A DNA stretch of 64,000 nt, from positions 1 through 64,000 of the forward strand of contig REEN01000029.1 in the NCBI GenBank assembly GCA_007695015.1. Direction: 5' to 3'. A program made the position numbers and the translations under genes. Positions within the stretch are counted from its first letter, which is position 1. Each line of letters starts with the position of its first letter. A model generated the notes under the pieces. The model searched no databases and had not been told where the DNA came from. It saw only the letters and a program-made list of their open reading frames with translations. Shown piece by piece: positions 1-64,000 of this stretch. The stretch comes from Marinilabiliales bacterium. Lineage in GTDB: Bacteria; Bacteroidota; Bacteroidia; Bacteroidales; PUMT01.

Positions 1-1798
1 ACAGGTAGTGTGGTACGCAGCCGCCCGACGGGCCGCCTATCTGCACCGCCTTGAATTGCTTGTCGCCTGCAATGCCGCCGCCGATATCCTCCACTATCTC
101 CCTGATGGTAATTCCCATCGGCACCTCTATCAGCCCCCCCCGCCTTATCTTGCCGGCGAGGGCGAATACTTTGGTTCCCCTGCTTTCGGGAGTGCCTATT
201 GATGCAAACTTTTTCCCGCCCTGGTCCAGTATGTATGGCACCATGGCAAAAGTCTCGGTGTTGTTGATCAGTGTCGGCTTGCCCCACAATCCCTTCTCGG
301 CTGGGAACGGCGGCCTGATCCGCGGGAATCCCCTCTTGCCCTCTATCGATTCAATGAGAGCTGTCTCTTCTCCGCACACAAATGCACCGGCGCCCTCCTT
401 GATCCTGATGCTGAAACTGAAGCCGCTGTTGAGGATATTATCTCCCAGAAGTCCTTTGGCATGGCACATCCCGATTGCCTGCCTGACCCGTTTGACGGCC
501 AGGGGATATTCGGCCCTGATATAGAATATGCCTTCGGATGTCCCCACGGCCTTTGCCGCGATTATCATCCCCTCAATTATCCTGAAGGGGTATGATTCAA
601 GCAACATCCTGTCCATGAACGCCCCCGGGTCGCCCTCATCGCCGTTGCATATGAGTATCTTGCCTTCTCCCGGCTGGGAAGCGGCCACTTTCCATTTTTC
701 ACCTGTAGGGAACCCCGCGCCGCCCATTCCGCGCAGTCCGCTCTCAACAATCTCATTTATCACTTCACCAGGCTCCATGTCAAGCGCCCGTTTGAGTCCC
801 CCAAACCCGCCGCGGTCAATATAGTCGTCAAGATCCAGCGGGTCGAGCACACCCCTGTGCTCGGTGGCTATCGGTATCTGGTTGCCAAGGAAGGAGGCCA
901 CGTGATTTTCCCGCACGTCTAACGAGTAGCGTTCAATACCTTCCCAGTCCTCGTCAGTCTGTATGGTCTCGGCAATACGGGTAATCCCGTTCCTTATCCG
1001 CGTCAGCAATCCGGGAGGTGAAAAATGCGACCTCACGATCGATTTAACATCTGCCGGCGACACCCTGGCGTACAGCCTGGACTGTTCAGTGCCGCCGTTG
1101 CCTGTAACAACTTCGAGCAAAGGTACCTGGTGGCACATGCCCACGCAGCCGACCTGCTTGATGTTCACGTTTATCCGGTCGCGTGATACCGATTCTTCAA
1201 CGGCATCTTTTATGTCGCTGCTGCCGCTTGCAACGCAGCAGGAACCGAGTCCGACCCTGATCTCTCCCAGTATCTCCCCGCCCGGCAGGATGATACCCCT
1301 CTTTTTCTTTTGCTTACCGTCGCGGCTCAGGAAATCCTTCAGCACGCCTGCTGACAGGTTGGCAGAAACATGCCCATAGGTTGTGTCGTCAATCTGCACA
1401 ACCGGCGCCAGTGTGCAGCAGCCCAGGCATGCCACCTTTTCGAGGGTGAAGAGCCTCTTGTCGTCGGTTGACCGTCCCGGTGCCAGCTTCATCTCCCTGG
1501 CCATGGCATCGTGCACCAGCATGGCTCCTTTTACGTGGCAGGCCGTTCCCGTGCAGACTTTGACAATATGTTTGCCTGCAGGCTCAAATCTGAACTGGGT
1601 GTAAAAGCTTGCAACGCCCGTAATTTCCGCCGGTGTTATGCTGGTTGTATCGCAAACCCTTTTCAGCGCTTCCCGCGGAAGGTAGTTGTACCTGTTTTGG
1701 ATAGCCTGCAGAACCGGTATTACGGCGCTCTTGTCCTTCCCCGAAAGGGAGGTTATCTCATCAACATCTTTATGTATCCTGCTCAACTGCGTATCCAT
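1..1798 (-). CDS. NuoE-NuoF fusion flavoprotein (HndC/HydB-like), truncated at window edge
   Basis: Likely electron-entry subunit of an NAD(P)H-linked complex (bifurcating hydrogenase, NADH:ferredoxin oxidoreductase or complex I-like). The first 599 residues are visible and the C-terminus lies outside the window. Residues 1-160 are a NuoE-type thioredoxin-fold [2Fe-2S] domain (C82, C87, C124, C127/C128). Residues 170-260 are a second thioredoxin-like [2Fe-2S] domain (GLGSCCVASGS, VGCVGMC), as seen at the N-terminus of HndC/HydB proteins. From about residue 290 comes the 51-kDa NuoF part, with the FMN loop GLRGMGGAGFPTG and the NADH-side motif GAGAFVCGEETALI. The usual SLBB and 4Fe-4S region would follow off-window. 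NuoE and NuoF are normally separate, so the fusion is notable. Start is ATG at 1798, 16 nt downstream of the propeller gene's stop, suggesting co-transcription. A catalytic partner (NuoG- or HydA-like) would be expected to the left. Confidence 0.9.
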   Translation of the reverse strand, partial: MDTQLSRIHKDVDEITSLSGKDKSAVIPVLQAIQNRYNYLPREALKRVCDTTSITPAEITGVASFYTQFRFEPAGKHIVKVCTGTACHVKGAMLVHDAMAREMKLAPGRSTDDKRLFTLEKVACLGCCTLAPVVQIDDTTYGHVSANLSAGVLKDFLSRDGKQKKKRGIILPGGEILGEIRVGLGSCCVASGSSDIKDAVEESVSRDRINVNIKQVGCVGMCHQVPLLEVVTGNGGTEQSRLYARVSPADVKSIVRSHFSPPGLLTRIRNGITRIAETIQTDEDWEGIERYSLDVRENHVASFLGNQIPIATEHRGVLDPLDLDDYIDRGGFGGLKRALDMEPGEVINEIVESGLRGMGGAGFPTGEKWKVAASQPGEGKILICNGDEGDPGAFMDRMLLESYPFRIIEGMIIAAKAVGTSEGIFYIRAEYPLAVKRVRQAIGMCHAKGLLGDNILNSGFSFSIRIKEGAGAFVCGEETALIESIEGKRGFPRIRPPFPAEKGLWGKPTLINNTETFAMVPYILDQGGKKFASIGTPESRGTKVFALAGKIRRGGLIEVPMGITIREIVEDIGGGIAGDKQFKAVQIGGPSGGCVPHYL

Positions 1799-1814
1799 CC
1801 TGTTTGCTTGTATT

Positions 1815-3665
1815 TCAGTTTCCTATGCAGTATAGATGATCTTCACCCCTTATGTATATCCTGCCGTCGGCAAAGGCGGGAGTTGTATACACCTCTTCGC
1901 CGAGGGAGTTCTGCGCAAGGAGGTTTGGCTCCCCGCCCGTTTCAAATATGTAGGTGTTGCCGCTGATATCGGTAACGTAGAGCCTGTTTCCGGCAACCAC
2001 TGGTGATGAGTAGAAAATGTTATCGGTATCGTATTCCCACAGGGTTTCACCGGTCTGTGCATCCAGGCAGGCAACCACTGCATAGGTTGTTGCTATGAAA
2101 ACGTATCCGTTGGCGTAGACCGGACTTGCCACTTCGGGCAGGTAGTAGTTGTCCTCCCACACAACATTCCCCGACGCGGGGTCGATTGCCACCATCGTTG
2201 CATATTCGTTGGCAGCAAAGACAAGTCCCCCACCATACGCAGGCGAAGGTCCGACTTCGCCTGCCATGGCGCTTACCGACCACAGCTCCCTGCCTGTTTC
2301 AATGTCGTATCCGGCTACTATGGGGTTCCCTTTGACCACGAGCTGGTAGCTGCCGTCAACATTGGCCAGGATGGGGGAGGCCCAGGATACATGGGAGTCC
2401 CTGGTAATGTCCCATATTGTCTCGCCTGTAAGCACGTTGAGGCACAGTATCCTGCCCTGGTCAAGGTCGTCATACTGCACAAACAGCTTTTCGCCACGGG
2501 AGATGAGCGATGAGGAGTGCCCGTAGTGGTTGTCGGGAACGCCCAGGTTTCTCGCCCACAGTCGGTTACCCTCCATGTCGAGTGCTATTATGTCGCCTGT
2601 GCCGAAAATGGCATATACGCCAATTCCGTCGGTGGTGGCCGACGGCGCACCCAGTCCGGTATCGGGAGTAGTTCTTGGCGGTGTGGCCGGTGACCCGGGT
2701 ATATTATCGGCCGAAGCTTCCCACAGCAGGTCGCCGGTGTGCCTGTCGAAGCAGAAAACCTTTCTCTCGTCTGCATCGGCTCCGGTTATAAACAGCCTGT
2801 CGCCCCAGATCACCGGCGAGCTGAAGGCGTGGAGCGGGATGGGCACCTTCCAGAGGATGTTGCTGCCCGATTCGCCATCCCACTCCACCGGCAGGTTATC
2901 GTGGTAGACCACCCCGTTACTCCATGGCCCCCTGATAGCATTATGGTTGTTCCTGATGGCGGTCTCGCCGGGGAAGGCCGGAGCGGCGGGGCTTACCGGG
3001 GTTACTTCCGGCGCGGCGTGTTCAGCCGTAGCTTCGCCGGGTTCTTCGCCGGGTTCTGTAACCCGGTCTTCATCTTCGGTTGCAGTATCGTCAGGGAAGG
3101 GGACTGGTGCGGGCCTGGGTTCGGGATCGGTTATTGTAATTCGTTCAACCTGATCTTCGACCTCTTCGGAAATGGGTGCACCGGCCAGGTATCTTTCGAC
3201 GGGGTCGGAGACGGTAAATGTCGCCACCAGCGCTATTGCCACCAGGATGCCGGTGCCGGCAAGTATCCACCTGCGTGAAAGCGCCCTGCCCGCGATATCA
3301 TCGGTCTCTTCCTCATCTTCCGGTTTTTCTATCCTGGCAATAAGGGAGTAGTAGACCCTCAGGGCCACTACCATTATTATTGAGGCGAACAGAAGAAGAT
3401 ACCCTCCGGTGCGCACCTGCCACAGGCTTGTAAAGTATGCCTTTCTTGCCAGCAGGTCGAACTGCCTGATCTCCTGCTTGAGCTGCTCGTTGCCGGGCTC
3501 CATCCTGAGCCGCTGCACCAGCGTTTCCATTACCTCGCTTTCAAGCGGGTCGGCTGAACGCATCTGCAGGTAGTTGAGAAGCAGCAGGAGGCTTATGACA
3601 AGGCAAAATGCCCCTGCCACCGTGGCTGTCTGTTTTGCAATCTTTATTTTGTCGCTGATGTTCAT
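1815..3665 (-). CDS. PQQ-like beta-propeller protein with three N-terminal membrane segments
   Basis: A 616-aa membrane-anchored propeller. Hydrophobic segments lie at about residues 15-34, 86-105 and 132-151. An acidic and proline-rich linker (about 165-235) follows, then a propeller made of repeated blades with DxxTGxxLW/ETxW signatures of the PQQ-like WD40 superfamily (BamB-like, quinoprotein-like). The propeller should sit in the periplasm. No vicinal Cys pair or other PQQ-dehydrogenase signature is visible, so catalytic use of PQQ is not supported; a sensing, scaffold or electron-partner role is possible. It is the gene nearest the NuoE-NuoF fusion (16 nt gap) and lies 67 nt downstream of the NapH-like gene. 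Family assignment is firm; function is unknown. Confidence 0.85.
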   Translation of the reverse strand: MNISDKIKIAKQTATVAGAFCLVISLLLLLNYLQMRSADPLESEVMETLVQRLRMEPGNEQLKQEIRQFDLLARKAYFTSLWQVRTGGYLLLFASIIMVVALRVYYSLIARIEKPEDEEETDDIAGRALSRRWILAGTGILVAIALVATFTVSDPVERYLAGAPISEEVEDQVERITITDPEPRPAPVPFPDDTATEDEDRVTEPGEEPGEATAEHAAPEVTPVSPAAPAFPGETAIRNNHNAIRGPWSNGVVYHDNLPVEWDGESGSNILWKVPIPLHAFSSPVIWGDRLFITGADADERKVFCFDRHTGDLLWEASADNIPGSPATPPRTTPDTGLGAPSATTDGIGVYAIFGTGDIIALDMEGNRLWARNLGVPDNHYGHSSSLISRGEKLFVQYDDLDQGRILCLNVLTGETIWDITRDSHVSWASPILANVDGSYQLVVKGNPIVAGYDIETGRELWSVSAMAGEVGPSPAYGGGLVFAANEYATMVAIDPASGNVVWEDNYYLPEVASPVYANGYVFIATTYAVVACLDAQTGETLWEYDTDNIFYSSPVVAGNRLYVTDISGNTYIFETGGEPNLLAQNSLGEEVYTTPAFADGRIYIRGEDHLYCIGN

Positions 3666-3732
3666 TTTTTAGTTCGTTCTTTCATTACTTTTTGTTGCAC
3701 TACCGGCAATTAACGGGTTGCTTCCCTCCGGC

Positions 3733-5079
3733 TCATTTCTGCACCGGGCAATACTTCATGCAGCGTCCGCAGCTGTAGCAGTCGCCCCTGTTTGGTTCAT
3801 AGTCTGTCCGGCGCCTGACAATATATTGCGAGATCAGGAACAGACCCGCCACCAGTCCGATAAATACCCCCGTAAACCATGCTCCAGTATAAAATGATGC
3901 TTGTATTTCACCTGCTGATTCAACCAGCTCGTCAACGGAGCGGTCAGACCCGAGAAAGGTCTGTACGTCGAGATTGTCACGGTCATCCATAACCTCAGGG
4001 TTATCTATAAGGAGGTGTGCAAGATATACATCGGGATGGGCCTTTGCCAGGAAAACGTGAGATGACGACAGCGCAAATCCCCCGATCAGCATAAGCAGCG
4101 GTATAATTGCCGCATATAGCAGAAACTTCCCTGTACGCCCCTTTATGTCCTGTACCAGCTTGTCGGGGGTCGGTTTGTCAATTGCACCAAAGGGGCATGA
4201 ATCGGCGCAAAGTTTACACTGTATGCACTGGTTGGGGGTGATCGAAAGGTGGCGCTTTGAGAACATGGATGTGACCTTGAGCAATGCGCCGTAGGGACAT
4301 ACAAACCGGCAGTAGGGCCTTGCCACGAACATACCGGTGAGCAGAAACGAGATGCCAAGGACGATAAGGTGGAATTCGGCGCCCATCCTGAATATTCCTA
4401 TGAAGGGGTCGTAGCGGCAGATGATGAAATCGGTGCCGGTGGCAGCGTAAAGCACTGCAAGTGCAAGGTAGACAAACGGGAATAAGCCAAGTGATTTCTG
4501 AATCCATACCGGCACCTTCACCGGCCTGACTATCACCAGGTCCTGTATAACTCCAAGGGGGCAGGCTGAAGCACAGAACACCCTCCCGAATGAAAGGCTG
4601 AAGATCAGCGGCAGCATGAAGAAGGCAATCACGGTATAGGAAACCATGTATGCCGGATCGGACAGAGACAGAACCATGTTCTGTACCGAGCCGACCGAGC
4701 AGATACACCCTTCTCTCCAGAAGCCGAAATAGAGAAGCGCTCCGACAGAGAGCCACAGGATCCATTGCCTGGAGCGCTTTTTGATTACCAGCCATGAGGT
4801 TATAATCAGAAAACCCAGAAGCACGATCACGTCGCCATATTCGAGGGTGAGTGCCCGGGGTTCGGGCGTTGTTGCTTCGGGTAACTCATAACCCGATTCA
4901 AATTCAGGCGCCGGAAAACGTTGCTGTGAAAATGTTTCTAACGGTAATGTTGTCATCACAAGCAGCAGGAGAGGCAATATGGTGGTTGAGATCTTCAATT
5001 TATACTGATTATTATTTAGATTTTTCTGTTTTCCGGACTGATGAACTGGTTTTTTCGTGAGATTTTCAAACATTTTCAA
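3733..5079 (-). CDS. NapH/NosR-like polyferredoxin membrane protein
   Basis: A 448-aa integral membrane iron-sulfur protein, probably passing electrons between menaquinol and periplasmic or cytoplasmic partners. After an N-terminal hydrophobic stretch (about 33-48) there are several membrane spans (about 83-99, 106-120, 145-163, 198-215, 237-252, 319-338, 395-412). Two CxxxCP motifs (C169/C173 and C257/C261), characteristic of NapH/NosR/MauN proteins, flank membrane segments. Two CxxCxxCxxxCP ferredoxin motifs follow (C285-C295 and C434-C444); the second forms the extreme C-terminus. An extra Cys pair sits at residues 125-127. The preceding gene encodes a NapG-like ferredoxin, so together they look like a NapGH/MauMN-type quinol dehydrogenase module, though no Nap, Nos or Mau catalytic gene is in the window. 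The annotated ATG gives a long charged N-terminus; a shorter start is possible. Confidence 0.85.
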   Translation of the reverse strand: MKMFENLTKKPVHQSGKQKNLNNNQYKLKISTTILPLLLLVMTTLPLETFSQQRFPAPEFESGYELPEATTPEPRALTLEYGDVIVLLGFLIITSWLVIKKRSRQWILWLSVGALLYFGFWREGCICSVGSVQNMVLSLSDPAYMVSYTVIAFFMLPLIFSLSFGRVFCASACPLGVIQDLVIVRPVKVPVWIQKSLGLFPFVYLALAVLYAATGTDFIICRYDPFIGIFRMGAEFHLIVLGISFLLTGMFVARPYCRFVCPYGALLKVTSMFSKRHLSITPNQCIQCKLCADSCPFGAIDKPTPDKLVQDIKGRTGKFLLYAAIIPLLMLIGGFALSSSHVFLAKAHPDVYLAHLLIDNPEVMDDRDNLDVQTFLGSDRSVDELVESAGEIQASFYTGAWFTGVFIGLVAGLFLISQYIVRRRTDYEPNRGDCYSCGRCMKYCPVQK

Positions 5080-5106
5080 GTTTTCAGGCCTGATTGAGAA
5101 ATATTG

Positions 5107-5685
5107 TCAGGTTTCTCCGTCCCCGGCGGTGAAATCGCCTTTCATCAGGTAGGGGTCCGAACCCTTAACCCTTTTTATGGCATCGGAGGGGCACACCCTT
5201 GCTATGGCGCACTCATTGCAGTTAACGCATAGATGGTGCATGATCTGGAGGTGCAGCGACCCGTTGCCGAATGCGGAGCAGCCCTCTGCACATTTGGCGC
5301 ATCCGATACAGAGACTCTCGTTTATCTTATACTCATAATAGGGTTCTTCGATGAATTTCCTTTCTATTGCAGCGGTCGGACAAAGCTGGTTTTCGGCTGC
5401 CGTGCTGCGGTCGGAATGGCCCGGGATCAGGTATCCGCCGCAAAGGTCGCAGTAACCGCACAGTTCATATGCATGCACACACTTGACCGCCGAGGGGTTC
5501 AGCACGCAGTGGGTTGCGCACCTCCCGCACCAGGAACACTTGAAGGGATCAATCTGCCAGACCCACTGGTCGGCGGTGGACTTCCTGAAAGCCAGTCCCC
5601 CGATCCCCCCGAGCGCGAGTACCATGCCGAACCGTGCACTGCTGCTAATGAATTCCCTCCGGCTTTTCGTCTTCTTTCTCTCCAT
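5107..5685 (-). CDS. NapG/MauM-like Tat-exported ferredoxin with four 4Fe-4S motifs
   Basis: A 192-aa exported polyferredoxin. The N-terminus KSRREFISSS followed by a hydrophobic stretch to about residue 33 is a twin-arginine signal, so the folded Fe-S protein is delivered to the periplasmic face. Four cysteine clusters are readable: C50/53/56/60, C69/76/79/82 with C102, C126/129/132/136 and C153/156/159/165. The length and four-cluster layout match NapG/MauM rather than simple two-cluster ferredoxins. It lies 27 nt upstream of the NapH-like gene and 12 nt downstream of the small Tat peptide gene, so the three are almost certainly co-expressed. Expected role: accept electrons from the NapH-like quinol-oxidising subunit and hand them to an unknown periplasmic acceptor, or the reverse. 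The acceptor is not identifiable from sequence. Confidence 0.87.
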   Translation of the reverse strand: MERKKTKSRREFISSSARFGMVLALGGIGGLAFRKSTADQWVWQIDPFKCSWCGRCATHCVLNPSAVKCVHAYELCGYCDLCGGYLIPGHSDRSTAAENQLCPTAAIERKFIEEPYYEYKINESLCIGCAKCAEGCSAFGNGSLHLQIMHHLCVNCNECAIARVCPSDAIKRVKGSDPYLMKGDFTAGDGET

Positions 5686-5697
5686 GGTTTATGAAAT

Positions 5698-5919
5698 TTA
5701 TGAGTTGAGGTCCATTTCGGCTGACCTGGCTTCTTCTGCTTCTTCCAGGTTACACCCCCGAAGCCGGTTGCAGTCTCTGCAGGATATGTGTGGCGGACAA
5801 GCTTTTTCCGATGCCGGCCGGGCCTTTTTCAGGCTTGCTGCAGCAATCACCCCAAACGCAGCATAAAGTGCATACCTGCCTGCAGTTGTCAGAAATTCTC
5901 TTCGTTGCATTTTGCTCAT
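5698..5919 (-). CDS. small Tat-signal peptide with four conserved-looking cysteines
   Basis: A 73-aa protein of unknown function. Residues 5-30 form a clear twin-arginine signal (QRREFL then a hydrophobic run). The mature part would be only about 40 residues and contains C41, C47, C50 and C56 in a C-x5-C-x2-C-x5-C pattern, followed by an acidic tail. Its start codon overlaps the stop of the upstream NHL-like gene by 4 nt, and it ends 12 nt before the NapG-like gene, so translational coupling is likely. Export in folded form plus four closely spaced Cys suggests a metal or Fe-S cofactor, but the spacing fits neither a standard ferredoxin nor HiPIP. Coupling to both neighbours makes it very likely a real gene; its function is open. 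Confidence 0.75.
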   Translation of the reverse strand: MSKMQRREFLTTAGRYALYAAFGVIAAASLKKARPASEKACPPHISCRDCNRLRGCNLEEAEEARSAEMDLNS

Positions 5920-6878
5920 ATTGGTTCGAATATTCTTATCATGTTCCTGTCAAAATCCAGGGCAAGCACGTTGCCGTTATCATCGACTGCCACCGCGGGC
6001 GCCCTTGTCCCCTCCCTGAACAGTTCTGAAGGCGCTACCACCGATTCAACTTCCCCCGTACCTATTATCACCTTGATCCTGATGATTCCTTTTTCACTGG
6101 TAACGAACCTGCCGTCGGGCAGAAATGTGAAATGAACCGGATTGCAGCATCCGCTGAAACCGTCGATACCGAATGAGCTCCTCTGGATGTATGATCTCAG
6201 CCTTCCTGACGCGGTGTAGTTCTGAAGGGAATGAATTCCGGGATTGGTTATCCACAATTCGTCTTCTGAATTTACCGCGAGAGTGAAATGTGCACCTGGC
6301 ACAATGAAGCCATGCACATCTGATACCCCAGAATCACCCCTGAACTCACCAGTCTGTTCAAGTTTGCGGTTAAAGATGAGCACTCGCCGCCCGGAGGCAT
6401 CGGCAGCATATATATCATCGCCCAGGATTGCCAGTGATGTGATATTGCTTTCTGCCGGGAGAGGTTCCGACTTTGCAACGGTTTCTCCATCACTGTTAAG
6501 AACGGCAAGCCGATTGCCCATTCCCACTACGATCCATCCCTCTTCAGCCACCGCCAGGCATGTTGGTATGGCCGGGAGAGTTCTCCTTAATATCCGGCTC
6601 CAGTCACTTCCAATCACCTGCAGCTCATTTTGTGAGGCCAGGTAAATTTTGCCCGAGGCATATGTCATTGCGCGGGGATCTTCACTGTCAAGTTCCACTT
6701 GCCGCGCTTCCCTCCAGCGGATCAGCTCCTGGTCGACCGACCTGAACTCCTCAACATCGTAGGCAAAAGGGTTTGCCGGCCTCCTGCCCGGGAGGGTGGA
6801 TCTGTGCTCGACAATTATCACCGCTATGATGGCGGCTGCCGAAATTACAACTATGGAAATGACTGCCCATTTTCGCAT
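5916..6878 (-). CDS. membrane-anchored NHL-like beta-propeller protein
   Basis: A 320-aa protein with one N-terminal membrane anchor (residues 4-23, VISIVVISAAAIIAVIIV), so the remainder faces the periplasm. The body reads as NHL/YncE-type propeller blades: repeated hydrophobic strands with patterns such as GDDIYAADASGRRVLIFN, SEDELWITNPG and VAVDDNGNVLALDFDRN. No catalytic motif is evident. The gene lies 5 nt downstream of the 478-aa PQQ-like propeller gene, and its stop overlaps the start of the small Tat peptide gene by 4 nt, placing it firmly in the redox operon. It may be a docking or sensing component. Confidence in the fold is moderate to high; the partner is unknown. Confidence 0.8.
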   Translation of the reverse strand: MRKWAVISIVVISAAAIIAVIIVEHRSTLPGRRPANPFAYDVEEFRSVDQELIRWREARQVELDSEDPRAMTYASGKIYLASQNELQVIGSDWSRILRRTLPAIPTCLAVAEEGWIVVGMGNRLAVLNSDGETVAKSEPLPAESNITSLAILGDDIYAADASGRRVLIFNRKLEQTGEFRGDSGVSDVHGFIVPGAHFTLAVNSEDELWITNPGIHSLQNYTASGRLRSYIQRSSFGIDGFSGCCNPVHFTFLPDGRFVTSEKGIIRIKVIIGTGEVESVVAPSELFREGTRAPAVAVDDNGNVLALDFDRNMIRIFEPI

Positions 6879-6883
6879 GATCT

Positions 6884-8320
6884 TTATCTTTTGAGGTCAA
6901 TGCATATCATTGTATGGTCGTCTCTCAATAACATATAGCCGTCGGCTATTGCCAGCGGAGCCCAGGCATCGTGTCCGTCTTCTATCAGCCTCATGCTGTC
7001 AAGCTGCCTGAATCCCTGCAAACTCTTCTCAATTATGTAGAGTGTGCCATCATCATCCAGCAGGTAGAATTTGTCATCTGCAAGAATGAAGGGTCCCAGT
7101 CCAAATCTTGCTGTCGAACCGCTGGTCCACACGAAGGAGCTTATATCGTCCGGATCGACGCAAACGAACTGATTTCTCATTGCCCTGGCATCCTTTGGCA
7201 GCACTCCGAAGAGATGTCCGTCAGCGAATACCGGTGTCTGTTGTTCACTCGACAGGCCCTCTCCCGGCCTGTATGTTTCAATTATTTCAGGCTCAAGGGT
7301 GCCGTTTCGGTTGTGAAGCTGCAGCATCATACTGCCCGCTCCGTATCCTGCTGTAAGGAAAATCCTGCCGTCGGGAAGGCATACAGGTGAGGCGGCCAGC
7401 ACCCGGTGGTTCCATTCCGGCACTTCCCAGAGCACCTCACCAGCCCGGGGTCCCTCGGCGGCAACCCCTATGGCGCCGCCTACGGCACTGTAAACATACA
7501 TTTTTATCCCCTCATAAATGAACGGGATGATGGATGAATGTGACATCTCCCAACCGTGCGGATTGGGTGTTTCCCAGAGAATCTCTCCGGTAGCCGCGTC
7601 TACTCCTATCATAAGCGCGTCTCCCCCCGGGGCAATTACTGCCACACCATCGTCGAGGAGCGGACACTGTCCCGTATACCATAACGGTATTTCGGCGTTC
7701 CATTCCATTTCGAGGTCTATACCCCAGAGAAGGTCGCCCGAAAGCCTGTCCACACACATTACGTGTCCGCGCGGACCGATTGTGAGGATATATTCCTCAG
7801 ATACGGCAGGGACCGTTCGCGACATGCCGTGGTTCCTGCGGATATGCACATTGTACCATCTTCTCCACAATTCCTCACCGGTTTCGAGCGAAAAAACCCT
7901 CAGCATATCGGCCCTCTGATCCTCATCATAATCGAGCAGGTAGACAAGTCCCTCATATATTGCCGGACCGGCATGACCCTCGCCCAGATCGACTGACCAC
8001 AGTATATCTGTGCCACCCTGCGAAAAATTGTCGATAAGGGGCACAGGGTTGCGGTATATGTTGTCAAAGTCCTCACCCCTGAACCTCGGCCAGCTCTCTC
8101 CACCAACGGGTACGGGGGGTCTCATCTCCTCAAAGTGGGCTCCTATAACGATCATCTCTTCGACTCCGCCTTCACTTCCTGTGTACCCGTCAGCACCGGG
8201 AAGCGACGGAGCGAGAGTTGCCCAGGGGTTATAGATGATCCACCAGGCAACCGCCAGAAGTCCCCCGAAAAAAACAATTACCGGAAGATAGTTTAAATAT
8301 TTATATGCTAATTCCCGCAT
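6884..8320 (-). CDS. membrane-anchored PQQ-like beta-propeller protein
   Basis: A 478-aa protein with a single N-terminal membrane segment (about residues 11-30, YLPVIVFFGGLLAVAWWIIY). Blades with WSVDLGEGHAGPAIYEG, RLSGDLLWGIDL and DAATGEILWETPN-type motifs identify the PQQ-like/BamB superfamily. The conserved entry WPRFRGEDFDNIY matches the WRGP-type opening of the smaller secreted propellers nearby. It begins the tightly packed run ending at the left edge: gaps to the following genes are 5 nt, a 4-nt overlap, 12, 27, 67 and 16 nt. A 69-nt gap separates it from the upstream 417-aa propeller gene. No PQQ ligand signature can be assigned by eye. Confidence 0.85.
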   Translation of the reverse strand: MRELAYKYLNYLPVIVFFGGLLAVAWWIIYNPWATLAPSLPGADGYTGSEGGVEEMIVIGAHFEEMRPPVPVGGESWPRFRGEDFDNIYRNPVPLIDNFSQGGTDILWSVDLGEGHAGPAIYEGLVYLLDYDEDQRADMLRVFSLETGEELWRRWYNVHIRRNHGMSRTVPAVSEEYILTIGPRGHVMCVDRLSGDLLWGIDLEMEWNAEIPLWYTGQCPLLDDGVAVIAPGGDALMIGVDAATGEILWETPNPHGWEMSHSSIIPFIYEGIKMYVYSAVGGAIGVAAEGPRAGEVLWEVPEWNHRVLAASPVCLPDGRIFLTAGYGAGSMMLQLHNRNGTLEPEIIETYRPGEGLSSEQQTPVFADGHLFGVLPKDARAMRNQFVCVDPDDISSFVWTSGSTARFGLGPFILADDKFYLLDDDGTLYIIEKSLQGFRQLDSMRLIEDGHDAWAPLAIADGYMLLRDDHTMICIDLKR

Positions 8321-8389
8321 AAATCATTTCTGTTACCCAAACGTACGTCCGGCCACTGTTATTTTGACGGACAAAGACCGTAACAGGTT

Positions 8390-9643
8390 TCAATTCCTTA
8401 TGCTGTATGCTCTCAGCATCGGTCCGTGTCTAATATAAAGAATTCCGTCATTTATTACCGGGTGTGCCCAGTGCGGGCCTTCTCCTCCGGTTACCCGGAA
8501 CTCGCTTACAACATCGAAACTCCGGCGGTTTGGTTTTACCAGTCCCACATTCCCCCTGCGTTCTTCGTAACTATATAACATGGTTCCGTCGGTAATTATT
8601 GATCCTTTTGTGTTCCATGACTCGTTGTAAAGAGTTTCACCAGTATCCCAGTCCACTGCCACCCAGTTTCCCCGGTTGTTGCTTATCCAGTTGGAGCCGT
8701 AAATAACCCCGTCAAGAAGTACAAATCCCCCGTGATGAGTGCCGTGGTCGTCATTACGCCATACGAGGGAAACATCAGTTGCATCATTGTTCAGTTCAAG
8801 CATGAAGGAGCCCTGTCTATAACCGTTGGAGAAAAAGAGACGCCCGTTGCTGAACAGGGGCGTATTGGTAACAATACTTTCTCCTATTCTCCTCCCCCAG
8901 TCGTCGAAGGTCCATTCAATATCACCGGTTTCCGGATCAACTCCTATCACATTATCTCCTGTCATGGCAATGATCTGCCTTTTTCCGTTATGGTTTATCA
9001 GAAGCGGGGACACATAGCCGTAGTGATCTCCCAGTGGCGGACTCATCCATACCGTTTCGCCGGTTTCTGCATCCAGTGCAACCATCGTGGTCTTGTCACC
9101 GCCCGGAGTGTAGATCACTTTATTATCAAATACCAGCGGTGATTCAGCCGTTCCCCACCTGCCTGTCTCCCTTTCGAACAATTCTCCCCCTTCTACATGC
9201 CATAATATATCTCCGTTAGCGATCTCAATGCAAACTATCTCTCCCTCTCCGCTGATCACCCAGGCTCTGTCATCCATAATAGTTGGGGTTGTGCGTGTTT
9301 CGGGATAAGTTGCATCCCAGGGTGAGCCGTATTCAAGTTCATAGATCTTTTCTCCGTTGAGCGTGTATGCCGAGAAAATCTCCCTGTCGCCTCCCTGGTT
9401 CATCCCTGTAATATACAGGCGGTCGCCTGCGATCACGGGGCTGGAGTATCCCCTTCCTGCATCTGATGTTTCCCATAGCATATCCGGCCCTTCAGTCGGC
9501 CAGGATTTCAGCAGTTCGCTTTCCGGATATAACCCATTCCGGTATGGGCCCCGCCAGCCATTTTGAGACTGTGCGGCCAGGGGTTCGGTGATTGTTAATG
9601 CGCCCAGGATAAGCAGGCAGATAAATGCGAAATGAAGTTTCAT
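8390..9643 (-). CDS. secreted PQQ-like beta-propeller protein
   Basis: A 417-aa protein with a Sec signal peptide (about residues 1-24, ending AAQSQ), so the mature protein is periplasmic or exported. It opens with NGWRGPYRNGLY and continues with blades carrying DAETGETVWMSP, DPETGDIEWTFDDWG and DWDTGETLYNESW motifs, typical of the PQQ-like WD40 superfamily. It resembles the two tandem propellers just upstream but is clearly more diverged. A 208-nt AT-rich gap to the upstream propeller leaves room for its own promoter. No catalytic residues were recognised; the protein could bind a ligand or a redox partner. Confidence 0.83.
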   Translation of the reverse strand: MKLHFAFICLLILGALTITEPLAAQSQNGWRGPYRNGLYPESELLKSWPTEGPDMLWETSDAGRGYSSPVIAGDRLYITGMNQGGDREIFSAYTLNGEKIYELEYGSPWDATYPETRTTPTIMDDRAWVISGEGEIVCIEIANGDILWHVEGGELFERETGRWGTAESPLVFDNKVIYTPGGDKTTMVALDAETGETVWMSPPLGDHYGYVSPLLINHNGKRQIIAMTGDNVIGVDPETGDIEWTFDDWGRRIGESIVTNTPLFSNGRLFFSNGYRQGSFMLELNNDATDVSLVWRNDDHGTHHGGFVLLDGVIYGSNWISNNRGNWVAVDWDTGETLYNESWNTKGSIITDGTMLYSYEERRGNVGLVKPNRRSFDVVSEFRVTGGEGPHWAHPVINDGILYIRHGPMLRAYSIRN

Positions 9644-9851
9644 ATATATGGGTTAAATTAGCTATTTTTCTACTTCAGCGGATTAATATACTGATATAAT
9701 ATATATTCTGCCACGCGTTAACAAAATTTAACGTATTGATAATGTATGGTTTACGACTTATTTGTGCAAAGCAAGATGACCTGATTGCCGGAAAACAACC
9801 CGGGTTAATTAATTTATTACAAAAGTCAGACAATATACTCTTGTGGGCGGA

Positions 9852-11066
9852 TCATCTCCCGATATCGAATGCCATCAGGGCATTGCCGCGCCTGACATAA
9901 AGCACGCCGTTGTCGATCACCAGGTGGGCCCAGTGCTGCCCTGACCCCAGGGTTATACCGGTCTGTCCCCTGATAATAAAACCGTCAGGCCCGGGCTCAA
10001 CAAGGGCCAGCTCGCCTCTGTCGGAGTAGCAGTACAGCCGTCCGTCGGCCCATATTACGGTTCCCTTGGCTATGTCGCGCGACCGGTAGATTGTCTCGCC
10101 CGTTTCCCAGTCCACTTTTTCCCAGAACCTGTTGTTCTGGCCTGATCCGTAGATAAAGCCATCTACCAGCACCGCACCGCCCATCTGGTTGTCAAGGTTA
10201 TTGGTCCACTCAACGCTTACTGCGTTGGCCACTGAATTGATGTTAAGCTTAACCCCTCCCTGGCCGTAACCACTGAATGCAAAGATACTGCCTTCGTGGT
10301 ATATCGGGGTGTTGGGGTGTACGTCCCATCTGTTGTCGTGACGGTGCGACCACATCAGCCTGCCGGTATCGGCATTAAGTGCCACGATATGGTCCTTCAT
10401 ATGTGTTATAAGCAGGCGCCTCCCGTAATGGTCGACCAGCAGCGGCGAGCAGTAGGCCGATACTTCGCCCGTGCCCTGGCTAGACCATATGATCTCACCA
10501 TTATGGCGGTTGAGGGCAACAATATTGTGCTTTCTGCCACCCGGGGAACAGTATATCCTGTCGCCGTCTATAAGCAGGTTCTCCGTCAGCCCCCACCGTA
10601 TGTTCCTTCCATCAAGATCATTGAAGAGGTCGAGCTGCCATATGGTCCTGCCTGTGCCGGCATCCATGCAGACCAGGACACCGTTACTGCTCACTATGTA
10701 TATTTTGTCATCCACCACTGCAGGAGTGTTCCGGCTGCCCGGATAGCCTTCGCCGTGAAATTCCGGCCCGTATGCAAACCTGTTTAAAAGATCGCCGTTC
10801 ATGGAAAGTTTGTACACATAACCTGTTCCATCCTCTATCCCGGTAACGTATATGTTACCGTCTGCCACCACAGGTGAAGAAAATCCTGCCCCAAGCTGTT
10901 CAAAGGCCCAGAGCATCTGCGGTCCACCGGCCGGCCATTGCTGCAACAACCCGGTCTCGTGATAGATGCCCTGCCTTTCGGGGCCTCTCCAGTTCTGAAC
11001 TGTCTGTGCAGCAATACCTGCCGTGCAGGCGATCAACAAAGTGGTCAATAATGCAATTCTTCTCAT
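9852..11066 (-). CDS. secreted PQQ-like beta-propeller protein, tandem copy 2
   Basis: A 404-aa protein from the chosen ATG at 11066 (MRRIALLTTLL), which begins directly with a Sec signal peptide. An in-frame ATG at 11093 would add nine hydrophilic residues and overlap the upstream gene, so I prefer the shorter form. The mature protein begins QTVQNWRGPERQGIYHE and has repeated blade motifs (MDAGTGRTIWQL, NADTGRLMWSH, DWETGETIYRSRD). It is strikingly similar to the gene immediately upstream along the whole length, so the pair arose by tandem duplication. Expected location is the periplasm or cell surface. Function is unknown; the PQQ-like fold alone does not establish PQQ binding. Confidence 0.83.
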   Translation of the reverse strand: MRRIALLTTLLIACTAGIAAQTVQNWRGPERQGIYHETGLLQQWPAGGPQMLWAFEQLGAGFSSPVVADGNIYVTGIEDGTGYVYKLSMNGDLLNRFAYGPEFHGEGYPGSRNTPAVVDDKIYIVSSNGVLVCMDAGTGRTIWQLDLFNDLDGRNIRWGLTENLLIDGDRIYCSPGGRKHNIVALNRHNGEIIWSSQGTGEVSAYCSPLLVDHYGRRLLITHMKDHIVALNADTGRLMWSHRHDNRWDVHPNTPIYHEGSIFAFSGYGQGGVKLNINSVANAVSVEWTNNLDNQMGGAVLVDGFIYGSGQNNRFWEKVDWETGETIYRSRDIAKGTVIWADGRLYCYSDRGELALVEPGPDGFIIRGQTGITLGSGQHWAHLVIDNGVLYVRRGNALMAFDIGR

Positions 11067-11085
11067 ATAGTCCTGATTTATTTGG

Positions 11086-12306
11086 TTACTCACTGATGTT
11101 ATATGCCATCAGAGCATTTCCGTGCCTGACGTAAAGAATTCCGTTGTCAATCACAAGGTGGGCCCAGTGTTGTGCCGAACCCAGTTTTATACTGGTCTGG
11201 CCCCTGATGATGAATCCCTCAGGTGTGGGCTCCATGATGGCCAGTTCGCCCCTCTCGGTATAGCAGTAAAGTCGGCCGTCGGCCCAAATCACCGTTCCTT
11301 TGTCGATATCGCGTGAACGGTAAACCGTTTCGCCTGTCTCCCAGTCGACGCAGAACCAGAACCTGTTGCGGTCGCCCGATCCGTATATATACCCGTCAAC
11401 AAGGACCGTGCCTCCTAACTGGTTGTCAAGATCGTCGTTGAACCACAACTCGGTCACCCCGTCTCCGGCCATGTTCAGCCTGAGCTTTACTCCCCCCATT
11501 CCATATCCGCTGAAAGCGTAGATGCTGCCTTCGTGGTAGATCGGTGTATTGGGGTGGATGTTCCTGAAGTTGGCATGAGGATGCGTCCACAGTGTTTCGC
11601 CGGTTGTAGCATCCACACCAACTATATTCCTCTGCATCATTGTTACCAGTATTCTTCGCCCGTTGTGGTTGATCAGAAGCGGCGAACAATAAGAAGACAA
11701 TCCTCCGGTCCCGGGGCTTGCCCATATCACCTCACCGTTATGCCTGTTGAGAGCCACAACATTATACTTGTTGCCTCCCGGGGTGCAGAAGAGTGTATCA
11801 CCCGAGATCAGGAGGTTTTCGGTAAAGCCCCATCTTATGTTGCTGCCGTCTAAATCGTTGAACAGGTCAATTTGCCAGACTGTGTTGCCGCTTGTATGAT
11901 CCATGCATGCCAGCATACCGTGGCCGGTGACTATATATGCATGGTTGCCAACGATTGCCGGAGTACTGCGGCTTCCGGGGTAGCTCCGGTAGTACTCTTC
12001 GCCGTAAGGGAATTTTCTTTCAAGTGCTCCATTCATTGACAAAACATACAGGTAGCCCCTCCTCTCTTCCATTCCTGTTATGAATATCATTCCTCCTCTG
12101 ATAACCGGAGAGGTAAAACCCTCACCAAGCTGTTCATACGCCCAAACCATTTCCGGCCCTGCTGCCGGCCACTCCTGAAGAAGACCTTTTTCATGGTAGA
12201 TACCCATCCTTTCAGGACCGCGCCAATTCTGAACCACCTGGGCATTCAAACAGGTCGGTGAAAGCAGTAAAACTATTTTCAGGGTGAATAATAACCTCAT
12301 AGGCAT
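11086..12306 (-). CDS. secreted PQQ-like beta-propeller protein, tandem copy 1
   Basis: A 406-aa protein with a signal peptide (residues 1-22, LLFTLKIVLLLSPTCLNAQ). The mature part begins VVQNWRGPERMGIYHE and shows the same blade sequence as the following gene, including LDLDNQ-like and GQTxxKLGSxQHWAHLVIDNG segments shared almost word for word. ATG codons at 12306 and 12300 are both possible; the choice changes only two residues. It is the first gene of the minus-strand propeller block. A 7-of-8 match to the TAnnTTTG -7 box lies at 12328-12335 (TATATTTA on the minus strand), so transcription may start here. Role unknown. Confidence 0.83.
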   Translation of the reverse strand: MPMRLLFTLKIVLLLSPTCLNAQVVQNWRGPERMGIYHEKGLLQEWPAAGPEMVWAYEQLGEGFTSPVIRGGMIFITGMEERRGYLYVLSMNGALERKFPYGEEYYRSYPGSRSTPAIVGNHAYIVTGHGMLACMDHTSGNTVWQIDLFNDLDGSNIRWGFTENLLISGDTLFCTPGGNKYNVVALNRHNGEVIWASPGTGGLSSYCSPLLINHNGRRILVTMMQRNIVGVDATTGETLWTHPHANFRNIHPNTPIYHEGSIYAFSGYGMGGVKLRLNMAGDGVTELWFNDDLDNQLGGTVLVDGYIYGSGDRNRFWFCVDWETGETVYRSRDIDKGTVIWADGRLYCYTERGELAIMEPTPEGFIIRGQTSIKLGSAQHWAHLVIDNGILYVRHGNALMAYNISE

Positions 12307-12327
12307 GATTTTAAAAAGTTAACAGTG

Positions 12328-12335
12328 TAAATATA
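12328..12335 (-). promoter_or_regulatory. possible -7 box upstream of the propeller block
   Basis: The minus strand reads TATATTTA, one base from the Bacteroidota TAnnTTTG -7 consensus, 22 nt before the first propeller ATG. No convincing -33 TTTG was found at the normal spacing, so this is tentative. Confidence 0.3.
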
Positions 12336-12552
12336 ATACTTGGTGCATATGTTTCAGAGTGGGTTTATCACCCTGAAGTAGTTTATTTTCAGTCTAAATA
12401 TGCTGAAAAACATACAGGCTGTTTTACATCATTTAAAATCAGGGTATTTCGACGGCATATATTGCCGGGATTAGCTCCTGGTTCGTTTAAAGGCAATCTG
12501 CCGGTTAACTTTTTTTAACCATCAGCGAACACCAGGGCAGGTATTATTACCG
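12336..12552. other. AT-rich intergenic stretch without a recognisable gene
   Basis: Part of the 360-nt gap between the first propeller gene and the lipoprotein gene. Besides the -7-like box on one side and a hairpin terminator on the other, I see no coding pattern, tRNA or conserved RNA fold. Confidence 0.5.
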
Positions 12553-12592
12553 GAATAAAAATCCCCGGCGATCCGAAGATTTACCGGGGATT
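12553..12592 (-). terminator. Rho-independent terminator after the lipoprotein gene
   Basis: AATCCCCGG at 12560-12568 pairs perfectly with CCGGGGATT at 12584-12592 around a 15-nt loop. Read on the minus strand the stem is followed by TTTTATTCCG, a U-rich tract. It lies about 75 nt past the stop of the minus-strand lipoprotein gene and should separate it from the propeller block. Confidence 0.75.
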
Positions 12593-12666
12593 GGTTGATG
12601 TTCCGGCCGGGGATGAAGATCAGGACAAATGCCTTAAGGTCAACTCCCGTGCCGGGTCATGCTCTG

Positions 12667-13467
12667 TTATTCCGTCTCTGCTGTTTTATAATCAATATTG
12701 ATGGTGAAAATTACTGGATCTTCCGTTGCATCTACTGTTGCGGATTTTACCAATATCAGGAAATACTCGTCGCCGACTTTTGTGGCCAGAACATCGTCAT
12801 ATTCACTGTAGGCCTCAGTTACATTTACTTCCCTGTAATCATTCATGTCATCTGCTTGTTCAACTGCTTCTTCAAGAGCTTCAAGGGTAGTGATCTCTTC
12901 CCAGGCATCTGCAGCAAGCTGAACAAATTTATCCGCTTCATCTTTAGCTATAACCGCATAGTTCATAGATTTAACATTACTGGTCCATTTCAGCCCGAAC
13001 TCTTCAAGGCCTGTTCCCGCAGCGCCTCCAACCCTCTGCCATGTTGCCTCTTCGGCATCGGTAAGATGTGTTTCGGGTATTGGTGTATATACCAGGGTTA
13101 TCTCGTCTGAGTAGCTGGTCTGCATCTCAACATCTGTCGCTTCGACCTTTACAACCATAACATCGGTTATGCCGGTAATGGTAAAGCTGTAGGGAACTGA
13201 ATTGGGATTCTCAAAATTGGTAAGGGTGTTCCCGATCTGGAAATTGCCGTCATCGGTCACTTGAAGGAGCTTGATCTCGGCAACGCCGGCATCAGACAGT
13301 ACAGTGCCTTCCACGGTGTACTCCTCAACTCCTTCGGCCAGGACTATTTCACCTCCGGCCGAGGTTAATACGGTGGGGGGATCGAAGATCTCATCATCTT
13401 CACAGGCGGTAAACATGGCAGCCGTTATCAGTAATGCTGCCATCAGCAGTAAATTCCTCTTTTTCAT
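12667..13467 (-). CDS. putative outer-surface or periplasmic lipoprotein, unknown function
   Basis: A 266-aa protein with a lipoprotein signal: KKR, a hydrophobic run, then AAMFTAC with the lipidated Cys at about residue 21, followed by EDDE, as is common in Bacteroidota. The N-terminal third resembles an Ig-like or PKD-like beta-sandwich (VLSDAGVAEIKLLQV, VMVVKVEATDVEMQTSYSD). The C-terminal half contains a helical acidic stretch (EEITTLEALEEAVEQADD) followed by beta strands. No enzyme motif is visible. The gene stands alone between the nitrilase gene and the propellers and has its own terminator. Confidence 0.75.
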   Translation of the reverse strand: MKKRNLLLMAALLITAAMFTACEDDEIFDPPTVLTSAGGEIVLAEGVEEYTVEGTVLSDAGVAEIKLLQVTDDGNFQIGNTLTNFENPNSVPYSFTITGITDVMVVKVEATDVEMQTSYSDEITLVYTPIPETHLTDAEEATWQRVGGAAGTGLEEFGLKWTSNVKSMNYAVIAKDEADKFVQLAADAWEEITTLEALEEAVEQADDMNDYREVNVTEAYSEYDDVLATKVGDEYFLILVKSATVDATEDPVIFTINIDYKTAETE

Positions 13468-13706
13468 AATAAACAGTTTTTAAAGGTTAAAGTATTATAT
13501 TAATTATATCCGGTCAACCTCTGTTAAGAGCATTAAGTAGTTCTTCCGGCTACTGAAGAGGTAGTTATTTCAAATACAGTGCCAGAATATGACTAAATAT
13601 ACAGTTAATTTGTGGATTTGTTGTGGTTTTACCGGTTAATTGTCTGAAAAATTGACTAATAGCAGGTTATTGTTGATGAGCAGTAATTTGTCAGGCACCT
13701 CTGGAA

Positions 13707-14669
13707 TTAACCTGGATCTTCATCACTGTCCATCCAGGCAACCTTCTGCCCCGGGTTGTGTTCAATTCCCAGGATATCGCGGTAAAGGTCCGGCCTTCTT
13801 GCCTGCCTGTAGCGATGGCCTCCGGCAAGGGTGAGCTTTTCAGGTGTACAGAGGGCGCTCTGAACATCATCGCCAAGGTTCCGGCATTCTGCAATTATGT
13901 CACCAAAGGGATCAATGATCATTGAACAGCCGTTTTTCAGCTGGTCATCATCCATCCCGATGGGATTTGAGAATATAACATACGCCGCATTGTCATATGC
14001 TCTTGAAGGAAGCCATTTCATAAGCCATTGGCGGCCTTTCATCCCGTCAAACTCAAGACGCAGCGAGGTGGGATCGGTTTCCCTGTTTTTCCACAGTTCA
14101 GGGTCAACAAACCCTGCCCCGGGCCGGCTTGACGGAGTACACATGGTAACATGGGGCATGAAGATGATATCTGCACCCAGAAGTCCGGTTGCCCTGACAT
14201 TTTCAGGCACATTATTGTCATAACAGATAAGTATGCCGCACTTCCAGCCATGAAGGTCAAATACCGTATAGCTGTTTCCCGGAGTGATATGAGGGTTAAT
14301 GAACGGGTGAAGCTTCCTGTGACTGGCAATCATTCCTGTCTTGTCAACACAGACATAGGCCTTGTGAATTCTGTTTTCGCTGTCTCTTTCAAATAGTCCG
14401 GCCAGTACCGCTACATTATGCTTTTCGGCTACCATTCTGAGCTGTTCAATGCTTTTGCCTTCCGGCAAAGGCTCGGCCAGCTCAAGCATCTGGTTGAGCG
14501 ACAGCTTGCGGGCAAAGGTATAGCCGGTAAGCGAGCATTCATGAAATGCAACAGCACGCGCACCCTGTCCGGCAGCAATGGCTGACAATTTTTCAATCTG
14601 CCGTATATTGTACTGTTTGTCACCGCTCCTGTGTTCAAACTGTGCTGTGGCAACTTTCAAAGCTTCCAT
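13707..14669 (-). CDS. nitrilase/carbon-nitrogen hydrolase superfamily amidase
   Basis: A 320-aa cytoplasmic amidohydrolase of the CN-hydrolase superfamily. The Glu-Lys-Cys triad is readable: E44 in AFHECSLTGY, K119 in SHRKLHPF and C149 in GILICYDNNVPEN. No signal peptide is present. The exact substrate (N-carbamoyl amine, omega-amide or other amide) cannot be fixed from sequence; the Cys context CYDNNVPEN resembles N-carbamoyl/amidase branches more than NAD synthetase amidases. The C-terminus has a short acidic tail. It lies divergently from the DUF1080 gene with a 237-nt intergenic space. Translation probably starts at the ATG at 14669, giving a normal family length. Confidence 0.85.
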   Translation of the reverse strand: MEALKVATAQFEHRSGDKQYNIRQIEKLSAIAAGQGARAVAFHECSLTGYTFARKLSLNQMLELAEPLPEGKSIEQLRMVAEKHNVAVLAGLFERDSENRIHKAYVCVDKTGMIASHRKLHPFINPHITPGNSYTVFDLHGWKCGILICYDNNVPENVRATGLLGADIIFMPHVTMCTPSSRPGAGFVDPELWKNRETDPTSLRLEFDGMKGRQWLMKWLPSRAYDNAAYVIFSNPIGMDDDQLKNGCSMIIDPFGDIIAECRNLGDDVQSALCTPEKLTLAGGHRYRQARRPDLYRDILGIEHNPGQKVAWMDSDEDPG

Positions 14670-14906
14670 GTTAAACCTGGGTTTAAAGGGTTAAACATCC
14701 AATACAGGATCATGTGAGTTAATAAATTTGTTTGTATAAGGCCTGCAAGTTATGAATAAACATTGTTAAGTGTTAAATAAACTGACAGGGGCTTTTAAAT
14801 TAATTTTATTATTTAATTTAGCCCTTCATAGCAAAGCCCGGCGTGCCACTTCAGGCAGCAGATGACCGGGCATTGATTTAACCGTATAAACTTAAAGCAT
14901 TTAATC

Positions 14907-15674
14907 ATGAGATCATACACTTTTACCAGGTTGAAAAAAACAGCCGGTGTAACCGCATTACTTATTGCTGTAACAGTTATCGGTTCCGCATTTGCTGAAA
15001 ATGAGGAGGCCCGTGGGTGGAAGGAGCTGTTTAACGGAAAGGACTTCACAGGCTGGATAGTGCCCGAAGGAGATAACGGACACTGGCAGGTCATTGATGG
15101 GGTTATTGATTATGATGCCCTTAGCGAGGCGCCGGGCGACAAGAATCTTTGGACCAGGGATTCTTATAGTGATTTTGTTCTGAAGATGGACTGGCGGATA
15201 AAGGAGACCCCGTTCATAAACCACAATGTACCCATTATAAGGCCTGACGGGACCCACCAGCTCAATGCCGACGGCGAGGTTATCAGGATATCGGTGCCGG
15301 ACAGTGATTCAGGGGTCTACCTTAGAGGTACATCGAAGGCCCAGGTCAATATCTGGACCTGGCCGATAGGGTCGGGCGAGGTTTACGGCTACAGGATGGA
15401 CCAAAATATGCCTCCTGAGGTAAGGGCCGGAGTGACACCCTCGATGATGGCCGATAACCATATAGGTGAGTGGAACACATTTGAGATCACAATGAAGGGT
15501 GACCGGCTCACGGTTGTACTGAACGGCCATACGGTAATCGAAAATGCACAGTTACCCGGTGTGCCTGAAAGCGGTCCCATAGCACTGCAGCATCATGGCC
15601 GCATGGTTGACGGAGAATGGGTTAGTTCTCCCTCACTCGTGCAGTTCCGCAACATTTCAATAAAAGAGTTGTAG
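14907..15674 (+). CDS. DUF1080 (3-keto-disaccharide hydrolase-like) secreted protein
   Basis: A 255-aa exported protein. A signal peptide covers about residues 1-31. The mature protein opens with GWKELFNGKDFTGWIVPEGDNGHWQVIDGVI, the standard entry of DUF1080 (concanavalin-like jelly roll), and ends with VQFRNISIKEL, also typical. Several DUF1080 members cleave 3-keto-glycosides or bind glycans. The window also contains a Tat-exported Gfo/Idh/MocA oxidoreductase about 43 kb away, a family linked to 3-keto sugar chemistry, but the two genes are not adjacent. It lies just upstream of the DUF5916 gene on the same strand (29 nt to the chosen start). Confidence 0.85.
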   Translation: MRSYTFTRLKKTAGVTALLIAVTVIGSAFAENEEARGWKELFNGKDFTGWIVPEGDNGHWQVIDGVIDYDALSEAPGDKNLWTRDSYSDFVLKMDWRIKETPFINHNVPIIRPDGTHQLNADGEVIRISVPDSDSGVYLRGTSKAQVNIWTWPIGSGEVYGYRMDQNMPPEVRAGVTPSMMADNHIGEWNTFEITMKGDRLTVVLNGHTVIENAQLPGVPESGPIALQHHGRMVDGEWVSSPSLVQFRNISIKEL

Positions 15675-15703
15675 TTTCCCGGCATTATACTGACTTGATA
15701 AAT

Positions 15704-17929
15704 ATGTTCAAAGATAACCGGCCGGCTGGTCTGCCGGCATTTCTCCTGTTTCTGGTTTGGGGTCTTATTTCGGGTAGTGCGGGAGGCATGAATGAGGTAC
15801 ACGGACAACCGGTGGAGGTCCGGGCCTCCGGGCAACCAATTAACAGCGACTACGTTCTCAACATCAGAAAGATGGAAGGGGAGATAGTTCTTGACGGTGT
15901 TGTCGATGAGGAGGACTGGCTGCGGGCCGACGTTGCAACCGACTTTTTCATGGTAACACCCTATGATACCAGCTACAGCGAGGCGGTTTCGGAGATAAGG
16001 ATGACCTATGATGACGACGCACTTTATCTTTCACTTGTATTTTATGATGTGATACCCGGCCCGCGTGTTGTCGAATCGTTGCGCAGGGACTTCAGCTTCG
16101 GAACGAACGACAACTTCCTGATGTTCATCGACCCTTTCAACGACCTGACCACCGGGTATTCATTCGGGGTTAATGCGGCAGGGGCCATGTGGGACGGTAC
16201 CATGAACAATGGCCATGCCGTCGACCTTACATGGGACGCCAAATGGGAGGTGGTGACCAGAAGTTATGATGACCGGTGGGTGGCAGAGATGCGCATACCC
16301 TTCAGCTCGATAAGGTACAGGGCGGGACTGGACAGGTGGAACATAAACTTCAGCCGGTTGGATCTGAAGATCAACGAAAAATCCTCCTGGGCTCCAGTGC
16401 CAAGGCAGTTTCCGACAGCATCGCTTGCCTACTGCGGCATACTGCAGTGGGACGAGCCGCCGCCCGATCCCGGTATCAGGCTCTCGCTCATACCCTATGT
16501 GTTTGGCGGTGCCTCACGCGATTTTGTTGCAGGCACCGGTACACGCTACCGTGGTGATGCCGGCCTTGACGCAAAGGTTGCCCTGTCAACATCGCTTAAC
16601 CTTGATCTTACTTATAATCCTGATTTTTCACAGGCTGATGTTGATCAGCAGATAACCGACCTCGACAGGTTCGAGCTGTTCTTTCCCGAGAAGAGGCAGT
16701 TCTTCCTTGAGAACTCCGACCTGTTTGCCAACTTCGGGTCAAGGAGGATACGTCCGTTCTTTTCGCGGCGGATCGGACTTGATGCGCCGGTGCTGGCAGG
16801 GGCGAGGCTCAGTGGCAATATGGGACAGGACTGGCGGATAGGGGTGATGGATATGCATACTGAGCAGACACCGGAAAATCCGTCACGCAATTTCTTCGTG
16901 GCATCGCTGCAGCGGCGGGTATTCTCGCGCTCCAATATTACCGGAATATTTGTCAACCGGCAGAATTTTGGCCAGCCCGAAGGATGGGAGGGATCTGGCT
17001 ACAACCGGACCGGCGGGTTGCAGTTCAACCTTGCGAGCCCTGATAATTTATGGAGCGGCAGCTTTTTCGGACTTGGATCGGTTACCGATGGCGCTGAAGG
17101 CGGATCGCAATTTACCCAGGGTATGGAGCTCAACTATCACCGCCAGAGGATTCGTCTCGGCATTGAACAGTATTATGTGGGCGACAACTATGTGGCTGCT
17201 GCGGGATTTGTGCCGCGCACGGATTTCTTTCAGATCGGCCCCCGGCTGACGGTAAGGTTCTACCCTGAAGCGTCCCGCCTTGAGCAGCATGGGATAATGG
17301 GACTGGTAAACAGCTACTTCAGGCCTTCTGATTTCAGTATGACCGACAGGGAGAGCAGCCTGGGCTACTACTTTACATTTCACAACCTGAGCAGGATAGA
17401 TATTGTATATAACCACAACTACGTGATGCTGAGGCGTGATTTTGACCCTACCAACACCGGCACCGGCCTGCTGCCGGCGGGCAGCGAGCACGACTGGTCG
17501 GAGGCATCGGTAATGTACAGGTCAGATACCCGCAAGCTTTTCAGGTACAGGGTTGCTGCCGGATATGGCGGTTTCTACAACGGTAACCGCCGGTTCGTGG
17601 AGGGGGACCTCAATTACCGTTACCAGCCCTATGGAAGCGTTTCGTTGTTCTTCAGCTACAATGACCTGCTGCTGCCTGAGCCATGGGACAGGAACAGTTT
17701 CTGGCTGATAGGACCCAAAATTGATGTAACCTTTACCAATACACTTTTCTTTACTACCTTTATCCAGTACAACGAACAGCTTGACAACCTGAACATCAAT
17801 GCAAGGCTTCAGTGGAGGTACAAGCCGGTATCGGACATATTCCTTGTCTATACCGACAACTACTTCCCCGAAACCATGGATGCCCGCAACAGGGCGGTGG
17901 TGTTCAAGATGTCGTACTGGTTTAACTGA
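15704..17929 (+). CDS. DUF5916 outer-membrane-type protein with CBM9-like N-terminus
   Basis: A 741-aa exported protein. I chose ATG at 15704 (MFKDNRPAG); a TTG three codons earlier is less likely. A hydrophobic signal (about residues 8-28) precedes a CBM9-like domain with the diagnostic EIVLDGVVDEEDWLRA and MTYDDDALYLSLVFYD strands (about 55-215). From about residue 230 to the C-terminus come aromatic-rich alternating strands of the DUF5916 beta-barrel, ending MSYWFN with terminal aromatics, as expected for an outer membrane barrel. The substrate is unknown; carbohydrate or glycoconjugate binding is a reasonable guess from the CBM9-like part. The histidine ammonia-lyase gene begins 6 nt downstream. 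Confidence 0.85.
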   Translation: MFKDNRPAGLPAFLLFLVWGLISGSAGGMNEVHGQPVEVRASGQPINSDYVLNIRKMEGEIVLDGVVDEEDWLRADVATDFFMVTPYDTSYSEAVSEIRMTYDDDALYLSLVFYDVIPGPRVVESLRRDFSFGTNDNFLMFIDPFNDLTTGYSFGVNAAGAMWDGTMNNGHAVDLTWDAKWEVVTRSYDDRWVAEMRIPFSSIRYRAGLDRWNINFSRLDLKINEKSSWAPVPRQFPTASLAYCGILQWDEPPPDPGIRLSLIPYVFGGASRDFVAGTGTRYRGDAGLDAKVALSTSLNLDLTYNPDFSQADVDQQITDLDRFELFFPEKRQFFLENSDLFANFGSRRIRPFFSRRIGLDAPVLAGARLSGNMGQDWRIGVMDMHTEQTPENPSRNFFVASLQRRVFSRSNITGIFVNRQNFGQPEGWEGSGYNRTGGLQFNLASPDNLWSGSFFGLGSVTDGAEGGSQFTQGMELNYHRQRIRLGIEQYYVGDNYVAAAGFVPRTDFFQIGPRLTVRFYPEASRLEQHGIMGLVNSYFRPSDFSMTDRESSLGYYFTFHNLSRIDIVYNHNYVMLRRDFDPTNTGTGLLPAGSEHDWSEASVMYRSDTRKLFRYRVAAGYGGFYNGNRRFVEGDLNYRYQPYGSVSLFFSYNDLLLPEPWDRNSFWLIGPKIDVTFTNTLFFTTFIQYNEQLDNLNINARLQWRYKPVSDIFLVYTDNYFPETMDARNRAVVFKMSYWFN

Positions 17930-17935
17930 CGGAAA

Positions 17936-19438
17936 GTGGAGAAATTATACAATATCACGACTGGCGGTATAACACCCGCAGATATCAGGAATATCCTTTC
18001 GGGGAACCTTAAGCTGGGGCTGTCAGAGGAGGTGTACGGCCTGATTACCCGTTGCAGGGAATACCTTGACAATAAGCTCGCGGAATCGGACGAACCCGTC
18101 TACGGCATCAATACCGGATTTGGTTCGCTGTATGACAGGAGGATACCGCCGAAAGACCTCAATACCCTTCAGAAGAACCTGGTGATGTCGCATGCCTGCG
18201 GAACGGGCGGGGAGGTGCCGGGACACCTTGTAAAACTGATGCTTCTGCTTAAGATTGTATCACTTTCCCGCGGCCATTCAGGTGTGCATCTTACCACGGT
18301 GCAGAGGCTGGTCGATTTTTTCAATAATGATGTTCTGCCTGTTGTTTACCAGCAGGGTTCGTTGGGCGCCTCGGGCGATCTGGCTCCGCTTGCCCACCTC
18401 AGCCTGCCACTGATCGGACTTGGTGAGGTTTACCATAAAGGCAGCAGGATGGCAGCCTCCGAAGCGCTTTCGATGTACGAATGGGAGCCTCTCGTGCTTA
18501 AGTCCAAAGAGGGCCTGGCACTGCTCAACGGAACCCAGTTCATGGGCGCTTACGGTACCTGGTGCTGTATCGAGGCCCGCAGGCTCCTGCACATTGCCGA
18601 TATAACAGCCGCCCTCTCCCTCGATGCATACGACGGCTGCCCCGGGGCATTCCATGAGCTTTTGCATAAGTTGAGGCCGCACCGGGGGCAGGCAGAGACG
18701 GCCGCAAGGGTGCTGAAGATACTGGAGGGTAGTGAGATCGTGTCGCGGACCAAGAAGCATGTGCAGGACCCCTATTCTTTCAGGTGCATACCACAGGTTC
18801 ACGGCGCCTCAGGGGATGCCCTCGAGTACGTGGGGAGTGTGTTTGAACGCGAAATAAATTCTGTTACCGATAACCCGACAATATTCCCGGATGAGGACCT
18901 GGTGCTTTCAGGGGGCAACTTTCACGGACAACCGCTGGCCCTGGCACTGGACCATCTGTGCATTGCCGTTGCCGAGCTGGCAAGCATTTCTGAAAGGCGC
19001 ATATACAGGCTGCTTTCCGGTAAGCGTGGATTGCCCCTGTTCCTGGTGGCCAATCCGGGTCTGAACAGCGGGTTTATGATACCGCAGTACACAGCGGCTG
19101 CCATAGTAAGCGAGAACAAGCAGCTTTGCACTCCTGCCTCGGTAGATACGATCGAATCGAGTGGGGGACAGGAGGATCATGTGAGCATGGGCGCGAATGC
19201 CGCGGTAAAGGCCCTGAAGGTTGTCGAAAATACTGAGAAAGTGCTGGCTATCGAGCTTTATAATGCTGCCCAGGCGCTTGAGTTCCGCCGTCCGGCACGC
19301 AGCTCGGCGTACCTGGAGGGCATTGTGGAATCCTACCGGAAAAAGGTTCCTTTCATTGATAATGACCGGGTGATGTTTGAGGATATCAGGGAGTCGATTG
19401 ACTTCCTCCGGTCGATCAGCCCTGTCATCCCCGGGTAG
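17936..19438 (+). CDS. hutH: aromatic amino acid ammonia-lyase, probably histidine ammonia-lyase
   Basis: A 500-aa HAL/PAL/TAL-superfamily lyase that removes ammonia from an aromatic amino acid. The MIO prosthetic group would form from A145-S146-G147 in GSLGASGDLAPLAHLSL. The substrate-selecting stretch VMSHACGTG has the SH pair seen in histidine lyases, favouring histidine to urocanate, but tyrosine lyases of Bacteroidota can look similar. Later motifs (SVTDNPTIFPDED, GGNFHGQPLA, QEDHVSMG) are all present. No hutU, hutI or ftcD is in the window, which is unusual for a catabolic HutH. The start is GTG at 17936, 6 nt after the DUF5916 stop; no nearby ATG exists. The 3' end runs into a 32-bp repeat. 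Confidence 0.85.
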   Translation: MEKLYNITTGGITPADIRNILSGNLKLGLSEEVYGLITRCREYLDNKLAESDEPVYGINTGFGSLYDRRIPPKDLNTLQKNLVMSHACGTGGEVPGHLVKLMLLLKIVSLSRGHSGVHLTTVQRLVDFFNNDVLPVVYQQGSLGASGDLAPLAHLSLPLIGLGEVYHKGSRMAASEALSMYEWEPLVLKSKEGLALLNGTQFMGAYGTWCCIEARRLLHIADITAALSLDAYDGCPGAFHELLHKLRPHRGQAETAARVLKILEGSEIVSRTKKHVQDPYSFRCIPQVHGASGDALEYVGSVFEREINSVTDNPTIFPDEDLVLSGGNFHGQPLALALDHLCIAVAELASISERRIYRLLSGKRGLPLFLVANPGLNSGFMIPQYTAAAIVSENKQLCTPASVDTIESSGGQEDHVSMGANAAVKALKVVENTEKVLAIELYNAAQALEFRRPARSSAYLEGIVESYRKKVPFIDNDRVMFEDIRESIDFLRSISPVIPG

Positions 19439-19516
19439 AAATCATTGGAATACCTGCCGTTCCCGGGCAGAAGTCATGGGAACACCTGTCATCCCCGGCT
19501 GAAAGGTACAGTGACA
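19421..19516. repeat. three degenerate 32-bp tandem repeats spanning the hutH stop
   Basis: Three consecutive 32-bp units begin at 19421, 19453 and 19485, each starting CCTGYC..CCCGG and ending near GGAAYA/GTGACA. The first unit includes the last six sense codons and stop of the lyase gene; the other two are intergenic. The sequence is GC-rich and non-coding beyond the stop. Confidence 0.65.
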
Positions 19517-19617
19517 CCTCCCCGTTTTAGTCCCTGTGCCTCGTGTTTTGTTGTAATGCGGACAGCCGTACTGATTGTTGCGGACAGCTTTGATTCAAAC
19601 GGTAAGTTTTAAGGGTC

Positions 19618-20415
19618 TTAATCGGGGAGTTCTTTCCCGCAATGGGGGCAGGAGCTCGCTTTATCCTTGTTTTTTCTTACCTCCTCTGAGAACCCTGAGG
19701 CGAGAATTCCTGTGGGAAGGGCAAAAAAGCCTATTCCCAGGATGGCAATTACAGCCCCCAGCAACTGGCCCAGCGCCGTTATCGGGTAGACGTCGCCGTA
19801 ACCTACAGTGGTAAGGGTGGCAATTCCCCACCACATGGCATCGGGAATGCTGGCAAATGCCTCCGGCTGGGCGGCATTCTCTATGTAGTACATGAGGGAG
19901 GCTGACAGTACGAGCATAAAAAGGATAAAGGTGAGCATCATGACAAGCTCCTCCTTTTTATTCTGGAATACCCTGATCATGAGATTGAGGGCCTTGAAGT
20001 ACCTGGCAACCTTAAGCAGCCTGAATATTCTGAATACCCGGAATATCCTCAGAAATCTCAGGTCGATGTTGAGAAACGGCATGAAGAATGGCAGGATGGC
20101 GAAAAGGTCTATCAGCGCGATTGCCGTGACCATGTATCTGAGCCTGCCGGTAACCGGGTGCGAGTATCGGGGATTGAGGGTTATTGTCCATAATCGCATT
20201 ATGTATTCAAAAGAAAAGAATATGACGGAGTAGAATTCGAACCAGAAAAAGAAATTGCCCATAACTGCATTTACCGGTTCAACGGTTTCCAGTATAAGGG
20301 CAGCAACATTTAGCAGGATAAGTGTAATGAGGATTATGTCGAATGTTTTACCGAATTTGTCATCCGGATCGGATACCTCGAGAATATTATGAACAACCTT
20401 CTTGACCTGAATCAT
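19618..20415 (-). CDS. voltage-gated potassium channel (Kv-like, six-TM)
   Basis: A 265-aa ion channel subunit that would assemble as a tetramer in the inner membrane. Six membrane segments can be placed, with an S4 containing regularly spaced Arg (FLRIFRVFRIFRLLKVARY). The pore loop has the K+ selectivity filter TLTTVGYGDVYP. A short soluble tail ends with CPHCGKELPD, a single CxxC that looks like half a zinc ribbon. Length and order match KvAP/Kch-type bacterial channels. The gene is monocistronic, facing hutH, with the ECF sigma factor cluster on its other side. Confidence 0.92.
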   Translation of the reverse strand: MIQVKKVVHNILEVSDPDDKFGKTFDIILITLILLNVAALILETVEPVNAVMGNFFFWFEFYSVIFFSFEYIMRLWTITLNPRYSHPVTGRLRYMVTAIALIDLFAILPFFMPFLNIDLRFLRIFRVFRIFRLLKVARYFKALNLMIRVFQNKKEELVMMLTFILFMLVLSASLMYYIENAAQPEAFASIPDAMWWGIATLTTVGYGDVYPITALGQLLGAVIAILGIGFFALPTGILASGFSEEVRKNKDKASSCPHCGKELPD

Positions 20416-20553
20416 TGATGGTGGTTTATGTAATTTGGTTATAACCCGGAAAAACCGCTAAAAGCAACCATGGCTATCCGTTCAAAACAAATATTTGATA
20501 AAATTAATAAACCCGGGGAGTTTTCAAAAGTAAACAGGTAAAGAGAATTACAA

Positions 20554-20588
20554 ATAAAAAAAGCGGCCGTAATGGTTTACGACCGCTT
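20554..20588 (-). terminator. Rho-independent terminator of the sigma factor operon
   Basis: AAGCGGCCGTAA (20561-20572) pairs with TTACGACCGCTT (20577-20588) with one mismatch and a 4-nt loop. On the minus strand it is followed by TTTTTATTTG. It lies about 90 nt past the stop of the last gene in the sigma factor cluster. Confidence 0.75.
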
Positions 20589-20680
20589 GTCCCTTTTCAC
20601 CGTTGGGAGTTTGCCACCGGCTGGAATTACCTGTTGGTTTCCAGGCAGGAGTGTTAAGCAAATTTAGCTGACCGGGTAGA

Positions 20681-21169
20681 CTATTGCGGGGGTCCGCCCT
20701 GTCCCCGTCCCGGAGCGCCGGTACCTGCTCCTCTCACGCGCCTGAGAAGCTGCATCCTGAACATATTCTCAGCTTCATACAGCCGCATAACCTTAACGGC
20801 CGGCAGGACCGACTTGAATTTTTCGTGATATTCTTCAGACAGTTTCGCCTCCTTTACCTGTAGTGAGATAAATTTGTCGGCTATCTCCTCTATTTCATCC
20901 ACCTCTAGGTTGCGCCAGTTCTGGTTGAAATACCAGGCTGCCGATTGCCTCTCCTGTGCCAGCAGCTCCCTGCGGTTCCTGTAGTCGTCATATACCGGCC
21001 AGAACTCTTTGGCCTCGTCACTGGTAAGCTCCAGGTAGCGGGTGAGGAATGCAATTCTTTCAGCCTCAACCTGCTCAAAGTCAGCTCTTCCCCTTCGTTG
21101 AGGCTGCTGTGCATCAATCAGGGTACAGGGGAGTATAATTAATACTGCTATAAGAATATATTTTGCCAT
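20681..21169 (-). CDS. periplasmic Spy/LTxxQ-like protein in sigma factor operon
   Basis: A 162-aa protein with a Sec signal (about residues 1-20, ending LIDAQ). The mature part is helical and charged, with RIAFLTRYLELTSDEAKEFW, reminiscent of the LTxxQ/Spy/CpxP periplasmic fold in which a Leu-Thr step precedes a helix, and a C-terminal Gly/Pro/Arg-rich tail. Genes like this often end ECF-sigma operons in Bacteroidota. It follows the membrane gene by 16 nt and is followed by a terminator. It may act as a periplasmic chaperone or stress sensor; the family call is tentative. Confidence 0.7.
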   Translation of the reverse strand: MAKYILIAVLIILPCTLIDAQQPQRRGRADFEQVEAERIAFLTRYLELTSDEAKEFWPVYDDYRNRRELLAQERQSAAWYFNQNWRNLEVDEIEEIADKFISLQVKEAKLSEEYHEKFKSVLPAVKVMRLYEAENMFRMQLLRRVRGAGTGAPGRGQGGPPQ

Positions 21170-21185
21170 AATTGCATGCTTTAGG

Positions 21186-21656
21186 TTAAAACTCTGTCAT
21201 TATCAGGTAAAGGTCAATCTCTTCCTGGTAAAGGTAATCAATATAAAGATCGGGATCATCAGCCTCCGCCCAGCCGCCGTCTTCAGGGTAATCGTCAAGG
21301 TAGTAATCGTCTTCTGCCAGCAATCCGAGCAGGTAAGGCTCGCTGAATTCATACTGGTAGTATTCAATATATCCGGTGATCATTTCATCGCTCAGCCACT
21401 GATCGTCTGTAACCATGAAACTCCTGAACCCAAGGTAGCCGATCACGGCAAATGCAGTTATTGTTGCCGCGAGGGCCAGCTGCGGACGAATGGTCTGCCA
21501 TATTCCGGGCCTTGTGGCTGCAGGTAGAGGTTCTTCATCCTGCAACCTCTCTGCCATCCTGGCCGGAAAACTGTCGAAGTATCCTTCGGGAACTGAAAAG
21601 GGGTTCTTTTTACCTGTTCCGCCCGGCAAGTTTCTTATGTTATCATTTTCTTCCAT
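21186..21656 (-). CDS. single-TM protein, putative anti-sigma-like partner
   Basis: A 156-aa protein with a cytoplasmic N-terminus (NPFSVPEGYFDSFPARMAERL, a motif recurrent in proteins coded after Bacteroidota ECF factors), one membrane segment at about residues 51-69 and an acidic, Tyr/Asp-rich periplasmic tail. The position directly after the sigma factor gene (34 nt) and the single-span topology fit an anti-sigma or accessory membrane protein. No classical zinc anti-sigma motif (HxxxCxxC) is present, so sigma binding is an inference. Confidence 0.7.
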   Translation of the reverse strand: MEENDNIRNLPGGTGKKNPFSVPEGYFDSFPARMAERLQDEEPLPAATRPGIWQTIRPQLALAATITAFAVIGYLGFRSFMVTDDQWLSDEMITGYIEYYQYEFSEPYLLGLLAEDDYYLDDYPEDGGWAEADDPDLYIDYLYQEEIDLYLIMTEF

Positions 21657-21690
21657 GACTGATTATTTGACGTTAAGAGAGAGCATTGGT

Positions 21691-22239
21691 TTAATCGCCT
21701 TTTATCATTTTTTCAATTTTTTTAACTGCATGATGGTAGGAGGCCTTCAGTGCGCCTACCGATGTATCGAGTATTCCGGCCATCTCCTCGTATTTCATCT
21801 CGTCAAAATAACGCATATTGAACACCAGCCTCTGCTTTTCGGGAAGCAGCAGGATAGCTTTCTGCAATTTCATCTGGAGCTCATCGCCGTCAAAGTATTC
21901 GTCACCCTCAAGTTTAGAACTCAGCTCAGCCTCAACATCAACAACCGGCAGGAAATACTTCCTTTTCTTATCTTTAAGAAATGAGAGCGCCTCGTTTGTT
22001 GCAATTCTGTAAAGCCAGGTATACAGCTGTGATTCTTCCCTGAAATTTTCAAGTCCCTTCCAGGCTTTCATGAAGCTGTTCTGCAGAAGATCATCGGCGT
22101 CGTCATGTACGACAACCATCTTCCTGATATGCCAGTAAAGCCGTTCCTGGTACTTTCTGACTATCATGTTAAAGGCATAGTTTTTCCGGTCCGGGTCACG
22201 AAACAGGGAGATCAGTTCGCTGTCACTGTGTTCCTGCAT
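21691..22239 (-). CDS. ECF-type RNA polymerase sigma factor
   Basis: A 182-aa sigma-70 family protein of the extracytoplasmic function group. Region 2 is readable as VRKYQERLYWHIRKMVVVHDDADDLLQNSFMKAWKGL (in pieces over residues 27-64) with the DADDLLQ core. Region 4 follows as LPEKQRLVFNMRYFDEMKYEEMAGIL...GALKASYHHAVKKI, a helix-turn-helix. It is the first gene of a three-gene unit with a single-TM protein and a periplasmic LTxxQ-like protein, suggesting an envelope-stress response. Confidence 0.93.
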   Translation of the reverse strand: MQEHSDSELISLFRDPDRKNYAFNMIVRKYQERLYWHIRKMVVVHDDADDLLQNSFMKAWKGLENFREESQLYTWLYRIATNEALSFLKDKKRKYFLPVVDVEAELSSKLEGDEYFDGDELQMKLQKAILLLPEKQRLVFNMRYFDEMKYEEMAGILDTSVGALKASYHHAVKKIEKMIKGD

Positions 22240-22448
22240 TGCCTGTTATTTGATGATACAGCTTTGACCGGAAAAACCGGTAAAGGTTTAGCGGACCGGG
22301 ATCGCTGAAGGTCCTCCACGGCCGGTGCAATGTTTTGCAACAGGGCCACCTGTTGCTGTGACCTCCAACTGCTGGCTCGCCCGCCCGCCAGACCGCACCG
22401 GATGAATACCTGCCGGGCCTTTTGCCAGTGATACCTGAAGCTGCCGGC

Positions 22449-24515
22449 TTAAAGGCCGGCCCCGCTGCTGATTTTATACTCTTCGAGGTAACCGACAGCC
22501 TCACTGTAGACATTTTCGGGGGTGAACCCGAATTTCTCGTCCAGCACACCGGCGGGAGCAGAATAGCCAAAATGGTCAAGTCCGTACACCTTGCCCCGGG
22601 GGCCTGCAATATTTCGCAACACCGAAGGCAGTCCGGCTGTCAGCCCGAATACCGGGAGTCCCGCCGGCATTAACCGTTTCCTGTATTCAGTATCCTGCTG
22701 CATGAAAAGGGTTTCTGATATAAGTGATACCACCCTTACCGTCAGACTTTTCCTGTCGCGAAGAAGTCCGGCCCCGCCGACCAGGGTCGATACTTCAGAG
22801 CCGCTACCCACGAGTATCAGGTCGGGGGTTCCCCCGTCGTCAGTGACAATATATGCTCCTTTGGATGCGGCAAGGGCCTCTTCGTACCTTTTCTTATCTC
22901 CGGCAGCGGGAATATCTTTGATATTCTGCCTTGAGAGGATCAGTGCGGTGGGTGTATCGGTGTTTTCCATGGCCATTTTCCAGGCCACCGTTGTCTCTGC
23001 CGCGTCGGCGGGGCGGAGGACAAGCATGCTCGGTTTTCCCGAATGGTTCCTGAGCTCTTCCATCAGCCTGATCTGGGCCTCATGCTCAACCGGCTGGTGG
23101 GTGGGGCCATCTTCGCCCACCCTGAAAGCATCATGGGTCCATATGTATTTTACAGGCAGTTCCATAAGCGCTGCAAGCCTGACTGCCGGTTTCATGTAAT
23201 CGGAAAAGACAAAGAAGGTGCCTATGGCAGGGACAACACCTCCGTGTAACGCCATTCCGTTTGCAAGGGCGGCAAGTGTCAGTTCAGATACCCCGGCATG
23301 GAGGAACGCCCCGGTGAAATCTCCCCTTGTAAATGGTTTGGAAGCCTTGAGGAAACCGTCGGTCTTATCACTGTTTGCCAGGTCTGCCGAGGCGACAATG
23401 AGATTTTCAATTTTTTCGGCAAAATGCCCGAGAACAACACCGGAGGCAGCCCTGGTAGATATATCAGCTTTCTGGGATATCCCGGCATAGTCAATCGGCG
23501 GGATGACACCGGAGAGGAACTGCTCAAGTTTTTTTGCCAGCTCAGGGTTATCTTTTTCCCACTTCGCCTGCTCCTCCTTACGGCCTGCGGCTTCAGCCCT
23601 CTTTTTGTCCATCATCCTGGCGTAATACTCTTTGACATCGTCGAATACTGCGACAGGATCGGAGGGGTCCCCTCCCAAATTCTTTACTGTCCTTTCGAAG
23701 TCTGCCCCTGCTGCCGACAGAGGTTGCCCGTGGGTTGACGGCTTTCCCTCGAAAGAGCTGCCGTCGGACGTAACCGATCCTTTGCCCATGACCGTTTTAC
23801 CAATTATCAGCACCGGCTTATCGGATTCCTGGTTGGCTGCTTTCAAGGCATTCCTTATTTCATCCTGGCTATTACCGTCAATGGTGATCACTCTCCATCC
23901 CCATGCCTCATATTTCTTCCCTGTATCTTCGCTGGTCACCGCACTGGTGGTTGTAGAAAGCTGTATATCGTTTGCATCGTAAAACATGATCAGGTTACTC
24001 AGACCCAGGTAACCGGCTATGCGTCCGGCACCCTGGGATATCTCCTCCTGAACGCCTCCGTCGGAAATAAAAGTATATATCTTGTGGGACATCCATTCGC
24101 CGAAGCGGGCAGCCATGAACCGTTCTGCAATTGCTGCGCCAACAGCCATGGTGTGCCCCTGTCCGAGCGGTCCTGAAGTGTTCTCAATGCCCCTGGCAGG
24201 ATCCTTCTCGGGATGGCCCGGGGTGGGACTGCCCCACTGCCTGAAGTTTTTCAGGTCGTCTGTTGAAAAGTGCCCGGTAAGGCATAGTGCAGAATAGAGC
24301 ATGGGCGACATATGGCCAGGGTCAAGGAAGAACCTGTCCCTCAGAAACCACTCCATGTCGCCGGGGTCGAACCGGAGAAACTCCGAATATAGGATGTTGA
24401 TAAAGTCCGCTCCACCCATGGCTCCGCCGGGATGCCCTGATTTTGCCTTTTCAACCATTGCCGCCGATAGTATGCGGATATTGTCTGATGCCTTGTCTGT
24501 AAGTTTTTTGTCCAT
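22449..24515 (-). CDS. tkt: transketolase
   Basis: A 688-aa thiamine diphosphate enzyme of the non-oxidative pentose phosphate pathway, cytoplasmic and full length. Motifs include AKSGHPGGAMGGADF near the N-terminus, the TPP-binding segment with ISDGGVQEE and FYDANDIQLS, and the pyrimidine-domain motif GVSELTLAALANGMALHGG, with WTHDAFRVGEDGPTHQPVEH for substrate binding. The usual GDG of the TPP motif is SDG here, which I recall as common in Bacteroidota homologues. It is divergent from ychF across a 266-nt space. Confidence 0.96.
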   Translation of the reverse strand: MDKKLTDKASDNIRILSAAMVEKAKSGHPGGAMGGADFINILYSEFLRFDPGDMEWFLRDRFFLDPGHMSPMLYSALCLTGHFSTDDLKNFRQWGSPTPGHPEKDPARGIENTSGPLGQGHTMAVGAAIAERFMAARFGEWMSHKIYTFISDGGVQEEISQGAGRIAGYLGLSNLIMFYDANDIQLSTTTSAVTSEDTGKKYEAWGWRVITIDGNSQDEIRNALKAANQESDKPVLIIGKTVMGKGSVTSDGSSFEGKPSTHGQPLSAAGADFERTVKNLGGDPSDPVAVFDDVKEYYARMMDKKRAEAAGRKEEQAKWEKDNPELAKKLEQFLSGVIPPIDYAGISQKADISTRAASGVVLGHFAEKIENLIVASADLANSDKTDGFLKASKPFTRGDFTGAFLHAGVSELTLAALANGMALHGGVVPAIGTFFVFSDYMKPAVRLAALMELPVKYIWTHDAFRVGEDGPTHQPVEHEAQIRLMEELRNHSGKPSMLVLRPADAAETTVAWKMAMENTDTPTALILSRQNIKDIPAAGDKKRYEEALAASKGAYIVTDDGGTPDLILVGSGSEVSTLVGGAGLLRDRKSLTVRVVSLISETLFMQQDTEYRKRLMPAGLPVFGLTAGLPSVLRNIAGPRGKVYGLDHFGYSAPAGVLDEKFGFTPENVYSEAVGYLEEYKISSGAGL

Positions 24516-24622
24516 TATATTTAAAAATTTTAGGCATTTGCCTGATAAGGATGTAAAAATAGAATTTTTTTTGTTGCTTCAATAATTTGATGACCTGATA
24601 AACTTATTACGGTATAAAAAAG

Positions 24623-24630
24623 TAATTTTG
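24623..24630 (+). promoter_or_regulatory. TAnnTTTG -7 box upstream of ychF
   Basis: TAATTTTG matches the Bacteroidota -7 consensus exactly on the plus strand and would give a leader of about 145 nt before ychF. No clear -33 element is at the expected distance, so direction and use are inferred. Confidence 0.4.
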
Positions 24631-24781
24631 CTGATCCCCTGTCGCAAGGCAGTCGGATCAACCGGTTGGCACCTGAAAAAATTGATCCGGAACATGATTT
24701 GCCGGGAAGTTAACACCATGATGCGGTCATTCATTGCAGTATCAATAATCAGGTGAAAGGAATAATAACAGCAGGACAAGG

Positions 24782-25873
24782 ATGGCTTTAAAATGTGGAA
24801 TAGTAGGGCTTGCAAATTCAGGTAAAACCACACTCTTCAACTGTATGTCGAACACGAGGGCGGAAGCATCGACGGCAGCATTCAGTGGAACAAGATCAAA
24901 TCTCGGAGTCGTGCATGTGCCAGACAGCAGGCTTTACAGGCTTGCGGAGCTGCAGCCCACCAAAAAGATCGTACATACCACCATCGAGTTTGTCGATATA
25001 CCGGGCCTTGCAAAAGGAGGAGGAGCCGGACAGGGGAACAGGTTCCTTTCCGATGTAAGGAATACCGATGCCCTGTTGCATGTGGTACGTTGTTTTGATG
25101 ACGATGCACTTCCCCATGTTGAGGGGTCTGTTGACCCGGTCAGGGATATTGAGACGGTCAATCTTGAACTTCAGGTCAAGGACCTTGAATCTGTTGGCAG
25201 GAAGCTTGAGAAGGTGGAGAAGCTTGTGAGAATAGGTGATAAGGAGGCCGGGAAGGCTGCAGGAGCGCTGACTGTTTACAGGGAACACCTGGAATCGTTC
25301 AGGCCGGCGCGCACCGTTCCGCTTGATGCGGGTGACAGGCTGCATGCCGGCGACCTGTTCCTGTTGTCGGACAAACCGGTCATCTATATATGCAATGTTG
25401 ATGAGTCTTCTGCTGCAGACGGAAACAGGTATTCACGTCAGGTCGAAAAGGCTCTTGAGGGTGAGCGTGCCGAGGTACTTGCCGTGGCAGCAGCCGTTGA
25501 AGCCGATATTGCTGAGCTTGATAGTGAGGAGGACCGCAGTGCGTTCCTTCAGGATATGGGTCTGGCTGAGCCGGGTGTTAACCGTGTGATAAGGGCGGCA
25601 TACAGGCTTCTTGACCTGCGGACATTCTTTACTGTAGGTCCGAAAGAGGTGAGGGCGTGGACCATCAGGGCTGGCATGACAGCTCAGCAGGCTGCAGGTG
25701 TCATCCATAGCGACCTTGAGAGAGGCTTTATCAGGGCCGAGGTGATAGCGTATGATGATTTCGTCTCACTTGGTTCTGAGGCAGCATGCAGGGATAAGGG
25801 AAAGCTTTCGGTCGAAGGCCGGAATTATGAAGTAAAAGACGGCGACCTGCTCAATATAAGGTTTAACGTATAA
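24782..25873 (+). CDS. ychF: redox-regulated ATPase YchF (Obg-family P-loop protein)
   Basis: A 363-aa cytoplasmic P-loop NTPase. The Walker A is GLANSGKTTLFN (residues 8-19), with the G3 region FVDIPGLAKGGGAGQGNRFL and the coiled-coil arm around residues 130-175. The C-terminal TGS domain includes the family ending FNV after GDLLNIR. YchF binds ATP rather than GTP and associates with the ribosome. Length equals the usual 363-365 aa. It starts a plus-strand run with the M14 peptidase gene 12 nt downstream. Confidence 0.96.
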   Translation: MALKCGIVGLANSGKTTLFNCMSNTRAEASTAAFSGTRSNLGVVHVPDSRLYRLAELQPTKKIVHTTIEFVDIPGLAKGGGAGQGNRFLSDVRNTDALLHVVRCFDDDALPHVEGSVDPVRDIETVNLELQVKDLESVGRKLEKVEKLVRIGDKEAGKAAGALTVYREHLESFRPARTVPLDAGDRLHAGDLFLLSDKPVIYICNVDESSAADGNRYSRQVEKALEGERAEVLAVAAAVEADIAELDSEEDRSAFLQDMGLAEPGVNRVIRAAYRLLDLRTFFTVGPKEVRAWTIRAGMTAQQAAGVIHSDLERGFIRAEVIAYDDFVSLGSEAACRDKGKLSVEGRNYEVKDGDLLNIRFNV

Positions 25874-25885
25874 AAATCCCGGGTT

Positions 25886-27646
25886 ATGGATCAGGAACCT
25901 TATTTGAAGAGATCATCTGCATCCTGCCGGCTCATTCTACTGCTGGCGGCGCTGACAATACTACAGACAGCCAACTCACAGGAGGCCCATGAAAATGATA
26001 CGGCCATGGCCCGGCAACTGCTGATTCATAGAGGAGAAGTCTATCTCAGTTTCCCTGCCACTCCGGATGAGGTTAACATGTTAAGCAATATGCTGTCGGT
26101 TTGCAGCTATTCGGGCGACACGGCCATTGTTAATGTCTGCAGTACCGAGTTTGAATTATTCCTCAGACAGGGAATTCCTTTTTCGGTTATTCTGCCGGTG
26201 GTTCACCGGGAGGAGGAGGCCGAAAGAGACAAGGACGTTTTCTTCCCCGTAAAGGGAGAATGGAATTATTATCCTCTCTATTCGGAATATGTTGAGATGA
26301 TGGAATCGTGGGCAGAAGAGTACCCGGATATCTGCACCCTGGTTGATGCAGGCGGCACCGTTGAGGGGCGCAGCATCCTGTTCCTGGTATTAACCGGTAA
26401 CAGGAAACATGATCACCCCAAACCCCGCTTCATGTATTCATCGACAATGCATGGTGACGAGACTGTAGGATATGTATTGATGCTCAGGCTCATAGAATAT
26501 CTTCTCAGGGGGTACCCCGGCGATCCTATGGTTGAGAGATTGCTCGACAATGTTGAGGTATGGATAAATCCCCTGGCCAATCCCGACGGTGCCTACCATG
26601 GTGGTGACGGCAATACAATTGTCTCTCCCAGGCGGAGGAATGCAAATAATATCGACCTTAACAGGAACTTCCCGCTGACAGGCCAAACCGAATATGACAC
26701 TGAAGGCCGTCAGCCCGAAACAGTTGTTATGGTGGATCTGATGGAAGAGACACATTTTTTGTTGTCGGCCAATATTCACACAGGGGCCGAGGTAATGAAT
26801 TACCCGTGGGATACGTGGGACAGGCGCCATGCCGACGACTTATGGTTTTACTACATATGCCGCGAATACGTTGACACCGCCTGGCACTACAGTCCGGACG
26901 GATATATGACCCTGCTCGGCGGGGTTACGCACGGGGCCGGCTGGTACAAGATCAACGGCGGGAGGCAGGATTTTGTCACCTACTACACCGGGGGCCGGGA
27001 GGTTACAATGGAGATCAGCGACACCAAGCACCCGTTGCCTGGCAGGCTGCCGGATTACTGGGAATACAATTGGCGGTCGCTCCTGGGTTACATGGAACAG
27101 GCAATGTTCGGTCTGAGGGGGCGGGTTACAGATGCTGCAACAGGCGAGCCTGTTGCAGCCAGGATAGAGATACCGGGTCACGACAGGGATTCCTCACATG
27201 TATACTCCTGCGATTCGACCGGGTGGTATTTCAGGCTGGCCGTTGAGGGGAGTTATGACATTGTTTTTTCTGCTGAAGGTTATCACAGCAGGCAATTTGA
27301 CAATGTTCAGGTGTGGAACCGTGACACGACCATTCTCAATGTGCAGCTCGTTCCGGTTACCACCTATATACTTGACCGGCAGGGAGAATTTGATGCGAGT
27401 CTTGAGATCCGGTCCTCCAAAGGCGGCCTGATCCATGCAGAAGCATTATTGCCCGGGGAGTTGCCTGTAATGGTTGGCCTATATGACATTTCGGGAAGAA
27501 AATTGAAAGATGTTTACAGGGGGTATGCCGGTCCTGGTGCGCTGATATTTAAGATTGATGCCGGCAGTATACGGCCGGGTATTTATATCATAAGGATGGA
27601 TTACGGAGACTCCTTTCTTGGCCGTAGGATTTTTATCACAAACTGA
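25886..27646 (+). CDS. secreted M14 zinc carboxypeptidase with type IX-like C-terminal signal
   Basis: A 586-aa exported metallopeptidase. A signal peptide covers about residues 14-32. The M14 catalytic domain spans about 120-410: HxxE zinc ligands H189/E192 in STMHGDETVGY, the substrate-binding IDLNRNFP, a third ligand in SANIHTGAE, and the catalytic Glu in REVTMEISDTKHP. A carboxypeptidase-regulatory-like beta-sandwich follows (about 415-500, GRVTDAATGEPVAARIEI). The last 80 residues end in GIYIIRMDYGDSFLGRRIFITN-like strands (shown in pieces), resembling a T9SS type A sorting domain. It is predicted to be surface-exposed or secreted and to trim C-terminal residues from peptides. Confidence 0.88.
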   Translation: MDQEPYLKRSSASCRLILLLAALTILQTANSQEAHENDTAMARQLLIHRGEVYLSFPATPDEVNMLSNMLSVCSYSGDTAIVNVCSTEFELFLRQGIPFSVILPVVHREEEAERDKDVFFPVKGEWNYYPLYSEYVEMMESWAEEYPDICTLVDAGGTVEGRSILFLVLTGNRKHDHPKPRFMYSSTMHGDETVGYVLMLRLIEYLLRGYPGDPMVERLLDNVEVWINPLANPDGAYHGGDGNTIVSPRRRNANNIDLNRNFPLTGQTEYDTEGRQPETVVMVDLMEETHFLLSANIHTGAEVMNYPWDTWDRRHADDLWFYYICREYVDTAWHYSPDGYMTLLGGVTHGAGWYKINGGRQDFVTYYTGGREVTMEISDTKHPLPGRLPDYWEYNWRSLLGYMEQAMFGLRGRVTDAATGEPVAARIEIPGHDRDSSHVYSCDSTGWYFRLAVEGSYDIVFSAEGYHSRQFDNVQVWNRDTTILNVQLVPVTTYILDRQGEFDASLEIRSSKGGLIHAEALLPGELPVMVGLYDISGRKLKDVYRGYAGPGALIFKIDAGSIRPGIYIIRMDYGDSFLGRRIFITN

Positions 27647-27695
27647 GCGGTTGTGGTTAGCTTTTTATTTTTCAGATAATAAACGGATAGATAGT

Positions 27696-29309
27696 ATGTG
27701 TGTGTTGAAAAGGGTGATTTTTTTGATGTTAACCGGCTTAGCCGGGGTGTTGGAACTGAATGGCGGCCAGGGGAGAGAGGATGACAGGCCCGATCTTGTT
27801 GTAGGAATTGTTGTTGACAGGATGAGGTTTGATTATGTCGACAGGATGTGGGACATGTTCGGAGACGATGGCTTTAAAAGGCTCTTCTCCGGGGGCACCT
27901 CATTCACCAATGCCCGTTATTCCCACATGGTCAACCAGTCCGCTTCAGGCTATGCCACCATTGTAACAGGTTCCGATCCGTCGGTTCACGGGATCATTGC
28001 TGATACCTGGTATGACCGTCTGAGAAACGAGCTCAGGAACCCGGTATATGACGGGCAGAGGGCTGCAGTAGGAGGAACATTTCAGAACGGGATGCGATCA
28101 CCCCTGTCTATGATGTCAGGTACTTTTGGAGATGAGCTCCGGAAGGCGGCCGATTTCCGGTCACGTGTCTATTCGGTTTCACTTAACGATTATGCAGCAA
28201 TACTGGCGGGAGGCTATTCTGCCAACACCTCATGGTGGTATGATAATTCAAGCGGTTCCTGGATGACCAGCACGTTTTATCTCGATTCACTTCCATCATG
28301 GGTAAGAGTTTTCAACAACAGCATGCTTCCTGAAACCTACCTGGGCAGGGTATGGGAACCCGCTGCCCACTGGCAGTCATACAGGCCTGAAGGAACGGAA
28401 AAAAACACATCACCCTTCAGGCACGATCTCAGGCGCATGCGCAGAAGGGGTGATGATTACAGGATGCTCAGGCGAACACCATACGGAAATACCTTTACAG
28501 GGGATTTTGCACAGAACCTTATCCTTAACGAGAATCTCGGTAAAGGCGGCAGTACAGATGTAATAATGATCGGCTTTGCTGCCACTGCTGAAATAAGCCG
28601 CTACTACGGAACATTTTCCGCTGAGCTGCAGGATGCGTATATCAGGCTCGATCTCGATATAGCTCATCTCCTGCGTTTTTTGGATGATCACCTGGGCATG
28701 TCAAACGTTCTGGTATTCCTTACATCCGACAAAGGGGCGGGTTACCCTGAAGCATACCGGCAGGCAGCCCGGCAGCCATCGGGAATATTCAGTCCCGGAA
28801 TAGCAATGACATTGCTTCGAAGTTACCTGAATGTGAGCTATGGGGAGGGGGACTGGGTTCAGGCCTATAATGCAGGTATGGTTTATTTAAACCATGATCT
28901 GATTGAGAGGAGTAATATCCCCCTTGCGGATATACAGGAAAGGAGCGCCAGGTTCCTCGGCCAGCTTTCCGGTGTGGCCGGTGCAGTGAGTGAGGATGTT
29001 CTCAGCAGGAACTATTTTAATTCGGGCATCAACGCAAGGTTGCAGTCCGGTTTCCACCGGGCGCGCTCGGGCGATCTTATGATATATCTCCGCCAGGGCT
29101 GGTATGAAAGGAGTGTTTCGGGCGAAGGTATTGAACTTGTTGATTACGACCCCCATGTGCCACTGGTTTTTTATGGCTGGAAGTTTGAGCAGAATAAGAT
29201 AAAGCGGGAGGTTTCAGTAAGGGATATTGCCCCGACAGTGTCGATATTGCTGAATATATCGCGGCCGGCTTACTCCACGGGTTCACCTTTACTGGAAGTC
29301 ATTCGCTGA
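27696..29309 (+). CDS. PafA-like alkaline phosphatase superfamily protein with a degenerate active site
   Basis: A 537-aa protein from ATG at 27696 (MCVLKRVIF, followed by a signal sequence). An upstream in-frame start at 27618 would overlap the M14 gene and mask the signal. The fold motifs of PafA are clear: IVVDRMRFDY, SASGYATIVTG, PSVHGI, and DPHVPLVFYG. Compared with PafA from memory, the nucleophile Thr position is S82, Asn100 is D103, Lys162 and Arg164 are N164 and Y166, the Asp/His ligand pair is replaced within GFAATAEISRYY, and the second Asp-His pair reads D345-K346. Only the first Asp, one Asp and the last His remain. It may be non-catalytic or have changed chemistry. Start choice fairly sure; function not. 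Confidence 0.85.
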   Translation: MCVLKRVIFLMLTGLAGVLELNGGQGREDDRPDLVVGIVVDRMRFDYVDRMWDMFGDDGFKRLFSGGTSFTNARYSHMVNQSASGYATIVTGSDPSVHGIIADTWYDRLRNELRNPVYDGQRAAVGGTFQNGMRSPLSMMSGTFGDELRKAADFRSRVYSVSLNDYAAILAGGYSANTSWWYDNSSGSWMTSTFYLDSLPSWVRVFNNSMLPETYLGRVWEPAAHWQSYRPEGTEKNTSPFRHDLRRMRRRGDDYRMLRRTPYGNTFTGDFAQNLILNENLGKGGSTDVIMIGFAATAEISRYYGTFSAELQDAYIRLDLDIAHLLRFLDDHLGMSNVLVFLTSDKGAGYPEAYRQAARQPSGIFSPGIAMTLLRSYLNVSYGEGDWVQAYNAGMVYLNHDLIERSNIPLADIQERSARFLGQLSGVAGAVSEDVLSRNYFNSGINARLQSGFHRARSGDLMIYLRQGWYERSVSGEGIELVDYDPHVPLVFYGWKFEQNKIKREVSVRDIAPTVSILLNISRPAYSTGSPLLEVIR

Positions 29310-29352
29310 TATTAAAGATTCCCGGGGGCATCAACCTTGCATAGCAGCAACG

Positions 29353-32300
29353 CTACCAGCCAGGAATGAAGTTCAGGCCGAGAACGCCTTCACTGATACC
29401 ATTCCTGTGGAATGGGAATGCATAGTAGGGTTCGATAATAAGTGCACCGAAAAGATTAACCCTTAATGACAGTCCGGTACTGAAGAACGGAAACCTGCGG
29501 TCGGGCGACATATCATCTATATCCAATGTAGGCCGTGTGTCTGTAGTCCATGCCACACCTGCATCAAAAAACAGGGCAAGCTCGGTAAAGAAGATACCGG
29601 ACTGGATTACTGCCAGCTGTTCGGGGCCAGTAAAGGGAAGTCTTACCTCAAAATTGGTCACGGCCATACGGCTTCCGATCAGGTCGTTTATAGAGAAATT
29701 AATATTCTGAAAAGACTGAAGCTGGTAAAACTGGTTCGAGGAGTACCCTCTTACAAACCCGGGGAATCCGAGATACATGGGCCAAAAGAGATTATTCTCG
29801 GCAGTCGGGCCGTAACGGCCGGCATGATAGAACCTGAACGCAAAACTAAGAGGGTTCTGGAAGTAATATTGCCTGTAATCAGTCAGTAACTGATAAAACT
29901 CAAGCCTTCCGAAGTATTTATCACCCTGTATCCTGTACCTGTGTCCCCTCATCGGTGAGGCAAGTCCGAAATAAGAATTGTCGCCCACGTAGGCCAGATT
30001 CAGCCTTGCAAGGTTAAATCCGGGCGGGGCATCGACCCTTTCGCGTGATTCGCCCCTGTAGAAACCCCCTTCATAGTAGTGGTTCCACCTGTCAATCCGG
30101 TAGTAATATCTTGCCATGGATCCGCCTATCTCCAGGCGTCTTGACATGGAGAAAGGATAATAGGCAAAAAGGGAAAGTTGATCTTCGAAGGTCCTGATGT
30201 TATATAGCTGGAAATTGGTGCGGAGATAGTATGCCGTGCTGTCTTCGTTGAATATTCTCTCTTCTTCGATGCCCAGGGATGCCGTGCGGTAAGGTATATG
30301 AGAAATTGAACCTCCCCAGTTGATCTTTCTTTTCTGGTTCATGTAGCTGAACATGCCGCCGAAGTCATATATTTCCCCGTTTACGGCCACGGCGCCGAAA
30401 AGGGTGTTGTCACCCAGTATATCGCTGAACAGCATCTGTACCCCTCCCGACATGCCCGTACCGTAATAGCTGTTAACGGCAATTCCAACGCCGGTGTTCC
30501 CGATGTAATCAAGCTGGAACCTGGGCTCATACTTCTGGTGCTGGAATTCTTCTTCAGGAAACCTGGGGAACCTGTCATTGTCGGCCAGGAGGCGGTCAAC
30601 AATATTTGTCGCAACACGCTGGAAGGGGGGCAGGGTTGCAGCAAGCATGTCAATATGTTCCGGATCAGCGGGCTCTTCCCTGAAGTCTTCGGGCATGGCT
30701 GAATAGATGGTGTGATTTCCCCCAAAGTAGTAGGAATATGTGATAAGGCCTGTTTCACGTGCAATGCTGATAGCCGGCGATAACGAAGTTATGCCGCTTA
30801 TGCCTGTAGGGTAATTTGTGGCCCTAAAAACCTCCTCATTATCTATGACATAACGGTACAGGTTGCGGAACCCGTCGCTGTCTGACAGGAAATAGATGGA
30901 TTTTCCATCGGCCGAAAATACCGGGTTGATATTGTCTGCTCCCCTGAAAACCGGCAGCACCCTTCGCCTGTTGTTGTCATGGGTGTCGATTATACCCAGG
31001 TTAAGACTGTAGGTTACTGCGGTGCTGGTGTCGCCGGGCTGCTTCTTGTCGGTTGCATAGGCAATGTACCTGCCATCGGGCGACCAGGATGCATGTACAT
31101 AGGAGTAGGGGTCGTTGGTGATCTGTTCAACATCACCGGTTTCCAGGTCATAAAGATAAAGGTTGTTGACGCCGTCAACCAGTCCGGTCATGACAAGATG
31201 CCTGCCGTCGGGCGACCAGGAGGGATTGTTGACGAAGGGAACCCCGGGTATGCTTATCTCCCTGGTCCTGCGGGGCCTGTTGATATCGGTTATGAGAATG
31301 TGGCTTCTGCCTTTTTTAACGGCGACATAGGCAAAATAACGGCTGTCGGGCGACCATGTGCCCATGGACTCAAGGAAGTTATAGCCGTCAATATCGGTAT
31401 CCCTTGTTGAGCTTGTGAGGGTTCTTACTATTTTGCCGTCATCTGTGTTTGCTATGAACAGGTCAAGTGTGAACACATTCTTTTCAGAATAGAATGCAAC
31501 GTATTGTCCATCAGGGCTTACCGACGGTGACACATTCATTCTTCCGCCTGTCTCCTCGAATATCAGCTTCTCGCCGCTCATCTCGCTGTCGGTGTTTCTG
31601 ATAAGCTCGTCGTAATGCATTCTGAATGATGACTGCCATACATCGGAAAAGGTGTTGGCCCTCATATCGAGCACATTCTCTATTGCCCTCTCATAACCAA
31701 ATCTTGCTGTCTGCTGAAAAAGCGGCATTATTATGGAGTCTCCCCATGTTCGCGCTACAAAAGCAAAGAAAGCGTGCCCGAAGCGGTATGGAAAATACCT
31801 GTAACTGGTGGTCATATCCCTGAGGGTGGGAAAATCGTCGTTGATTATCGCATCGCGCATCCACATGGCGGTGTTGGGGTCTACGCTTCCGATCGACATG
31901 TATTCGGCCATTCCCTCGATGAACCATAGAGGAAGGTTCCTTATGGAGTAGACATTCATCGTATCGTTTCGCAGCAGTTCATTGAAGTGGAAGGCATGCA
32001 CCAGTTCGTGTCCCAGCACATGATCGGTCTGTCCCCTGGTTTCCAGTATGGGCATTACCACCCTGTTCTTTAGCGATTCGGTAACTCCTCCTGTGCCAAT
32101 CCCTATCAGGCTGCCTACTGCAGTAGTCTGCTGAAAGTCGGGGTGGTTCTCATAGATTATAAGCGGGTTCCTGTCCTTGATGGTATCACCAAGCACCCTG
32201 GCATGCCGGTAATACCACTTTTCACTCATCAGGGCGAACTCGTGCAGAACGGAATCATTTTGAAAATAGTGATATATTTCGAAGTTAGGCGTTTTGTAAA

Positions 32301-32451
32301 CATTGAAATCGAAAGTCTTGTATCCCGGTTTTGTACGCCCGAAACCCTGAGAAAAAAGGTCGCTTCCCGAAAACAGCAATATAAAAATCAACAACAGTTT
32401 GCCGTAGTTCAGTCCGTTCGTTCCTGCAAATGAATTCCTGAAGCTGGACAT
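29353..32451 (-). CDS. HExxH metallopeptidase-like / PD40 propeller / outer-membrane barrel fusion
   Basis: A 1032-aa exported protein from ATG at 32451 (a GTG at 32496 would lengthen it by 15 residues and push the signal inward). The signal is at about residues 15-35. A gluzincin-like domain follows, with H148-E149-x-x-H152 in GHELVHAF and the third-ligand region FIEGMAEY (E179/E183). A TolB/PD40 WD40-like propeller runs from about residue 290 to 610, with multiple SPDGRY/WSPDSRY repeats. The last 350 residues form an outer-membrane beta-barrel of D15/surface antigen type, ending in LGLNFIPGW with a terminal Trp. Such proteins sit in the outer membrane with the propeller inside. Substrate unknown. 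Confidence 0.87.
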   Translation of the reverse strand: MSSFRNSFAGTNGLNYGKLLLIFILLFSGSDLFSQGFGRTKPGYKTFDFNVYKTPNFEIYHYFQNDSVLHEFALMSEKWYYRHARVLGDTIKDRNPLIIYENHPDFQQTTAVGSLIGIGTGGVTESLKNRVVMPILETRGQTDHVLGHELVHAFHFNELLRNDTMNVYSIRNLPLWFIEGMAEYMSIGSVDPNTAMWMRDAIINDDFPTLRDMTTSYRYFPYRFGHAFFAFVARTWGDSIIMPLFQQTARFGYERAIENVLDMRANTFSDVWQSSFRMHYDELIRNTDSEMSGEKLIFEETGGRMNVSPSVSPDGQYVAFYSEKNVFTLDLFIANTDDGKIVRTLTSSTRDTDIDGYNFLESMGTWSPDSRYFAYVAVKKGRSHILITDINRPRRTREISIPGVPFVNNPSWSPDGRHLVMTGLVDGVNNLYLYDLETGDVEQITNDPYSYVHASWSPDGRYIAYATDKKQPGDTSTAVTYSLNLGIIDTHDNNRRRVLPVFRGADNINPVFSADGKSIYFLSDSDGFRNLYRYVIDNEEVFRATNYPTGISGITSLSPAISIARETGLITYSYYFGGNHTIYSAMPEDFREEPADPEHIDMLAATLPPFQRVATNIVDRLLADNDRFPRFPEEEFQHQKYEPRFQLDYIGNTGVGIAVNSYYGTGMSGGVQMLFSDILGDNTLFGAVAVNGEIYDFGGMFSYMNQKRKINWGGSISHIPYRTASLGIEEERIFNEDSTAYYLRTNFQLYNIRTFEDQLSLFAYYPFSMSRRLEIGGSMARYYYRIDRWNHYYEGGFYRGESRERVDAPPGFNLARLNLAYVGDNSYFGLASPMRGHRYRIQGDKYFGRLEFYQLLTDYRQYYFQNPLSFAFRFYHAGRYGPTAENNLFWPMYLGFPGFVRGYSSNQFYQLQSFQNINFSINDLIGSRMAVTNFEVRLPFTGPEQLAVIQSGIFFTELALFFDAGVAWTTDTRPTLDIDDMSPDRRFPFFSTGLSLRVNLFGALIIEPYYAFPFHRNGISEGVLGLNFIPGW

Positions 32452-32628
32452 TATCCGTATATTTGGTAACCCGTTTCCGGGGAAGTTAAACAACACAATA
32501 TATCTTAATAACTGAAAATAACACCAAATTGTATGCCATAAACAAATAAATTATAAGGATTGTTTACAGAGAAAGTTGATTTGGAAATATGAACAGCGGA
32601 AATTAACGTGAGACCTGCCCGGGTTTTA
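32452..32628. other. AT-rich intergenic region
   Basis: Between the barrel protein start and the PrcB-like gene end. It should hold the promoter of the minus-strand barrel gene, but I see no exact TAnnTTTG box, hairpin or small gene. Confidence 0.4.
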
Positions 32629-33117
32629 TCAGTCCTTCCTTGAAAACTCCACCTGTTCAGCGGTCACATCAACACTAACTATATGGCAGGGATGTGTAAT
32701 GGCCATACTGACCATATCCCCGGGTGCAGGTGATTCTGTAGTGTAAAGAACGGTGAGTGTATCCCCTTGCAATGATGCACCAAGTATTTCCACACTGTAA
32801 CCTCCCGTGGACCTGGTTCCCAAAAAGACACAAATTATTGTTTGCCTGCTGAAGTCTATCTCCGGCAGATCATCAGCCGGATGCCTGTTGCGCTGAACTG
32901 TTGTCCATAGCTCTTTCCAATGCGCGTTGTCGGTTACCGCAATGTTTTGCTGCTGCTCAACACCGCAAAAAGGGCCACGGGTTATATGCGTTATTTCAAT
33001 CTCCTTCATTTCACCGGTATCATTTGTCCCTGAAACACCCGTAACTCTTCGCTGGCAAGACAGCGATACTGTTGCCGGGGCAGCCAGGATTAAAACTAAC
33101 AGGATCAGAGCCCTCAT
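32629..33117 (-). CDS. PrcB_C-domain lipoprotein
   Basis: A 162-aa putative lipoprotein: a hydrophobic signal ends at VSLSC (Cys at about residue 21). The C-terminal two-thirds match the PrcB_C/DUF4115-like small beta domain with TIICVFLGTRSTGGYSVEIL followed by DTLTVLYTTESP and HPCHIVSVDV. In Treponema PrcB helps stabilise and activate a surface protease; whether this homologue does so is unknown. It overlaps neither neighbour and follows korB by 1 nt, so it may be transcribed with korAB, a puzzling pairing of a periplasmic lipoprotein with a cytoplasmic oxidoreductase. Confidence 0.75.
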   Translation of the reverse strand: MRALILLVLILAAPATVSLSCQRRVTGVSGTNDTGEMKEIEITHITRGPFCGVEQQQNIAVTDNAHWKELWTTVQRNRHPADDLPEIDFSRQTIICVFLGTRSTGGYSVEILGASLQGDTLTVLYTTESPAPGDMVSMAITHPCHIVSVDVTAEQVEFSRKD

Positions 33118-33118
33118 A

Positions 33119-34153
33119 TTATTTTACATTAAAAGTTTCACCGCTTTCCAGCAAGTCATCGACAGATTTGATTTCGGTTTGTTCGCGGGCGGACTCAATC
33201 TGGACCTCGACCATGTCATCGTAGGTCTCAAATTCTGCCGACCTTATAACTCCAAGGGCCACCGGCAGTTCAGGAGGCCCCATCTTACCCAGCATCCTGT
33301 GGATACCGGGATTTTTTTCGTACCGGTCATGGATAAGTATATCTTCTATCTCCACTCCGTTTAGTCCCACCACAACACCCTGGAGTTTTTGCCCTTTCAT
33401 CTGTATGCCCTTCTCCTTGTTCTTGCCATACAGCATAGGTTCACCATGTTTGAGGTGGAGCTGGTAGTCATCCCTTACCTCCTTGTCGGTTACCTGTGAA
33501 TGGGTCCCGTCGGCAAAGATGATGCAGTTCTGCAATATCTCAATAACTGCGGTTCCGTCATGCCTGGCAGCCTCAAACATAACCTCCGTCATCATTTTAA
33601 TATTATTGTCCGGCACCCGGGCAAAGAAAGTTCCCTGTGCACCCATAACAAGACCCGCTGTAACGAAAGGATGCTCAACGGTTCCGTGGGGTGATGACCG
33701 GGTTATGCTTCCTATAGGTGTTGTGGGAGAGTACTGTCCTTTTGTCAGACCGTAGATCTGGTTGTTGAAGAGCAGGATATTTACATCCAGGTTTCTCCTG
33801 ATAATGTGAATAAAATGGTTTCCGCCGATAGCCATGGAATCGCCGTCACCCGTAGCTATCCAAACACTCAGTCCGGGATTGGCCAGCTTTACCCCTGTTG
33901 CTATGGCGGCAGCCCTGCCGTGAATACCATGTATTCCATAGGTGTTTACGTAGTAAGGAAAACGGGAGGAGCATCCGATACCCGATACGAACATGAAGTT
34001 CTCTTTTTTGTAGCCTATCTCCGGGAACACGTTCTCAATAGCTTTAAGGATGGCATGCGCCCCGCATCCGGGACACCATTTGACCATCTGATCGCTTACA
34101 AAATCCTCTTTACGGAGTTCCTGTTCCGATTGCAAAATGCGGTTGCTGATCAT
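33119..34153 (-). CDS. korB: 2-oxoacid:ferredoxin oxidoreductase beta subunit (2-oxoglutarate type)
   Basis: A 344-aa thiamine diphosphate-binding subunit. MVKWCPGCGAHAIL at the start, the Fe-S cysteine GIGCSS, and the TPP motif ATGDGDSMAIGGNH with the matching NNQIYGLTKGQ are all present. With the alpha/gamma subunit coded just upstream (4-nt overlap), it oxidises 2-oxoglutarate or a related 2-oxoacid with CoA, reducing ferredoxin. The gene pair indicates ferredoxin-dependent central metabolism. Length is normal for KorB of this type. Confidence 0.93.
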   Translation of the reverse strand: MISNRILQSEQELRKEDFVSDQMVKWCPGCGAHAILKAIENVFPEIGYKKENFMFVSGIGCSSRFPYYVNTYGIHGIHGRAAAIATGVKLANPGLSVWIATGDGDSMAIGGNHFIHIIRRNLDVNILLFNNQIYGLTKGQYSPTTPIGSITRSSPHGTVEHPFVTAGLVMGAQGTFFARVPDNNIKMMTEVMFEAARHDGTAVIEILQNCIIFADGTHSQVTDKEVRDDYQLHLKHGEPMLYGKNKEKGIQMKGQKLQGVVVGLNGVEIEDILIHDRYEKNPGIHRMLGKMGPPELPVALGVIRSAEFETYDDMVEVQIESAREQTEIKSVDDLLESGETFNVK

Positions 34154-36003
34154 GTCTGTTCGGTTTCAAGTAGTTTGTTAAACAGTTCAGTAAGTTCGCC
34201 GGTAAAGAATGGCAACCCCTGTATCTTATTATACTGAAGATATTTGATCTCGGGAAATTCGGTTTTCAGGTATTTGACAAACTGGCCGCTGTTCAATTCA
34301 CACACGATGACTTTCCGGTAGCCCTGGAGCACCTCCCTGGTGTTTTTGGGCAGTGGCATGATATGGTTGAAATGTGCGTGCCCGATCTTTTTGCCCTCTT
34401 TCTGAAGTGCTTTTACGGGTGTCAGGATAGATCCTTCTGTTCCGCCCCAGCTTACGACGAGCAGGTCGCCTGTTTCCTCACCCGTTATCTTCTGGGGAGG
34501 GATTTTTTCGGCAACCTTCATTACCTTCTCTTCTCTTATTCCGGTCATCATCTGGTGATTCTGTGGATCGGTCGATACGGTACCGTAAATATCCGTCTTT
34601 TCAAGTCCCCCGATCCTGTGTCTCAACCCTTCAGTTCCCGGTATCGCCCATTGCCTTACGAGCGTTTCCGGATCCCTCCTGTAAGGTTTGTAATTTTCGT
34701 CGTTTGCCGTTGCTAGCGGTGGGTTGATTGGAGGGAGATCAGCCACCCGGGGTATCCTGAAAAGCTCCGAGCCGTTGCCGAGGTATCCGTCGGTAAGAAG
34801 GATGACGGGGGTCATGTGTTCCATGCTTATCTTGGCGGCTTCATAAGCATAATAGAAGCAGTTTGCCGGTGTGGATGCTGCCATTATGATCACGGGGCAT
34901 TCTCCATTGCGGCCGTACAGCGCCTGGAGGAGGTCGGATTGTTCCGATTTGGTAGGCATGCCTGTTGATGGCCCAGCCCGCTGAACATTAACGATTACCA
35001 GGGGAAGTTCTGTCATTACCGCCAGTCCGATAGCCTCTGACTTAAGAGAGAGTCCGGGTCCCGATGTCGTTGTGATGGCAAGGGAGCCTGTATAACTTGC
35101 ACCGATAGCGGAACAGATACCTGCTATCTCATCTTCAGCCTGGAACACCTTTACGCCAAGGGCCTTCTGCTGTGAAAGCTCAATAAGTATTTCAGTGGCC
35201 GGGGTAATGGGGTATGATCCCAGAAAGAGTGGTCGTCCCGAACGTTCTGAAGCTGCAAGAAAACCCCAGGCCGTTGCCACATTACCTGAGATATTGCGGT
35301 ATGTTCCTTTCTTCAGTGATGCTTTGGGTACTTTGTATGTTGTGCCGATTGCCTCTATTGTCTCGGCAAAATTGTAGCCGGCTGAAAGGGCGGTTTTGTT
35401 TAACTCAAGCACCTGTTGTTTGGATCCGAATTTGTCTTCAAGAAACTTGAAAGTTGCATCCAGATCCTGGTTAAGCAGAAATGAGACGATGCCCAGTGCC
35501 ATCATGTTCCTGCTTCGTTCAGCCATACGGGCGCTCACCTTAAGGTGTGAAAGGCTGCTCCTGGTCATGCTTGATACCGGGGCCTTGATCAGTCTGTATA
35601 CATCGAGACTGCCGTCTTCAAGCGGATTTGATTCATATCCTGATTTCTCAAGGGCCTTTTCGTTGAATGCATCGGCATCGGTCACTATGATGCCACCAGC
35701 CCTTACCCATTTAAGATTTGTTTTTAATGATGCCGGGTTCATCGCAACAAGGATGTCGCATAAATCACCGGGTGAAAAGATCTTTTCGCTCCCTATCTGA
35801 ACCTGGAAACCTGATACGCCTGCCAGGGTATTGTGAGGCGCCCTTATCTCGGCGGGGTAATCGGGAAACGTAAAAAGATCATTTCCAAATACTGCAGCGG
35901 TATCTGAGAAAAGGGTGCCTGCAAGCTGCATACCGTCACCCGAGTCGCCAACGAACTTTATTACGACCGATTCCCTGTTCTTGAAAGTTGCCTTTTTAGT
36001 CAT
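34150..36003 (-). CDS. korA: 2-oxoacid:ferredoxin oxidoreductase alpha subunit with fused gamma domain
   Basis: A 617-aa subunit. The N-terminal 190 residues are the gamma domain (VIKFVGDSGDGMQLAG, TFPDYPAEIRAP, DILVAMNP). The rest is the alpha pyrimidine-binding part, with FLGSYPITPATEI, FQAEDEIAGICSAIGASY, TTSGPGLSLKSEA and VQRAGPSTGMPTKSEQ. The gamma-alpha fusion is standard for KorA of Bacteroidota. The last 4 nt overlap the korB start, so the two are translationally coupled. An exact -7 box for minus-strand transcription lies about 95 nt upstream. Confidence 0.94.
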   Translation of the reverse strand: MTKKATFKNRESVVIKFVGDSGDGMQLAGTLFSDTAAVFGNDLFTFPDYPAEIRAPHNTLAGVSGFQVQIGSEKIFSPGDLCDILVAMNPASLKTNLKWVRAGGIIVTDADAFNEKALEKSGYESNPLEDGSLDVYRLIKAPVSSMTRSSLSHLKVSARMAERSRNMMALGIVSFLLNQDLDATFKFLEDKFGSKQQVLELNKTALSAGYNFAETIEAIGTTYKVPKASLKKGTYRNISGNVATAWGFLAASERSGRPLFLGSYPITPATEILIELSQQKALGVKVFQAEDEIAGICSAIGASYTGSLAITTTSGPGLSLKSEAIGLAVMTELPLVIVNVQRAGPSTGMPTKSEQSDLLQALYGRNGECPVIIMAASTPANCFYYAYEAAKISMEHMTPVILLTDGYLGNGSELFRIPRVADLPPINPPLATANDENYKPYRRDPETLVRQWAIPGTEGLRHRIGGLEKTDIYGTVSTDPQNHQMMTGIREEKVMKVAEKIPPQKITGEETGDLLVVSWGGTEGSILTPVKALQKEGKKIGHAHFNHIMPLPKNTREVLQGYRKVIVCELNSGQFVKYLKTEFPEIKYLQYNKIQGLPFFTGELTELFNKLLETEQT

Positions 36004-36098
36004 TATGCGGTATTGAAATTAGGAAATACTGGAAACCTGAACCTTATTGTTAAATAAAGGCGATAAATATTTGGTAATAAACGGATATATCTTTTATG

Positions 36099-36106
36099 CA
36101 AAAATA
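36099..36106 (-). promoter_or_regulatory. TAnnTTTG -7 box upstream of korAB
   Basis: The minus strand reads TATTTTTG, an exact match to the Bacteroidota -7 consensus. It would give a leader of about 90 nt before korA. The rest of the 297-nt korA-carbonic anhydrase gap is AT-rich and has no believable gene. Confidence 0.45.
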
Positions 36107-36300
36107 CTATTTTCTCTATTATGAGGTTATGAATTATATTTTTTTTTGGCCTTTCGGGTCCCCGGCGCAAGCCATCAAGAGATTGTAATACAACGGCATA
36201 CAAACTGATATGATTAAAATCATCATTGGATGTGGATGTTTTACAGCATGAATTGGATGGCAGACAGGTTAAAATTTATCAGATTTGCATAAAAAAAGGT

Positions 36301-36816
36301 ATGGCGCTAATTAAAACAGTAAGGGGGTTCACACCCCGTTTCGGCAGTAATTGTTACCTGGCTGATAATTCCACGGTTATTGGTGATGTTGTTGCCGGAG
36401 ATGAATGCAGCATATGGTTCGGCGTAGTAATCAGGGGAGATGTAAACTCAATACGGATCGGCAACAGGGTAAACGTACAGGACAATTCAGTAATGCACTG
36501 CACCTTTGAAAAGACAACCATTGTTATTGGCAACAATGTATCGATCGGTCACAATGTGATTGTTCACGGTGCCCATATAGGAGATAATGTACTGGTCGGG
36601 ATGGGTGCTGTTTTAATGGACGACGTGGTTGTTGAGCCGGATGCGATCATAGCTGCCGGAGCCGTGGTGCTTGAAAAGACCAGGGTTGAATCGGGCACTA
36701 TTTACGGAGGGGTGCCTGCCCGCCGCATCAAGGAAATTGAGAGGCAACAGATTGCCGAAATGGTAGAAAGACACTCCGGGAACTATCTGCGATATGCCGA
36801 TTGGTACCGGGAGTGA
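36301..36816 (+). CDS. gamma-class carbonic anhydrase homologue (left-handed beta-helix)
   Basis: A 171-aa protein from ATG at 36301 (MALIKTVRGF); an in-frame ATG at 36226 would add 25 residues unlike the family. Hexapeptide repeats form a left-handed beta-helix (VIGDVVAGDECSIW, IRIGNRVNVQDNS, VIGNNVSIGHNVIVHGA, IGDNVLVGMGA). Three histidines that could bind metal in the trimer are visible: in VMHCTF, IGHNV and IVHGA. Homologues (YrdA/PaaY) include active carbonic anhydrases and others of unknown role. It converges with murI, with 1 nt between stops. Confidence 0.92.
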   Translation: MALIKTVRGFTPRFGSNCYLADNSTVIGDVVAGDECSIWFGVVIRGDVNSIRIGNRVNVQDNSVMHCTFEKTTIVIGNNVSIGHNVIVHGAHIGDNVLVGMGAVLMDDVVVEPDAIIAAGAVVLEKTRVESGTIYGGVPARRIKEIERQQIAEMVERHSGNYLRYADWYRE

Positions 36817-36817
36817 T

Positions 36818-37753
36818 CTATTTCCAGAGGTCGTGCTTCTCAAGTGCGATCTCCTTTTCAAAGAATATCGCCGCAATTCTCGAAAAGTATTCGGTGTGGT
36901 CTGACACGAAGAACCTGTCGCCGGTTACCGGATCACCCTGCCGCACATCGCCGCCATCCTTTGTATTGCCATGCCGAAAATCGCCGGCATCATTTGTGTT
37001 GCCCTGCCGCACATCGCCGCATTCCCGGCTGGCTGCTCCGGTGCAGCCGGCTTGCCCGTTCATGTGTGCTTCATTTTTTTCGATCAGGTCCCTGAGCTCT
37101 TCGGCAACCATCATTGCCGAATCGATCACATCAACCTTGAAATCGTAGAATTTCCTGATCTGGTTCCTGATTATGGGGTAATGGGTGCAACCGAGTATCA
37201 GGGTGTCGATCCCCTTGAGGCGTGAATCGGAGAGGTAGGTCCTGATTATCGCATTGCTTATGTCATCATACACGAATCCCTCCTCTATCATGGGAACCAG
37301 CAGGGGGGTTGCCAGGGAGCGGACCCTTACATCCCCGCGTACCTTATTGATCTTTTCGGGGTAGGCTCCCGAATTTACAGTGTTCTTCGTTCCTATTACG
37401 CCTACGGTAGATCCTGATAACGTGTTTGCAAGCCTGTTTGCAACGGGATCGATCACATTCACTGCAATTGCACGCTCACCAATATAGCTTTCCAGTTCAC
37501 TCCATACCGTAGCCGAAACCGTATTGCATGCCGCCAGTATGACCCGGCAGTTGTGTCCCAGAAGAAAATCGCTTATTTTTTTGCTGTAATGCAAGATTGC
37601 CTCAGACGATTTGTCCCCGTAAGGAAGGTGAGCGGTATCGCCGAAATAGATTATCGTCTCCTCAGGCAGGATCTGCTTTACGGCCGCTGCCACCGTAAGT
37701 CCCCCAACCCCCGAATCAAATATGCCTATGGGACCGGTATTCAGTCTGGTCAT
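36818..37753 (-). CDS. murI: glutamate racemase with an extra repetitive insert
   Basis: A 311-aa enzyme making D-glutamate for peptidoglycan. Motifs: GIFDSGVGGLTV, FGDTAHLPYG, the catalytic Cys in AACNTVSA and the second in LGCTHYP. The family is usually 260-285 aa; the excess is a 46-residue insert at about 231-276, just before the conserved FFVSDHTEYF, made mostly of three 11-residue units (GDVRQGNTNDA-type). The insert replaces a normally short surface loop, so activity is likely kept. It is the last gene of the envelope cluster, 5 nt after the OmpH/Skp gene. Confidence 0.93.
   Translation of the reverse strand: MTRLNTGPIGIFDSGVGGLTVAAAVKQILPEETIIYFGDTAHLPYGDKSSEAILHYSKKISDFLLGHNCRVILAACNTVSATVWSELESYIGERAIAVNVIDPVANRLANTLSGSTVGVIGTKNTVNSGAYPEKINKVRGDVRVRSLATPLLVPMIEEGFVYDDISNAIIRTYLSDSRLKGIDTLILGCTHYPIIRNQIRKFYDFKVDVIDSAMMVAEELRDLIEKNEAHMNGQAGCTGAASRECGDVRQGNTNDAGDFRHGNTKDGGDVRQGDPVTGDRFFVSDHTEYFSRIAAIFFEKEIALEKHDLWK
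36920..37018 (-). repeat. three in-frame 33-bp tandem repeats inside murI
   Basis: Units cover residues 246-256, 257-267 and 268-278: GDVRQGNTNDA, GDFRHGNTKDG and GDVRQGDPVTG. The first two are very similar in DNA; the third is partly diverged. Length is a multiple of three, so the reading frame is preserved. Confidence 0.8.
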
Positions 37754-37758
37754 AGCTG

Positions 37759-38271
37759 CTACAGCCCCATCTTTTCCCTTACGTAGGGAAGGATATCTTC
37801 GCTATCGTCGCTGAAGTAAAGAATGGCGTTGGCATCTATGTCAAATACGTAAATATATCCTCTTTCCCGTGCAACTTCTGATATGGCTTTCTCTATCTTT
37901 TCAAAGATAGGCTGGATCAGCTCCATTTCCCTCATCTGAAGGTCTTCCTGCGCTCCTGCCTGGAACTCCTGAATTCTGTTCTGAAGTTCTCTCAGTTCAC
38001 GTTCACGAAGTTGTCTTACCACATTAGTAAGGGTATCCTGTGCTTCAATGTAATTCTGGAGTTTATTGTTGTATTCGACCTGGAGTTTCTCCAGCTCTTC
38101 ACCAAGGCTTCTGGCTTCACGTTCGAGTTGTCTCTGGGCAGCCTCCCTTTCGGGCATGATCCTGAGCAACTGTGATGAGTTAATATGTCCGAACTTAACG
38201 TTCTGGGCGGTTGCCATTGGTCCGGCAGCCAGCAGTGTGGTGACAAGTATTGCCTTTAGTAAAAGTTTCAT
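37759..38271 (-). CDS. OmpH/Skp family periplasmic chaperone
   Basis: A 170-aa periplasmic protein with a signal peptide (residues 1-22, ending MATAQN). The mature part starts KFGHINSSQLLRIMPE and forms a long charged coiled coil (about 40-120), then IFEKIEKAISEVARERGYIYVFD, all typical of Skp/OmpH. Skp-like trimers hold unfolded outer-membrane barrels on their way to BamA. It follows another OmpH gene by 115 nt and precedes murI by 5 nt. The second OmpH copy in the same cluster suggests subfunctions. Confidence 0.92.
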   Translation of the reverse strand: MKLLLKAILVTTLLAAGPMATAQNVKFGHINSSQLLRIMPEREAAQRQLEREARSLGEELEKLQVEYNNKLQNYIEAQDTLTNVVRQLRERELRELQNRIQEFQAGAQEDLQMREMELIQPIFEKIEKAISEVARERGYIYVFDIDANAILYFSDDSEDILPYVREKMGL

Positions 38272-38386
38272 CTGTGTAGAGTAGGTTAATGAAGTTAATA
38301 ATCAATGAATTATGTTTGGTATGCTAACGGTATTCAGTGCCTTGAACTTATGGAACCCCCATGCTTTGTTTTTACGAATCCCCATC

Positions 38387-38971
38387 TCAGTTCCGGTAGC
38401 CCAGCATTCTCAGGATATCATCACTGAGATCGTTGCGGGGATTTGTATAGAGCATGGTAGGTGAGTTGGCGGTATCGAATATCACCGCGTAGTTACCATC
38501 CTGTGCCATTTTCTCCACGGCTTTGTATATCCTGTCCTGAATTGGTCTTATTAATTCCTCCTGGCTGTTGAATAGCTCTCCTTCCGGACCGAAGTATTTT
38601 CTCTGAAGATCGGCAGCCGCAGCCTCCATGTTGACTATCTCGTCTTCTCTTTTTCTCCTCATCTCTTCGCTCATAAGCACCCTGTCATTCTGGTAGGTTC
38701 TGTAGAGGGCTTCAACCTGCTGGTATCTCTCCTCTATCTCTTTCTGCCACTCGGCTGAAAGTTTTTCCAGCTGCTCCTGTGCTGCCCTGTATTCGGGTAT
38801 ATTGCTGAGAATATATTCACTGTCAACCCATGCGAATCGCTGTGCTGAAGCTATATGCGCTGTAACAACCAGCATCAGCGCCATTAGGGCCAGCCGGATT
38901 GTGAAACCGGTAATTGCCCGTTTACCTGCAATAGTTTTGCTGGTATCGATGATTTTTTGCTTACTGTCCAT
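38387..38971 (-). CDS. OmpH/Skp family periplasmic chaperone
   Basis: A 194-aa Skp/OmpH homologue. A cytoplasmic lead of about 18 residues precedes a hydrophobic signal (about 25-43, ending IASAQ). The mature protein begins RFAWVDSEYILSNIPEYRAAQEQL, with a long alpha-helical coiled coil and the conserved KAVEKMAQDGNYAVIFDT near the end. It lies 21 nt after bamA, a classical arrangement in many phyla, and probably escorts nascent barrels to the Bam machinery. Confidence 0.93.
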   Translation of the reverse strand: MDSKQKIIDTSKTIAGKRAITGFTIRLALMALMLVVTAHIASAQRFAWVDSEYILSNIPEYRAAQEQLEKLSAEWQKEIEERYQQVEALYRTYQNDRVLMSEEMRRKREDEIVNMEAAAADLQRKYFGPEGELFNSQEELIRPIQDRIYKAVEKMAQDGNYAVIFDTANSPTMLYTNPRNDLSDDILRMLGYRN

Positions 38972-38992
38972 GAGTATAAGGTTAAATGGTTA

Positions 38993-41485
38993 TTAGAATT
39001 GCTGTCCCAGAACGAAATGGAACTGACTGCCACTCGCACCCGGCCTGCCGGGTATCTGGTCAAACCCGTAGGCCCAGTCAATACCAAGCAGACCGAACAT
39101 CGGGAGGAAGGCTCTGAGTCCGACACCTGCCGAACGCTTGACCGCAAACGGATTGAACTCCTTGAAATCATACCAGGCATTGCCCGCCTCAACGAAGATA
39201 AGAGGGTATATGAATGCGTTGGGATTTGTTGAGACAGGATACCTCAGCTCCATGGTGAACTTGTTGTAGATGTTACCTGCCTTGTGTCCCCTTACTATCG
39301 GAGTCAGTGAGCCATTTTCATAACCTCTCAGTCCGATAGTCTCCCTGCCGTAGAGGTTATACCCGGACATGCCGTCACCGCCCAGATCAAAACTCTCAAA
39401 GGGTGACGGGCCAATGTCGCTGTTGAAATAACCCAGGATCCCGAACTGGGCACCGGCGCTAAGGACGAGGTTCCCGGTCAGTGCTGTGTACCAGTTGCTC
39501 CTGAATGTCCATTTATGGTACTCTATCCACTTGTATTTTTCGCTGGCCGGCATAGAGGAAAAATCCTTGTCACTCAGAAGTGAATATGGCGGAGTTATCT
39601 GGAGTGAAAGGTTGAAGGAATTACCACGGCGCGGATATATCGGCTGGTCAACTGAGTTTCTCCCGAAGGATGTTCTTACACTTAAGTTGTTTGAACTCCC
39701 GTCCTGGAACAGGAACTGGCCGAACCAGTCATCCAGTTCATAATTCTGATAGCTGATCTCGTTGTAAAGTGTGAAGAAATCATCGGGCCAGTCCAGCCTT
39801 CTTCCCATACCCAGCGAAGCCCCGGAGATCTTTATGGATGACCAGTCCTGTACCCTGCGGTTATACCTGTTGGTCTGGATGGTGTGATAGACCGAGAAGG
39901 AGAGTGAGTTGGGCCTGGTGCCTCCAACATATGGCTCGACAAAGGTCAGGTTGTATGCCTGGTAGTAGCTGCCGTTGGACTGGGCCCGGATGCTCAGTGT
40001 CTGTCCGTCACCTGAGGGAAGAGGCCTCCAAGCCTCCCTGTTAAAGATATTTCTTGTAGAGAAATTATTGAAGCGAACACCGATGGTCCCTATCAGCATG
40101 CCGGCGCCCCAGCCGCCTGAAATCTCAAGCTGGTCATTTGCCCTCTCCTCTACAACATATTCTATGTCAACTGTTCCGTCATTCGGATTGGGCAAAGGGT
40201 TTATTTCCAGCCTTTCCGGATCAAAATGCCCCAGACTGGATATTTCCCTGTGCGAACGCATAAGGTTGGTCTTACTGAAAAGCTGCCCGGGCTTGGTTCT
40301 TATCTCCCGTCTTATCACATGCTCGTTGGTCTTCGTGTTCCCTGATATAAGCACCCGGTTTATCCTTGCCTGGTCTCCCTCGCGTATGCGCATTTCCAGG
40401 TCGATAGAATCATTATCGATCCGGAGTTCAACCGGATTGATCTGAAAGAACAGGTAACCATCATCAAGATAAATGGAACTTACAGCATCATCATCCAGCC
40501 GCAGCCTGTTATAGAGCTTTGTCTGGTCGTACACCTCTCCTTTTTCAATGCCGAGCACGGCGGTAAGAAATTCGGCAGGGTACTTGGTGTTGCCCACCCA
40601 TGTAATATCCCTGAAATAGTATTGGATCCCCTCCTCAATTTCTATCCCGACATTGATCCTGTTCTCCTCGGTATGGTAAATGGTATCTGAAACTACGACG
40701 GCATCTCTGAATCCGTGTTCGTTGTAGAATGAAATCAGGTTCTGTTTATCTTCCCTGTAGTCTTCTGCTACCAGCTTTGAGGTTCTGAAGATGTTAAGGT
40801 TTCGCTTGTTTGTATTCTTCATGACCCTTCTGAGCCGGCGGTCGGTGAAATTCTCATTGCCAATGAAATAGATGTCGGAAATCCTGACCCTCTCATTTTT
40901 ATCGACATCAATGTACAGTATTACCCTGTTGGGTTGTACCGGGTCATCCTCCATCCTGATATCAACCTCGGTATTGAGGAACCCTTTCTCGACAAAGTGC
41001 TTTTGAATAATATCCCTGGTGTTGTTGAGCGTATTTTCGTCAACGAGCCTGCCGGTCCTCAATCTTATCTTGTCTTCAATATCCCTCAGTTCGCTTCTTC
41101 TAAGCCCCTCGATATTCAGGGCCGACAACCGGGGTGGCTCCTGGAGCCATATATTGAGGTCTATCTCAGTGCCTTCAATCCGGGTGGTAGTTATCCTTAC
41201 ATCTGAGAAAAGCCTTTGATCCCATAATTTTCGGATCGCCTCAGCTATGTCATCTCCTGGTACAGTGATCCTTCTGCCCCTTGTCAGGCCGGATGCATTT
41301 ACTACAACACCCGGGTCAAGATGCTGAATTCCGGATACTGTAACTTCCCTTATTACATATTCCCTGGCCCTGGAGTAATCCATAACCGGCAAGGCCGGGT
41401 AGTCTGTCTGTGCTTTACCGTCGGGTAGCATACAAACCAGGGCAAGCATGAAGAAAACAAAAGACGTTAATTTTTTTGCCAGCAT
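38993..41485 (-). CDS. bamA: outer membrane protein assembly factor BamA
   Basis: An 830-aa Omp85-family insertase. A signal peptide (about 1-25) is followed by POTRA repeats: GIQHLDPGVVVNASGL, DIEDKIRLRTGRLVDE, RISDIYFIGNENFTDRRLRRVM, and RINRVLISGNTKTNEHVIRREI, about residues 45-430. The C-terminal beta-barrel (about 450-830) contains the lid motif region VRGHKAG and ends in a strand finishing HFVLGQQF with terminal Phe. It inserts barrels into the outer membrane. It lies 3 nt after uppS and 21 nt before an ompH gene. Confidence 0.95.
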   Translation of the reverse strand: MLAKKLTSFVFFMLALVCMLPDGKAQTDYPALPVMDYSRAREYVIREVTVSGIQHLDPGVVVNASGLTRGRRITVPGDDIAEAIRKLWDQRLFSDVRITTTRIEGTEIDLNIWLQEPPRLSALNIEGLRRSELRDIEDKIRLRTGRLVDENTLNNTRDIIQKHFVEKGFLNTEVDIRMEDDPVQPNRVILYIDVDKNERVRISDIYFIGNENFTDRRLRRVMKNTNKRNLNIFRTSKLVAEDYREDKQNLISFYNEHGFRDAVVVSDTIYHTEENRINVGIEIEEGIQYYFRDITWVGNTKYPAEFLTAVLGIEKGEVYDQTKLYNRLRLDDDAVSSIYLDDGYLFFQINPVELRIDNDSIDLEMRIREGDQARINRVLISGNTKTNEHVIRREIRTKPGQLFSKTNLMRSHREISSLGHFDPERLEINPLPNPNDGTVDIEYVVEERANDQLEISGGWGAGMLIGTIGVRFNNFSTRNIFNREAWRPLPSGDGQTLSIRAQSNGSYYQAYNLTFVEPYVGGTRPNSLSFSVYHTIQTNRYNRRVQDWSSIKISGASLGMGRRLDWPDDFFTLYNEISYQNYELDDWFGQFLFQDGSSNNLSVRTSFGRNSVDQPIYPRRGNSFNLSLQITPPYSLLSDKDFSSMPASEKYKWIEYHKWTFRSNWYTALTGNLVLSAGAQFGILGYFNSDIGPSPFESFDLGGDGMSGYNLYGRETIGLRGYENGSLTPIVRGHKAGNIYNKFTMELRYPVSTNPNAFIYPLIFVEAGNAWYDFKEFNPFAVKRSAGVGLRAFLPMFGLLGIDWAYGFDQIPGRPGASGSQFHFVLGQQF

Positions 41486-41488
41486 AAA

Positions 41489-42238
41489 TCAATCGCAGTT
41501 TAATTGTTCGCTTGTTTTACCAAACCTTCTCTCTCTTTTCTGAAAATCAGCAATTGCGCCGTACAAATGCTTTTTCCGGAAATCGGGCCACAAAGTGGGC
41601 GTAAAATACATTTCAGCATATGCAAGCTGCCATAGCATAAAATTACTGAGCCGGTACTCCCCGCTTGTTCTGATAAGAAGTTCGGGATCAGGTATGTCTG
41701 CCGTGGCAAGGTAACAGGCAAATTTTTCTTCATCAATATCACTCCCGGCTATTCTGCCCGATCTGACATCTTCTGCAATAAGCCTTGCTGCCCTTGCAAT
41801 CTCCCACCGTGCACTGTAACTCAGCGCGACAATAAGTGTCAGCCCGGTGTTTTCTTTTGTCTTGTTAATTACGTCAATAAGCCTGTCAACAATTGCCGGC
41901 GGCAGGTTATCCATGTCGCCGATAACCAATAAACGGACATTGTTCTCAATTAGTGCCTCGCTTTCAGAATTAATTGATGATACCATAAGGTCCAGCAGGG
42001 CATCTATCTCTTCCTGGGGCCGGCACCAGTTTTCCTTGGAAAATGCATACAGCGTCAGATATTCCACGCCAAGCTCGCCGGCTCCCTCAACGGCCTGTTT
42101 AACGGCAGTGACGCCGTTCTGGTGCCCGAATATCCTGTGGGAGCCCCTCTCTTTGGCCCATCTGCCGTTTCCGTCCATGATAATGGCAATATGGCGCGGG
42201 AGCTTGTTCTTGTCTATTTTATCCTTAATTCCTGTCAT
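41489..42238 (-). CDS. uppS: isoprenyl transferase (undecaprenyl diphosphate synthase)
   Basis: A 249-aa cis-prenyltransferase making the C55 lipid carrier for peptidoglycan and glycan export. The N-terminal IAIIMDGNGRWAKERGSHRIFGH motif, the YLTLYAFSKENW motif and the C-terminal PDPELLIRTSGEYRLSNFMLWQLAYAE (in pieces) are diagnostic. Length fits. It starts 11 nt downstream of the DUF6089 gene and ends 3 nt before bamA, so it is in the same operon. Confidence 0.96.
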   Translation of the reverse strand: MTGIKDKIDKNKLPRHIAIIMDGNGRWAKERGSHRIFGHQNGVTAVKQAVEGAGELGVEYLTLYAFSKENWCRPQEEIDALLDLMVSSINSESEALIENNVRLLVIGDMDNLPPAIVDRLIDVINKTKENTGLTLIVALSYSARWEIARAARLIAEDVRSGRIAGSDIDEEKFACYLATADIPDPELLIRTSGEYRLSNFMLWQLAYAEMYFTPTLWPDFRKKHLYGAIADFQKRERRFGKTSEQLNCD

Positions 42239-42249
42239 AAAACTGAAGC

Positions 42250-42915
42250 TTAGTACCAGTATACCGGGCAGTCGCCCCTGCGCTCAAAGGGTTTTATAGT
42301 AACGAAAAATCCGGCCAAAGATACCCAATCATTGTTATGAATAAAAGACGGAGAATCAAATTGTCCGAAACTTTTAACTCCGTCAATATCATCCCTGAAG
42401 TTCTTCTTCAAAATCCATTCCAATCCGATTGTAATCCTCCTGCTGATCCCGTATTTTACACCTCCGCCGAAAGGCAGGTTAAGGTATGTGGATGCCGGGC
42501 CATCTCCATCAGGAACGAATGTATAGGCTATACCTGCTGTAATATATGTGCTTATTGGTTTACTGAATATGGTAACCTTGAAAGGCATGAAATTGAACTC
42601 ACCGGTAAGTGAGAAATCATAAAAATTGTTAACAAACCCGGCTTGTCTTGCCTGGTTTAGCGGATATTCAAAATCAGTGTCCTCTGCACTGATCTGCCCG
42701 AAATTAAAACCCATTTTGAGGGCATAGTGTTCATTGAAATTGTATCTCATCAGTGCTCCGAATGCAGGTGAAGGCCTGTGAAAATGAAGGGACGGGTTCA
42801 GGTTGCCCCTGTAATAGGAAGTGCCTGCAAATATTCCGGCATCCAGCTCGTCGGAGGAATAACCCTTGCCGGCGAAAAGTGTCAGCATTAAACAAATTGC
42901 AGCGGCTCTGATCAT
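42250..42915 (-). CDS. DUF6089 outer-membrane barrel family protein
   Basis: A 221-aa exported protein with a signal peptide (about 1-20). The pattern of alternating aromatic strands, AGIFAGTSYYRGNLNPS and FGGGVKYGISRRITIGLEW, and the conserved ending CPVYWY mark the DUF6089 family, a small barrel commonly coded beside uppS and bamA in Bacteroidota. Function unknown; location in the outer membrane and link to envelope assembly are inferred from context. It follows a related gene by 21 nt. Confidence 0.88.
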   Translation of the reverse strand: MIRAAAICLMLTLFAGKGYSSDELDAGIFAGTSYYRGNLNPSLHFHRPSPAFGALMRYNFNEHYALKMGFNFGQISAEDTDFEYPLNQARQAGFVNNFYDFSLTGEFNFMPFKVTIFSKPISTYITAGIAYTFVPDGDGPASTYLNLPFGGGVKYGISRRITIGLEWILKKNFRDDIDGVKSFGQFDSPSFIHNNDWVSLAGFFVTIKPFERRGDCPVYWY

Positions 42916-42936
42916 AATTTCCTTTAATATTTATAA

Positions 42937-43671
42937 TTATTCCGGCCTCAGTCCGGTCAGCCTGTAGATAATCTGTACAGTTGTCAGGTAATATATATCA
43001 TTTGCGGTCGCAGTGGGACTTGTAAAGCCGTCAAGGTAATCATTCAGTGAATAGCGTCCCCCTATCTCAAAACCTATATCCATATGATTGCTGATGCCAA
43101 GTTTTGCACCGATTCCGGCCGGCAGCACCATCGTGACCATCCCGTGGTCAATGTTGTCCCTTTCCCTTCTGTTTTTGAGACTTTCATTAGGTATTACATA
43201 ATAGACTATTGCCCCGGCTCCGCCGAAAAGATAAAAAGAGATGGTTCCATAGTTCCTGACCAGCCCCCTTCTGTCTACTCCCCTGAGAAACCTCAGGTCC
43301 TTTACGGGGAAGAACTCACCCCGGGCAGCCAGCTCAAGGAATGTCGTGTTGAAAACATACCCCCTTGCTTCGTTCCTTCCACCTGCATCGTCACCGCTCA
43401 GCCATCCCAGTGCAGCACTTCCGTTTATGCCAAAATAGTTGCCCGGGATGTACCTGAGTCCGGCGATGAAACCCGGTCTGCTCCTTAACAGATCCAGGTC
43501 TTTTAATCCGAACCAGTTATTCTCATCTGCTGTCCCCCCGATATCTCCAAAGTAGTTTGCCGGGCCGATACCCGCGTAGAGCTCATAGGGCAGGGACCGC
43601 CAGCTCTGTCCCTCTGCAGGCAATGCCAGGATAACCGGAAATAGAAGGGTGACCAGGATACCGATGCGCAT
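42937..43671 (-). CDS. outer-membrane beta-barrel protein related to DUF6089
   Basis: A 244-aa exported protein. A signal peptide (about 1-21, ending AEGQ) leads into YELYAGIGPANYFGDIGG, the entry seen in small DUF6089-like barrels, followed by alternating strands and a C-terminal GFEIGGRYSLNDYLDGF and TVQIIYRLTGLRPE. It is first of the run leading through uppS and bamA. A strong -7 box sits just upstream. Confidence 0.85.
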   Translation of the reverse strand: MRIGILVTLLFPVILALPAEGQSWRSLPYELYAGIGPANYFGDIGGTADENNWFGLKDLDLLRSRPGFIAGLRYIPGNYFGINGSAALGWLSGDDAGGRNEARGYVFNTTFLELAARGEFFPVKDLRFLRGVDRRGLVRNYGTISFYLFGGAGAIVYYVIPNESLKNRRERDNIDHGMVTMVLPAGIGAKLGISNHMDIGFEIGGRYSLNDYLDGFTSPTATANDIYYLTTVQIIYRLTGLRPE

Positions 43672-43690
43672 CTTCTGTTTTTTAGGACTG

Positions 43691-43698
43691 CAAATTTA
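43691..43698 (-). promoter_or_regulatory. TAnnTTTG -7 box upstream of the barrel/uppS/bamA run
   Basis: The minus strand reads TAAATTTG, an exact consensus match about 20 nt before the first barrel gene's ATG, implying a short leader and an internal promoter after nadK. The 111-nt gap also has a weak TTATTACCCGG/CCGGCAATAA hairpin that may end nadK transcripts. Confidence 0.45.
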
Positions 43699-43782
43699 AT
43701 GAAAATAAGTGGTAATAAAACATTAGTGGGGTCTTAATTATTGCCGGCAACCGGGTAATAAAGGCGAATTTAGTCATCTGTT

Positions 43783-44661
43783 TCAGTTCCTTTTATCAGC
43801 TCCCCACATAAGTTTATTTCGAAGCGTAGTGTAGAAATCCTGGCTGTTGAGTCTGATCAGGTTGATATAGTAATCCGGTTTCCTGATAACAATTTCAGTC
43901 TCCATTGCTACCAGTCTGCTCCTGGAATCCATCGAAAGCAGGAACTCCGGTCTGTTTCCGGTTACCCTGAGCCTTATTGTGTTGTTATCGGGAACTACAA
44001 TCGGCCTCACGGTAAGATTATGCGGGGCAATAGGTGAAATAATAATGGCGCCGGTATCAGGGGTCAGCAATGGTCCCCCTGCGCTTAATGAATATGCCGT
44101 TGATCCTGTCGGTGTTGAGATGATAAGTCCGTCTGCCCAGTAGGAATTCAGGAAATGATCGTTCAGCCAGGCCTGGATCGTTATCATGGTTGAATCTTTT
44201 TTCTGGATGGTGAACTCATTGAGTGCGCAGTCAAATACGCTGAATAACTTTTCGGGGCTTTGCAACTGAAGCAGGCTTCTTTTTTCGGTGGTATAGTTGC
44301 CTGTCATTACCGCCCCTATTGCTTTATCAATATCATCCCCTGAGATATTTGCAAGGAATCCCAGTTTGCCGCTGTTGAACCCGAGTACCGGAATACCTGA
44401 ATCCCTTACCAACGTTATGGTCTCCAGAATTGTTCCGTCACCGCCGATTGCGAAGATAAAATCACTTGACCTGTCAAGATCATCATGTGAATTAAAAATG
44501 GCTTCCGGCTCAGGGTCAATACCTGCTTTCCTGACGAGGAAATCGTAGAAAGGTTCATATAAGGATATACGGAGTCTGTTCTCCCGGAGCTTTGTAAACA
44601 ACCTCTTCGCGTAATCATTGAAATGAGGGTTGAACTGCCGTCCGTATACAGATATCTGCAT
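43783..44661 (-). CDS. nadK: NAD kinase
   Basis: A 292-aa enzyme phosphorylating NAD to NADP. The GGDGT signature lies in FAIGGDGTILETI, with NEFTIQKKDSTMI and GLIISTPTGSTAYSLSAGGP further on, all typical of NadK. Length is normal. The gene lies 13 nt after the CBS-domain gene, with which it is commonly paired in Bacteroidota, and upstream of the envelope genes. Confidence 0.95.
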   Translation of the reverse strand: MQISVYGRQFNPHFNDYAKRLFTKLRENRLRISLYEPFYDFLVRKAGIDPEPEAIFNSHDDLDRSSDFIFAIGGDGTILETITLVRDSGIPVLGFNSGKLGFLANISGDDIDKAIGAVMTGNYTTEKRSLLQLQSPEKLFSVFDCALNEFTIQKKDSTMITIQAWLNDHFLNSYWADGLIISTPTGSTAYSLSAGGPLLTPDTGAIIISPIAPHNLTVRPIVVPDNNTIRLRVTGNRPEFLLSMDSRSRLVAMETEIVIRKPDYYINLIRLNSQDFYTTLRNKLMWGADKRN

Positions 44662-44674
44662 TGACTGAGTATTA

Positions 44675-45340
44675 TTAAACGTTCAGATAACGCATGAACT
44701 GTTCATACCTGTTTTTGTAAAAACCGTCAAGGTTTTCGTCATCCATATATGATGCCTTGATGTTATAGTCATACCTCTGGAATGTCCTGATGACAGGTGT
44801 AAGGTCGGTTCGGTTGATCTTGATCGTTACTTCCATAAGGGTGCTGTCTTCCGTATTCCGCGTATAGAGGCTAAGTATCCTGGCGTTGTTGCTTTCAATG
44901 ATCTGGCCTATCTGGCTTATTGAGTAGTCGTGGTGGTTCATCTCCAGCACTATAAGCCCTCCGGGTTCACTGACAGCTGTAAGAGTTGCAAAATGGGCCA
45001 GCAGGTCATTCTGTCCGATCAGTCCTGTATAGCTCTTCTTTTCATCAAGAACCGGTATGACAGTCAGCCTGAGGCGGGAGGCAATCTCAATCACTTCGTA
45101 AATATGCTGGTGATCATACACAAAGGGACTGAACAGCGACAGCTTGTGATTTCCGATAGGTTCGTCGGTCATGCCAAGGTCGTATATGTCGGTATCTGAG
45201 ATAAGTCCGAGAAACTCCTGGTTATTGACAATGGGAAGATGGGATATCCGGAATATTTCCATCCAGCTGAGTGCACGGGCTCCGGTGTCGGAGGTTCGGA
45301 GTGCCGGAATAACATCTGATACAAGTTCCCTGGCTAGCAT
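44675..45340 (-). CDS. CBS-domain protein
   Basis: A 221-aa cytoplasmic protein from ATG at 45340 (MLARELVSDV). The alternative ATG at 45397 would overlap the promoter and start of pdxJ on the opposite strand, so I prefer the shorter one. Residues about 1-130 form a CBS pair (SDVIPALRTSDTGARALSWM, LPIVNNQEFLGLISDTDI, VIPVLDEKKSYTGLIGQNDLL). The C-terminal 90 residues look like an ACT-type ferredoxin-like domain (GGLIVLEMNHHDYSISQIGQI). CBS pairs usually bind adenosine nucleotides, so a regulatory role near nadK is plausible. Confidence 0.88.
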   Translation of the reverse strand: MLARELVSDVIPALRTSDTGARALSWMEIFRISHLPIVNNQEFLGLISDTDIYDLGMTDEPIGNHKLSLFSPFVYDHQHIYEVIEIASRLRLTVIPVLDEKKSYTGLIGQNDLLAHFATLTAVSEPGGLIVLEMNHHDYSISQIGQIIESNNARILSLYTRNTEDSTLMEVTIKINRTDLTPVIRTFQRYDYNIKASYMDDENLDGFYKNRYEQFMRYLNV

Positions 45341-45369
45341 ATCCGGTTTTATTTGTTGTAAATTAGCAC

Positions 45370-45377
45370 TAATTTTG
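45370..45377 (+). promoter_or_regulatory. TAnnTTTG -7 box upstream of pdxJ
   Basis: TAATTTTG is an exact consensus match. It places the transcript start near 45384, which makes ATG 45404 a more natural pdxJ start than the ATG at 45386. Confidence 0.45.
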
Positions 45378-45403
45378 TGTTCTGTATGAACAAACAACGT
45401 GCC

Positions 45404-46144
45404 ATGACCCGATTAAGCGTAAATATAAACAAAATTGCCACATTGAGGAATGCCAGGGGCGGAAATATACCTGATGTGATTAAAGCGGCGGTGGATTGCC
45501 AGGACTTCGGGGCACATGGTATAACGGTGCATCCGCGCCCCGATGAGCGGCACATAAGGTACCAGGATGTTCGTGATATCAGGCCTCTGATCACTACCGA
45601 GTTCAATATAGAGGGATACCCGTCTGAATCTTTTATTCAGCTTGTCTTATCAGTAATGCCTCACCAGGTAACGCTGGTGCCTGACCCTCCCGATGCTATT
45701 ACCTCGAGTGAGGGATGGGATACCATCTCGCAGAGGGGCTTCCTTACCGAGGTTATTGCAAGGTTTCATGAACATGGTATAAGGACATCGATCTTTACCG
45801 GCACCGATCTGAACCATATTGAACATGCGGCACTGACTGGCACCGACAGGATCGAGCTTTACACCGAACCCTATGCACGGCATTTCCCGGCAGATCCAGC
45901 TGGGGCGGCAGAGCCCTTTACAGCTGCTGCAAAAATGGCCGGTGAAGCCGGGCTGGGTATTAATGCCGGGCATGACCTGAACCTTGAAAATTTAGGCTAT
46001 TTTGCCGGCAGGGTGCCGGGACTCCTGGAAGTCTCGATCGGCCACGCCCTCATCTCCGATGCTATTTATTTCGGACTTGAAAATGTGATCCAGATGTACC
46101 TTCGGCAACTTGAGCTTAAGGGTGCACGATCCGGCAGCATATGA
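45404..46144 (+). CDS. pdxJ: pyridoxine 5'-phosphate synthase
   Basis: A 246-aa TIM-barrel enzyme that condenses 3-amino-2-oxopropyl phosphate with deoxyxylulose phosphate in vitamin B6 synthesis. The N-terminal [19 protein letters not shown], the [17 protein letters not shown] active-site segment and the late [13 protein letters not shown] and [12 protein letters not shown] motifs are diagnostic. I chose ATG 45404; upstream ATG and TTG codons add residues not conserved in the family and lie in the promoter. It is divergent from the CBS gene. Confidence 0.95.
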
Positions 46145-46169
46145 CCGGGTAATAATTATATCTTGTATC

Positions 46170-46973
46170 ATGAAGCTGTTTTACAGAAAAACAGGGTCGG
46201 GTAGGCCATTGATAATTTTACACGGCCTTTACGGTTCGTCAGATAACTGGATGAGTGTTGCCAAATCGCTGTCCGGCCATTTTGAGGTCTGGCTGCCCGA
46301 TCTCAGAAACCACGGAAGATCACCGCATGATAGGAACCACACTTATGAGATGATCAGAAATGATATCCTGGAATTCATTGATGATGCCGGCATTGAGAAG
46401 CCGGTCATTATCGGGCATTCCATGGGCGGCAAGGCTGCCATGTGTTTTGCACAGCATCATCCCGACCGTATTGAGAAGCTGATCGTAGCAGATATTGCAC
46501 CCAAGTCCTACAAAGACCTCTACAGGGAAGAACCGCTAAATCATCATGATATCCTGCAGGCGATGAAGAAGGCAGATGTTTCTTCTGCAGGAACGCGCAG
46601 GGATGTTGATGATATGCTGCAGGCCACCATTAAATCTGCCAGGATAAGAGGATTCCTCATGAAAAACCTTGACAGGGGTGATGACGGTAGTTACCGGTGG
46701 ACTCTGAACCTGGACGTGCTTATAAAGGAGCTTGATAATATAATGGACGGGGTTAACTCCGATTGCTTTGATCCGGAGTTTCCCCTCACCGGGTTTCCTG
46801 TCCTTTTTATCAGGGGCGGTAAGTCGGCGTATGTTCTTGATGAGGATATTGAGGTCATTGAAAGGATCTTTCCTTCAGCTAAAATTGTTACCATAAACGG
46901 TGCAGGGCATTGGCTGCATGCTGAACAACCCGCTGCATTTGTTGAGGCAGTGCTGGAATTCACAGCAGTCTGA
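46170..46973 (+). CDS. alpha/beta hydrolase (YbfF-like esterase)
   Basis: A 267-aa cytoplasmic hydrolase. The chosen ATG 46170 (MKLFYRKTG) avoids overlap with pdxJ. The oxyanion motif LHGLYGSSDNW, nucleophile elbow IGHSMGGKA and the terminal GAGHWLHAEQP with catalytic His are present. The acid residue probably lies in the stretch FIRGGKSAYVLDED. Substrate unknown; YbfF homologues hydrolyse acyl esters. The gene lies 25 nt after pdxJ. Confidence 0.9.
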   Translation: MKLFYRKTGSGRPLIILHGLYGSSDNWMSVAKSLSGHFEVWLPDLRNHGRSPHDRNHTYEMIRNDILEFIDDAGIEKPVIIGHSMGGKAAMCFAQHHPDRIEKLIVADIAPKSYKDLYREEPLNHHDILQAMKKADVSSAGTRRDVDDMLQATIKSARIRGFLMKNLDRGDDGSYRWTLNLDVLIKELDNIMDGVNSDCFDPEFPLTGFPVLFIRGGKSAYVLDEDIEVIERIFPSAKIVTINGAGHWLHAEQPAAFVEAVLEFTAV

Positions 46974-46988
46974 AGTCGTGAATAATTA

Positions 46989-47612
46989 TTATCGCGTTTT
47001 GCGGTTGTTCAGGCTGCTTCTTATAATTTCGGTAAGGATATTGATCCCCACCTTGTTGTTTCCGCCCTGCGGAATAATGATATCTGCATATCTTTTTGTG
47101 GGTTCGATAAACTGAAGGTGCATTGGTTTAACCGTTTTATTGTACCGGTCGAGTACTGCGGTAACAGACCTGCCCCGCTCGCTGATATCTCTTGATATCA
47201 CCCTGGAAAGCCTGTCATCGGCATCGGCGTCGACAAATACTTTTATGTCCATTAGCTCTCTGAGCAGGCGGCTTGTAAGAATAAGGATACCCTCTATTAT
47301 TACTACCTGTTTCGGCATGATCTCCATGGTCTCTTCCGATCGGGTGCATGTAAGGTAGGAATATACGGGCTGTTGTATTGCCTTGCCCTCGCGTAGCATT
47401 TTTACATGCCTGATCAGCAGACTGAATTCAAGAGCCCTCGGGTGGTCAAAATTTATCTTCTGCCTTTCGGCGGGCGGCAGATGTGAATTGTCACGATAAT
47501 AGGAGTCCTGGGGTATCAGCACCACTTTGTTCTCAGGCAGGCTTGACATAACCTTCCTGACAACAGTTGTTTTTCCTGAACCTGACCCTCCTGCAATACC
47601 GACAATCAGCAT
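46989..47612 (-). CDS. udk: uridine kinase
   Basis: A 207-aa P-loop kinase phosphorylating uridine and cytidine in pyrimidine salvage. Walker A is GIAGGSGSGKTTV. QDSYYRDNSHL, NFDHPRALEF and the later RVISRDISERGRSV segment match Udk. Length is typical. It converges with the hydrolase gene; an exact -7 box lies immediately upstream. Confidence 0.94.
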   Translation of the reverse strand: MLIVGIAGGSGSGKTTVVRKVMSSLPENKVVLIPQDSYYRDNSHLPPAERQKINFDHPRALEFSLLIRHVKMLREGKAIQQPVYSYLTCTRSEETMEIMPKQVVIIEGILILTSRLLRELMDIKVFVDADADDRLSRVISRDISERGRSVTAVLDRYNKTVKPMHLQFIEPTKRYADIIIPQGGNNKVGINILTEIIRSSLNNRKTR

Positions 47613-47626
47613 ATTTCTTTTTTCTT

Positions 47627-47634
47627 CAAAAATA
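47627..47634 (-). promoter_or_regulatory. TAnnTTTG -7 box upstream of udk
   Basis: Minus-strand TATTTTTG, exact consensus, ends about 15 nt before the udk ATG, implying a very short or absent leader. Confidence 0.4.
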
Positions 47635-47709
47635 TAATTAATTTTAAAACCATAAACTTTACGTCGGTCATAATGGCCGGCCGGAGGTGAAACTTAAAAC
47701 GAGAGCCTA

Positions 47710-48699
47710 ATGCGAGCATTGTACCCGCTTAAATTCACCCCGATACCCAGGGAAATGATCTGGGGAGGAGACAAACTGCAAAAGAAATACAACAAGAGTT
47801 TCCCTCCGGAGGCCAGAATTGGTGAAAGCTGGGAGATTTCTGGTTACCCTGGCAAATTGTCAGTTGCAGCCAATGGCTTTTTACAGGGTAATTCCATTGA
47901 GGAGCTGACAGAGGTTTACATGGGTGATCTTGTCGGAGAAAAGGTTTTCGACCGTTATGGAATTGAATTCCCGCTGTTGATCAAGCTTATTGATGCCAAT
48001 GAAAACCTTTCCATACAGGTGCACCCAGATGATGAACTTGCCGGGACCCGTCACAACGGAAGGGGTAAAACTGAAATGTGGTATGTGCTCGATGCTGAGC
48101 CGGGTGCTGAATTGATCTCAGGGTTCAGCAGAGAGGTGAGCCGCGGCATTTTCCAGGAGAAATTAAATAGCGGTAACTTACCTGAATTGCTTAACTTTGA
48201 AAAGGTGGTTCCTGGGGATGTTTTCTTTATGCCTGCCGGTAGAATTCATGCAATTGGCAAGGGGATAGTACTTGCCGAGATACAGCAGTCCTCCGATATT
48301 ACCTACAGGGTATATGACTGGGACAGGGTTGATTCTGAAGGAAAGTCCCGGGAGCTTCATGTCGATCTTGCGCTTGATGCGATCGACTATACATGTCATA
48401 ATGATTACAAGACAGTTGTTTCCGGCCGGGAGGATGTGCCTGTATTGCTGGCTGACTGCCAGTGGTTCACGACACAGCGCCTCTTGTTCAGACGGAGACT
48501 CCCGCGTGATTACAGCCTTGCCGATTCATTTGTAATTCATATATGCACAAAGGGTGGGTATAATATTATATATAATGGCGGAAAGGATAGAGTTGCGGTT
48601 TCGGGGGGAGAAACAGTGCTGATACCTGCCGTTCTTGATGAGGTGGTGCTTGAAACCAGTGCAATTACAGAGATACTTGAAGTGTACATAAAAAATTAA
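47710..48699 (+). CDS. manA: mannose-6-phosphate isomerase (type I)
   Basis: A 329-aa zinc cupin enzyme interconverting mannose 6-phosphate and fructose 6-phosphate. The zinc-binding SIQVHPDDELA, the WYVLDAEPGAEL strand and the later PAGRIHAIGKG motif are present, with the C-terminal cupin half less conserved. It supplies mannose for capsule and glycans. Divergent from udk across 97 nt; engB follows after 16 nt. Confidence 0.94.
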   Translation: MRALYPLKFTPIPREMIWGGDKLQKKYNKSFPPEARIGESWEISGYPGKLSVAANGFLQGNSIEELTEVYMGDLVGEKVFDRYGIEFPLLIKLIDANENLSIQVHPDDELAGTRHNGRGKTEMWYVLDAEPGAELISGFSREVSRGIFQEKLNSGNLPELLNFEKVVPGDVFFMPAGRIHAIGKGIVLAEIQQSSDITYRVYDWDRVDSEGKSRELHVDLALDAIDYTCHNDYKTVVSGREDVPVLLADCQWFTTQRLLFRRRLPRDYSLADSFVIHICTKGGYNIIYNGGKDRVAVSGGETVLIPAVLDEVVLETSAITEILEVYIKN

Positions 48700-48715
48700 C
48701 GCTGATAATCCGCCA

Positions 48716-49327
48716 ATGGTTATAAAAAGTGCAGAATTTGTCAAAAGCTCGGCCGCTGCCGGTCAGTTTCCTCCACCGGACATACCCGAATATGCTTTTA
48801 CCGGCAGGTCAAATGTCGGTAAATCCTCGCTGATAAATATGCTCACAGGTCACAAAAGGCTGGCAAAGACCTCCTCAACTCCAGGAAAGACAAAGCTTGT
48901 GAATCATTTCCTGATCAATGACCAGTGGTACCTGGCCGACCTGCCGGGGTACGGTTATGCGCGGACTTCACGCAGTGAAAGAAAGGGTTTCGGCAGGCTG
49001 ATAGAGAGTTATATAAGAGTGCGTGAAAACCTTGTGTCGCTGTTTGTCCTTGTTGATTCCAGGCATGAGCCGCAGGTATCAGATTTGAATTTCATTAATT
49101 CACTCGGTTATAACGGGGTCCCCTTTGCTATTGTATTCACGAAAAGCGACAAATTGTCGCCCGCGCTCCTGCAGAGAAATGTAGATGTTTATCTGAAACG
49201 CCTGGAACAGGAGTGGGAAACACCTCCGCCCTGGTTTTGTGCGTCTGTGAACGACTACAGGGGGCGGGAGGAGATCCTTGGATATATTGAAAATGGGAAC
49301 TATAATTATGCTGCCATCGGAAATTAG
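48716..49327 (+). CDS. engB: ribosome biogenesis GTPase EngB/YihA
   Basis: A 203-aa GTPase needed for 50S subunit assembly. G1 GRSNVGKSSLIN, G2 STPGKTKLVNHF, G3 DLPGYGYA and G4 FTKSDK are readable. Length is standard. It follows manA by 16 nt and precedes prs by 62 nt. Confidence 0.95.
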   Translation: MVIKSAEFVKSSAAAGQFPPPDIPEYAFTGRSNVGKSSLINMLTGHKRLAKTSSTPGKTKLVNHFLINDQWYLADLPGYGYARTSRSERKGFGRLIESYIRVRENLVSLFVLVDSRHEPQVSDLNFINSLGYNGVPFAIVFTKSDKLSPALLQRNVDVYLKRLEQEWETPPPWFCASVNDYRGREEILGYIENGNYNYAAIGN

Positions 49328-49347
49328 AAATATTTGCTTATAATATT

Positions 49348-49355
49348 TATTTTTG
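49348..49355 (+). promoter_or_regulatory. TAnnTTTG -7 box upstream of prs
   Basis: TATTTTTG matches the consensus exactly and lies 34 nt before the prs ATG. A TTTG at 49333-49336 is too close to be a normal -33 box. Confidence 0.45.
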
Positions 49356-49389
49356 CAACCCTGATATCGTAATAATAATCATAGCCAAA

Positions 49390-50328
49390 ATGACCCATAA
49401 AGCTCCGATCAAATTCTTTTCAGGCAAGTCTTCAATGTATCTTGCCGACAAAATTGCCAAGAGCTACGGCATGGAACTCGGTAAGTCTTCCGTGATCCAG
49501 TTCAGCGACGGTGAATTTCAGCCATGTTTTGATGAATCGGTAAGAGGTTGTGTGGTCTTCATCGTTCAATCCACTTTCCCGCCGACTGAAAATCTTTTTG
49601 AGCTGCTGCTCATGATAGATGCTGCGAAAAGGGCTTCTGCCTACAAGGTTGTTGCGGTAATTCCCTACCTCGGTTTTGCCCGGCAGGACAGGAAAGATAA
49701 GCCGAGAGTATCGATCGGGGCAAAACTGGTGGCCGACCTTCTCTCCAAGGCCGGAGTCTCAAGGATAATGACCATGGATCTGCATGCAGACCAGATACAG
49801 GGGTTCTTCGACGTGCCAGTCGACCACCTTTATGCTTCAGCCATATTTGTTCCCTACATTAAGAAAATGCAACTGGACAACCTGGCGATAGCGGCTCCCG
49901 ATATGGGAGGAACCAAGCGGGCAAATGCCTATTCACGTTTTCTTAATTCAGAAATGGTCATCTGCTACAAGCTCAGGAAAAAGGCCAACTTCGTTGATGA
50001 GATTACCATAATAGGTGATGTGGAGGGGAAGAACGTGGTGATAGTTGATGACATGATCGATACGGCCGGCACATTGCTTCTGGCTGCCGACCTGATGATG
50101 CAGAAAGGAGCCAGTTCGGTGCGGGCAGTTTCAACACATCCGGTTCTGTCAGGGCAGGCGATTGAAAAAATTGAAAAGTCTTCTCTACGCGAGGTTGTTG
50201 TGACGGATACAATACCGTTGAAACAAAAATCTGACAAGATTACGGTCCTTACCGTGGCCGACCTGTTTGCCGAGGTTATTGGCAAAGTTTACAATTACCA
50301 GTCAATCAGTTCCACTTTTATTGTCTAA
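49390..50328 (+). CDS. prs: ribose-phosphate pyrophosphokinase
   Basis: A 312-aa PRPP synthetase. FSDGEFQPCFDESVRGC at the flexible N-terminal loop, the MTMDLHADQIQGFF metal-binding region, AAPDMGGTKRA and the PRPP loop VIVDDMIDTAGTL are diagnostic. It makes PRPP for purine, pyrimidine, histidine and NAD synthesis. Its own -7 box and that of rplY suggest separate transcription. Confidence 0.96.
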   Translation: MTHKAPIKFFSGKSSMYLADKIAKSYGMELGKSSVIQFSDGEFQPCFDESVRGCVVFIVQSTFPPTENLFELLLMIDAAKRASAYKVVAVIPYLGFARQDRKDKPRVSIGAKLVADLLSKAGVSRIMTMDLHADQIQGFFDVPVDHLYASAIFVPYIKKMQLDNLAIAAPDMGGTKRANAYSRFLNSEMVICYKLRKKANFVDEITIIGDVEGKNVVIVDDMIDTAGTLLLAADLMMQKGASSVRAVSTHPVLSGQAIEKIEKSSLREVVVTDTIPLKQKSDKITVLTVADLFAEVIGKVYNYQSISSTFIV

Positions 50329-50334
50329 GTTTAC

Positions 50335-50342
50335 TATATTTG
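50335..50342 (+). promoter_or_regulatory. TAnnTTTG -7 box upstream of rplY
   Basis: TATATTTG is an exact match. It implies transcription from about 50349 and a 95-nt leader before rplY, room for a ribosomal-protein-type leader structure, which I could not fold by hand. Confidence 0.45.
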
Positions 50343-50443
50343 CACCTCAAAATTTACAGGCAATGGTGTGATGGAGGTCCGCGATGTTTTTCTCTTAATC
50401 CGGAACTAAGTAGCACCCATTATTAATAGTTAAATTTTCATTG

Positions 50444-51121
50444 ATGAAGTTGTTAGAGATTAAGTGCAGCCTGCGCGAGTCGGTAGGCAAGAAGGATTCC
50501 AGAAAGCTCAGAAAACAGGGTGGTGTGCCCTGTGTGCTTTACGGGGGAGGTGAAAACATCCATTTTACCGCACCCGAGAATGATTTCAGGCACCTGGTTT
50601 ACAGCCCCAAGGTTTTTCTGCTGAAGCTTGACATTGAGGGAAAGGTTTATGATGCGGTTCTTCAGGATATTCAGTTTCATCCGGTAACAGACCGGATTCT
50701 GCATATGGATTTTTTCCAGGTATTTGAAGACAGGCCCGTTTCAATAGATGTGCCTGTTCAGCTGCATGGAGTGCCTGAAGGTGTAAAGCATGGGGGGAAG
50801 CTTGCTCTTGAGGCCCGCAGGCTAAGGGTAAGGGGCCTTCCAAAAGACATGCCCGACATTCTGAATGTTGATGTTACCAACATAGGGCTGGGCAAGTCGG
50901 TTAAAGTGGGTGAACTTGAATTTGAAGGATTGGAATTGCTTGATTTTCCAAACCTTGTGATAGCATCAGTCAAGCTTACAAGAGCTGCACGTGGTTTGAC
51001 GGATGAAGAAGAGGAGGCTGAAGGCGAAGAAGCTGTCGAAGGAGAGGGCGAAGGCGAAGGAGATAAGCCGGAAGGTGAAAAACAGGAAGGTTCTGGTGCA
51101 GAAGGCCAGGTTGATAGTTGA
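50444..51121 (+). CDS. rplY: 50S ribosomal protein L25/Ctc
   Basis: A 225-aa L25 of the long Ctc type, binding 5S rRNA. The N-terminal L25 fold (SVGKKDSRKLRKQGGVPCVLYGGG) and the C-terminal TL5 domain (VPVQLHGVPEGVKHGGKLALEAR) are clear. The last 40 residues are an acidic Glu/Gly-rich tail (EGEGEGEGDKPEGEKQ), common in this phylum. ATG 50444 preferred over TTG 50441. Followed by pth after 24 nt. Confidence 0.94.
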   Translation: MKLLEIKCSLRESVGKKDSRKLRKQGGVPCVLYGGGENIHFTAPENDFRHLVYSPKVFLLKLDIEGKVYDAVLQDIQFHPVTDRILHMDFFQVFEDRPVSIDVPVQLHGVPEGVKHGGKLALEARRLRVRGLPKDMPDILNVDVTNIGLGKSVKVGELEFEGLELLDFPNLVIASVKLTRAARGLTDEEEEAEGEEAVEGEGEGEGDKPEGEKQEGSGAEGQVDS

Positions 51122-51145
51122 TAAGCTGAATTTTAACCGGTGCCT

Positions 51146-51709
51146 ATGAAGTATCTCATTGCCGGACTAGGAAACTTTGGCGAAAAGTATGCCAATACAA
51201 GGCATAACATAGGGTTTATGGTATTGGACACTCTTGCAGGGGTGTCCAATATTTCTTTTGAGGACCGCCGTTATGGCTTTGTTGCCGGATACAGGTACAG
51301 GGCACGGACCTGCGTACTTCTTAAACCGACCACCTATATGAACCTCAGCGGCCGCGCAGTTAATTACTGGCTGCAGAAAGAGAAAATTCCCGTTGAGAAC
51401 ATGTTCGTTATTGTTGATGACCTTGCACTTCCTTTTGGAACTATAAGGATAAGGGCAAAAGGAGGTGACGGCGGCCATAACGGTCTTTACAACATAAACC
51501 AGGTTCTCGGCAGGCAGGATTATCCGAGGTTGAGATTCGGGATAGGCGGAGAGTACGGCAGAGGATCACAGGTGGACTATGTTCTTGGAGAAATGGATGA
51601 TCAGGAGCAGGAAATACTCCCTGCAAGGGTTGAGAAGGTTATTGATGCGGTCCACAGCTTTGTAACAGCAGGCATTGAACGGACAATGAACCTGTACAAT
51701 AACAGGTAG
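51146..51709 (+). CDS. pth: peptidyl-tRNA hydrolase
   Basis: A 187-aa enzyme releasing peptidyl-tRNAs. IAGLGNFGEKYANTRHNIGF, the PTTYMNLSGRAV motif, IVDDLALPFGTIRIRAKGGDGGHNGL with catalytic residues, and RLRFGIGGEYGRG match Pth. ATG 51146 chosen; GTG 51140 would add two residues. The rplY-pth pair is widely conserved. Confidence 0.96.
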   Translation: MKYLIAGLGNFGEKYANTRHNIGFMVLDTLAGVSNISFEDRRYGFVAGYRYRARTCVLLKPTTYMNLSGRAVNYWLQKEKIPVENMFVIVDDLALPFGTIRIRAKGGDGGHNGLYNINQVLGRQDYPRLRFGIGGEYGRGSQVDYVLGEMDDQEQEILPARVEKVIDAVHSFVTAGIERTMNLYNNR

Positions 51710-51759
51710 GGGAATTACAGCTTGTTCCGGCTGGTCCTGAAGGCAAATGTTGAACGGTT

Positions 51760-52158
51760 ATGGGAAAAAGTGAAGATGAGAACGACGAAGTAAGGATCGA
51801 TAAGTGGCTCTGGGCGGTAAGGCTTTTCAAGACGCGGAGCCTTGCAACCGAGGCCTGCCGAACGGGACGTGTCAAAATAGGGGATGTTCCGGTTAAACCA
51901 TCCCGTTCAGTAAAGGAGGGAGACAAAATTAACCTCAGGCGCCCGCCATCAGTGTATACCTACAGGGTGTTGCAGACGGTCGGGAAGAGGCAGCCGGCCA
52001 GGCTGGTCGCCAACTACCTGGAGGATCTGACTCCGGAGGAAGAAAAAGAGAAGGCCGGTCACCGCAATCTCGTGATGTTTGTGCGCCGCGACAGGGGCGC
52101 AGGCCGGCCCACCAAGAAGGAGAGGAGGATACTTGACAGGCTTTCCGGCAACGACTGA
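51760..52158 (+). CDS. S4-domain RNA-binding protein (Hsp15/HslR-like)
   Basis: A 132-aa protein with an S4 RNA-binding domain: RIDKWLWAVRLFKTRSLATEAC, VKIGDVPVKPSRSVKEGD. HslR recycles stalled 50S subunits carrying nascent chain-tRNA, which fits the neighbouring pth. A basic C-terminal tail (RDRGAGRPTKKERRI) would aid rRNA binding. Converges with the DUF2279 gene. Confidence 0.92.
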   Translation: MGKSEDENDEVRIDKWLWAVRLFKTRSLATEACRTGRVKIGDVPVKPSRSVKEGDKINLRRPPSVYTYRVLQTVGKRQPARLVANYLEDLTPEEEKEKAGHRNLVMFVRRDRGAGRPTKKERRILDRLSGND

Positions 52159-52163
52159 CCGAT

Positions 52164-53099
52164 TCAAAAAAACAGGATATGAAACCTTATCCCGTCAACC
52201 CTGTTGAACTCAACAGCCGGGGCAGGCACCTTCAGGAAATTAAGCAGCCGCAGCACCCTGTTAATGATCTCCGATCCGGTTTCAATCTCAGAAAGATCCA
52301 GGTCAGGAGAGATGAAAAACCTCCTGTAACGTTCATAATGCGGCAGTTCGCGGCCGTCATGTTCTGGCGGGTTTGAACTGCCTCCGAGCAATCCGTGTGC
52401 ACCGTATCCAATTGATATAGCCAGCCACGGGGGTATAGGTGCACCCTCTCCCGGAAACCGGCCGGGACTGACCGAAAGCCAGTGTGTTTGCCCGTTATAA
52501 TCTTTAAGCATCCTTTCGGGTAGATTGCTGCCGAGTGCATCGGGACGGTAGTGAGCCAGTCCGCTATCACGGTAGGAATACTTTATTCTTGCAACCTGGC
52601 GGCCAAACAAAAGCTCCTGTGATACCGCTATGGCCGAGCCCGCAATGTTGAAGGCCATGTCGGGCACCGAAAATCCCCACTCCTCTGAGAATCCGTCAAG
52701 TATCTCAATTGTTGAAAGAAAAACAGGCCCGTATAGCCCCCCGATCCATGCCGCCTTCCGGCTTTCCATGCCGGTCTGTTTCATCAGGTGCATACCTGCA
52801 AGGCTTAAGGTATAGGAAGAGAAAAGGTGGCCGGTCTTATCCATGTCGTACCACTGTCCCATATCATTATAGAAGTGGAACGATGATCTGGGGTAGTTTT
52901 TGTACCATGCTTCGTTCAGCAGTAACATCCCGCCTCCCCATGCGACGGCAGTGGCTGAAAGAGTAATGCATAACCTTTTCCGGTCTGTGGTATTGGCAGG
53001 AATGGTGTCGGCCGAAGCAAAGGCTCTTGCAACAACAATGATTGCAAGTCCGGCAGAAATTAAGAATTTCCCCCCTTTCGGGGATAAGAACAGGCACAT
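52164..53099 (-). CDS. DUF2279 (YfiM-like) membrane/periplasmic protein
   Basis: A 311-aa protein with an N-terminal hydrophobic signal (about 13-28). The DUF2279 core is recognisable: FHFYNDMGQWYDMDKTGHLFSSY and the later GGLYGPVFLSTIEILDGFSEEWGFSVPDMAFN (in pieces). The remainder includes YSYRDSGLAHYRPDALGSNLPERML. Function unknown; family members are envelope-associated. It lies 20 nt after the DUF3078 gene on the same strand. Confidence 0.85.
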   Translation of the reverse strand: MCLFLSPKGGKFLISAGLAIIVVARAFASADTIPANTTDRKRLCITLSATAVAWGGGMLLLNEAWYKNYPRSSFHFYNDMGQWYDMDKTGHLFSSYTLSLAGMHLMKQTGMESRKAAWIGGLYGPVFLSTIEILDGFSEEWGFSVPDMAFNIAGSAIAVSQELLFGRQVARIKYSYRDSGLAHYRPDALGSNLPERMLKDYNGQTHWLSVSPGRFPGEGAPIPPWLAISIGYGAHGLLGGSSNPPEHDGRELPHYERYRRFFISPDLDLSEIETGSEIINRVLRLLNFLKVPAPAVEFNRVDGIRFHILFF

Positions 53100-53119
53100 A
53101 TTTGTGGCGTTAGCAGATA

Positions 53120-54268
53120 TCAGAGTCTGTATGACAAGCCCAGCCCGAATACCTGTTTGAGCTGCAGTCTCGGTCCCAGTTCGGTGCCGTCTGCCAGCCT
53201 TACCCTGGCATTTTCATTGTAAACAGCCTGCAACAAAATATTTGCAGCAATAAAGCGGGTGATCTGCATGGTTATCCTGGCTTCGGCGTTGACATCAAAA
53301 TTTTTTGGCTTGTCAAGGTAATTGGAAAACAGCTCAAGCCTTGAGTTAACATTTATATTGTCCATCAGGCTGGCCCTGAACTGAATCCTTATAAAGCCTC
53401 CAAGCTCATACCTTTTATTCTCTCCGGCTTCAACGCCGAAAGAGCCGTCAAGCTCCTCGTCCCAGAGGTAAACTATCCTGCCGGCCAGCGGCGACATGTA
53501 CAGGGTAATATACTGATCGAGCCGGTGGTTCATGCCAACAGAGAGGTTGAGATATCCCGGAGCCATGAAATTTGATATTTTAAGGGTGTCGCCGGGTGAC
53601 TTAAACCCGGGAGCAAACTGCGTGCGGAAATTAAGCAATGTGCTGTATGACCATGTTTCTGAAGCTCTCCGGCCGAATTTGGTGGAAAAGTCGATCTTGT
53701 CGTCACTTTTGACTGTTCGCCTGTGTTCCTGGTTGATAAGACCGTATCCAAGGTCCAGGCTGTTTTCCCAGGTAAACCGTTCATCGGGGGCTTCGTAGTT
53801 TATAAAGGCATTGAAGAAGGATGTTAGCGAAACCGAATTTTGCCCCCCGGCAGTCCAGTTTGAAAGCGATATCTGCGAAAAATTGGCAGCCGTGTGGAGC
53901 CCTTTGGACCAGTATGAAGGTTTGGGCTCTTCAGCAACCTCTTCATCAGGAGCAATCTCTTCTGCAGGGATCTTATCGTTGATCTGCAAGGTGTCATTGA
54001 TCTGCAAGGTGTCATTGACCTGCAGGGTGTCATTGACCTGCAGGGTGTCGCCAGGTTGCACAGTGCCGTTGAGCTGAACTGTGTCATTGGTCTGCAGGGT
54101 GTCGACAGGGTTCAGTATACCAGTCAGTTTGCTCAGGCCCGCATAGTGTTCAATATGGCTCGTGTGTTTCGTATCATTCTTTTGCCTGGCATTATCCGTG
54201 CCGGGAAAACCTGCTGCCGGAAAAACTAGCAGCAGGGCTAATATTATAATATTTCTTATCAGGCGCAT
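53120..54268 (-). CDS. DUF3078 outer-membrane-type protein with N-terminal repeat linker
   Basis: A 382-aa exported protein. A signal peptide (about 1-22) is followed by a low-complexity stretch (about 56-99) of six-residue repeats of the DTLQ(V/I)N type. The DUF3078 body follows: SYWSKGLHTAANFSQISLSNWTAGGQNSVSL and GRRASETWSYSTLLNFRTQF (in pieces), ending with the aromatic LKQVFGLGLSYRL. Family members are predicted barrels found mainly in Bacteroidota. The repeat likely acts as a flexible periplasmic linker. Confidence 0.87.
   Translation of the reverse strand: MRLIRNIIILALLLVFPAAGFPGTDNARQKNDTKHTSHIEHYAGLSKLTGILNPVDTLQTNDTVQLNGTVQPGDTLQVNDTLQVNDTLQINDTLQINDKIPAEEIAPDEEVAEEPKPSYWSKGLHTAANFSQISLSNWTAGGQNSVSLTSFFNAFINYEAPDERFTWENSLDLGYGLINQEHRRTVKSDDKIDFSTKFGRRASETWSYSTLLNFRTQFAPGFKSPGDTLKISNFMAPGYLNLSVGMNHRLDQYITLYMSPLAGRIVYLWDEELDGSFGVEAGENKRYELGGFIRIQFRASLMDNINVNSRLELFSNYLDKPKNFDVNAEARITMQITRFIAANILLQAVYNENARVRLADGTELGPRLQLKQVFGLGLSYRL
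53972..54103 (-). repeat. 18-bp coding tandem repeat in the DUF3078 gene
   Basis: About seven units of 18 bp encoding DTLQxN-type hexapeptides. The four central units are nearly identical at DNA level, the outer ones diverged. The frame is preserved at any copy number. Confidence 0.8.
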
Positions 54269-54280
54269 AGGTCTTTAATA

Positions 54281-54727
54281 TTAATCAATTTGGATAGGGA
54301 TATCTTCTGTAAACTTGTTTCTTATTCTTTTGTCAGGCACCAGGCAGTTGTCATACCTGCCGAACCATCTGTATCTGCTTTTGGCGACAAATTTATAAAA
54401 AAAGTCACGAACCGGCGCCGGGATGATGATAAGCAGGTAAAGAAGAGGCCAGCCGTAAGGAAGCCGGCGCATTATCCTTAATACTGCAGAAGACCTGTGC
54501 CAGACCCTGCCTTTCTCAATCAGTATTACACTGTCATTGTTTTCCGGTATCCATGATCCGGGTATTTTCCCCGATATTCCCGGTCCCTGTAAAGGTGCAA
54601 ATCTGAACAGGTCCTTTTTGTCCCTGCGAATGATAAAATTCACCGTCCTGGAACACAGCACACAATGCCCGTCAAAGAGCACAAATAGTTTGTTGTTTTC
54701 TTTTTCTCTGAAAGTTTTACCGCTCAT
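54281..54727 (-). CDS. DCC-family thiol-disulfide oxidoreductase-like protein (DUF393)
   Basis: A 148-aa protein from ATG 54727 (MSGKTFREKE); ATG 54754 would overlap the divergent gene's region. It opens with LFVLFDGHCVLCSRTVNFIIRRDK, the DxxCxxC signature of the DCC family, followed by FRFAPLQGP and RRLPYGWPLLYLLIIIPAPVRDFFY, one hydrophobic stretch. DCC proteins are thioredoxin-like and presumed redox-active. Lies 12 nt before the DUF3078 gene on the same strand. Confidence 0.88.
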   Translation of the reverse strand: MSGKTFREKENNKLFVLFDGHCVLCSRTVNFIIRRDKKDLFRFAPLQGPGISGKIPGSWIPENNDSVILIEKGRVWHRSSAVLRIMRRLPYGWPLLYLLIIIPAPVRDFFYKFVAKSRYRWFGRYDNCLVPDKRIRNKFTEDIPIQID

Positions 54728-54865
54728 ATGCCAGGTCGCTCCCGGTTCAAACAATTATGCAGGCGGCTAAATTACAAATTATTGATGGAAATCGATTTTC
54801 TGCTTATCATAAGGGGGCAGCCTCACAATTGGAATTTTTCAAATAATGGCTATCTTGCCTGTCAA

Positions 54866-56245
54866 ATGGAAAAAGAGATGCACGAAAATACGGGCCGGTG
54901 GTCAACAGGTTACCAGGCGCTGAAAAACCTTGCAAGGGCTGCGTTTTTTATATTCTACAGAAGGATAGAAGTATACGGCCGGGAAAACATACCCGGGGAC
55001 GGGGGACTTATCTTTGCGGCAAACCACAGGAATGCACTGATGGACGCCCTGGCGGTGCTGCTTACGAATCAATACCAGCCGGTCTACCTTGCAAGGGCTG
55101 ATATTTTCAGAAACAGGTTTGCTGCCATGATACTCCGGTTCCTGAAGATCGTGCCGGTTTACCGTTTCAGGGATGGGGTGGGGTCAATGGGACAGAATGA
55201 GGCGACATTCGAAAAAACGTCAGCTGTGCTGGCCGGCGGGGGATGTATAGGTATAATGCCTGAAGGAAACCACGGTGACCAGAAAAGGATTCGTATGCTG
55301 AAAAAGGGGATCTTCCGGATAGCGTTCAGGGCGATGGATGATTTCAGAAATGGGCACGGAGTAAGGATAGTGCCTGTGGGACTTGACTTTACTGATACCA
55401 GGCGTTTTCGTGAAGAGCTGGTTGTCAATTACGGCAGTCCGATAGCCGTCTCCGGTTACATGGACCTTTACAGGGAACATCCGCAAAAAGGCATCAATGC
55501 CATCAGGGATGAGTTGTCGGCCAGGATGCAGGATTTGGTGATCAATATCAGGGATGAGAAGAACTATGAGGTTGACCGGTTATTGATGGAGACCGGTTCC
55601 GGGACTCTTAAAAAGCAGGAGACAGGTGATGGCCCCGGATGCAGCAGCCGTTTTTTAATTCAGAAAGCTTTCGCAGAGGCAATGTACGAATATTTTGACC
55701 GTGAGCCTTCGGCTGCAGAAGAGCTGCGTGATCTTGGCGGCAGGCTGCTGGAACTGCTTAACAGGCATGGAGCTGACCTGACGGCAGTCCGCTTGCCCGG
55801 AAGGGGAAGGATCCTGGCTGCCGGAATGCTGAGATTGCTCTGCTATCCGGTTTTCCTTGCAGGAGCGGTCATCCACCTGGTGCCTCTTGCATTGATAAGG
55901 CTTGCATTGATGAAGTTAAAGGACCCGCAGTTCATAAGCTCCTTCAAATATGTCCTTGGCTTCGTTCTTGTTCCCCTTAATTACCTGATTGCAGGGATTA
56001 TTCTTTTTTTAACCCTTCCTGCGGGTGTTGCCGCTACGCTCCTTGTTGCCATGCCGGTTACCGGACTTCTTGCCCACTGGTGTTACAGGTATTCGGAAAG
56101 GGCCGGCAGGATGACCGCTGTTTACCGTTCCCTTGTATCTGCACCTGATGACCGGAAAACTGTCACAGAACTTGCTGATGATATTGCTGCGGGACTTGAC
56201 CCGGTAATGAGATCCTGCAGGGAAAAAACCGCGATAAATATATAA
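54866..56245 (+). CDS. PlsC-type 1-acyl-glycerol-phosphate acyltransferase-like protein
   Basis: A 459-aa membrane acyltransferase from ATG 54866 (MEKEMHENTG); ATGs further upstream overlap the opposite gene. The catalytic HX4D is in AANHRNALMDALAV; the later EG motif is MPEGNHGDQKRIRMLKKG. The C-terminal part has two or three membrane segments (about 325-350, 372-415). This is the Bacteroidota long PlsC-like family; the acceptor (lysophosphatidate or another lysolipid) is unknown. Confidence 0.85.
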   Translation: MEKEMHENTGRWSTGYQALKNLARAAFFIFYRRIEVYGRENIPGDGGLIFAANHRNALMDALAVLLTNQYQPVYLARADIFRNRFAAMILRFLKIVPVYRFRDGVGSMGQNEATFEKTSAVLAGGGCIGIMPEGNHGDQKRIRMLKKGIFRIAFRAMDDFRNGHGVRIVPVGLDFTDTRRFREELVVNYGSPIAVSGYMDLYREHPQKGINAIRDELSARMQDLVINIRDEKNYEVDRLLMETGSGTLKKQETGDGPGCSSRFLIQKAFAEAMYEYFDREPSAAEELRDLGGRLLELLNRHGADLTAVRLPGRGRILAAGMLRLLCYPVFLAGAVIHLVPLALIRLALMKLKDPQFISSFKYVLGFVLVPLNYLIAGIILFLTLPAGVAATLLVAMPVTGLLAHWCYRYSERAGRMTAVYRSLVSAPDDRKTVTELADDIAAGLDPVMRSCREKTAINI

Positions 56246-56351
56246 TAATATCATTAGGATTTTTGAAAAATATGCGTATTATTGCTTCTGTTAAAAAATC
56301 TGACTTTTTATTTACCGGGTCAGTAACCCGTATTTCAATATTATTAGTTTG

Positions 56352-57869
56352 ATGAGCAAGAGCAGATCTACCAGGCGCGGGCGCAGGTACATAATAATAC
56401 TGCCCGTAATACTTACCGCATTGTTCCTTTTTATGGGTGACCGTATAGTCCGTTACACCTCCACAAACGAATTCTGTTATGCCTGCCACAGCCATCCGCA
56501 TGCTGAGGAGTCCTGGAGGAGGTCATCCCACTACGATAACCGTTCAGGGATATATGTCCAGTGTGCGGAGTGCCACCTTCCGCCTCCCGGCAACCTGAAA
56601 TACCTTCTTGCCAAGGCAAAGCACGGAGCCCATGATGTTTACGGCTGGCTGTTCAAGGATCCGGAGTCGATCAACTGGGAAGCAAAGCGGACAGTTGAAA
56701 AGGCTGTCAGGTACACATATGACGAATCGTGTATCAAGTGCCACCAGAATCTTTTTCCCATGCAGCTTTCGCAGGACGGACAGCAGGCACATCTTTACTA
56801 TCAGCAGCATGAGGACGATCTGAGCTGCCTCAACTGCCACCTCCATACCGGTCACTACTCCGATATTGTGCAGGAGGGTATTCAGTTCGGGGTTGCAGAT
56901 GAAGTTGCGAGGGAAGTATTCACCGAACCGGCCCAGGTTGAAGATTTTGTGAACTTTACCGAAAAGATTCCGGGAACTTCTGTCAGCTTTGAGATGGCAG
57001 CCATCCCCGGCGGGACCTTTAAAATGGGAAGCCCTCCCGACGAATCTTACAGGAGGGATGACGAGGGGCCCGTAAGGGATGTAGAGGTAAGTTCTTTTTT
57101 TATGGGTCGTGCCCAGGTGAGCTGGGATGAGTTTCTTGCCTTTTACAATGCGACTGCAGCTGAGGGCAGGCAGGATAATATTTACGCCACCAACCTCGGA
57201 GAGGTTGATGCCATATCGGGACCCACTCCCCCGTGGGGACTGCCCGACCAGGGATGGGGGATGGGGTCCAGGCCTGCAATAACAATGACATGGTATGCAG
57301 CAGAAACCTACTGCAGGTGGCTCTCCGCAGTGACCGGCAGAACCTACAGGTTGCCGACAGAGGCCGAATGGGAGTATGCTGCACGTGGCGGAACTGAAGG
57401 TCCCTATTTCTTTGAGGGAGACCCCAGGAGGTTTACCCGTGAAAGTCTGCGCAACAGGATCTTTGGTCCCGACACTGCAGTGATCAGCTCCTATGTTATC
57501 TACAGGGAGAACAGTGAAGCACGCACCCAGCCTCCGGGATCTGTCAGGCCCAATCCATTCGGACTTGAGCATATGCTGGGAAATGTGTTTGAGTTTACGG
57601 GGGACTGGTATGCGCCTGATGCCTATTCATTGTACCCGTCAGGGACCGTAGTGGATCCGGCAGGACCTGCATCCGGCACCGAAAGGGTTATCAGGGGCGG
57701 TTCTTTCAACTCCGATGCAGCTGATGTAAGGGTAGCCGCAAGGAGTCACACCCGGCATGCGGCATGGCAGATGACCGATCCGCAGATACCAAAAAGTGAG
57801 TGGTGGTATACCGATACCCGTGAGGTCGGCTTCAGGGTGGTCATGGAATGGGAGACGGATGACCAATAA
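56352..57869 (+). CDS. NapC/NrfH-type tetraheme cytochrome c fused to a SUMF1-like domain
   Basis: A 505-aa inner-membrane-anchored protein; ATG 56352 preferred over TTG 56349. One N-terminal anchor (about 13-29) is followed by four c-type heme motifs: CYACH 42-46, CAECH 71-75, CIKCH 127-131, CLNCH 159-163, with the NrfH/NapC context TSTNEFCYACH and VQCAECHLPPPG. Residues about 215-505 are a formylglycine-generating-enzyme/SUMF1 fold (AAIPGGTFKMGSPPDE, YRLPTEAEWEYAARGG, MLGNVFEFTGDWY, VIRGGSFNSD). The catalytic Cys expected after RGGSW is absent (DAADVRVAAR instead), so it is probably not a sulfatase activator. It likely moves electrons from menaquinol to a periplasmic partner held by the SUMF1 part. 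Confidence 0.9.
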   Translation: MSKSRSTRRGRRYIIILPVILTALFLFMGDRIVRYTSTNEFCYACHSHPHAEESWRRSSHYDNRSGIYVQCAECHLPPPGNLKYLLAKAKHGAHDVYGWLFKDPESINWEAKRTVEKAVRYTYDESCIKCHQNLFPMQLSQDGQQAHLYYQQHEDDLSCLNCHLHTGHYSDIVQEGIQFGVADEVAREVFTEPAQVEDFVNFTEKIPGTSVSFEMAAIPGGTFKMGSPPDESYRRDDEGPVRDVEVSSFFMGRAQVSWDEFLAFYNATAAEGRQDNIYATNLGEVDAISGPTPPWGLPDQGWGMGSRPAITMTWYAAETYCRWLSAVTGRTYRLPTEAEWEYAARGGTEGPYFFEGDPRRFTRESLRNRIFGPDTAVISSYVIYRENSEARTQPPGSVRPNPFGLEHMLGNVFEFTGDWYAPDAYSLYPSGTVVDPAGPASGTERVIRGGSFNSDAADVRVAARSHTRHAAWQMTDPQIPKSEWWYTDTREVGFRVVMEWETDDQ

Positions 57870-57917
57870 TCCGGATAGTTTTAATTTTTTATAATATATT
57901 AATCAAAATACATAATC

Positions 57918-59255
57918 ATGGATCAGAAAAAATCATTAAGCCGTCGCAAATTCCTTGGCGATGCTGCAGCAATAGGTGCAATTGGTGTACTCGGCGTTGG
58001 TGCTGCAGCCTCATCGTGCAGCAGGAGGCCAACATATGTTGCACCCGTATTCCCCGATCAGGCACCTGATGGCAGGGTGTTGAAAGCCGGTGTTATCGGC
58101 TGCGGAGGACGTGGTACCGGTGCGGCCATGAACTTTCTTAACAGCGGCCCTAACCTGGAAATAGCTGCACTTGGCGATGTGTTTCAGCACAGGCTGGACA
58201 GATGCCGCAATGAGCTGAAGGAAAAGAGGGGCGTTGATGTGCCCGATGACAGGTGTTTTACCGGCTTTGATGCCTACAGAAGGGTTATCGACACCGATGT
58301 TGATGTTGTACTGCTTTGCGAACCTCCCTATTTCAGGCCCAAAAGCTTTGAATATGCTGTTCAGAACCGTAAGCATATCTTTGCCGAGAAGCCTGTGGGG
58401 GTCGACCCTGTTGGCATACGCCAGGTAATGGCTGCCGGAAGGATGGCCGAATCGGCCGGACTGAATGTTGTAACAGGTACACAAAGAAGGCATCAGCGTG
58501 ATTATGTAAAGACATTTGAGATGGTCAAGAACGGGGCAATAGGCGATCTGGTCTCAGCGAACTGTTACTGGAACCAGTCCGCTCTCTGGTTTGTAAGACG
58601 ACAGGAGGGCTGGACCGATATGGAGGCAATGCTTCGTGACTGGGTCAACTGGTGCTGGCTCTCGGGCGACCATATTGTTGAACAGCATGTTCACAATATC
58701 GATGTTGTCAACTGGTTCTTTGAGAAGCACCCGGTTAAAGGTGTCGGTTTCGGCGGCAGGCACAGGAGGCCGACAGGTGACCAGTATGATTTCTTCAGCA
58801 TTGATTTCACCTTCGACGACAACAGGCATATGCACAGTATGTGCCGGCAGATCAACGGATGTGCAAATAACGTTTCCGAGATCATATTCGGGACCAAAGG
58901 TTATACCAATGCCCAGAACACGATATGGGACTATGACGGCAACGTGATATGGGGATACCAGTATCCTTTGGGGGATGACGGACAACCGACAGGTACCGTC
59001 GCTGTAAGTCCTTATGACCAGGAGATAATAAATCTTGTAACGGCAATCCGTACAGGGAACTATATCAACGAGACACAGAATGTATCAGAAGCCTGTATGA
59101 CCGCGCTTATGGGCCGGGTATCTGCATACACCGGCCGTGAAGTAACATGGGAGGAGATGATGAACTCGTCGATGAACCTGGGACCCGAATCACTTGAGAT
59201 GGGTACGGTTGATATTCCCGCAGTTCCGCCCACACCTGGCACAGCCGCAGGTTGA
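57918..59255 (+). CDS. Tat-exported Gfo/Idh/MocA family oxidoreductase
   Basis: A 445-aa periplasmic oxidoreductase. The N-terminus is a twin-arginine signal, SLSRRKFLGDAA, with a hydrophobic stretch ending AASSCS, which could also be a lipobox. The Rossmann domain starts at about residue 58 (KAGVIGCGGRGTGAAMNFL), with FAEKPVGVDPVGIRQVM containing the family EKP motif, and the C-terminal alpha/beta domain includes CYWNQSALWFVRRQEGW and WLSGDHIVEQHVHNIDVVNWF. Such exported members usually hold NAD(P) tightly. It starts 48 nt after the cytochrome-SUMF1 gene and probably forms a unit with it. Substrate unknown, likely a sugar or glycoside. Confidence 0.9.
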   Translation: MDQKKSLSRRKFLGDAAAIGAIGVLGVGAAASSCSRRPTYVAPVFPDQAPDGRVLKAGVIGCGGRGTGAAMNFLNSGPNLEIAALGDVFQHRLDRCRNELKEKRGVDVPDDRCFTGFDAYRRVIDTDVDVVLLCEPPYFRPKSFEYAVQNRKHIFAEKPVGVDPVGIRQVMAAGRMAESAGLNVVTGTQRRHQRDYVKTFEMVKNGAIGDLVSANCYWNQSALWFVRRQEGWTDMEAMLRDWVNWCWLSGDHIVEQHVHNIDVVNWFFEKHPVKGVGFGGRHRRPTGDQYDFFSIDFTFDDNRHMHSMCRQINGCANNVSEIIFGTKGYTNAQNTIWDYDGNVIWGYQYPLGDDGQPTGTVAVSPYDQEIINLVTAIRTGNYINETQNVSEACMTALMGRVSAYTGREVTWEEMMNSSMNLGPESLEMGTVDIPAVPPTPGTAAG

Positions 59256-59267
59256 GTCCATGAGAAT

Positions 59268-59303
59268 AAAAAAAAGATCCCGCAAAGTGCGGGATCTTTT
59301 TTT
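59268..59303. terminator. bidirectional Rho-independent terminator
   Basis: AAAAAGATCCCGCA (to 59284) pairs with TGCGGGATCTTTTT (from 59288) around AAG. A-tract on one side and T-tract on the other allow termination of both the Gfo/Idh gene and the convergent dipeptidase gene. Confidence 0.9.
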
Positions 59304-59304
59304 G

Positions 59305-60534
59305 CTATTTTGCCGCAAGTTTTTCAACCTTCCTGAATACCCTCATGAAGTTACCTGCCCATATCTTTTCTATATCTTCTCGTGAATAACCGCGGCTGAC
59401 CAGCTCGAAAGTTATATTTCCTATTTCGGTTACATCCCTGCAATCGGCAAGTGATCCGCCCCCGTCAAAGTCAGTCCCGATCCCCACATGGTCAATCCCA
59501 ATCAGATCAACTATGTGATCTATATGGTCAACCAGGTCGGCAACGGTGGCAAGCTGCTGCGGGTATTTCTCGTTTACCTCAAACCAGGCTTCCCTGGCCA
59601 TCTCCATCTCTTCGTCGGTCAGGTCGACGAAATTATTGAACCTTTGCCTGACAGCCTCCCTGGCTGCGTCCCTTTCCGGATTGGGTTCCGGTGTTTTCAC
59701 ATAGGAGCTCAGTATGCATACCTGTATTACACCTCCGTTATCTCTCAGGGCAATCAGCATATCGTCATCCAGGTTGCGGGGGTGGTCGCACACGGCTCTT
59801 GCATTGGAGTGCGAGGCTGCAACCGGCGCACGTGATATTTTCAGAACATCGTAGAAGGCCTCGTCGCTTATATGGCTTACATCGACGATCATTCCAAGGT
59901 CATTCATCCTCCTGACCACCTTTATGCCAAAATCTGACAGCCCTCCGTGTTCGGGACCGGCGGGGTCGGTAGATGAATCACAAATGTCATTGTTCCTGGA
60001 GTGGGACAGAGTTATGTATCTTGCTCCCAGATCATAAAACTTGTCGACCAGGTTAATGTCGCGCCCTATGGGGTAGCCGTTCTCCAGGCCTATGTAGATG
60101 GCCAGCATGTCCTCATTTTTAAGCCTGTATGCATCATCAGGTTCCAGTGCAAGTCCGGCCATCGAGGGATGGCTGTCAATTGCCTGGTGGATAAGTTCAA
60201 AGATCTGCAATGCCCTCTCTTTTGCCGTTTGGTTTCCTTCAGGGGTCCTCTCTCCCTGTCCCAGAAAAACTGCGAAGAAGGCTGCATCAAGTCCGCCCTC
60301 AAACATCCGGGGAAAATCAACCTGTCCGCCCCTGCGGTCGGCTATGTTCCTGCTTCCAATATCAAAGCCTTCCCTTGCAAGCATCAGTGGTGTGTCGGTA
60401 TGGGTGTCGAGAGTAAGGACCTCAGAGTGGATCTCTGCTGCTATAGCTGCAATGTCATTGTTCTGACGTTCAGCGGCTCCCGTGACAAGCATACTTATTG
60501 CCAACAGTAATCCTGTAATTCTCATATTGCTCAT
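59305..60534 (-). CDS. membrane dipeptidase (renal-type, peptidase M19)
   Basis: A 409-aa exported zinc dipeptidase with a signal peptide (about 1-20). Metal-binding motifs: VLTLDTHTDTPL (HxD), YIGLENG (bridging Glu), ITLSHSRNN and VDVSHISDEAF (His ligands), and APVAASHSNARAVCDHPRN; the catalytic Asp is in GIGTDFDGGGS. It cleaves dipeptides, including D-amino acid forms, in the periplasm. ATG at 60525 is an alternative start. Single gene facing a strong terminator. Confidence 0.93.
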   Translation of the reverse strand: MSNMRITGLLLAISMLVTGAAERQNNDIAAIAAEIHSEVLTLDTHTDTPLMLAREGFDIGSRNIADRRGGQVDFPRMFEGGLDAAFFAVFLGQGERTPEGNQTAKERALQIFELIHQAIDSHPSMAGLALEPDDAYRLKNEDMLAIYIGLENGYPIGRDINLVDKFYDLGARYITLSHSRNNDICDSSTDPAGPEHGGLSDFGIKVVRRMNDLGMIVDVSHISDEAFYDVLKISRAPVAASHSNARAVCDHPRNLDDDMLIALRDNGGVIQVCILSSYVKTPEPNPERDAAREAVRQRFNNFVDLTDEEMEMAREAWFEVNEKYPQQLATVADLVDHIDHIVDLIGIDHVGIGTDFDGGGSLADCRDVTEIGNITFELVSRGYSREDIEKIWAGNFMRVFRKVEKLAAK

Positions 60535-60615
60535 GGGAAGTCTTTTTTGGTTAGGAGGGCTAAAATAATAATAATTCTGGTTTGGGGCCTTAAAAACAAT
60601 GAACGTTATTTTGAT

Positions 60616-60623
60616 TATCTTTA
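60616..60623 (+). promoter_or_regulatory. near-consensus -7 box upstream of the pirin gene
   Basis: TATCTTTA, one base from TAnnTTTG, 36 nt before the pirin ATG. A TTTTG lies just upstream, too near for a -33 box. Confidence 0.35.
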
Positions 60624-60658
60624 TGTCATGTAACTGGTATTAACCCATTCGTGGTGAC

Positions 60659-61411
60659 ATGGCAATAATGACATACAGGCGCGAAGAACAGTCCGCCGGC
60701 ATGCACGGGAACCTGGATCTTCATGAGAGAAAGCCTGTCGGGTTTTATAAGGATGCCGGACTTCTTAGCCCCTATTCAAACATTTTCTACTGGTCGCATA
60801 TGTCGAGCGGGAGCGGCGCTGATACCGGCGAACACTCGCATAAGGGATTTGAAATATTGAGTTTCGTGCTTAACGGGGAGATTGAGCATTATGATAACCG
60901 TTACAGGGGGTGGAAACGACTTTCTGCAGGTGATATGCAAGTCATAATGGCCGGGAATGGCTATGTCCATTCGGAAAGATTCCTGCCCGCATCCTCTGTT
61001 CTGCAGATTTGGTTTGATCCTGACCTTGAGAAAACACTGAACCGTCCATCTTCATACAGTGACTTCCCGTCTGACAGGTTCCCGATCAGGATTGAAGAGG
61101 GGAGGAGTACCAAAGTGTATGTGGGGGAGGGCTCAGGCGCAGTAATTCACACTCCCGGTGTTACCATCTCTGAAATTTCGCTGGCAGAGGGGAAGCATGC
61201 CTGCAATTTTCCCGGTAATGTTTTTATTTCGGGGTTTATTCTCGAAGGCCACCTCAATCTGAGGGGGAGTGATCTTGGCCAATACGATTTTTTCATTGCA
61301 AAGGAAGAAGAGAAGCTTGAGATGAATGCAAAGAGTGATTGCAGGCTGTTTGTCGTTGAATCTCCTGTGGATTCAGGATACCCAACATATGCAGGAGATT
61401 ACAGAATGTAA
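60659..61411 (+). CDS. pirin-family cupin protein
   Basis: A 250-aa cytoplasmic cupin. Pirin signature HSHKGFEILSFVLNGEIEHYDN with metal-binding His and later GDMQVIMAGNGYVHSE provide the iron site; the C-terminal cupin is less conserved. Some pirins oxidise quercetin; others are regulators. Length is typical. Converges with the acyltransferase gene, 14 nt between stops. Confidence 0.9.
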   Translation: MAIMTYRREEQSAGMHGNLDLHERKPVGFYKDAGLLSPYSNIFYWSHMSSGSGADTGEHSHKGFEILSFVLNGEIEHYDNRYRGWKRLSAGDMQVIMAGNGYVHSERFLPASSVLQIWFDPDLEKTLNRPSSYSDFPSDRFPIRIEEGRSTKVYVGEGSGAVIHTPGVTISEISLAEGKHACNFPGNVFISGFILEGHLNLRGSDLGQYDFFIAKEEEKLEMNAKSDCRLFVVESPVDSGYPTYAGDYRM

Positions 61412-61425
61412 ACTCAGGGTTTTCC

Positions 61426-63219
61426 CTACAGCTTTGTATCTGTCCCGTAGAAGCGCTGGAGCAGGGATTCGTCTTTAATCTCCTTTGACAGTGCCGTGAT
61501 GGTTTCAAGTGGCACGTCATACAGATCTAGTACCAGCAGGCCGTCAAGCGAGTTGTTGAACTTTGGGTCTATATTGAAACCTATGATCTTGCCGCTCTGT
61601 TTGAGATATTTTTTCAGAAGCACCGGCACTGTATAGTGGCTAGGGTCAATGTCCTGTATGAACCTGTCGAGCCGGCCCAGGTCGGCCGAATCACCCAGAA
61701 TGATATCGGTGTCAACATCGCCCAGGTCAACTTTGAATTTATTTTTGGGTTTGATAAGCCGGGCAAATTCATTGTTGAAATAATTGTCGGTAATGAATTT
61801 GATGATTACCGCCTTTGAGAACTTGGAGTAACGGTTACTGATGCTTACCGGACCAATGAGGTAGCGGTAATCGGGGTTTTTAATAAGAAAATAGAGAATT
61901 CCTTTCCACAGCAGGAACAGAGGCAGTGGTTTTTTCTGGTAATCTTTGGCTATGAATGACCGGCCCAGTTCAATACTTTGTTCCAGGACAGGAATTAACC
62001 TTTTGTCTATTTTGAAAAGGGTACTAATATAAAGACCCGGCAGTCCGTATTTGTCAATCACTTCCTTGCCTTTGCCTGCCCTGTATGCCCCGGCTACCCT
62101 GTTCTCGTCATCGTCCCAGATGAACAGCTGGTGGTAGTAAAGGTCAAATTCGTCTATATCGATCTTACGGTTGGTTCCTTCGCCAACATCCCTGAAAGTG
62201 ATCTCCCTTAATCTGCCTATCTCGTTGGTGATATTGGGAATGATCACTGAGGGTGCACAATAAACCGAAAAGTTTCCGCTTTTGAAAAGCAGGAAATCTG
62301 AGAGGCTGGTGATCTCATCCAGCATTTTTGTGGCAGGAACAGCATCTATTACAGGCTCTTCAGTGGAAGATCTCCGGATGGTATAGGAGAAGAATTTTTT
62401 CACTTCAATGCTGGTGCCCAGGGAATAGGTGCGTGCCCTAAGATAACGTCCGTACCTGTAGGTGTCTGTAAACTCATGCTGATCTTTAACAGGGACGGGG
62501 TTCCCGATCCTTAATTTGATAATCTTGTTCCTCTTGTTCAGAAGCTCTGATGGGAGTTTTATGGTCCTGAGCACGGGATGGATCATTCCCAGAAGATGGA
62601 AGATCCTGCTGTTGGTTCCCTGGAAGTAAACAGGCACTACCGGGACCTGAGCCCGTTTTATGAATTTGATAGCTGAACTCTGCCATTGCCGGTCGGTTAC
62701 ACCTGTCCATTCATCATTGTAAACAGAAACCTCCCCGGCAGGGAATATGCCTAACGGAGAACCTGACCGCAGATGGGTCAGCGCCTCTTTTAACCCTGAT
62801 ATGCCTGAGCCGGCATCTCTTAGTTTTTCAAAAGGGTTGCCGGAAATAATGTGTTCTTTTATGGGCTCAATCCGGCTCAAAAGGAAATTTGCCATTATTC
62901 TGAAATCTGCACGGCGTTTTGAAAGCGCGTGCAACAGCAGAAGTCCGTCAATTCCCCCGTAAGGGTGGTTTGATACGGTTATGAACGGACCCCCGGCGGG
63001 TATCCTCTGAAGCTCTTCATCGCTCACTTCATATTTTATCTCAAGTTCGTCAATCAGTGCGTCGATGAACTTTATGCCATCCTTGTCCCATGTTTTTGAG
63101 TAGACTTTGTTAATTCTGTTGAACCGTAGCAGGAGTATAAGCAACCTGGCAATGCTTTCTCCTCCGAGTTTGTTCATTTTGCCTGACCTGAGCAGATCCT
63201 CCGTTTTTATTAGTTGCAT
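61426..63219 (-). CDS. OlsF-like two-domain acyltransferase (amino-acid-containing lipids)
   Basis: A 597-aa protein with an N-terminal PlsC-like O-acyltransferase (about 60-290: ITVSNHPYGGIDGLLLLHAL, GIFPAGEVSVY, VPVVPVYFQGTNSR) and a C-terminal GNAT-type N-acyltransferase (about 320-590: LREITFRDVGEG, QLFIWDDDENRVAGAYRAGKG, LPLFLLWKGILYFLIKN). This order matches OlsF, which alone makes ornithine lipids in Flavobacterium and Serratia; related enzymes may make glycine lipids in Bacteroides. It acts at the inner membrane. Ends 14 nt from the convergent pirin gene; lysE follows upstream by 14 nt. Confidence 0.85.
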   Translation of the reverse strand: MQLIKTEDLLRSGKMNKLGGESIARLLILLLRFNRINKVYSKTWDKDGIKFIDALIDELEIKYEVSDEELQRIPAGGPFITVSNHPYGGIDGLLLLHALSKRRADFRIMANFLLSRIEPIKEHIISGNPFEKLRDAGSGISGLKEALTHLRSGSPLGIFPAGEVSVYNDEWTGVTDRQWQSSAIKFIKRAQVPVVPVYFQGTNSRIFHLLGMIHPVLRTIKLPSELLNKRNKIIKLRIGNPVPVKDQHEFTDTYRYGRYLRARTYSLGTSIEVKKFFSYTIRRSSTEEPVIDAVPATKMLDEITSLSDFLLFKSGNFSVYCAPSVIIPNITNEIGRLREITFRDVGEGTNRKIDIDEFDLYYHQLFIWDDDENRVAGAYRAGKGKEVIDKYGLPGLYISTLFKIDKRLIPVLEQSIELGRSFIAKDYQKKPLPLFLLWKGILYFLIKNPDYRYLIGPVSISNRYSKFSKAVIIKFITDNYFNNEFARLIKPKNKFKVDLGDVDTDIILGDSADLGRLDRFIQDIDPSHYTVPVLLKKYLKQSGKIIGFNIDPKFNNSLDGLLVLDLYDVPLETITALSKEIKDESLLQRFYGTDTKL

Positions 63220-63233
63220 GGCCGGTTTTATTT

Positions 63234-63863
63234 TCAGATTAGTATGCTTATTAATGCTGTTATGCCGAATATGACGATCAGTACCCCGGCTGACCGGTTG
63301 ATCCTGAACAGGATCCTTAGCCGGAACCTGTTCCTGAAATGGTTTATGATGCTGCTCAGGAGCAGCCAGTAAAGAGCGCCCCCGGCGAGTATACCGGTAA
63401 CGATAGCAGAAGATACAAGCGGGCCGGGTTTAGGTGTTACAAGTTCAAGGCTTGCGAAAGCCGCCAGGAACAGAAATATGGCAAGGGGATTGGTCAGCAT
63501 CAGAAGCAGTACCGACATGAAATCGGAAAAATGGGTCTGGTTATTGTTCTGTCCTGACCGCATCAGACTGACCGGGTTCGAGATGAATATGCGGACACCA
63601 AGAAATAACAATATCAGCCCGCCTGCAGCACGCATCAGAAACTGCTGTGTTTCAATGAAGTTTATGATCACTGAAAGCCCCAGGATTGCTGCCAGTGCAA
63701 ATATTGCATCGGCAACGGCGGCTCCCATTCCGGAAACGAACCCCGAGAGGTGCCCCCTGCTGAGTGTCCGCTGGATGCAGAGTACCCCGACAGGTCCCAG
63801 CGGGACTGAAGCTATCAGTCCTATTGCCATGCTCTTGATGAGCAAAATTAAGATATCCTGCAC
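63234..63863 (-). CDS. LysE/RhtB family amino acid exporter
   Basis: A 209-aa inner-membrane protein with about six hydrophobic segments. The N-terminal GLIASVPLGPVGVLCIQRTLSRGHLSGF is the LysE/RhtB signature (split over about residues 16-42). Substrate is an amino acid or similar metabolite, unassigned. It is upstream of the OlsF-like gene on the same strand (14 nt), so co-transcription with the lipid gene is likely. Confidence 0.9.
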   Translation of the reverse strand: MQDILILLIKSMAIGLIASVPLGPVGVLCIQRTLSRGHLSGFVSGMGAAVADAIFALAAILGLSVIINFIETQQFLMRAAGGLILLFLGVRIFISNPVSLMRSGQNNNQTHFSDFMSVLLLMLTNPLAIFLFLAAFASLELVTPKPGPLVSSAIVTGILAGGALYWLLLSSIINHFRNRFRLRILFRINRSAGVLIVIFGITALISILI

Positions 63864-63943
63864 CTGACCCTTGCTTCGGTATTAATAATGACACATCACA
63901 AAAATATGCAATTTACATTTCAATTACTGCCTGCAAAATTAAT

Positions 63944-63951
63944 TATCTTTA
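63944..63951 (+). promoter_or_regulatory. near-consensus -7 box at the right edge
   Basis: TATCTTTA on the plus strand, one base from TAnnTTTG, 19 nt before an ATG at 63970. Confidence 0.3.
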
Positions 63952-63969
63952 CGCTCTTATTTTTCTGAA

Positions 63970-64000
63970 ATGCTGTTTGACCTTGAAAAACGGCCCTGGC
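63970..64000 (+). CDS. possible start of a further gene, truncated at window edge
   Basis: An ATG at 63970 opens a frame of ten visible codons (MLFDLEKRPW) behind a -7-like box. Too short to identify; it may be a real gene continuing off the window, divergent from lysE. Confidence 0.35.
   Translation, partial: MLFDLEKRPW

What the first reader, a model, noticed from the sequence alone, without database searches (positions are those of the whole stretch)
3733..8320. NapGH-like electron relay embedded in an operon of beta-propeller proteins
A NapG/MauM-like Tat ferredoxin with four Fe-S motifs and a NapH/NosR-like membrane protein are flanked in a tight operon by a membrane propeller, an NHL-like propeller, a small Tat peptide and, beyond, a three-TM propeller and a NuoE-NuoF fusion. 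Seen: motifs, order, gaps mostly under 30 nt. Known: NapGH/MauMN move quinol electrons to periplasmic oxidoreductases. Inferred: propellers are partners, scaffolds or sensors for an unknown periplasmic redox process. No nitrate, nitrous oxide or methylamine enzyme is present, so the partner is missing or new.
Basis: partly seen in the sequence, partly recalled or inferred. Interest (0 to 1): 0.8.

Follow-up and report, generated by a model that had tools for sequence, protein, structure and literature searches.

The report
Bifurcating enzyme wired across the membrane
A conserved gene cluster in anaerobic Bacteroidales, Planctomycetota and Hydrogenedentota seems to join an NADH/ferredoxin electron-bifurcating enzyme to an iron-sulfur 'wire' through the membrane that ends in a group of periplasmic beta-propeller proteins; this combination was not found described, and its outer substrate is unknown.

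Summary
The five genes at 3733-8320 are the middle of an operon that runs off the contig. The next contig overlaps by 55 bp and continues NuoEF-FAD protein-propeller-GT4. The core order propeller478 / CCNP-NHL / small Tat Cys peptide / NapG / NapH / 3-TM propeller / NuoEF / FAD protein recurs in three phyla. A propeller gene adjoins NapG in 53 of 55 loci, so the association is not incidental. NuoEF is a fused BfuC-BfuB electron-bifurcating core, with the diagnostic B2 ligands including the His reported only in bifurcating enzymes. The FAD protein is a BfuA relative that lost its NADP-binding domain. NapH keeps 15 invariant Cys: 12 predicted cytosolic, and 3 predicted periplasmic that E. coli NapH lacks. 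Sixteen of 30 cluster-bearing genomes, this one included, lack both known menaquinone pathways, so quinol feeding is unlikely as the general role. Best reading: a Bfu-type complex whose third substrate lies in the periplasm, reached through NapH/NapG. Direction and outer substrate are unproved; I favour electron export. Quinone independence is inferred, and this genome still encodes NapC/NrfH-type proteins.

The parts
11086..12306 (-). secreted PQQ_2-type beta-propeller (406 aa), accessory; copy number varies 0-5 between loci
   Evidence: Pfam PQQ_2 E=1e-19; order
9852..11093 (-). secreted PQQ_2-type beta-propeller (413 aa), accessory paralogue
   Evidence: PQQ_2 E=1e-23
8390..9643 (-). secreted PQQ_2-type beta-propeller (417 aa), accessory paralogue
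   Evidence: PQQ_2 E=4e-21; no vicinal CC or CxxCH in 39 homologues of this group
6884..8320 (-). membrane-anchored propeller (478 aa, one N-terminal TM), core
   Evidence: PQQ_2 E=4e-20; one TM; conserved upstream of NHL across phyla
5916..6878 (-). membrane-anchored NHL propeller (320 aa) with invariant FxGCCNP vicinal-Cys motif (C244-C245), core
   Evidence: CCNP in 46 of 46; AF2 model pLDDT 89.5, NHL fold; alignment A2
5698..5919 (-). small Tat-type peptide (73 aa) with four Cys, C41-x5-C47-x2-C50-x5-C56, possibly one Fe-S cluster
   Evidence: pattern in 40 of 40 homologues including Planctomycetota; no Pfam family
5107..5685 (-). NapG/MauM-like Tat polyferredoxin (192 aa), 16 invariant Cys, about four [4Fe-4S]
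   Evidence: 16 Cys invariant in 55 of 55
3733..5079 (-). NapH/NosR-like membrane Fe-S protein (448 aa): twin CX3CP and two C4 motifs predicted cytosolic; C125, C127 and C221 predicted on the periplasmic side
   Evidence: 15 Cys invariant in 50 of 50; topology; C125/C127/C221 absent from E. coli NapH
1815..3665 (-). three-TM membrane propeller (616 aa), core
   Evidence: TM prediction; PQQ_2 E=4e-35; order
2..1798 (-). BfuC-BfuB fusion (NuoE-NuoF type, cut by the contig end; 791 aa in a close relative): FMN/NADH domain plus Bfu Fe-S clusters
   Evidence: remainder on G000 contig C96, 55-bp overlap, where the BfuA-like FAD protein, a propeller, GT4 and an ABC ATPase follow

Best explanation
A membrane-linked electron-bifurcating/confurcating (Bfu-type) complex whose third substrate lies in the periplasm. 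In the cytosol, the fused BfuC-BfuB core exchanges electrons with NAD(H) and ferredoxin. The BfuA-like protein, which has lost its NADP-binding domain, passes them to the cytosolic Fe-S motifs of NapH. NapH carries them across the membrane through Cys sites on both faces to NapG, then to the small Tat peptide and the CCNP-NHL propeller, which the two membrane-anchored propellers hold in place. I favour export: NADH plus reduced ferredoxin from fermentation are discharged to a periplasmic acceptor, without quinol. Shown by sequence: parts, order, invariant ligands, loss of the NADP domain, absence of known quinone pathways in many hosts. Inferred: that these proteins form one complex, the membrane route, the direction, and the acceptor (unknown).
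For: Core order conserved across Bacteroidales, Planctomycetota and Hydrogenedentota, with correlated divergence of the seven core proteins (r 0.63-0.91, 32 loci; partly expected from shared ancestry). Bfu core: C1, B1, B3 and B4 ligands essentially invariant in 43 full-length proteins; B2 His plus three Cys invariant and the fifth ligand mostly Cys, sometimes Thr, mapping exactly on A. mobile HydB C438/C476/C531/C536/H525. Operon NuoEFs form one clade apart from the other BfuBs of the same genomes (support 0.95). The FAD protein aligns to StnC/NfnA/9bov_A up to residue ~286 and resumes at ~426-448, so the NADP domain is missing; in L036 the FAD domain is gone too. NapH: 15 of 15 Cys invariant, three on the predicted periplasmic face and absent from E. 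coli NapH. Sixteen of 30 hosts lack MenD and Mqn; 7 of these also lack NapC/NrfH proteins.
Against: No complex, cofactor or activity has been measured. The periplasmic Cys triad lacks an obvious fourth ligand, and the NapH model is only moderate (pLDDT 68.5) with no PDB match. The B5 site is incomplete in some members. About half of the hosts do have a menaquinone pathway, and this genome encodes two NapC/NrfH-family proteins, so scavenged quinone could serve. One genome (G551) has NapG-NapH next to no propeller, and no clear NuoEF of this type.
Confidence: 0.55

Rival explanations
1. Same machine run inward. A periplasmic donor, perhaps a sugar or polysaccharide product oxidised by a propeller enzyme, delivers electrons through NapG/NapH to BfuABC, which bifurcates them to NAD+ and ferredoxin.
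For: Bfu enzymes are proposed to be reversible (PMC9304861). Variable numbers of secreted PQQ_2-type propellers (0-5 per locus) could be substrate-specific dehydrogenases. DUF1080 3-keto-disaccharide hydrolases are commoner in cluster-bearing families of the order (5 of 8 against 7 of 36, Fisher p=0.025).
Against: Propellers score far below the PQQ-dehydrogenase cut-offs, with no vicinal CC and no CxxCH in the secreted ones. Three of the eight cluster-bearing families have no DUF1080.
Confidence: 0.2
2. Classical NapGH-like quinol dehydrogenase feeding an unlinked periplasmic oxidoreductase; the Bfu genes are neighbours with a separate job.
For: NapH has the twin CX3CP and C4 motifs of the quinol-oxidising NapH family (PMC5928378). 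About half of the hosts make menaquinone. In G551 NapG-NapH stands away from the rest.
Against: Many hosts, some also without NapC/NrfH proteins, have no known menaquinone pathway. BfuBC and the FAD protein keep the same place in three phyla. NapH scores 47 bits against a family cut-off of 213.
Confidence: 0.13
3. A low-flux envelope maintenance system: NADH-driven reduction of periplasmic cysteines or Fe-S sites through the NHL vicinal Cys pair, serving export or assembly of surface glycoconjugates or lipoproteins (linked GT4, LolD-like ATPase, FtsX permease).
For: Invariant CCNP pair. The propeller-GT4-ABC-FtsX module is linked in many loci of the two main phyla. The propellers match BamB-type repeats.
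Against: The satellite module is often absent or on the other side. Bifurcation would be an elaborate supply for a low-flux thiol reductant.
Confidence: 0.12

Closest known systems
Nfn-Bfu / Stn transhydrogenase (S. ovata StnABC, PDB 8oh5; T. sibiricus type, 9n5u; 9bov)
   Same: BfuBC core with the same cofactor ligands; BfuA N-terminal half with [2Fe-2S], Fer4_20 and FAD fold
   Different: BfuC and BfuB fused; BfuA lacks the NADP domain and the C-terminal NuoG-like half; linked to a membrane relay
Bfu enzymes predicted to be membrane-bound (Mbh-Bfu, Nuo-Bfu; PMC9304861)
   Same: Bfu core wired to a membrane module
   Different: Those use proton-pumping hydrogenase or complex I modules; here NapH/NapG and propellers. 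Nap and propeller are not mentioned in the main text of that paper
NapGH / MauMN
   Same: Tat polyferredoxin next to a membrane protein with twin CX3CP and two C4 motifs
   Different: Only about 23% identity to E. coli NapH; extra TM segments and a periplasmic CxC plus Cys; no Mo reductase; donor apparently not quinol in many hosts
Rnf / Nqr
   Same: NADH- or ferredoxin-linked transmembrane electron transfer
   Different: No Rnf subunits in the cluster; a full-length RnfC is encoded elsewhere in the same genome
PQQ dehydrogenases and BamB
   Same: PQQ_2 propeller repeats
   Different: Far below PQQ-enzyme cut-offs, no vicinal CC in the secreted ones; two of the propellers are membrane-anchored

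Membership tests
Bfu electron-bifurcating family | C1 [2Fe-2S] ligands in BfuC | tested here: met
   C87, C92, C129, C133 in 43 of 43
Bfu electron-bifurcating family | B2 [2Fe-2S] site with the His reported only in bifurcating BfuB | tested here: met
   C634, C726, C731, H721 in 42 of 42 alignable; C672 is C in 35, T in 5; equals A. mobile C438/C531/C536/H525/C476
Bfu electron-bifurcating family | B1 plus C-terminal B3 and B4 [4Fe-4S] | tested here: met
   (C657 is G in 3)
Bfu electron-bifurcating family | B5 [2Fe-2S] in the N-terminal thioredoxin-like domain | tested here: inconclusive
   C193 and C223 42 of 43, C192 36, C227 34; also incomplete in StnB (PMC7483475)
Bfu electron-bifurcating family | coupled NAD(H)/ferredoxin/third-substrate activity | not testable with these tools
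Nfn-Bfu (Stn) subtype | NADP(H)-binding domain in BfuA | tested here: not met
   alignment gap of about 140-160 residues against three solved BfuA chains; no second GGG-type nucleotide motif found in the operon FAD proteins
NapGH quinol dehydrogenase | twin CX3CP and two C4 motifs in NapH | tested here: met
NapGH quinol dehydrogenase | score above the curated NapH/MauN model cut-off | tested here: not met
   47.4 against 213 bits
NapGH quinol dehydrogenase | quinone made by the host | tested here: not met
   16 of 30 hosts, this one included, without MenD/Mqn; uptake cannot be excluded (NapC/NrfH present in some)
NapGH quinol dehydrogenase | linked periplasmic Mo/Cu/TTQ enzyme | tested here: not met
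   none among the genes identified next to NapG; not every unassigned neighbour was annotated
PQQ-dependent dehydrogenase (propellers) | curated family score and vicinal disulfide | tested here: not met
   at most 49 against 480 bits; CC in 0 of 39 secreted propellers

The most novel reading that the evidence does not exclude
A previously undescribed class of quinone-independent transmembrane redox enzyme: an electron-bifurcating Bfu core that couples the NADH and ferredoxin pools of fermenting bacteria to a periplasmic substrate through a NapH/NapG Fe-S wire and a propeller assembly, standing beside Rnf, Nqr and complex I as a further such link.
Probability: 0.35. Interest if true: 0.9.

Novelty: new variant of a known kind. 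Interest (0 to 1): 0.74.

Why it matters
Eighteen of 57 BfuB clades were left uncharacterised in the family survey (PMC9304861). Whether one of them is this cluster was not tested. If the reading is right, fermenting Bacteroidales and Planctomycetota have a dedicated electron route between NADH/ferredoxin and the periplasm that does not need quinones or cytochromes, which would change how their energy budgets and envelope redox chemistry are modelled. It also gives a testable setting for NapH without quinol and for the very common but unexplained PQQ_2-type propellers.

Tried and rejected
Quinol-fed relay as the general rule: many hosts have no Men/Mqn pathway. Rnf variant: Rnf is separate and nearly universal in the order, so uncorrelated. 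Link to the DUF1080/3-keto-glycan pathway: only a weak association, three cluster-bearing families have none. PQQ dehydrogenase: not supported. c-type cytochrome partner: no CxxCH in the propellers; NapC-family proteins absent from several hosts. NapH fold search: no PDB match. NHL fold search: ordinary NHL propeller only. Broad Bacteroidota sampling: 0 of 395 other genomes, so the cluster is confined to some lineages. An interim note gave 16/60 relatives; the count is 15 of 60 including this genome. In one search the NuoEF ligand table was read one residue off; one search is the corrected count. No paper in the searched library describes the cluster; subscription papers were not searched.

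Full report
What is there. The window begins at the end of a contig, which cuts the NuoE-NuoF gene. Another contig of the same genome, C96, begins with exactly the same 55 bases and continues that gene, followed by an FAD/Fe-S oxidoreductase, a propeller, a GT4 glycosyltransferase and, past a gene on the other strand, an ABC ATPase. The operon therefore spans at least three secreted propellers, membrane propeller, NHL protein, small Tat peptide, NapG, NapH, three-TM propeller, NuoEF, FAD protein, propeller and GT4.

Distribution. NapG homologues with E below 1e-60 occur in 15 of 60 near relatives including this genome, in 0 of 395 other Bacteroidota sampled evenly, and in 32 of 294 Planctomycetota. 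Named relatives include Bacteroidales MAGs, Draconibacterium, Prolixibacteraceae, Sedimentisphaerales and Hydrogenedentota. In six-frame profile searches over 55 non-redundant NapG loci, 53 have propeller genes next to NapG, in one order. The two exceptions, in G551 and G513, still carry the NHL protein elsewhere as a probable lipoprotein (E 4e-96 and 1e-101), while 43 genomes without the cluster have only weak NHL matches (E no better than 2e-14). G513 also keeps a fused NuoEF that falls inside the operon clade. Co-occurrence without linkage argues that these parts work together. Limits: most genomes are draft MAGs, and loci at contig ends show only part of the cluster.

The cytosolic module. 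NuoEF is not complex I. It carries every cluster that defines the Bfu bifurcating core except a variable B5: C1, B1, B3 and B4, and the B2 site whose His is reported only in bifurcating BfuB (PMC9304861). The five B2 residues map exactly onto A. mobile HydB and are conserved in 43 operon proteins. The nearest solved relatives are Nfn-type Bfu enzymes. The next gene resembles the N-terminal half of their BfuA, but the alignment skips the NADP-binding domain and ends before the NuoG-like half. One relative, L036, has also lost the FAD domain. My inference is that the NADP substrate site was lost and the electrons are handed to another partner; NapH is the obvious one in the same operon.

The membrane wire. 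NapH has 15 invariant Cys in 50 homologues. Hydropathy, charge bias and the AlphaFold helices agree on a topology with the twin CX3CP and two C4 motifs in the cytosol and C125, C127 and C221 outside. E. coli NapH has the cytosolic motifs but not these three. The model itself is only moderate and has no structural match, so the intramembrane path is inference. NapG has 16 invariant Cys. The small Tat peptide has a Cys pattern kept in 40 of 40, including Planctomycetota where gene callers could easily miss it. The NHL protein has an invariant CCNP motif in 46 of 46, on a confidently predicted NHL propeller. In L036 the NHL protein itself carries a Tat-like signal and a C-terminal Cys motif, and no separate small Tat gene was found there, consistent with a fusion of the two.

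Quinones. Of 30 cluster-bearing genomes, 6 have MenD above cut-off, 9 have MqnA/D, and 16 have neither, including this genome and a single-contig 3.87-Mb genome. Seven of the 16 also lack NapC/NrfH-family proteins. This makes quinol feeding unlikely as the general mechanism. It does not prove absence of quinones: uptake or unknown pathways are possible, and this genome encodes two NapC/NrfH-family proteins.

Mechanism. Best supported is a Bfu complex with a periplasmic third substrate, probably exporting electrons from NADH and reduced ferredoxin. The reverse direction, a quinol-fed relay and an envelope maintenance role remain open with the probabilities given. The export direction rests on plausibility in fermenting hosts, not on a direct test. 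The outer acceptor is not identified.

Novelty. Both halves are known kinds; their union, and the propeller, NHL and Tat-peptide set, was not found in the papers searched. Full-text search covers open-licence papers only. I therefore file it as a new variant of a known kind, with a substantial chance that it is a distinct class.

Noticed in passing
window 56349-57869 (+): A NapC/NirT-type cytochrome with four CxxCH motifs fused to a formylglycine-generating-enzyme-like domain (PF03264 plus PF03781), followed by a Tat-type Gfo/Idh oxidoreductase at 57918-59255. Matches in frames of similar length occur in most cluster-bearing Bacteroidales.
   Followed up: partly
window 14907-15674 (+): 3-keto-disaccharide hydrolase (PF06439) near the operon; seven matches in the genome and up to 20 in relatives.
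   Followed up: partly
G000 contig C96, 1-7365 (L130): Shares its first 55 bases with the window's first 55 (reverse complement), so it is the next piece of this operon; holds the BfuA-like protein, propeller, GT4, a symporter-like gene on the opposite strand, and an ABC ATPase.
   Followed up: yes
L092 and L090 (Planctomycetota genomes G551 and G513): NapG (and in L092 NapH) outside the propeller cluster, among unrelated genes; NHL protein unlinked elsewhere. A natural dispersal of the operon.
   Followed up: partly
L036:11297-12268 and L036:4185-5234: FAD protein without its FAD domain, and an NHL protein with a Tat-like signal and a C-terminal Cys motif.
   Followed up: partly
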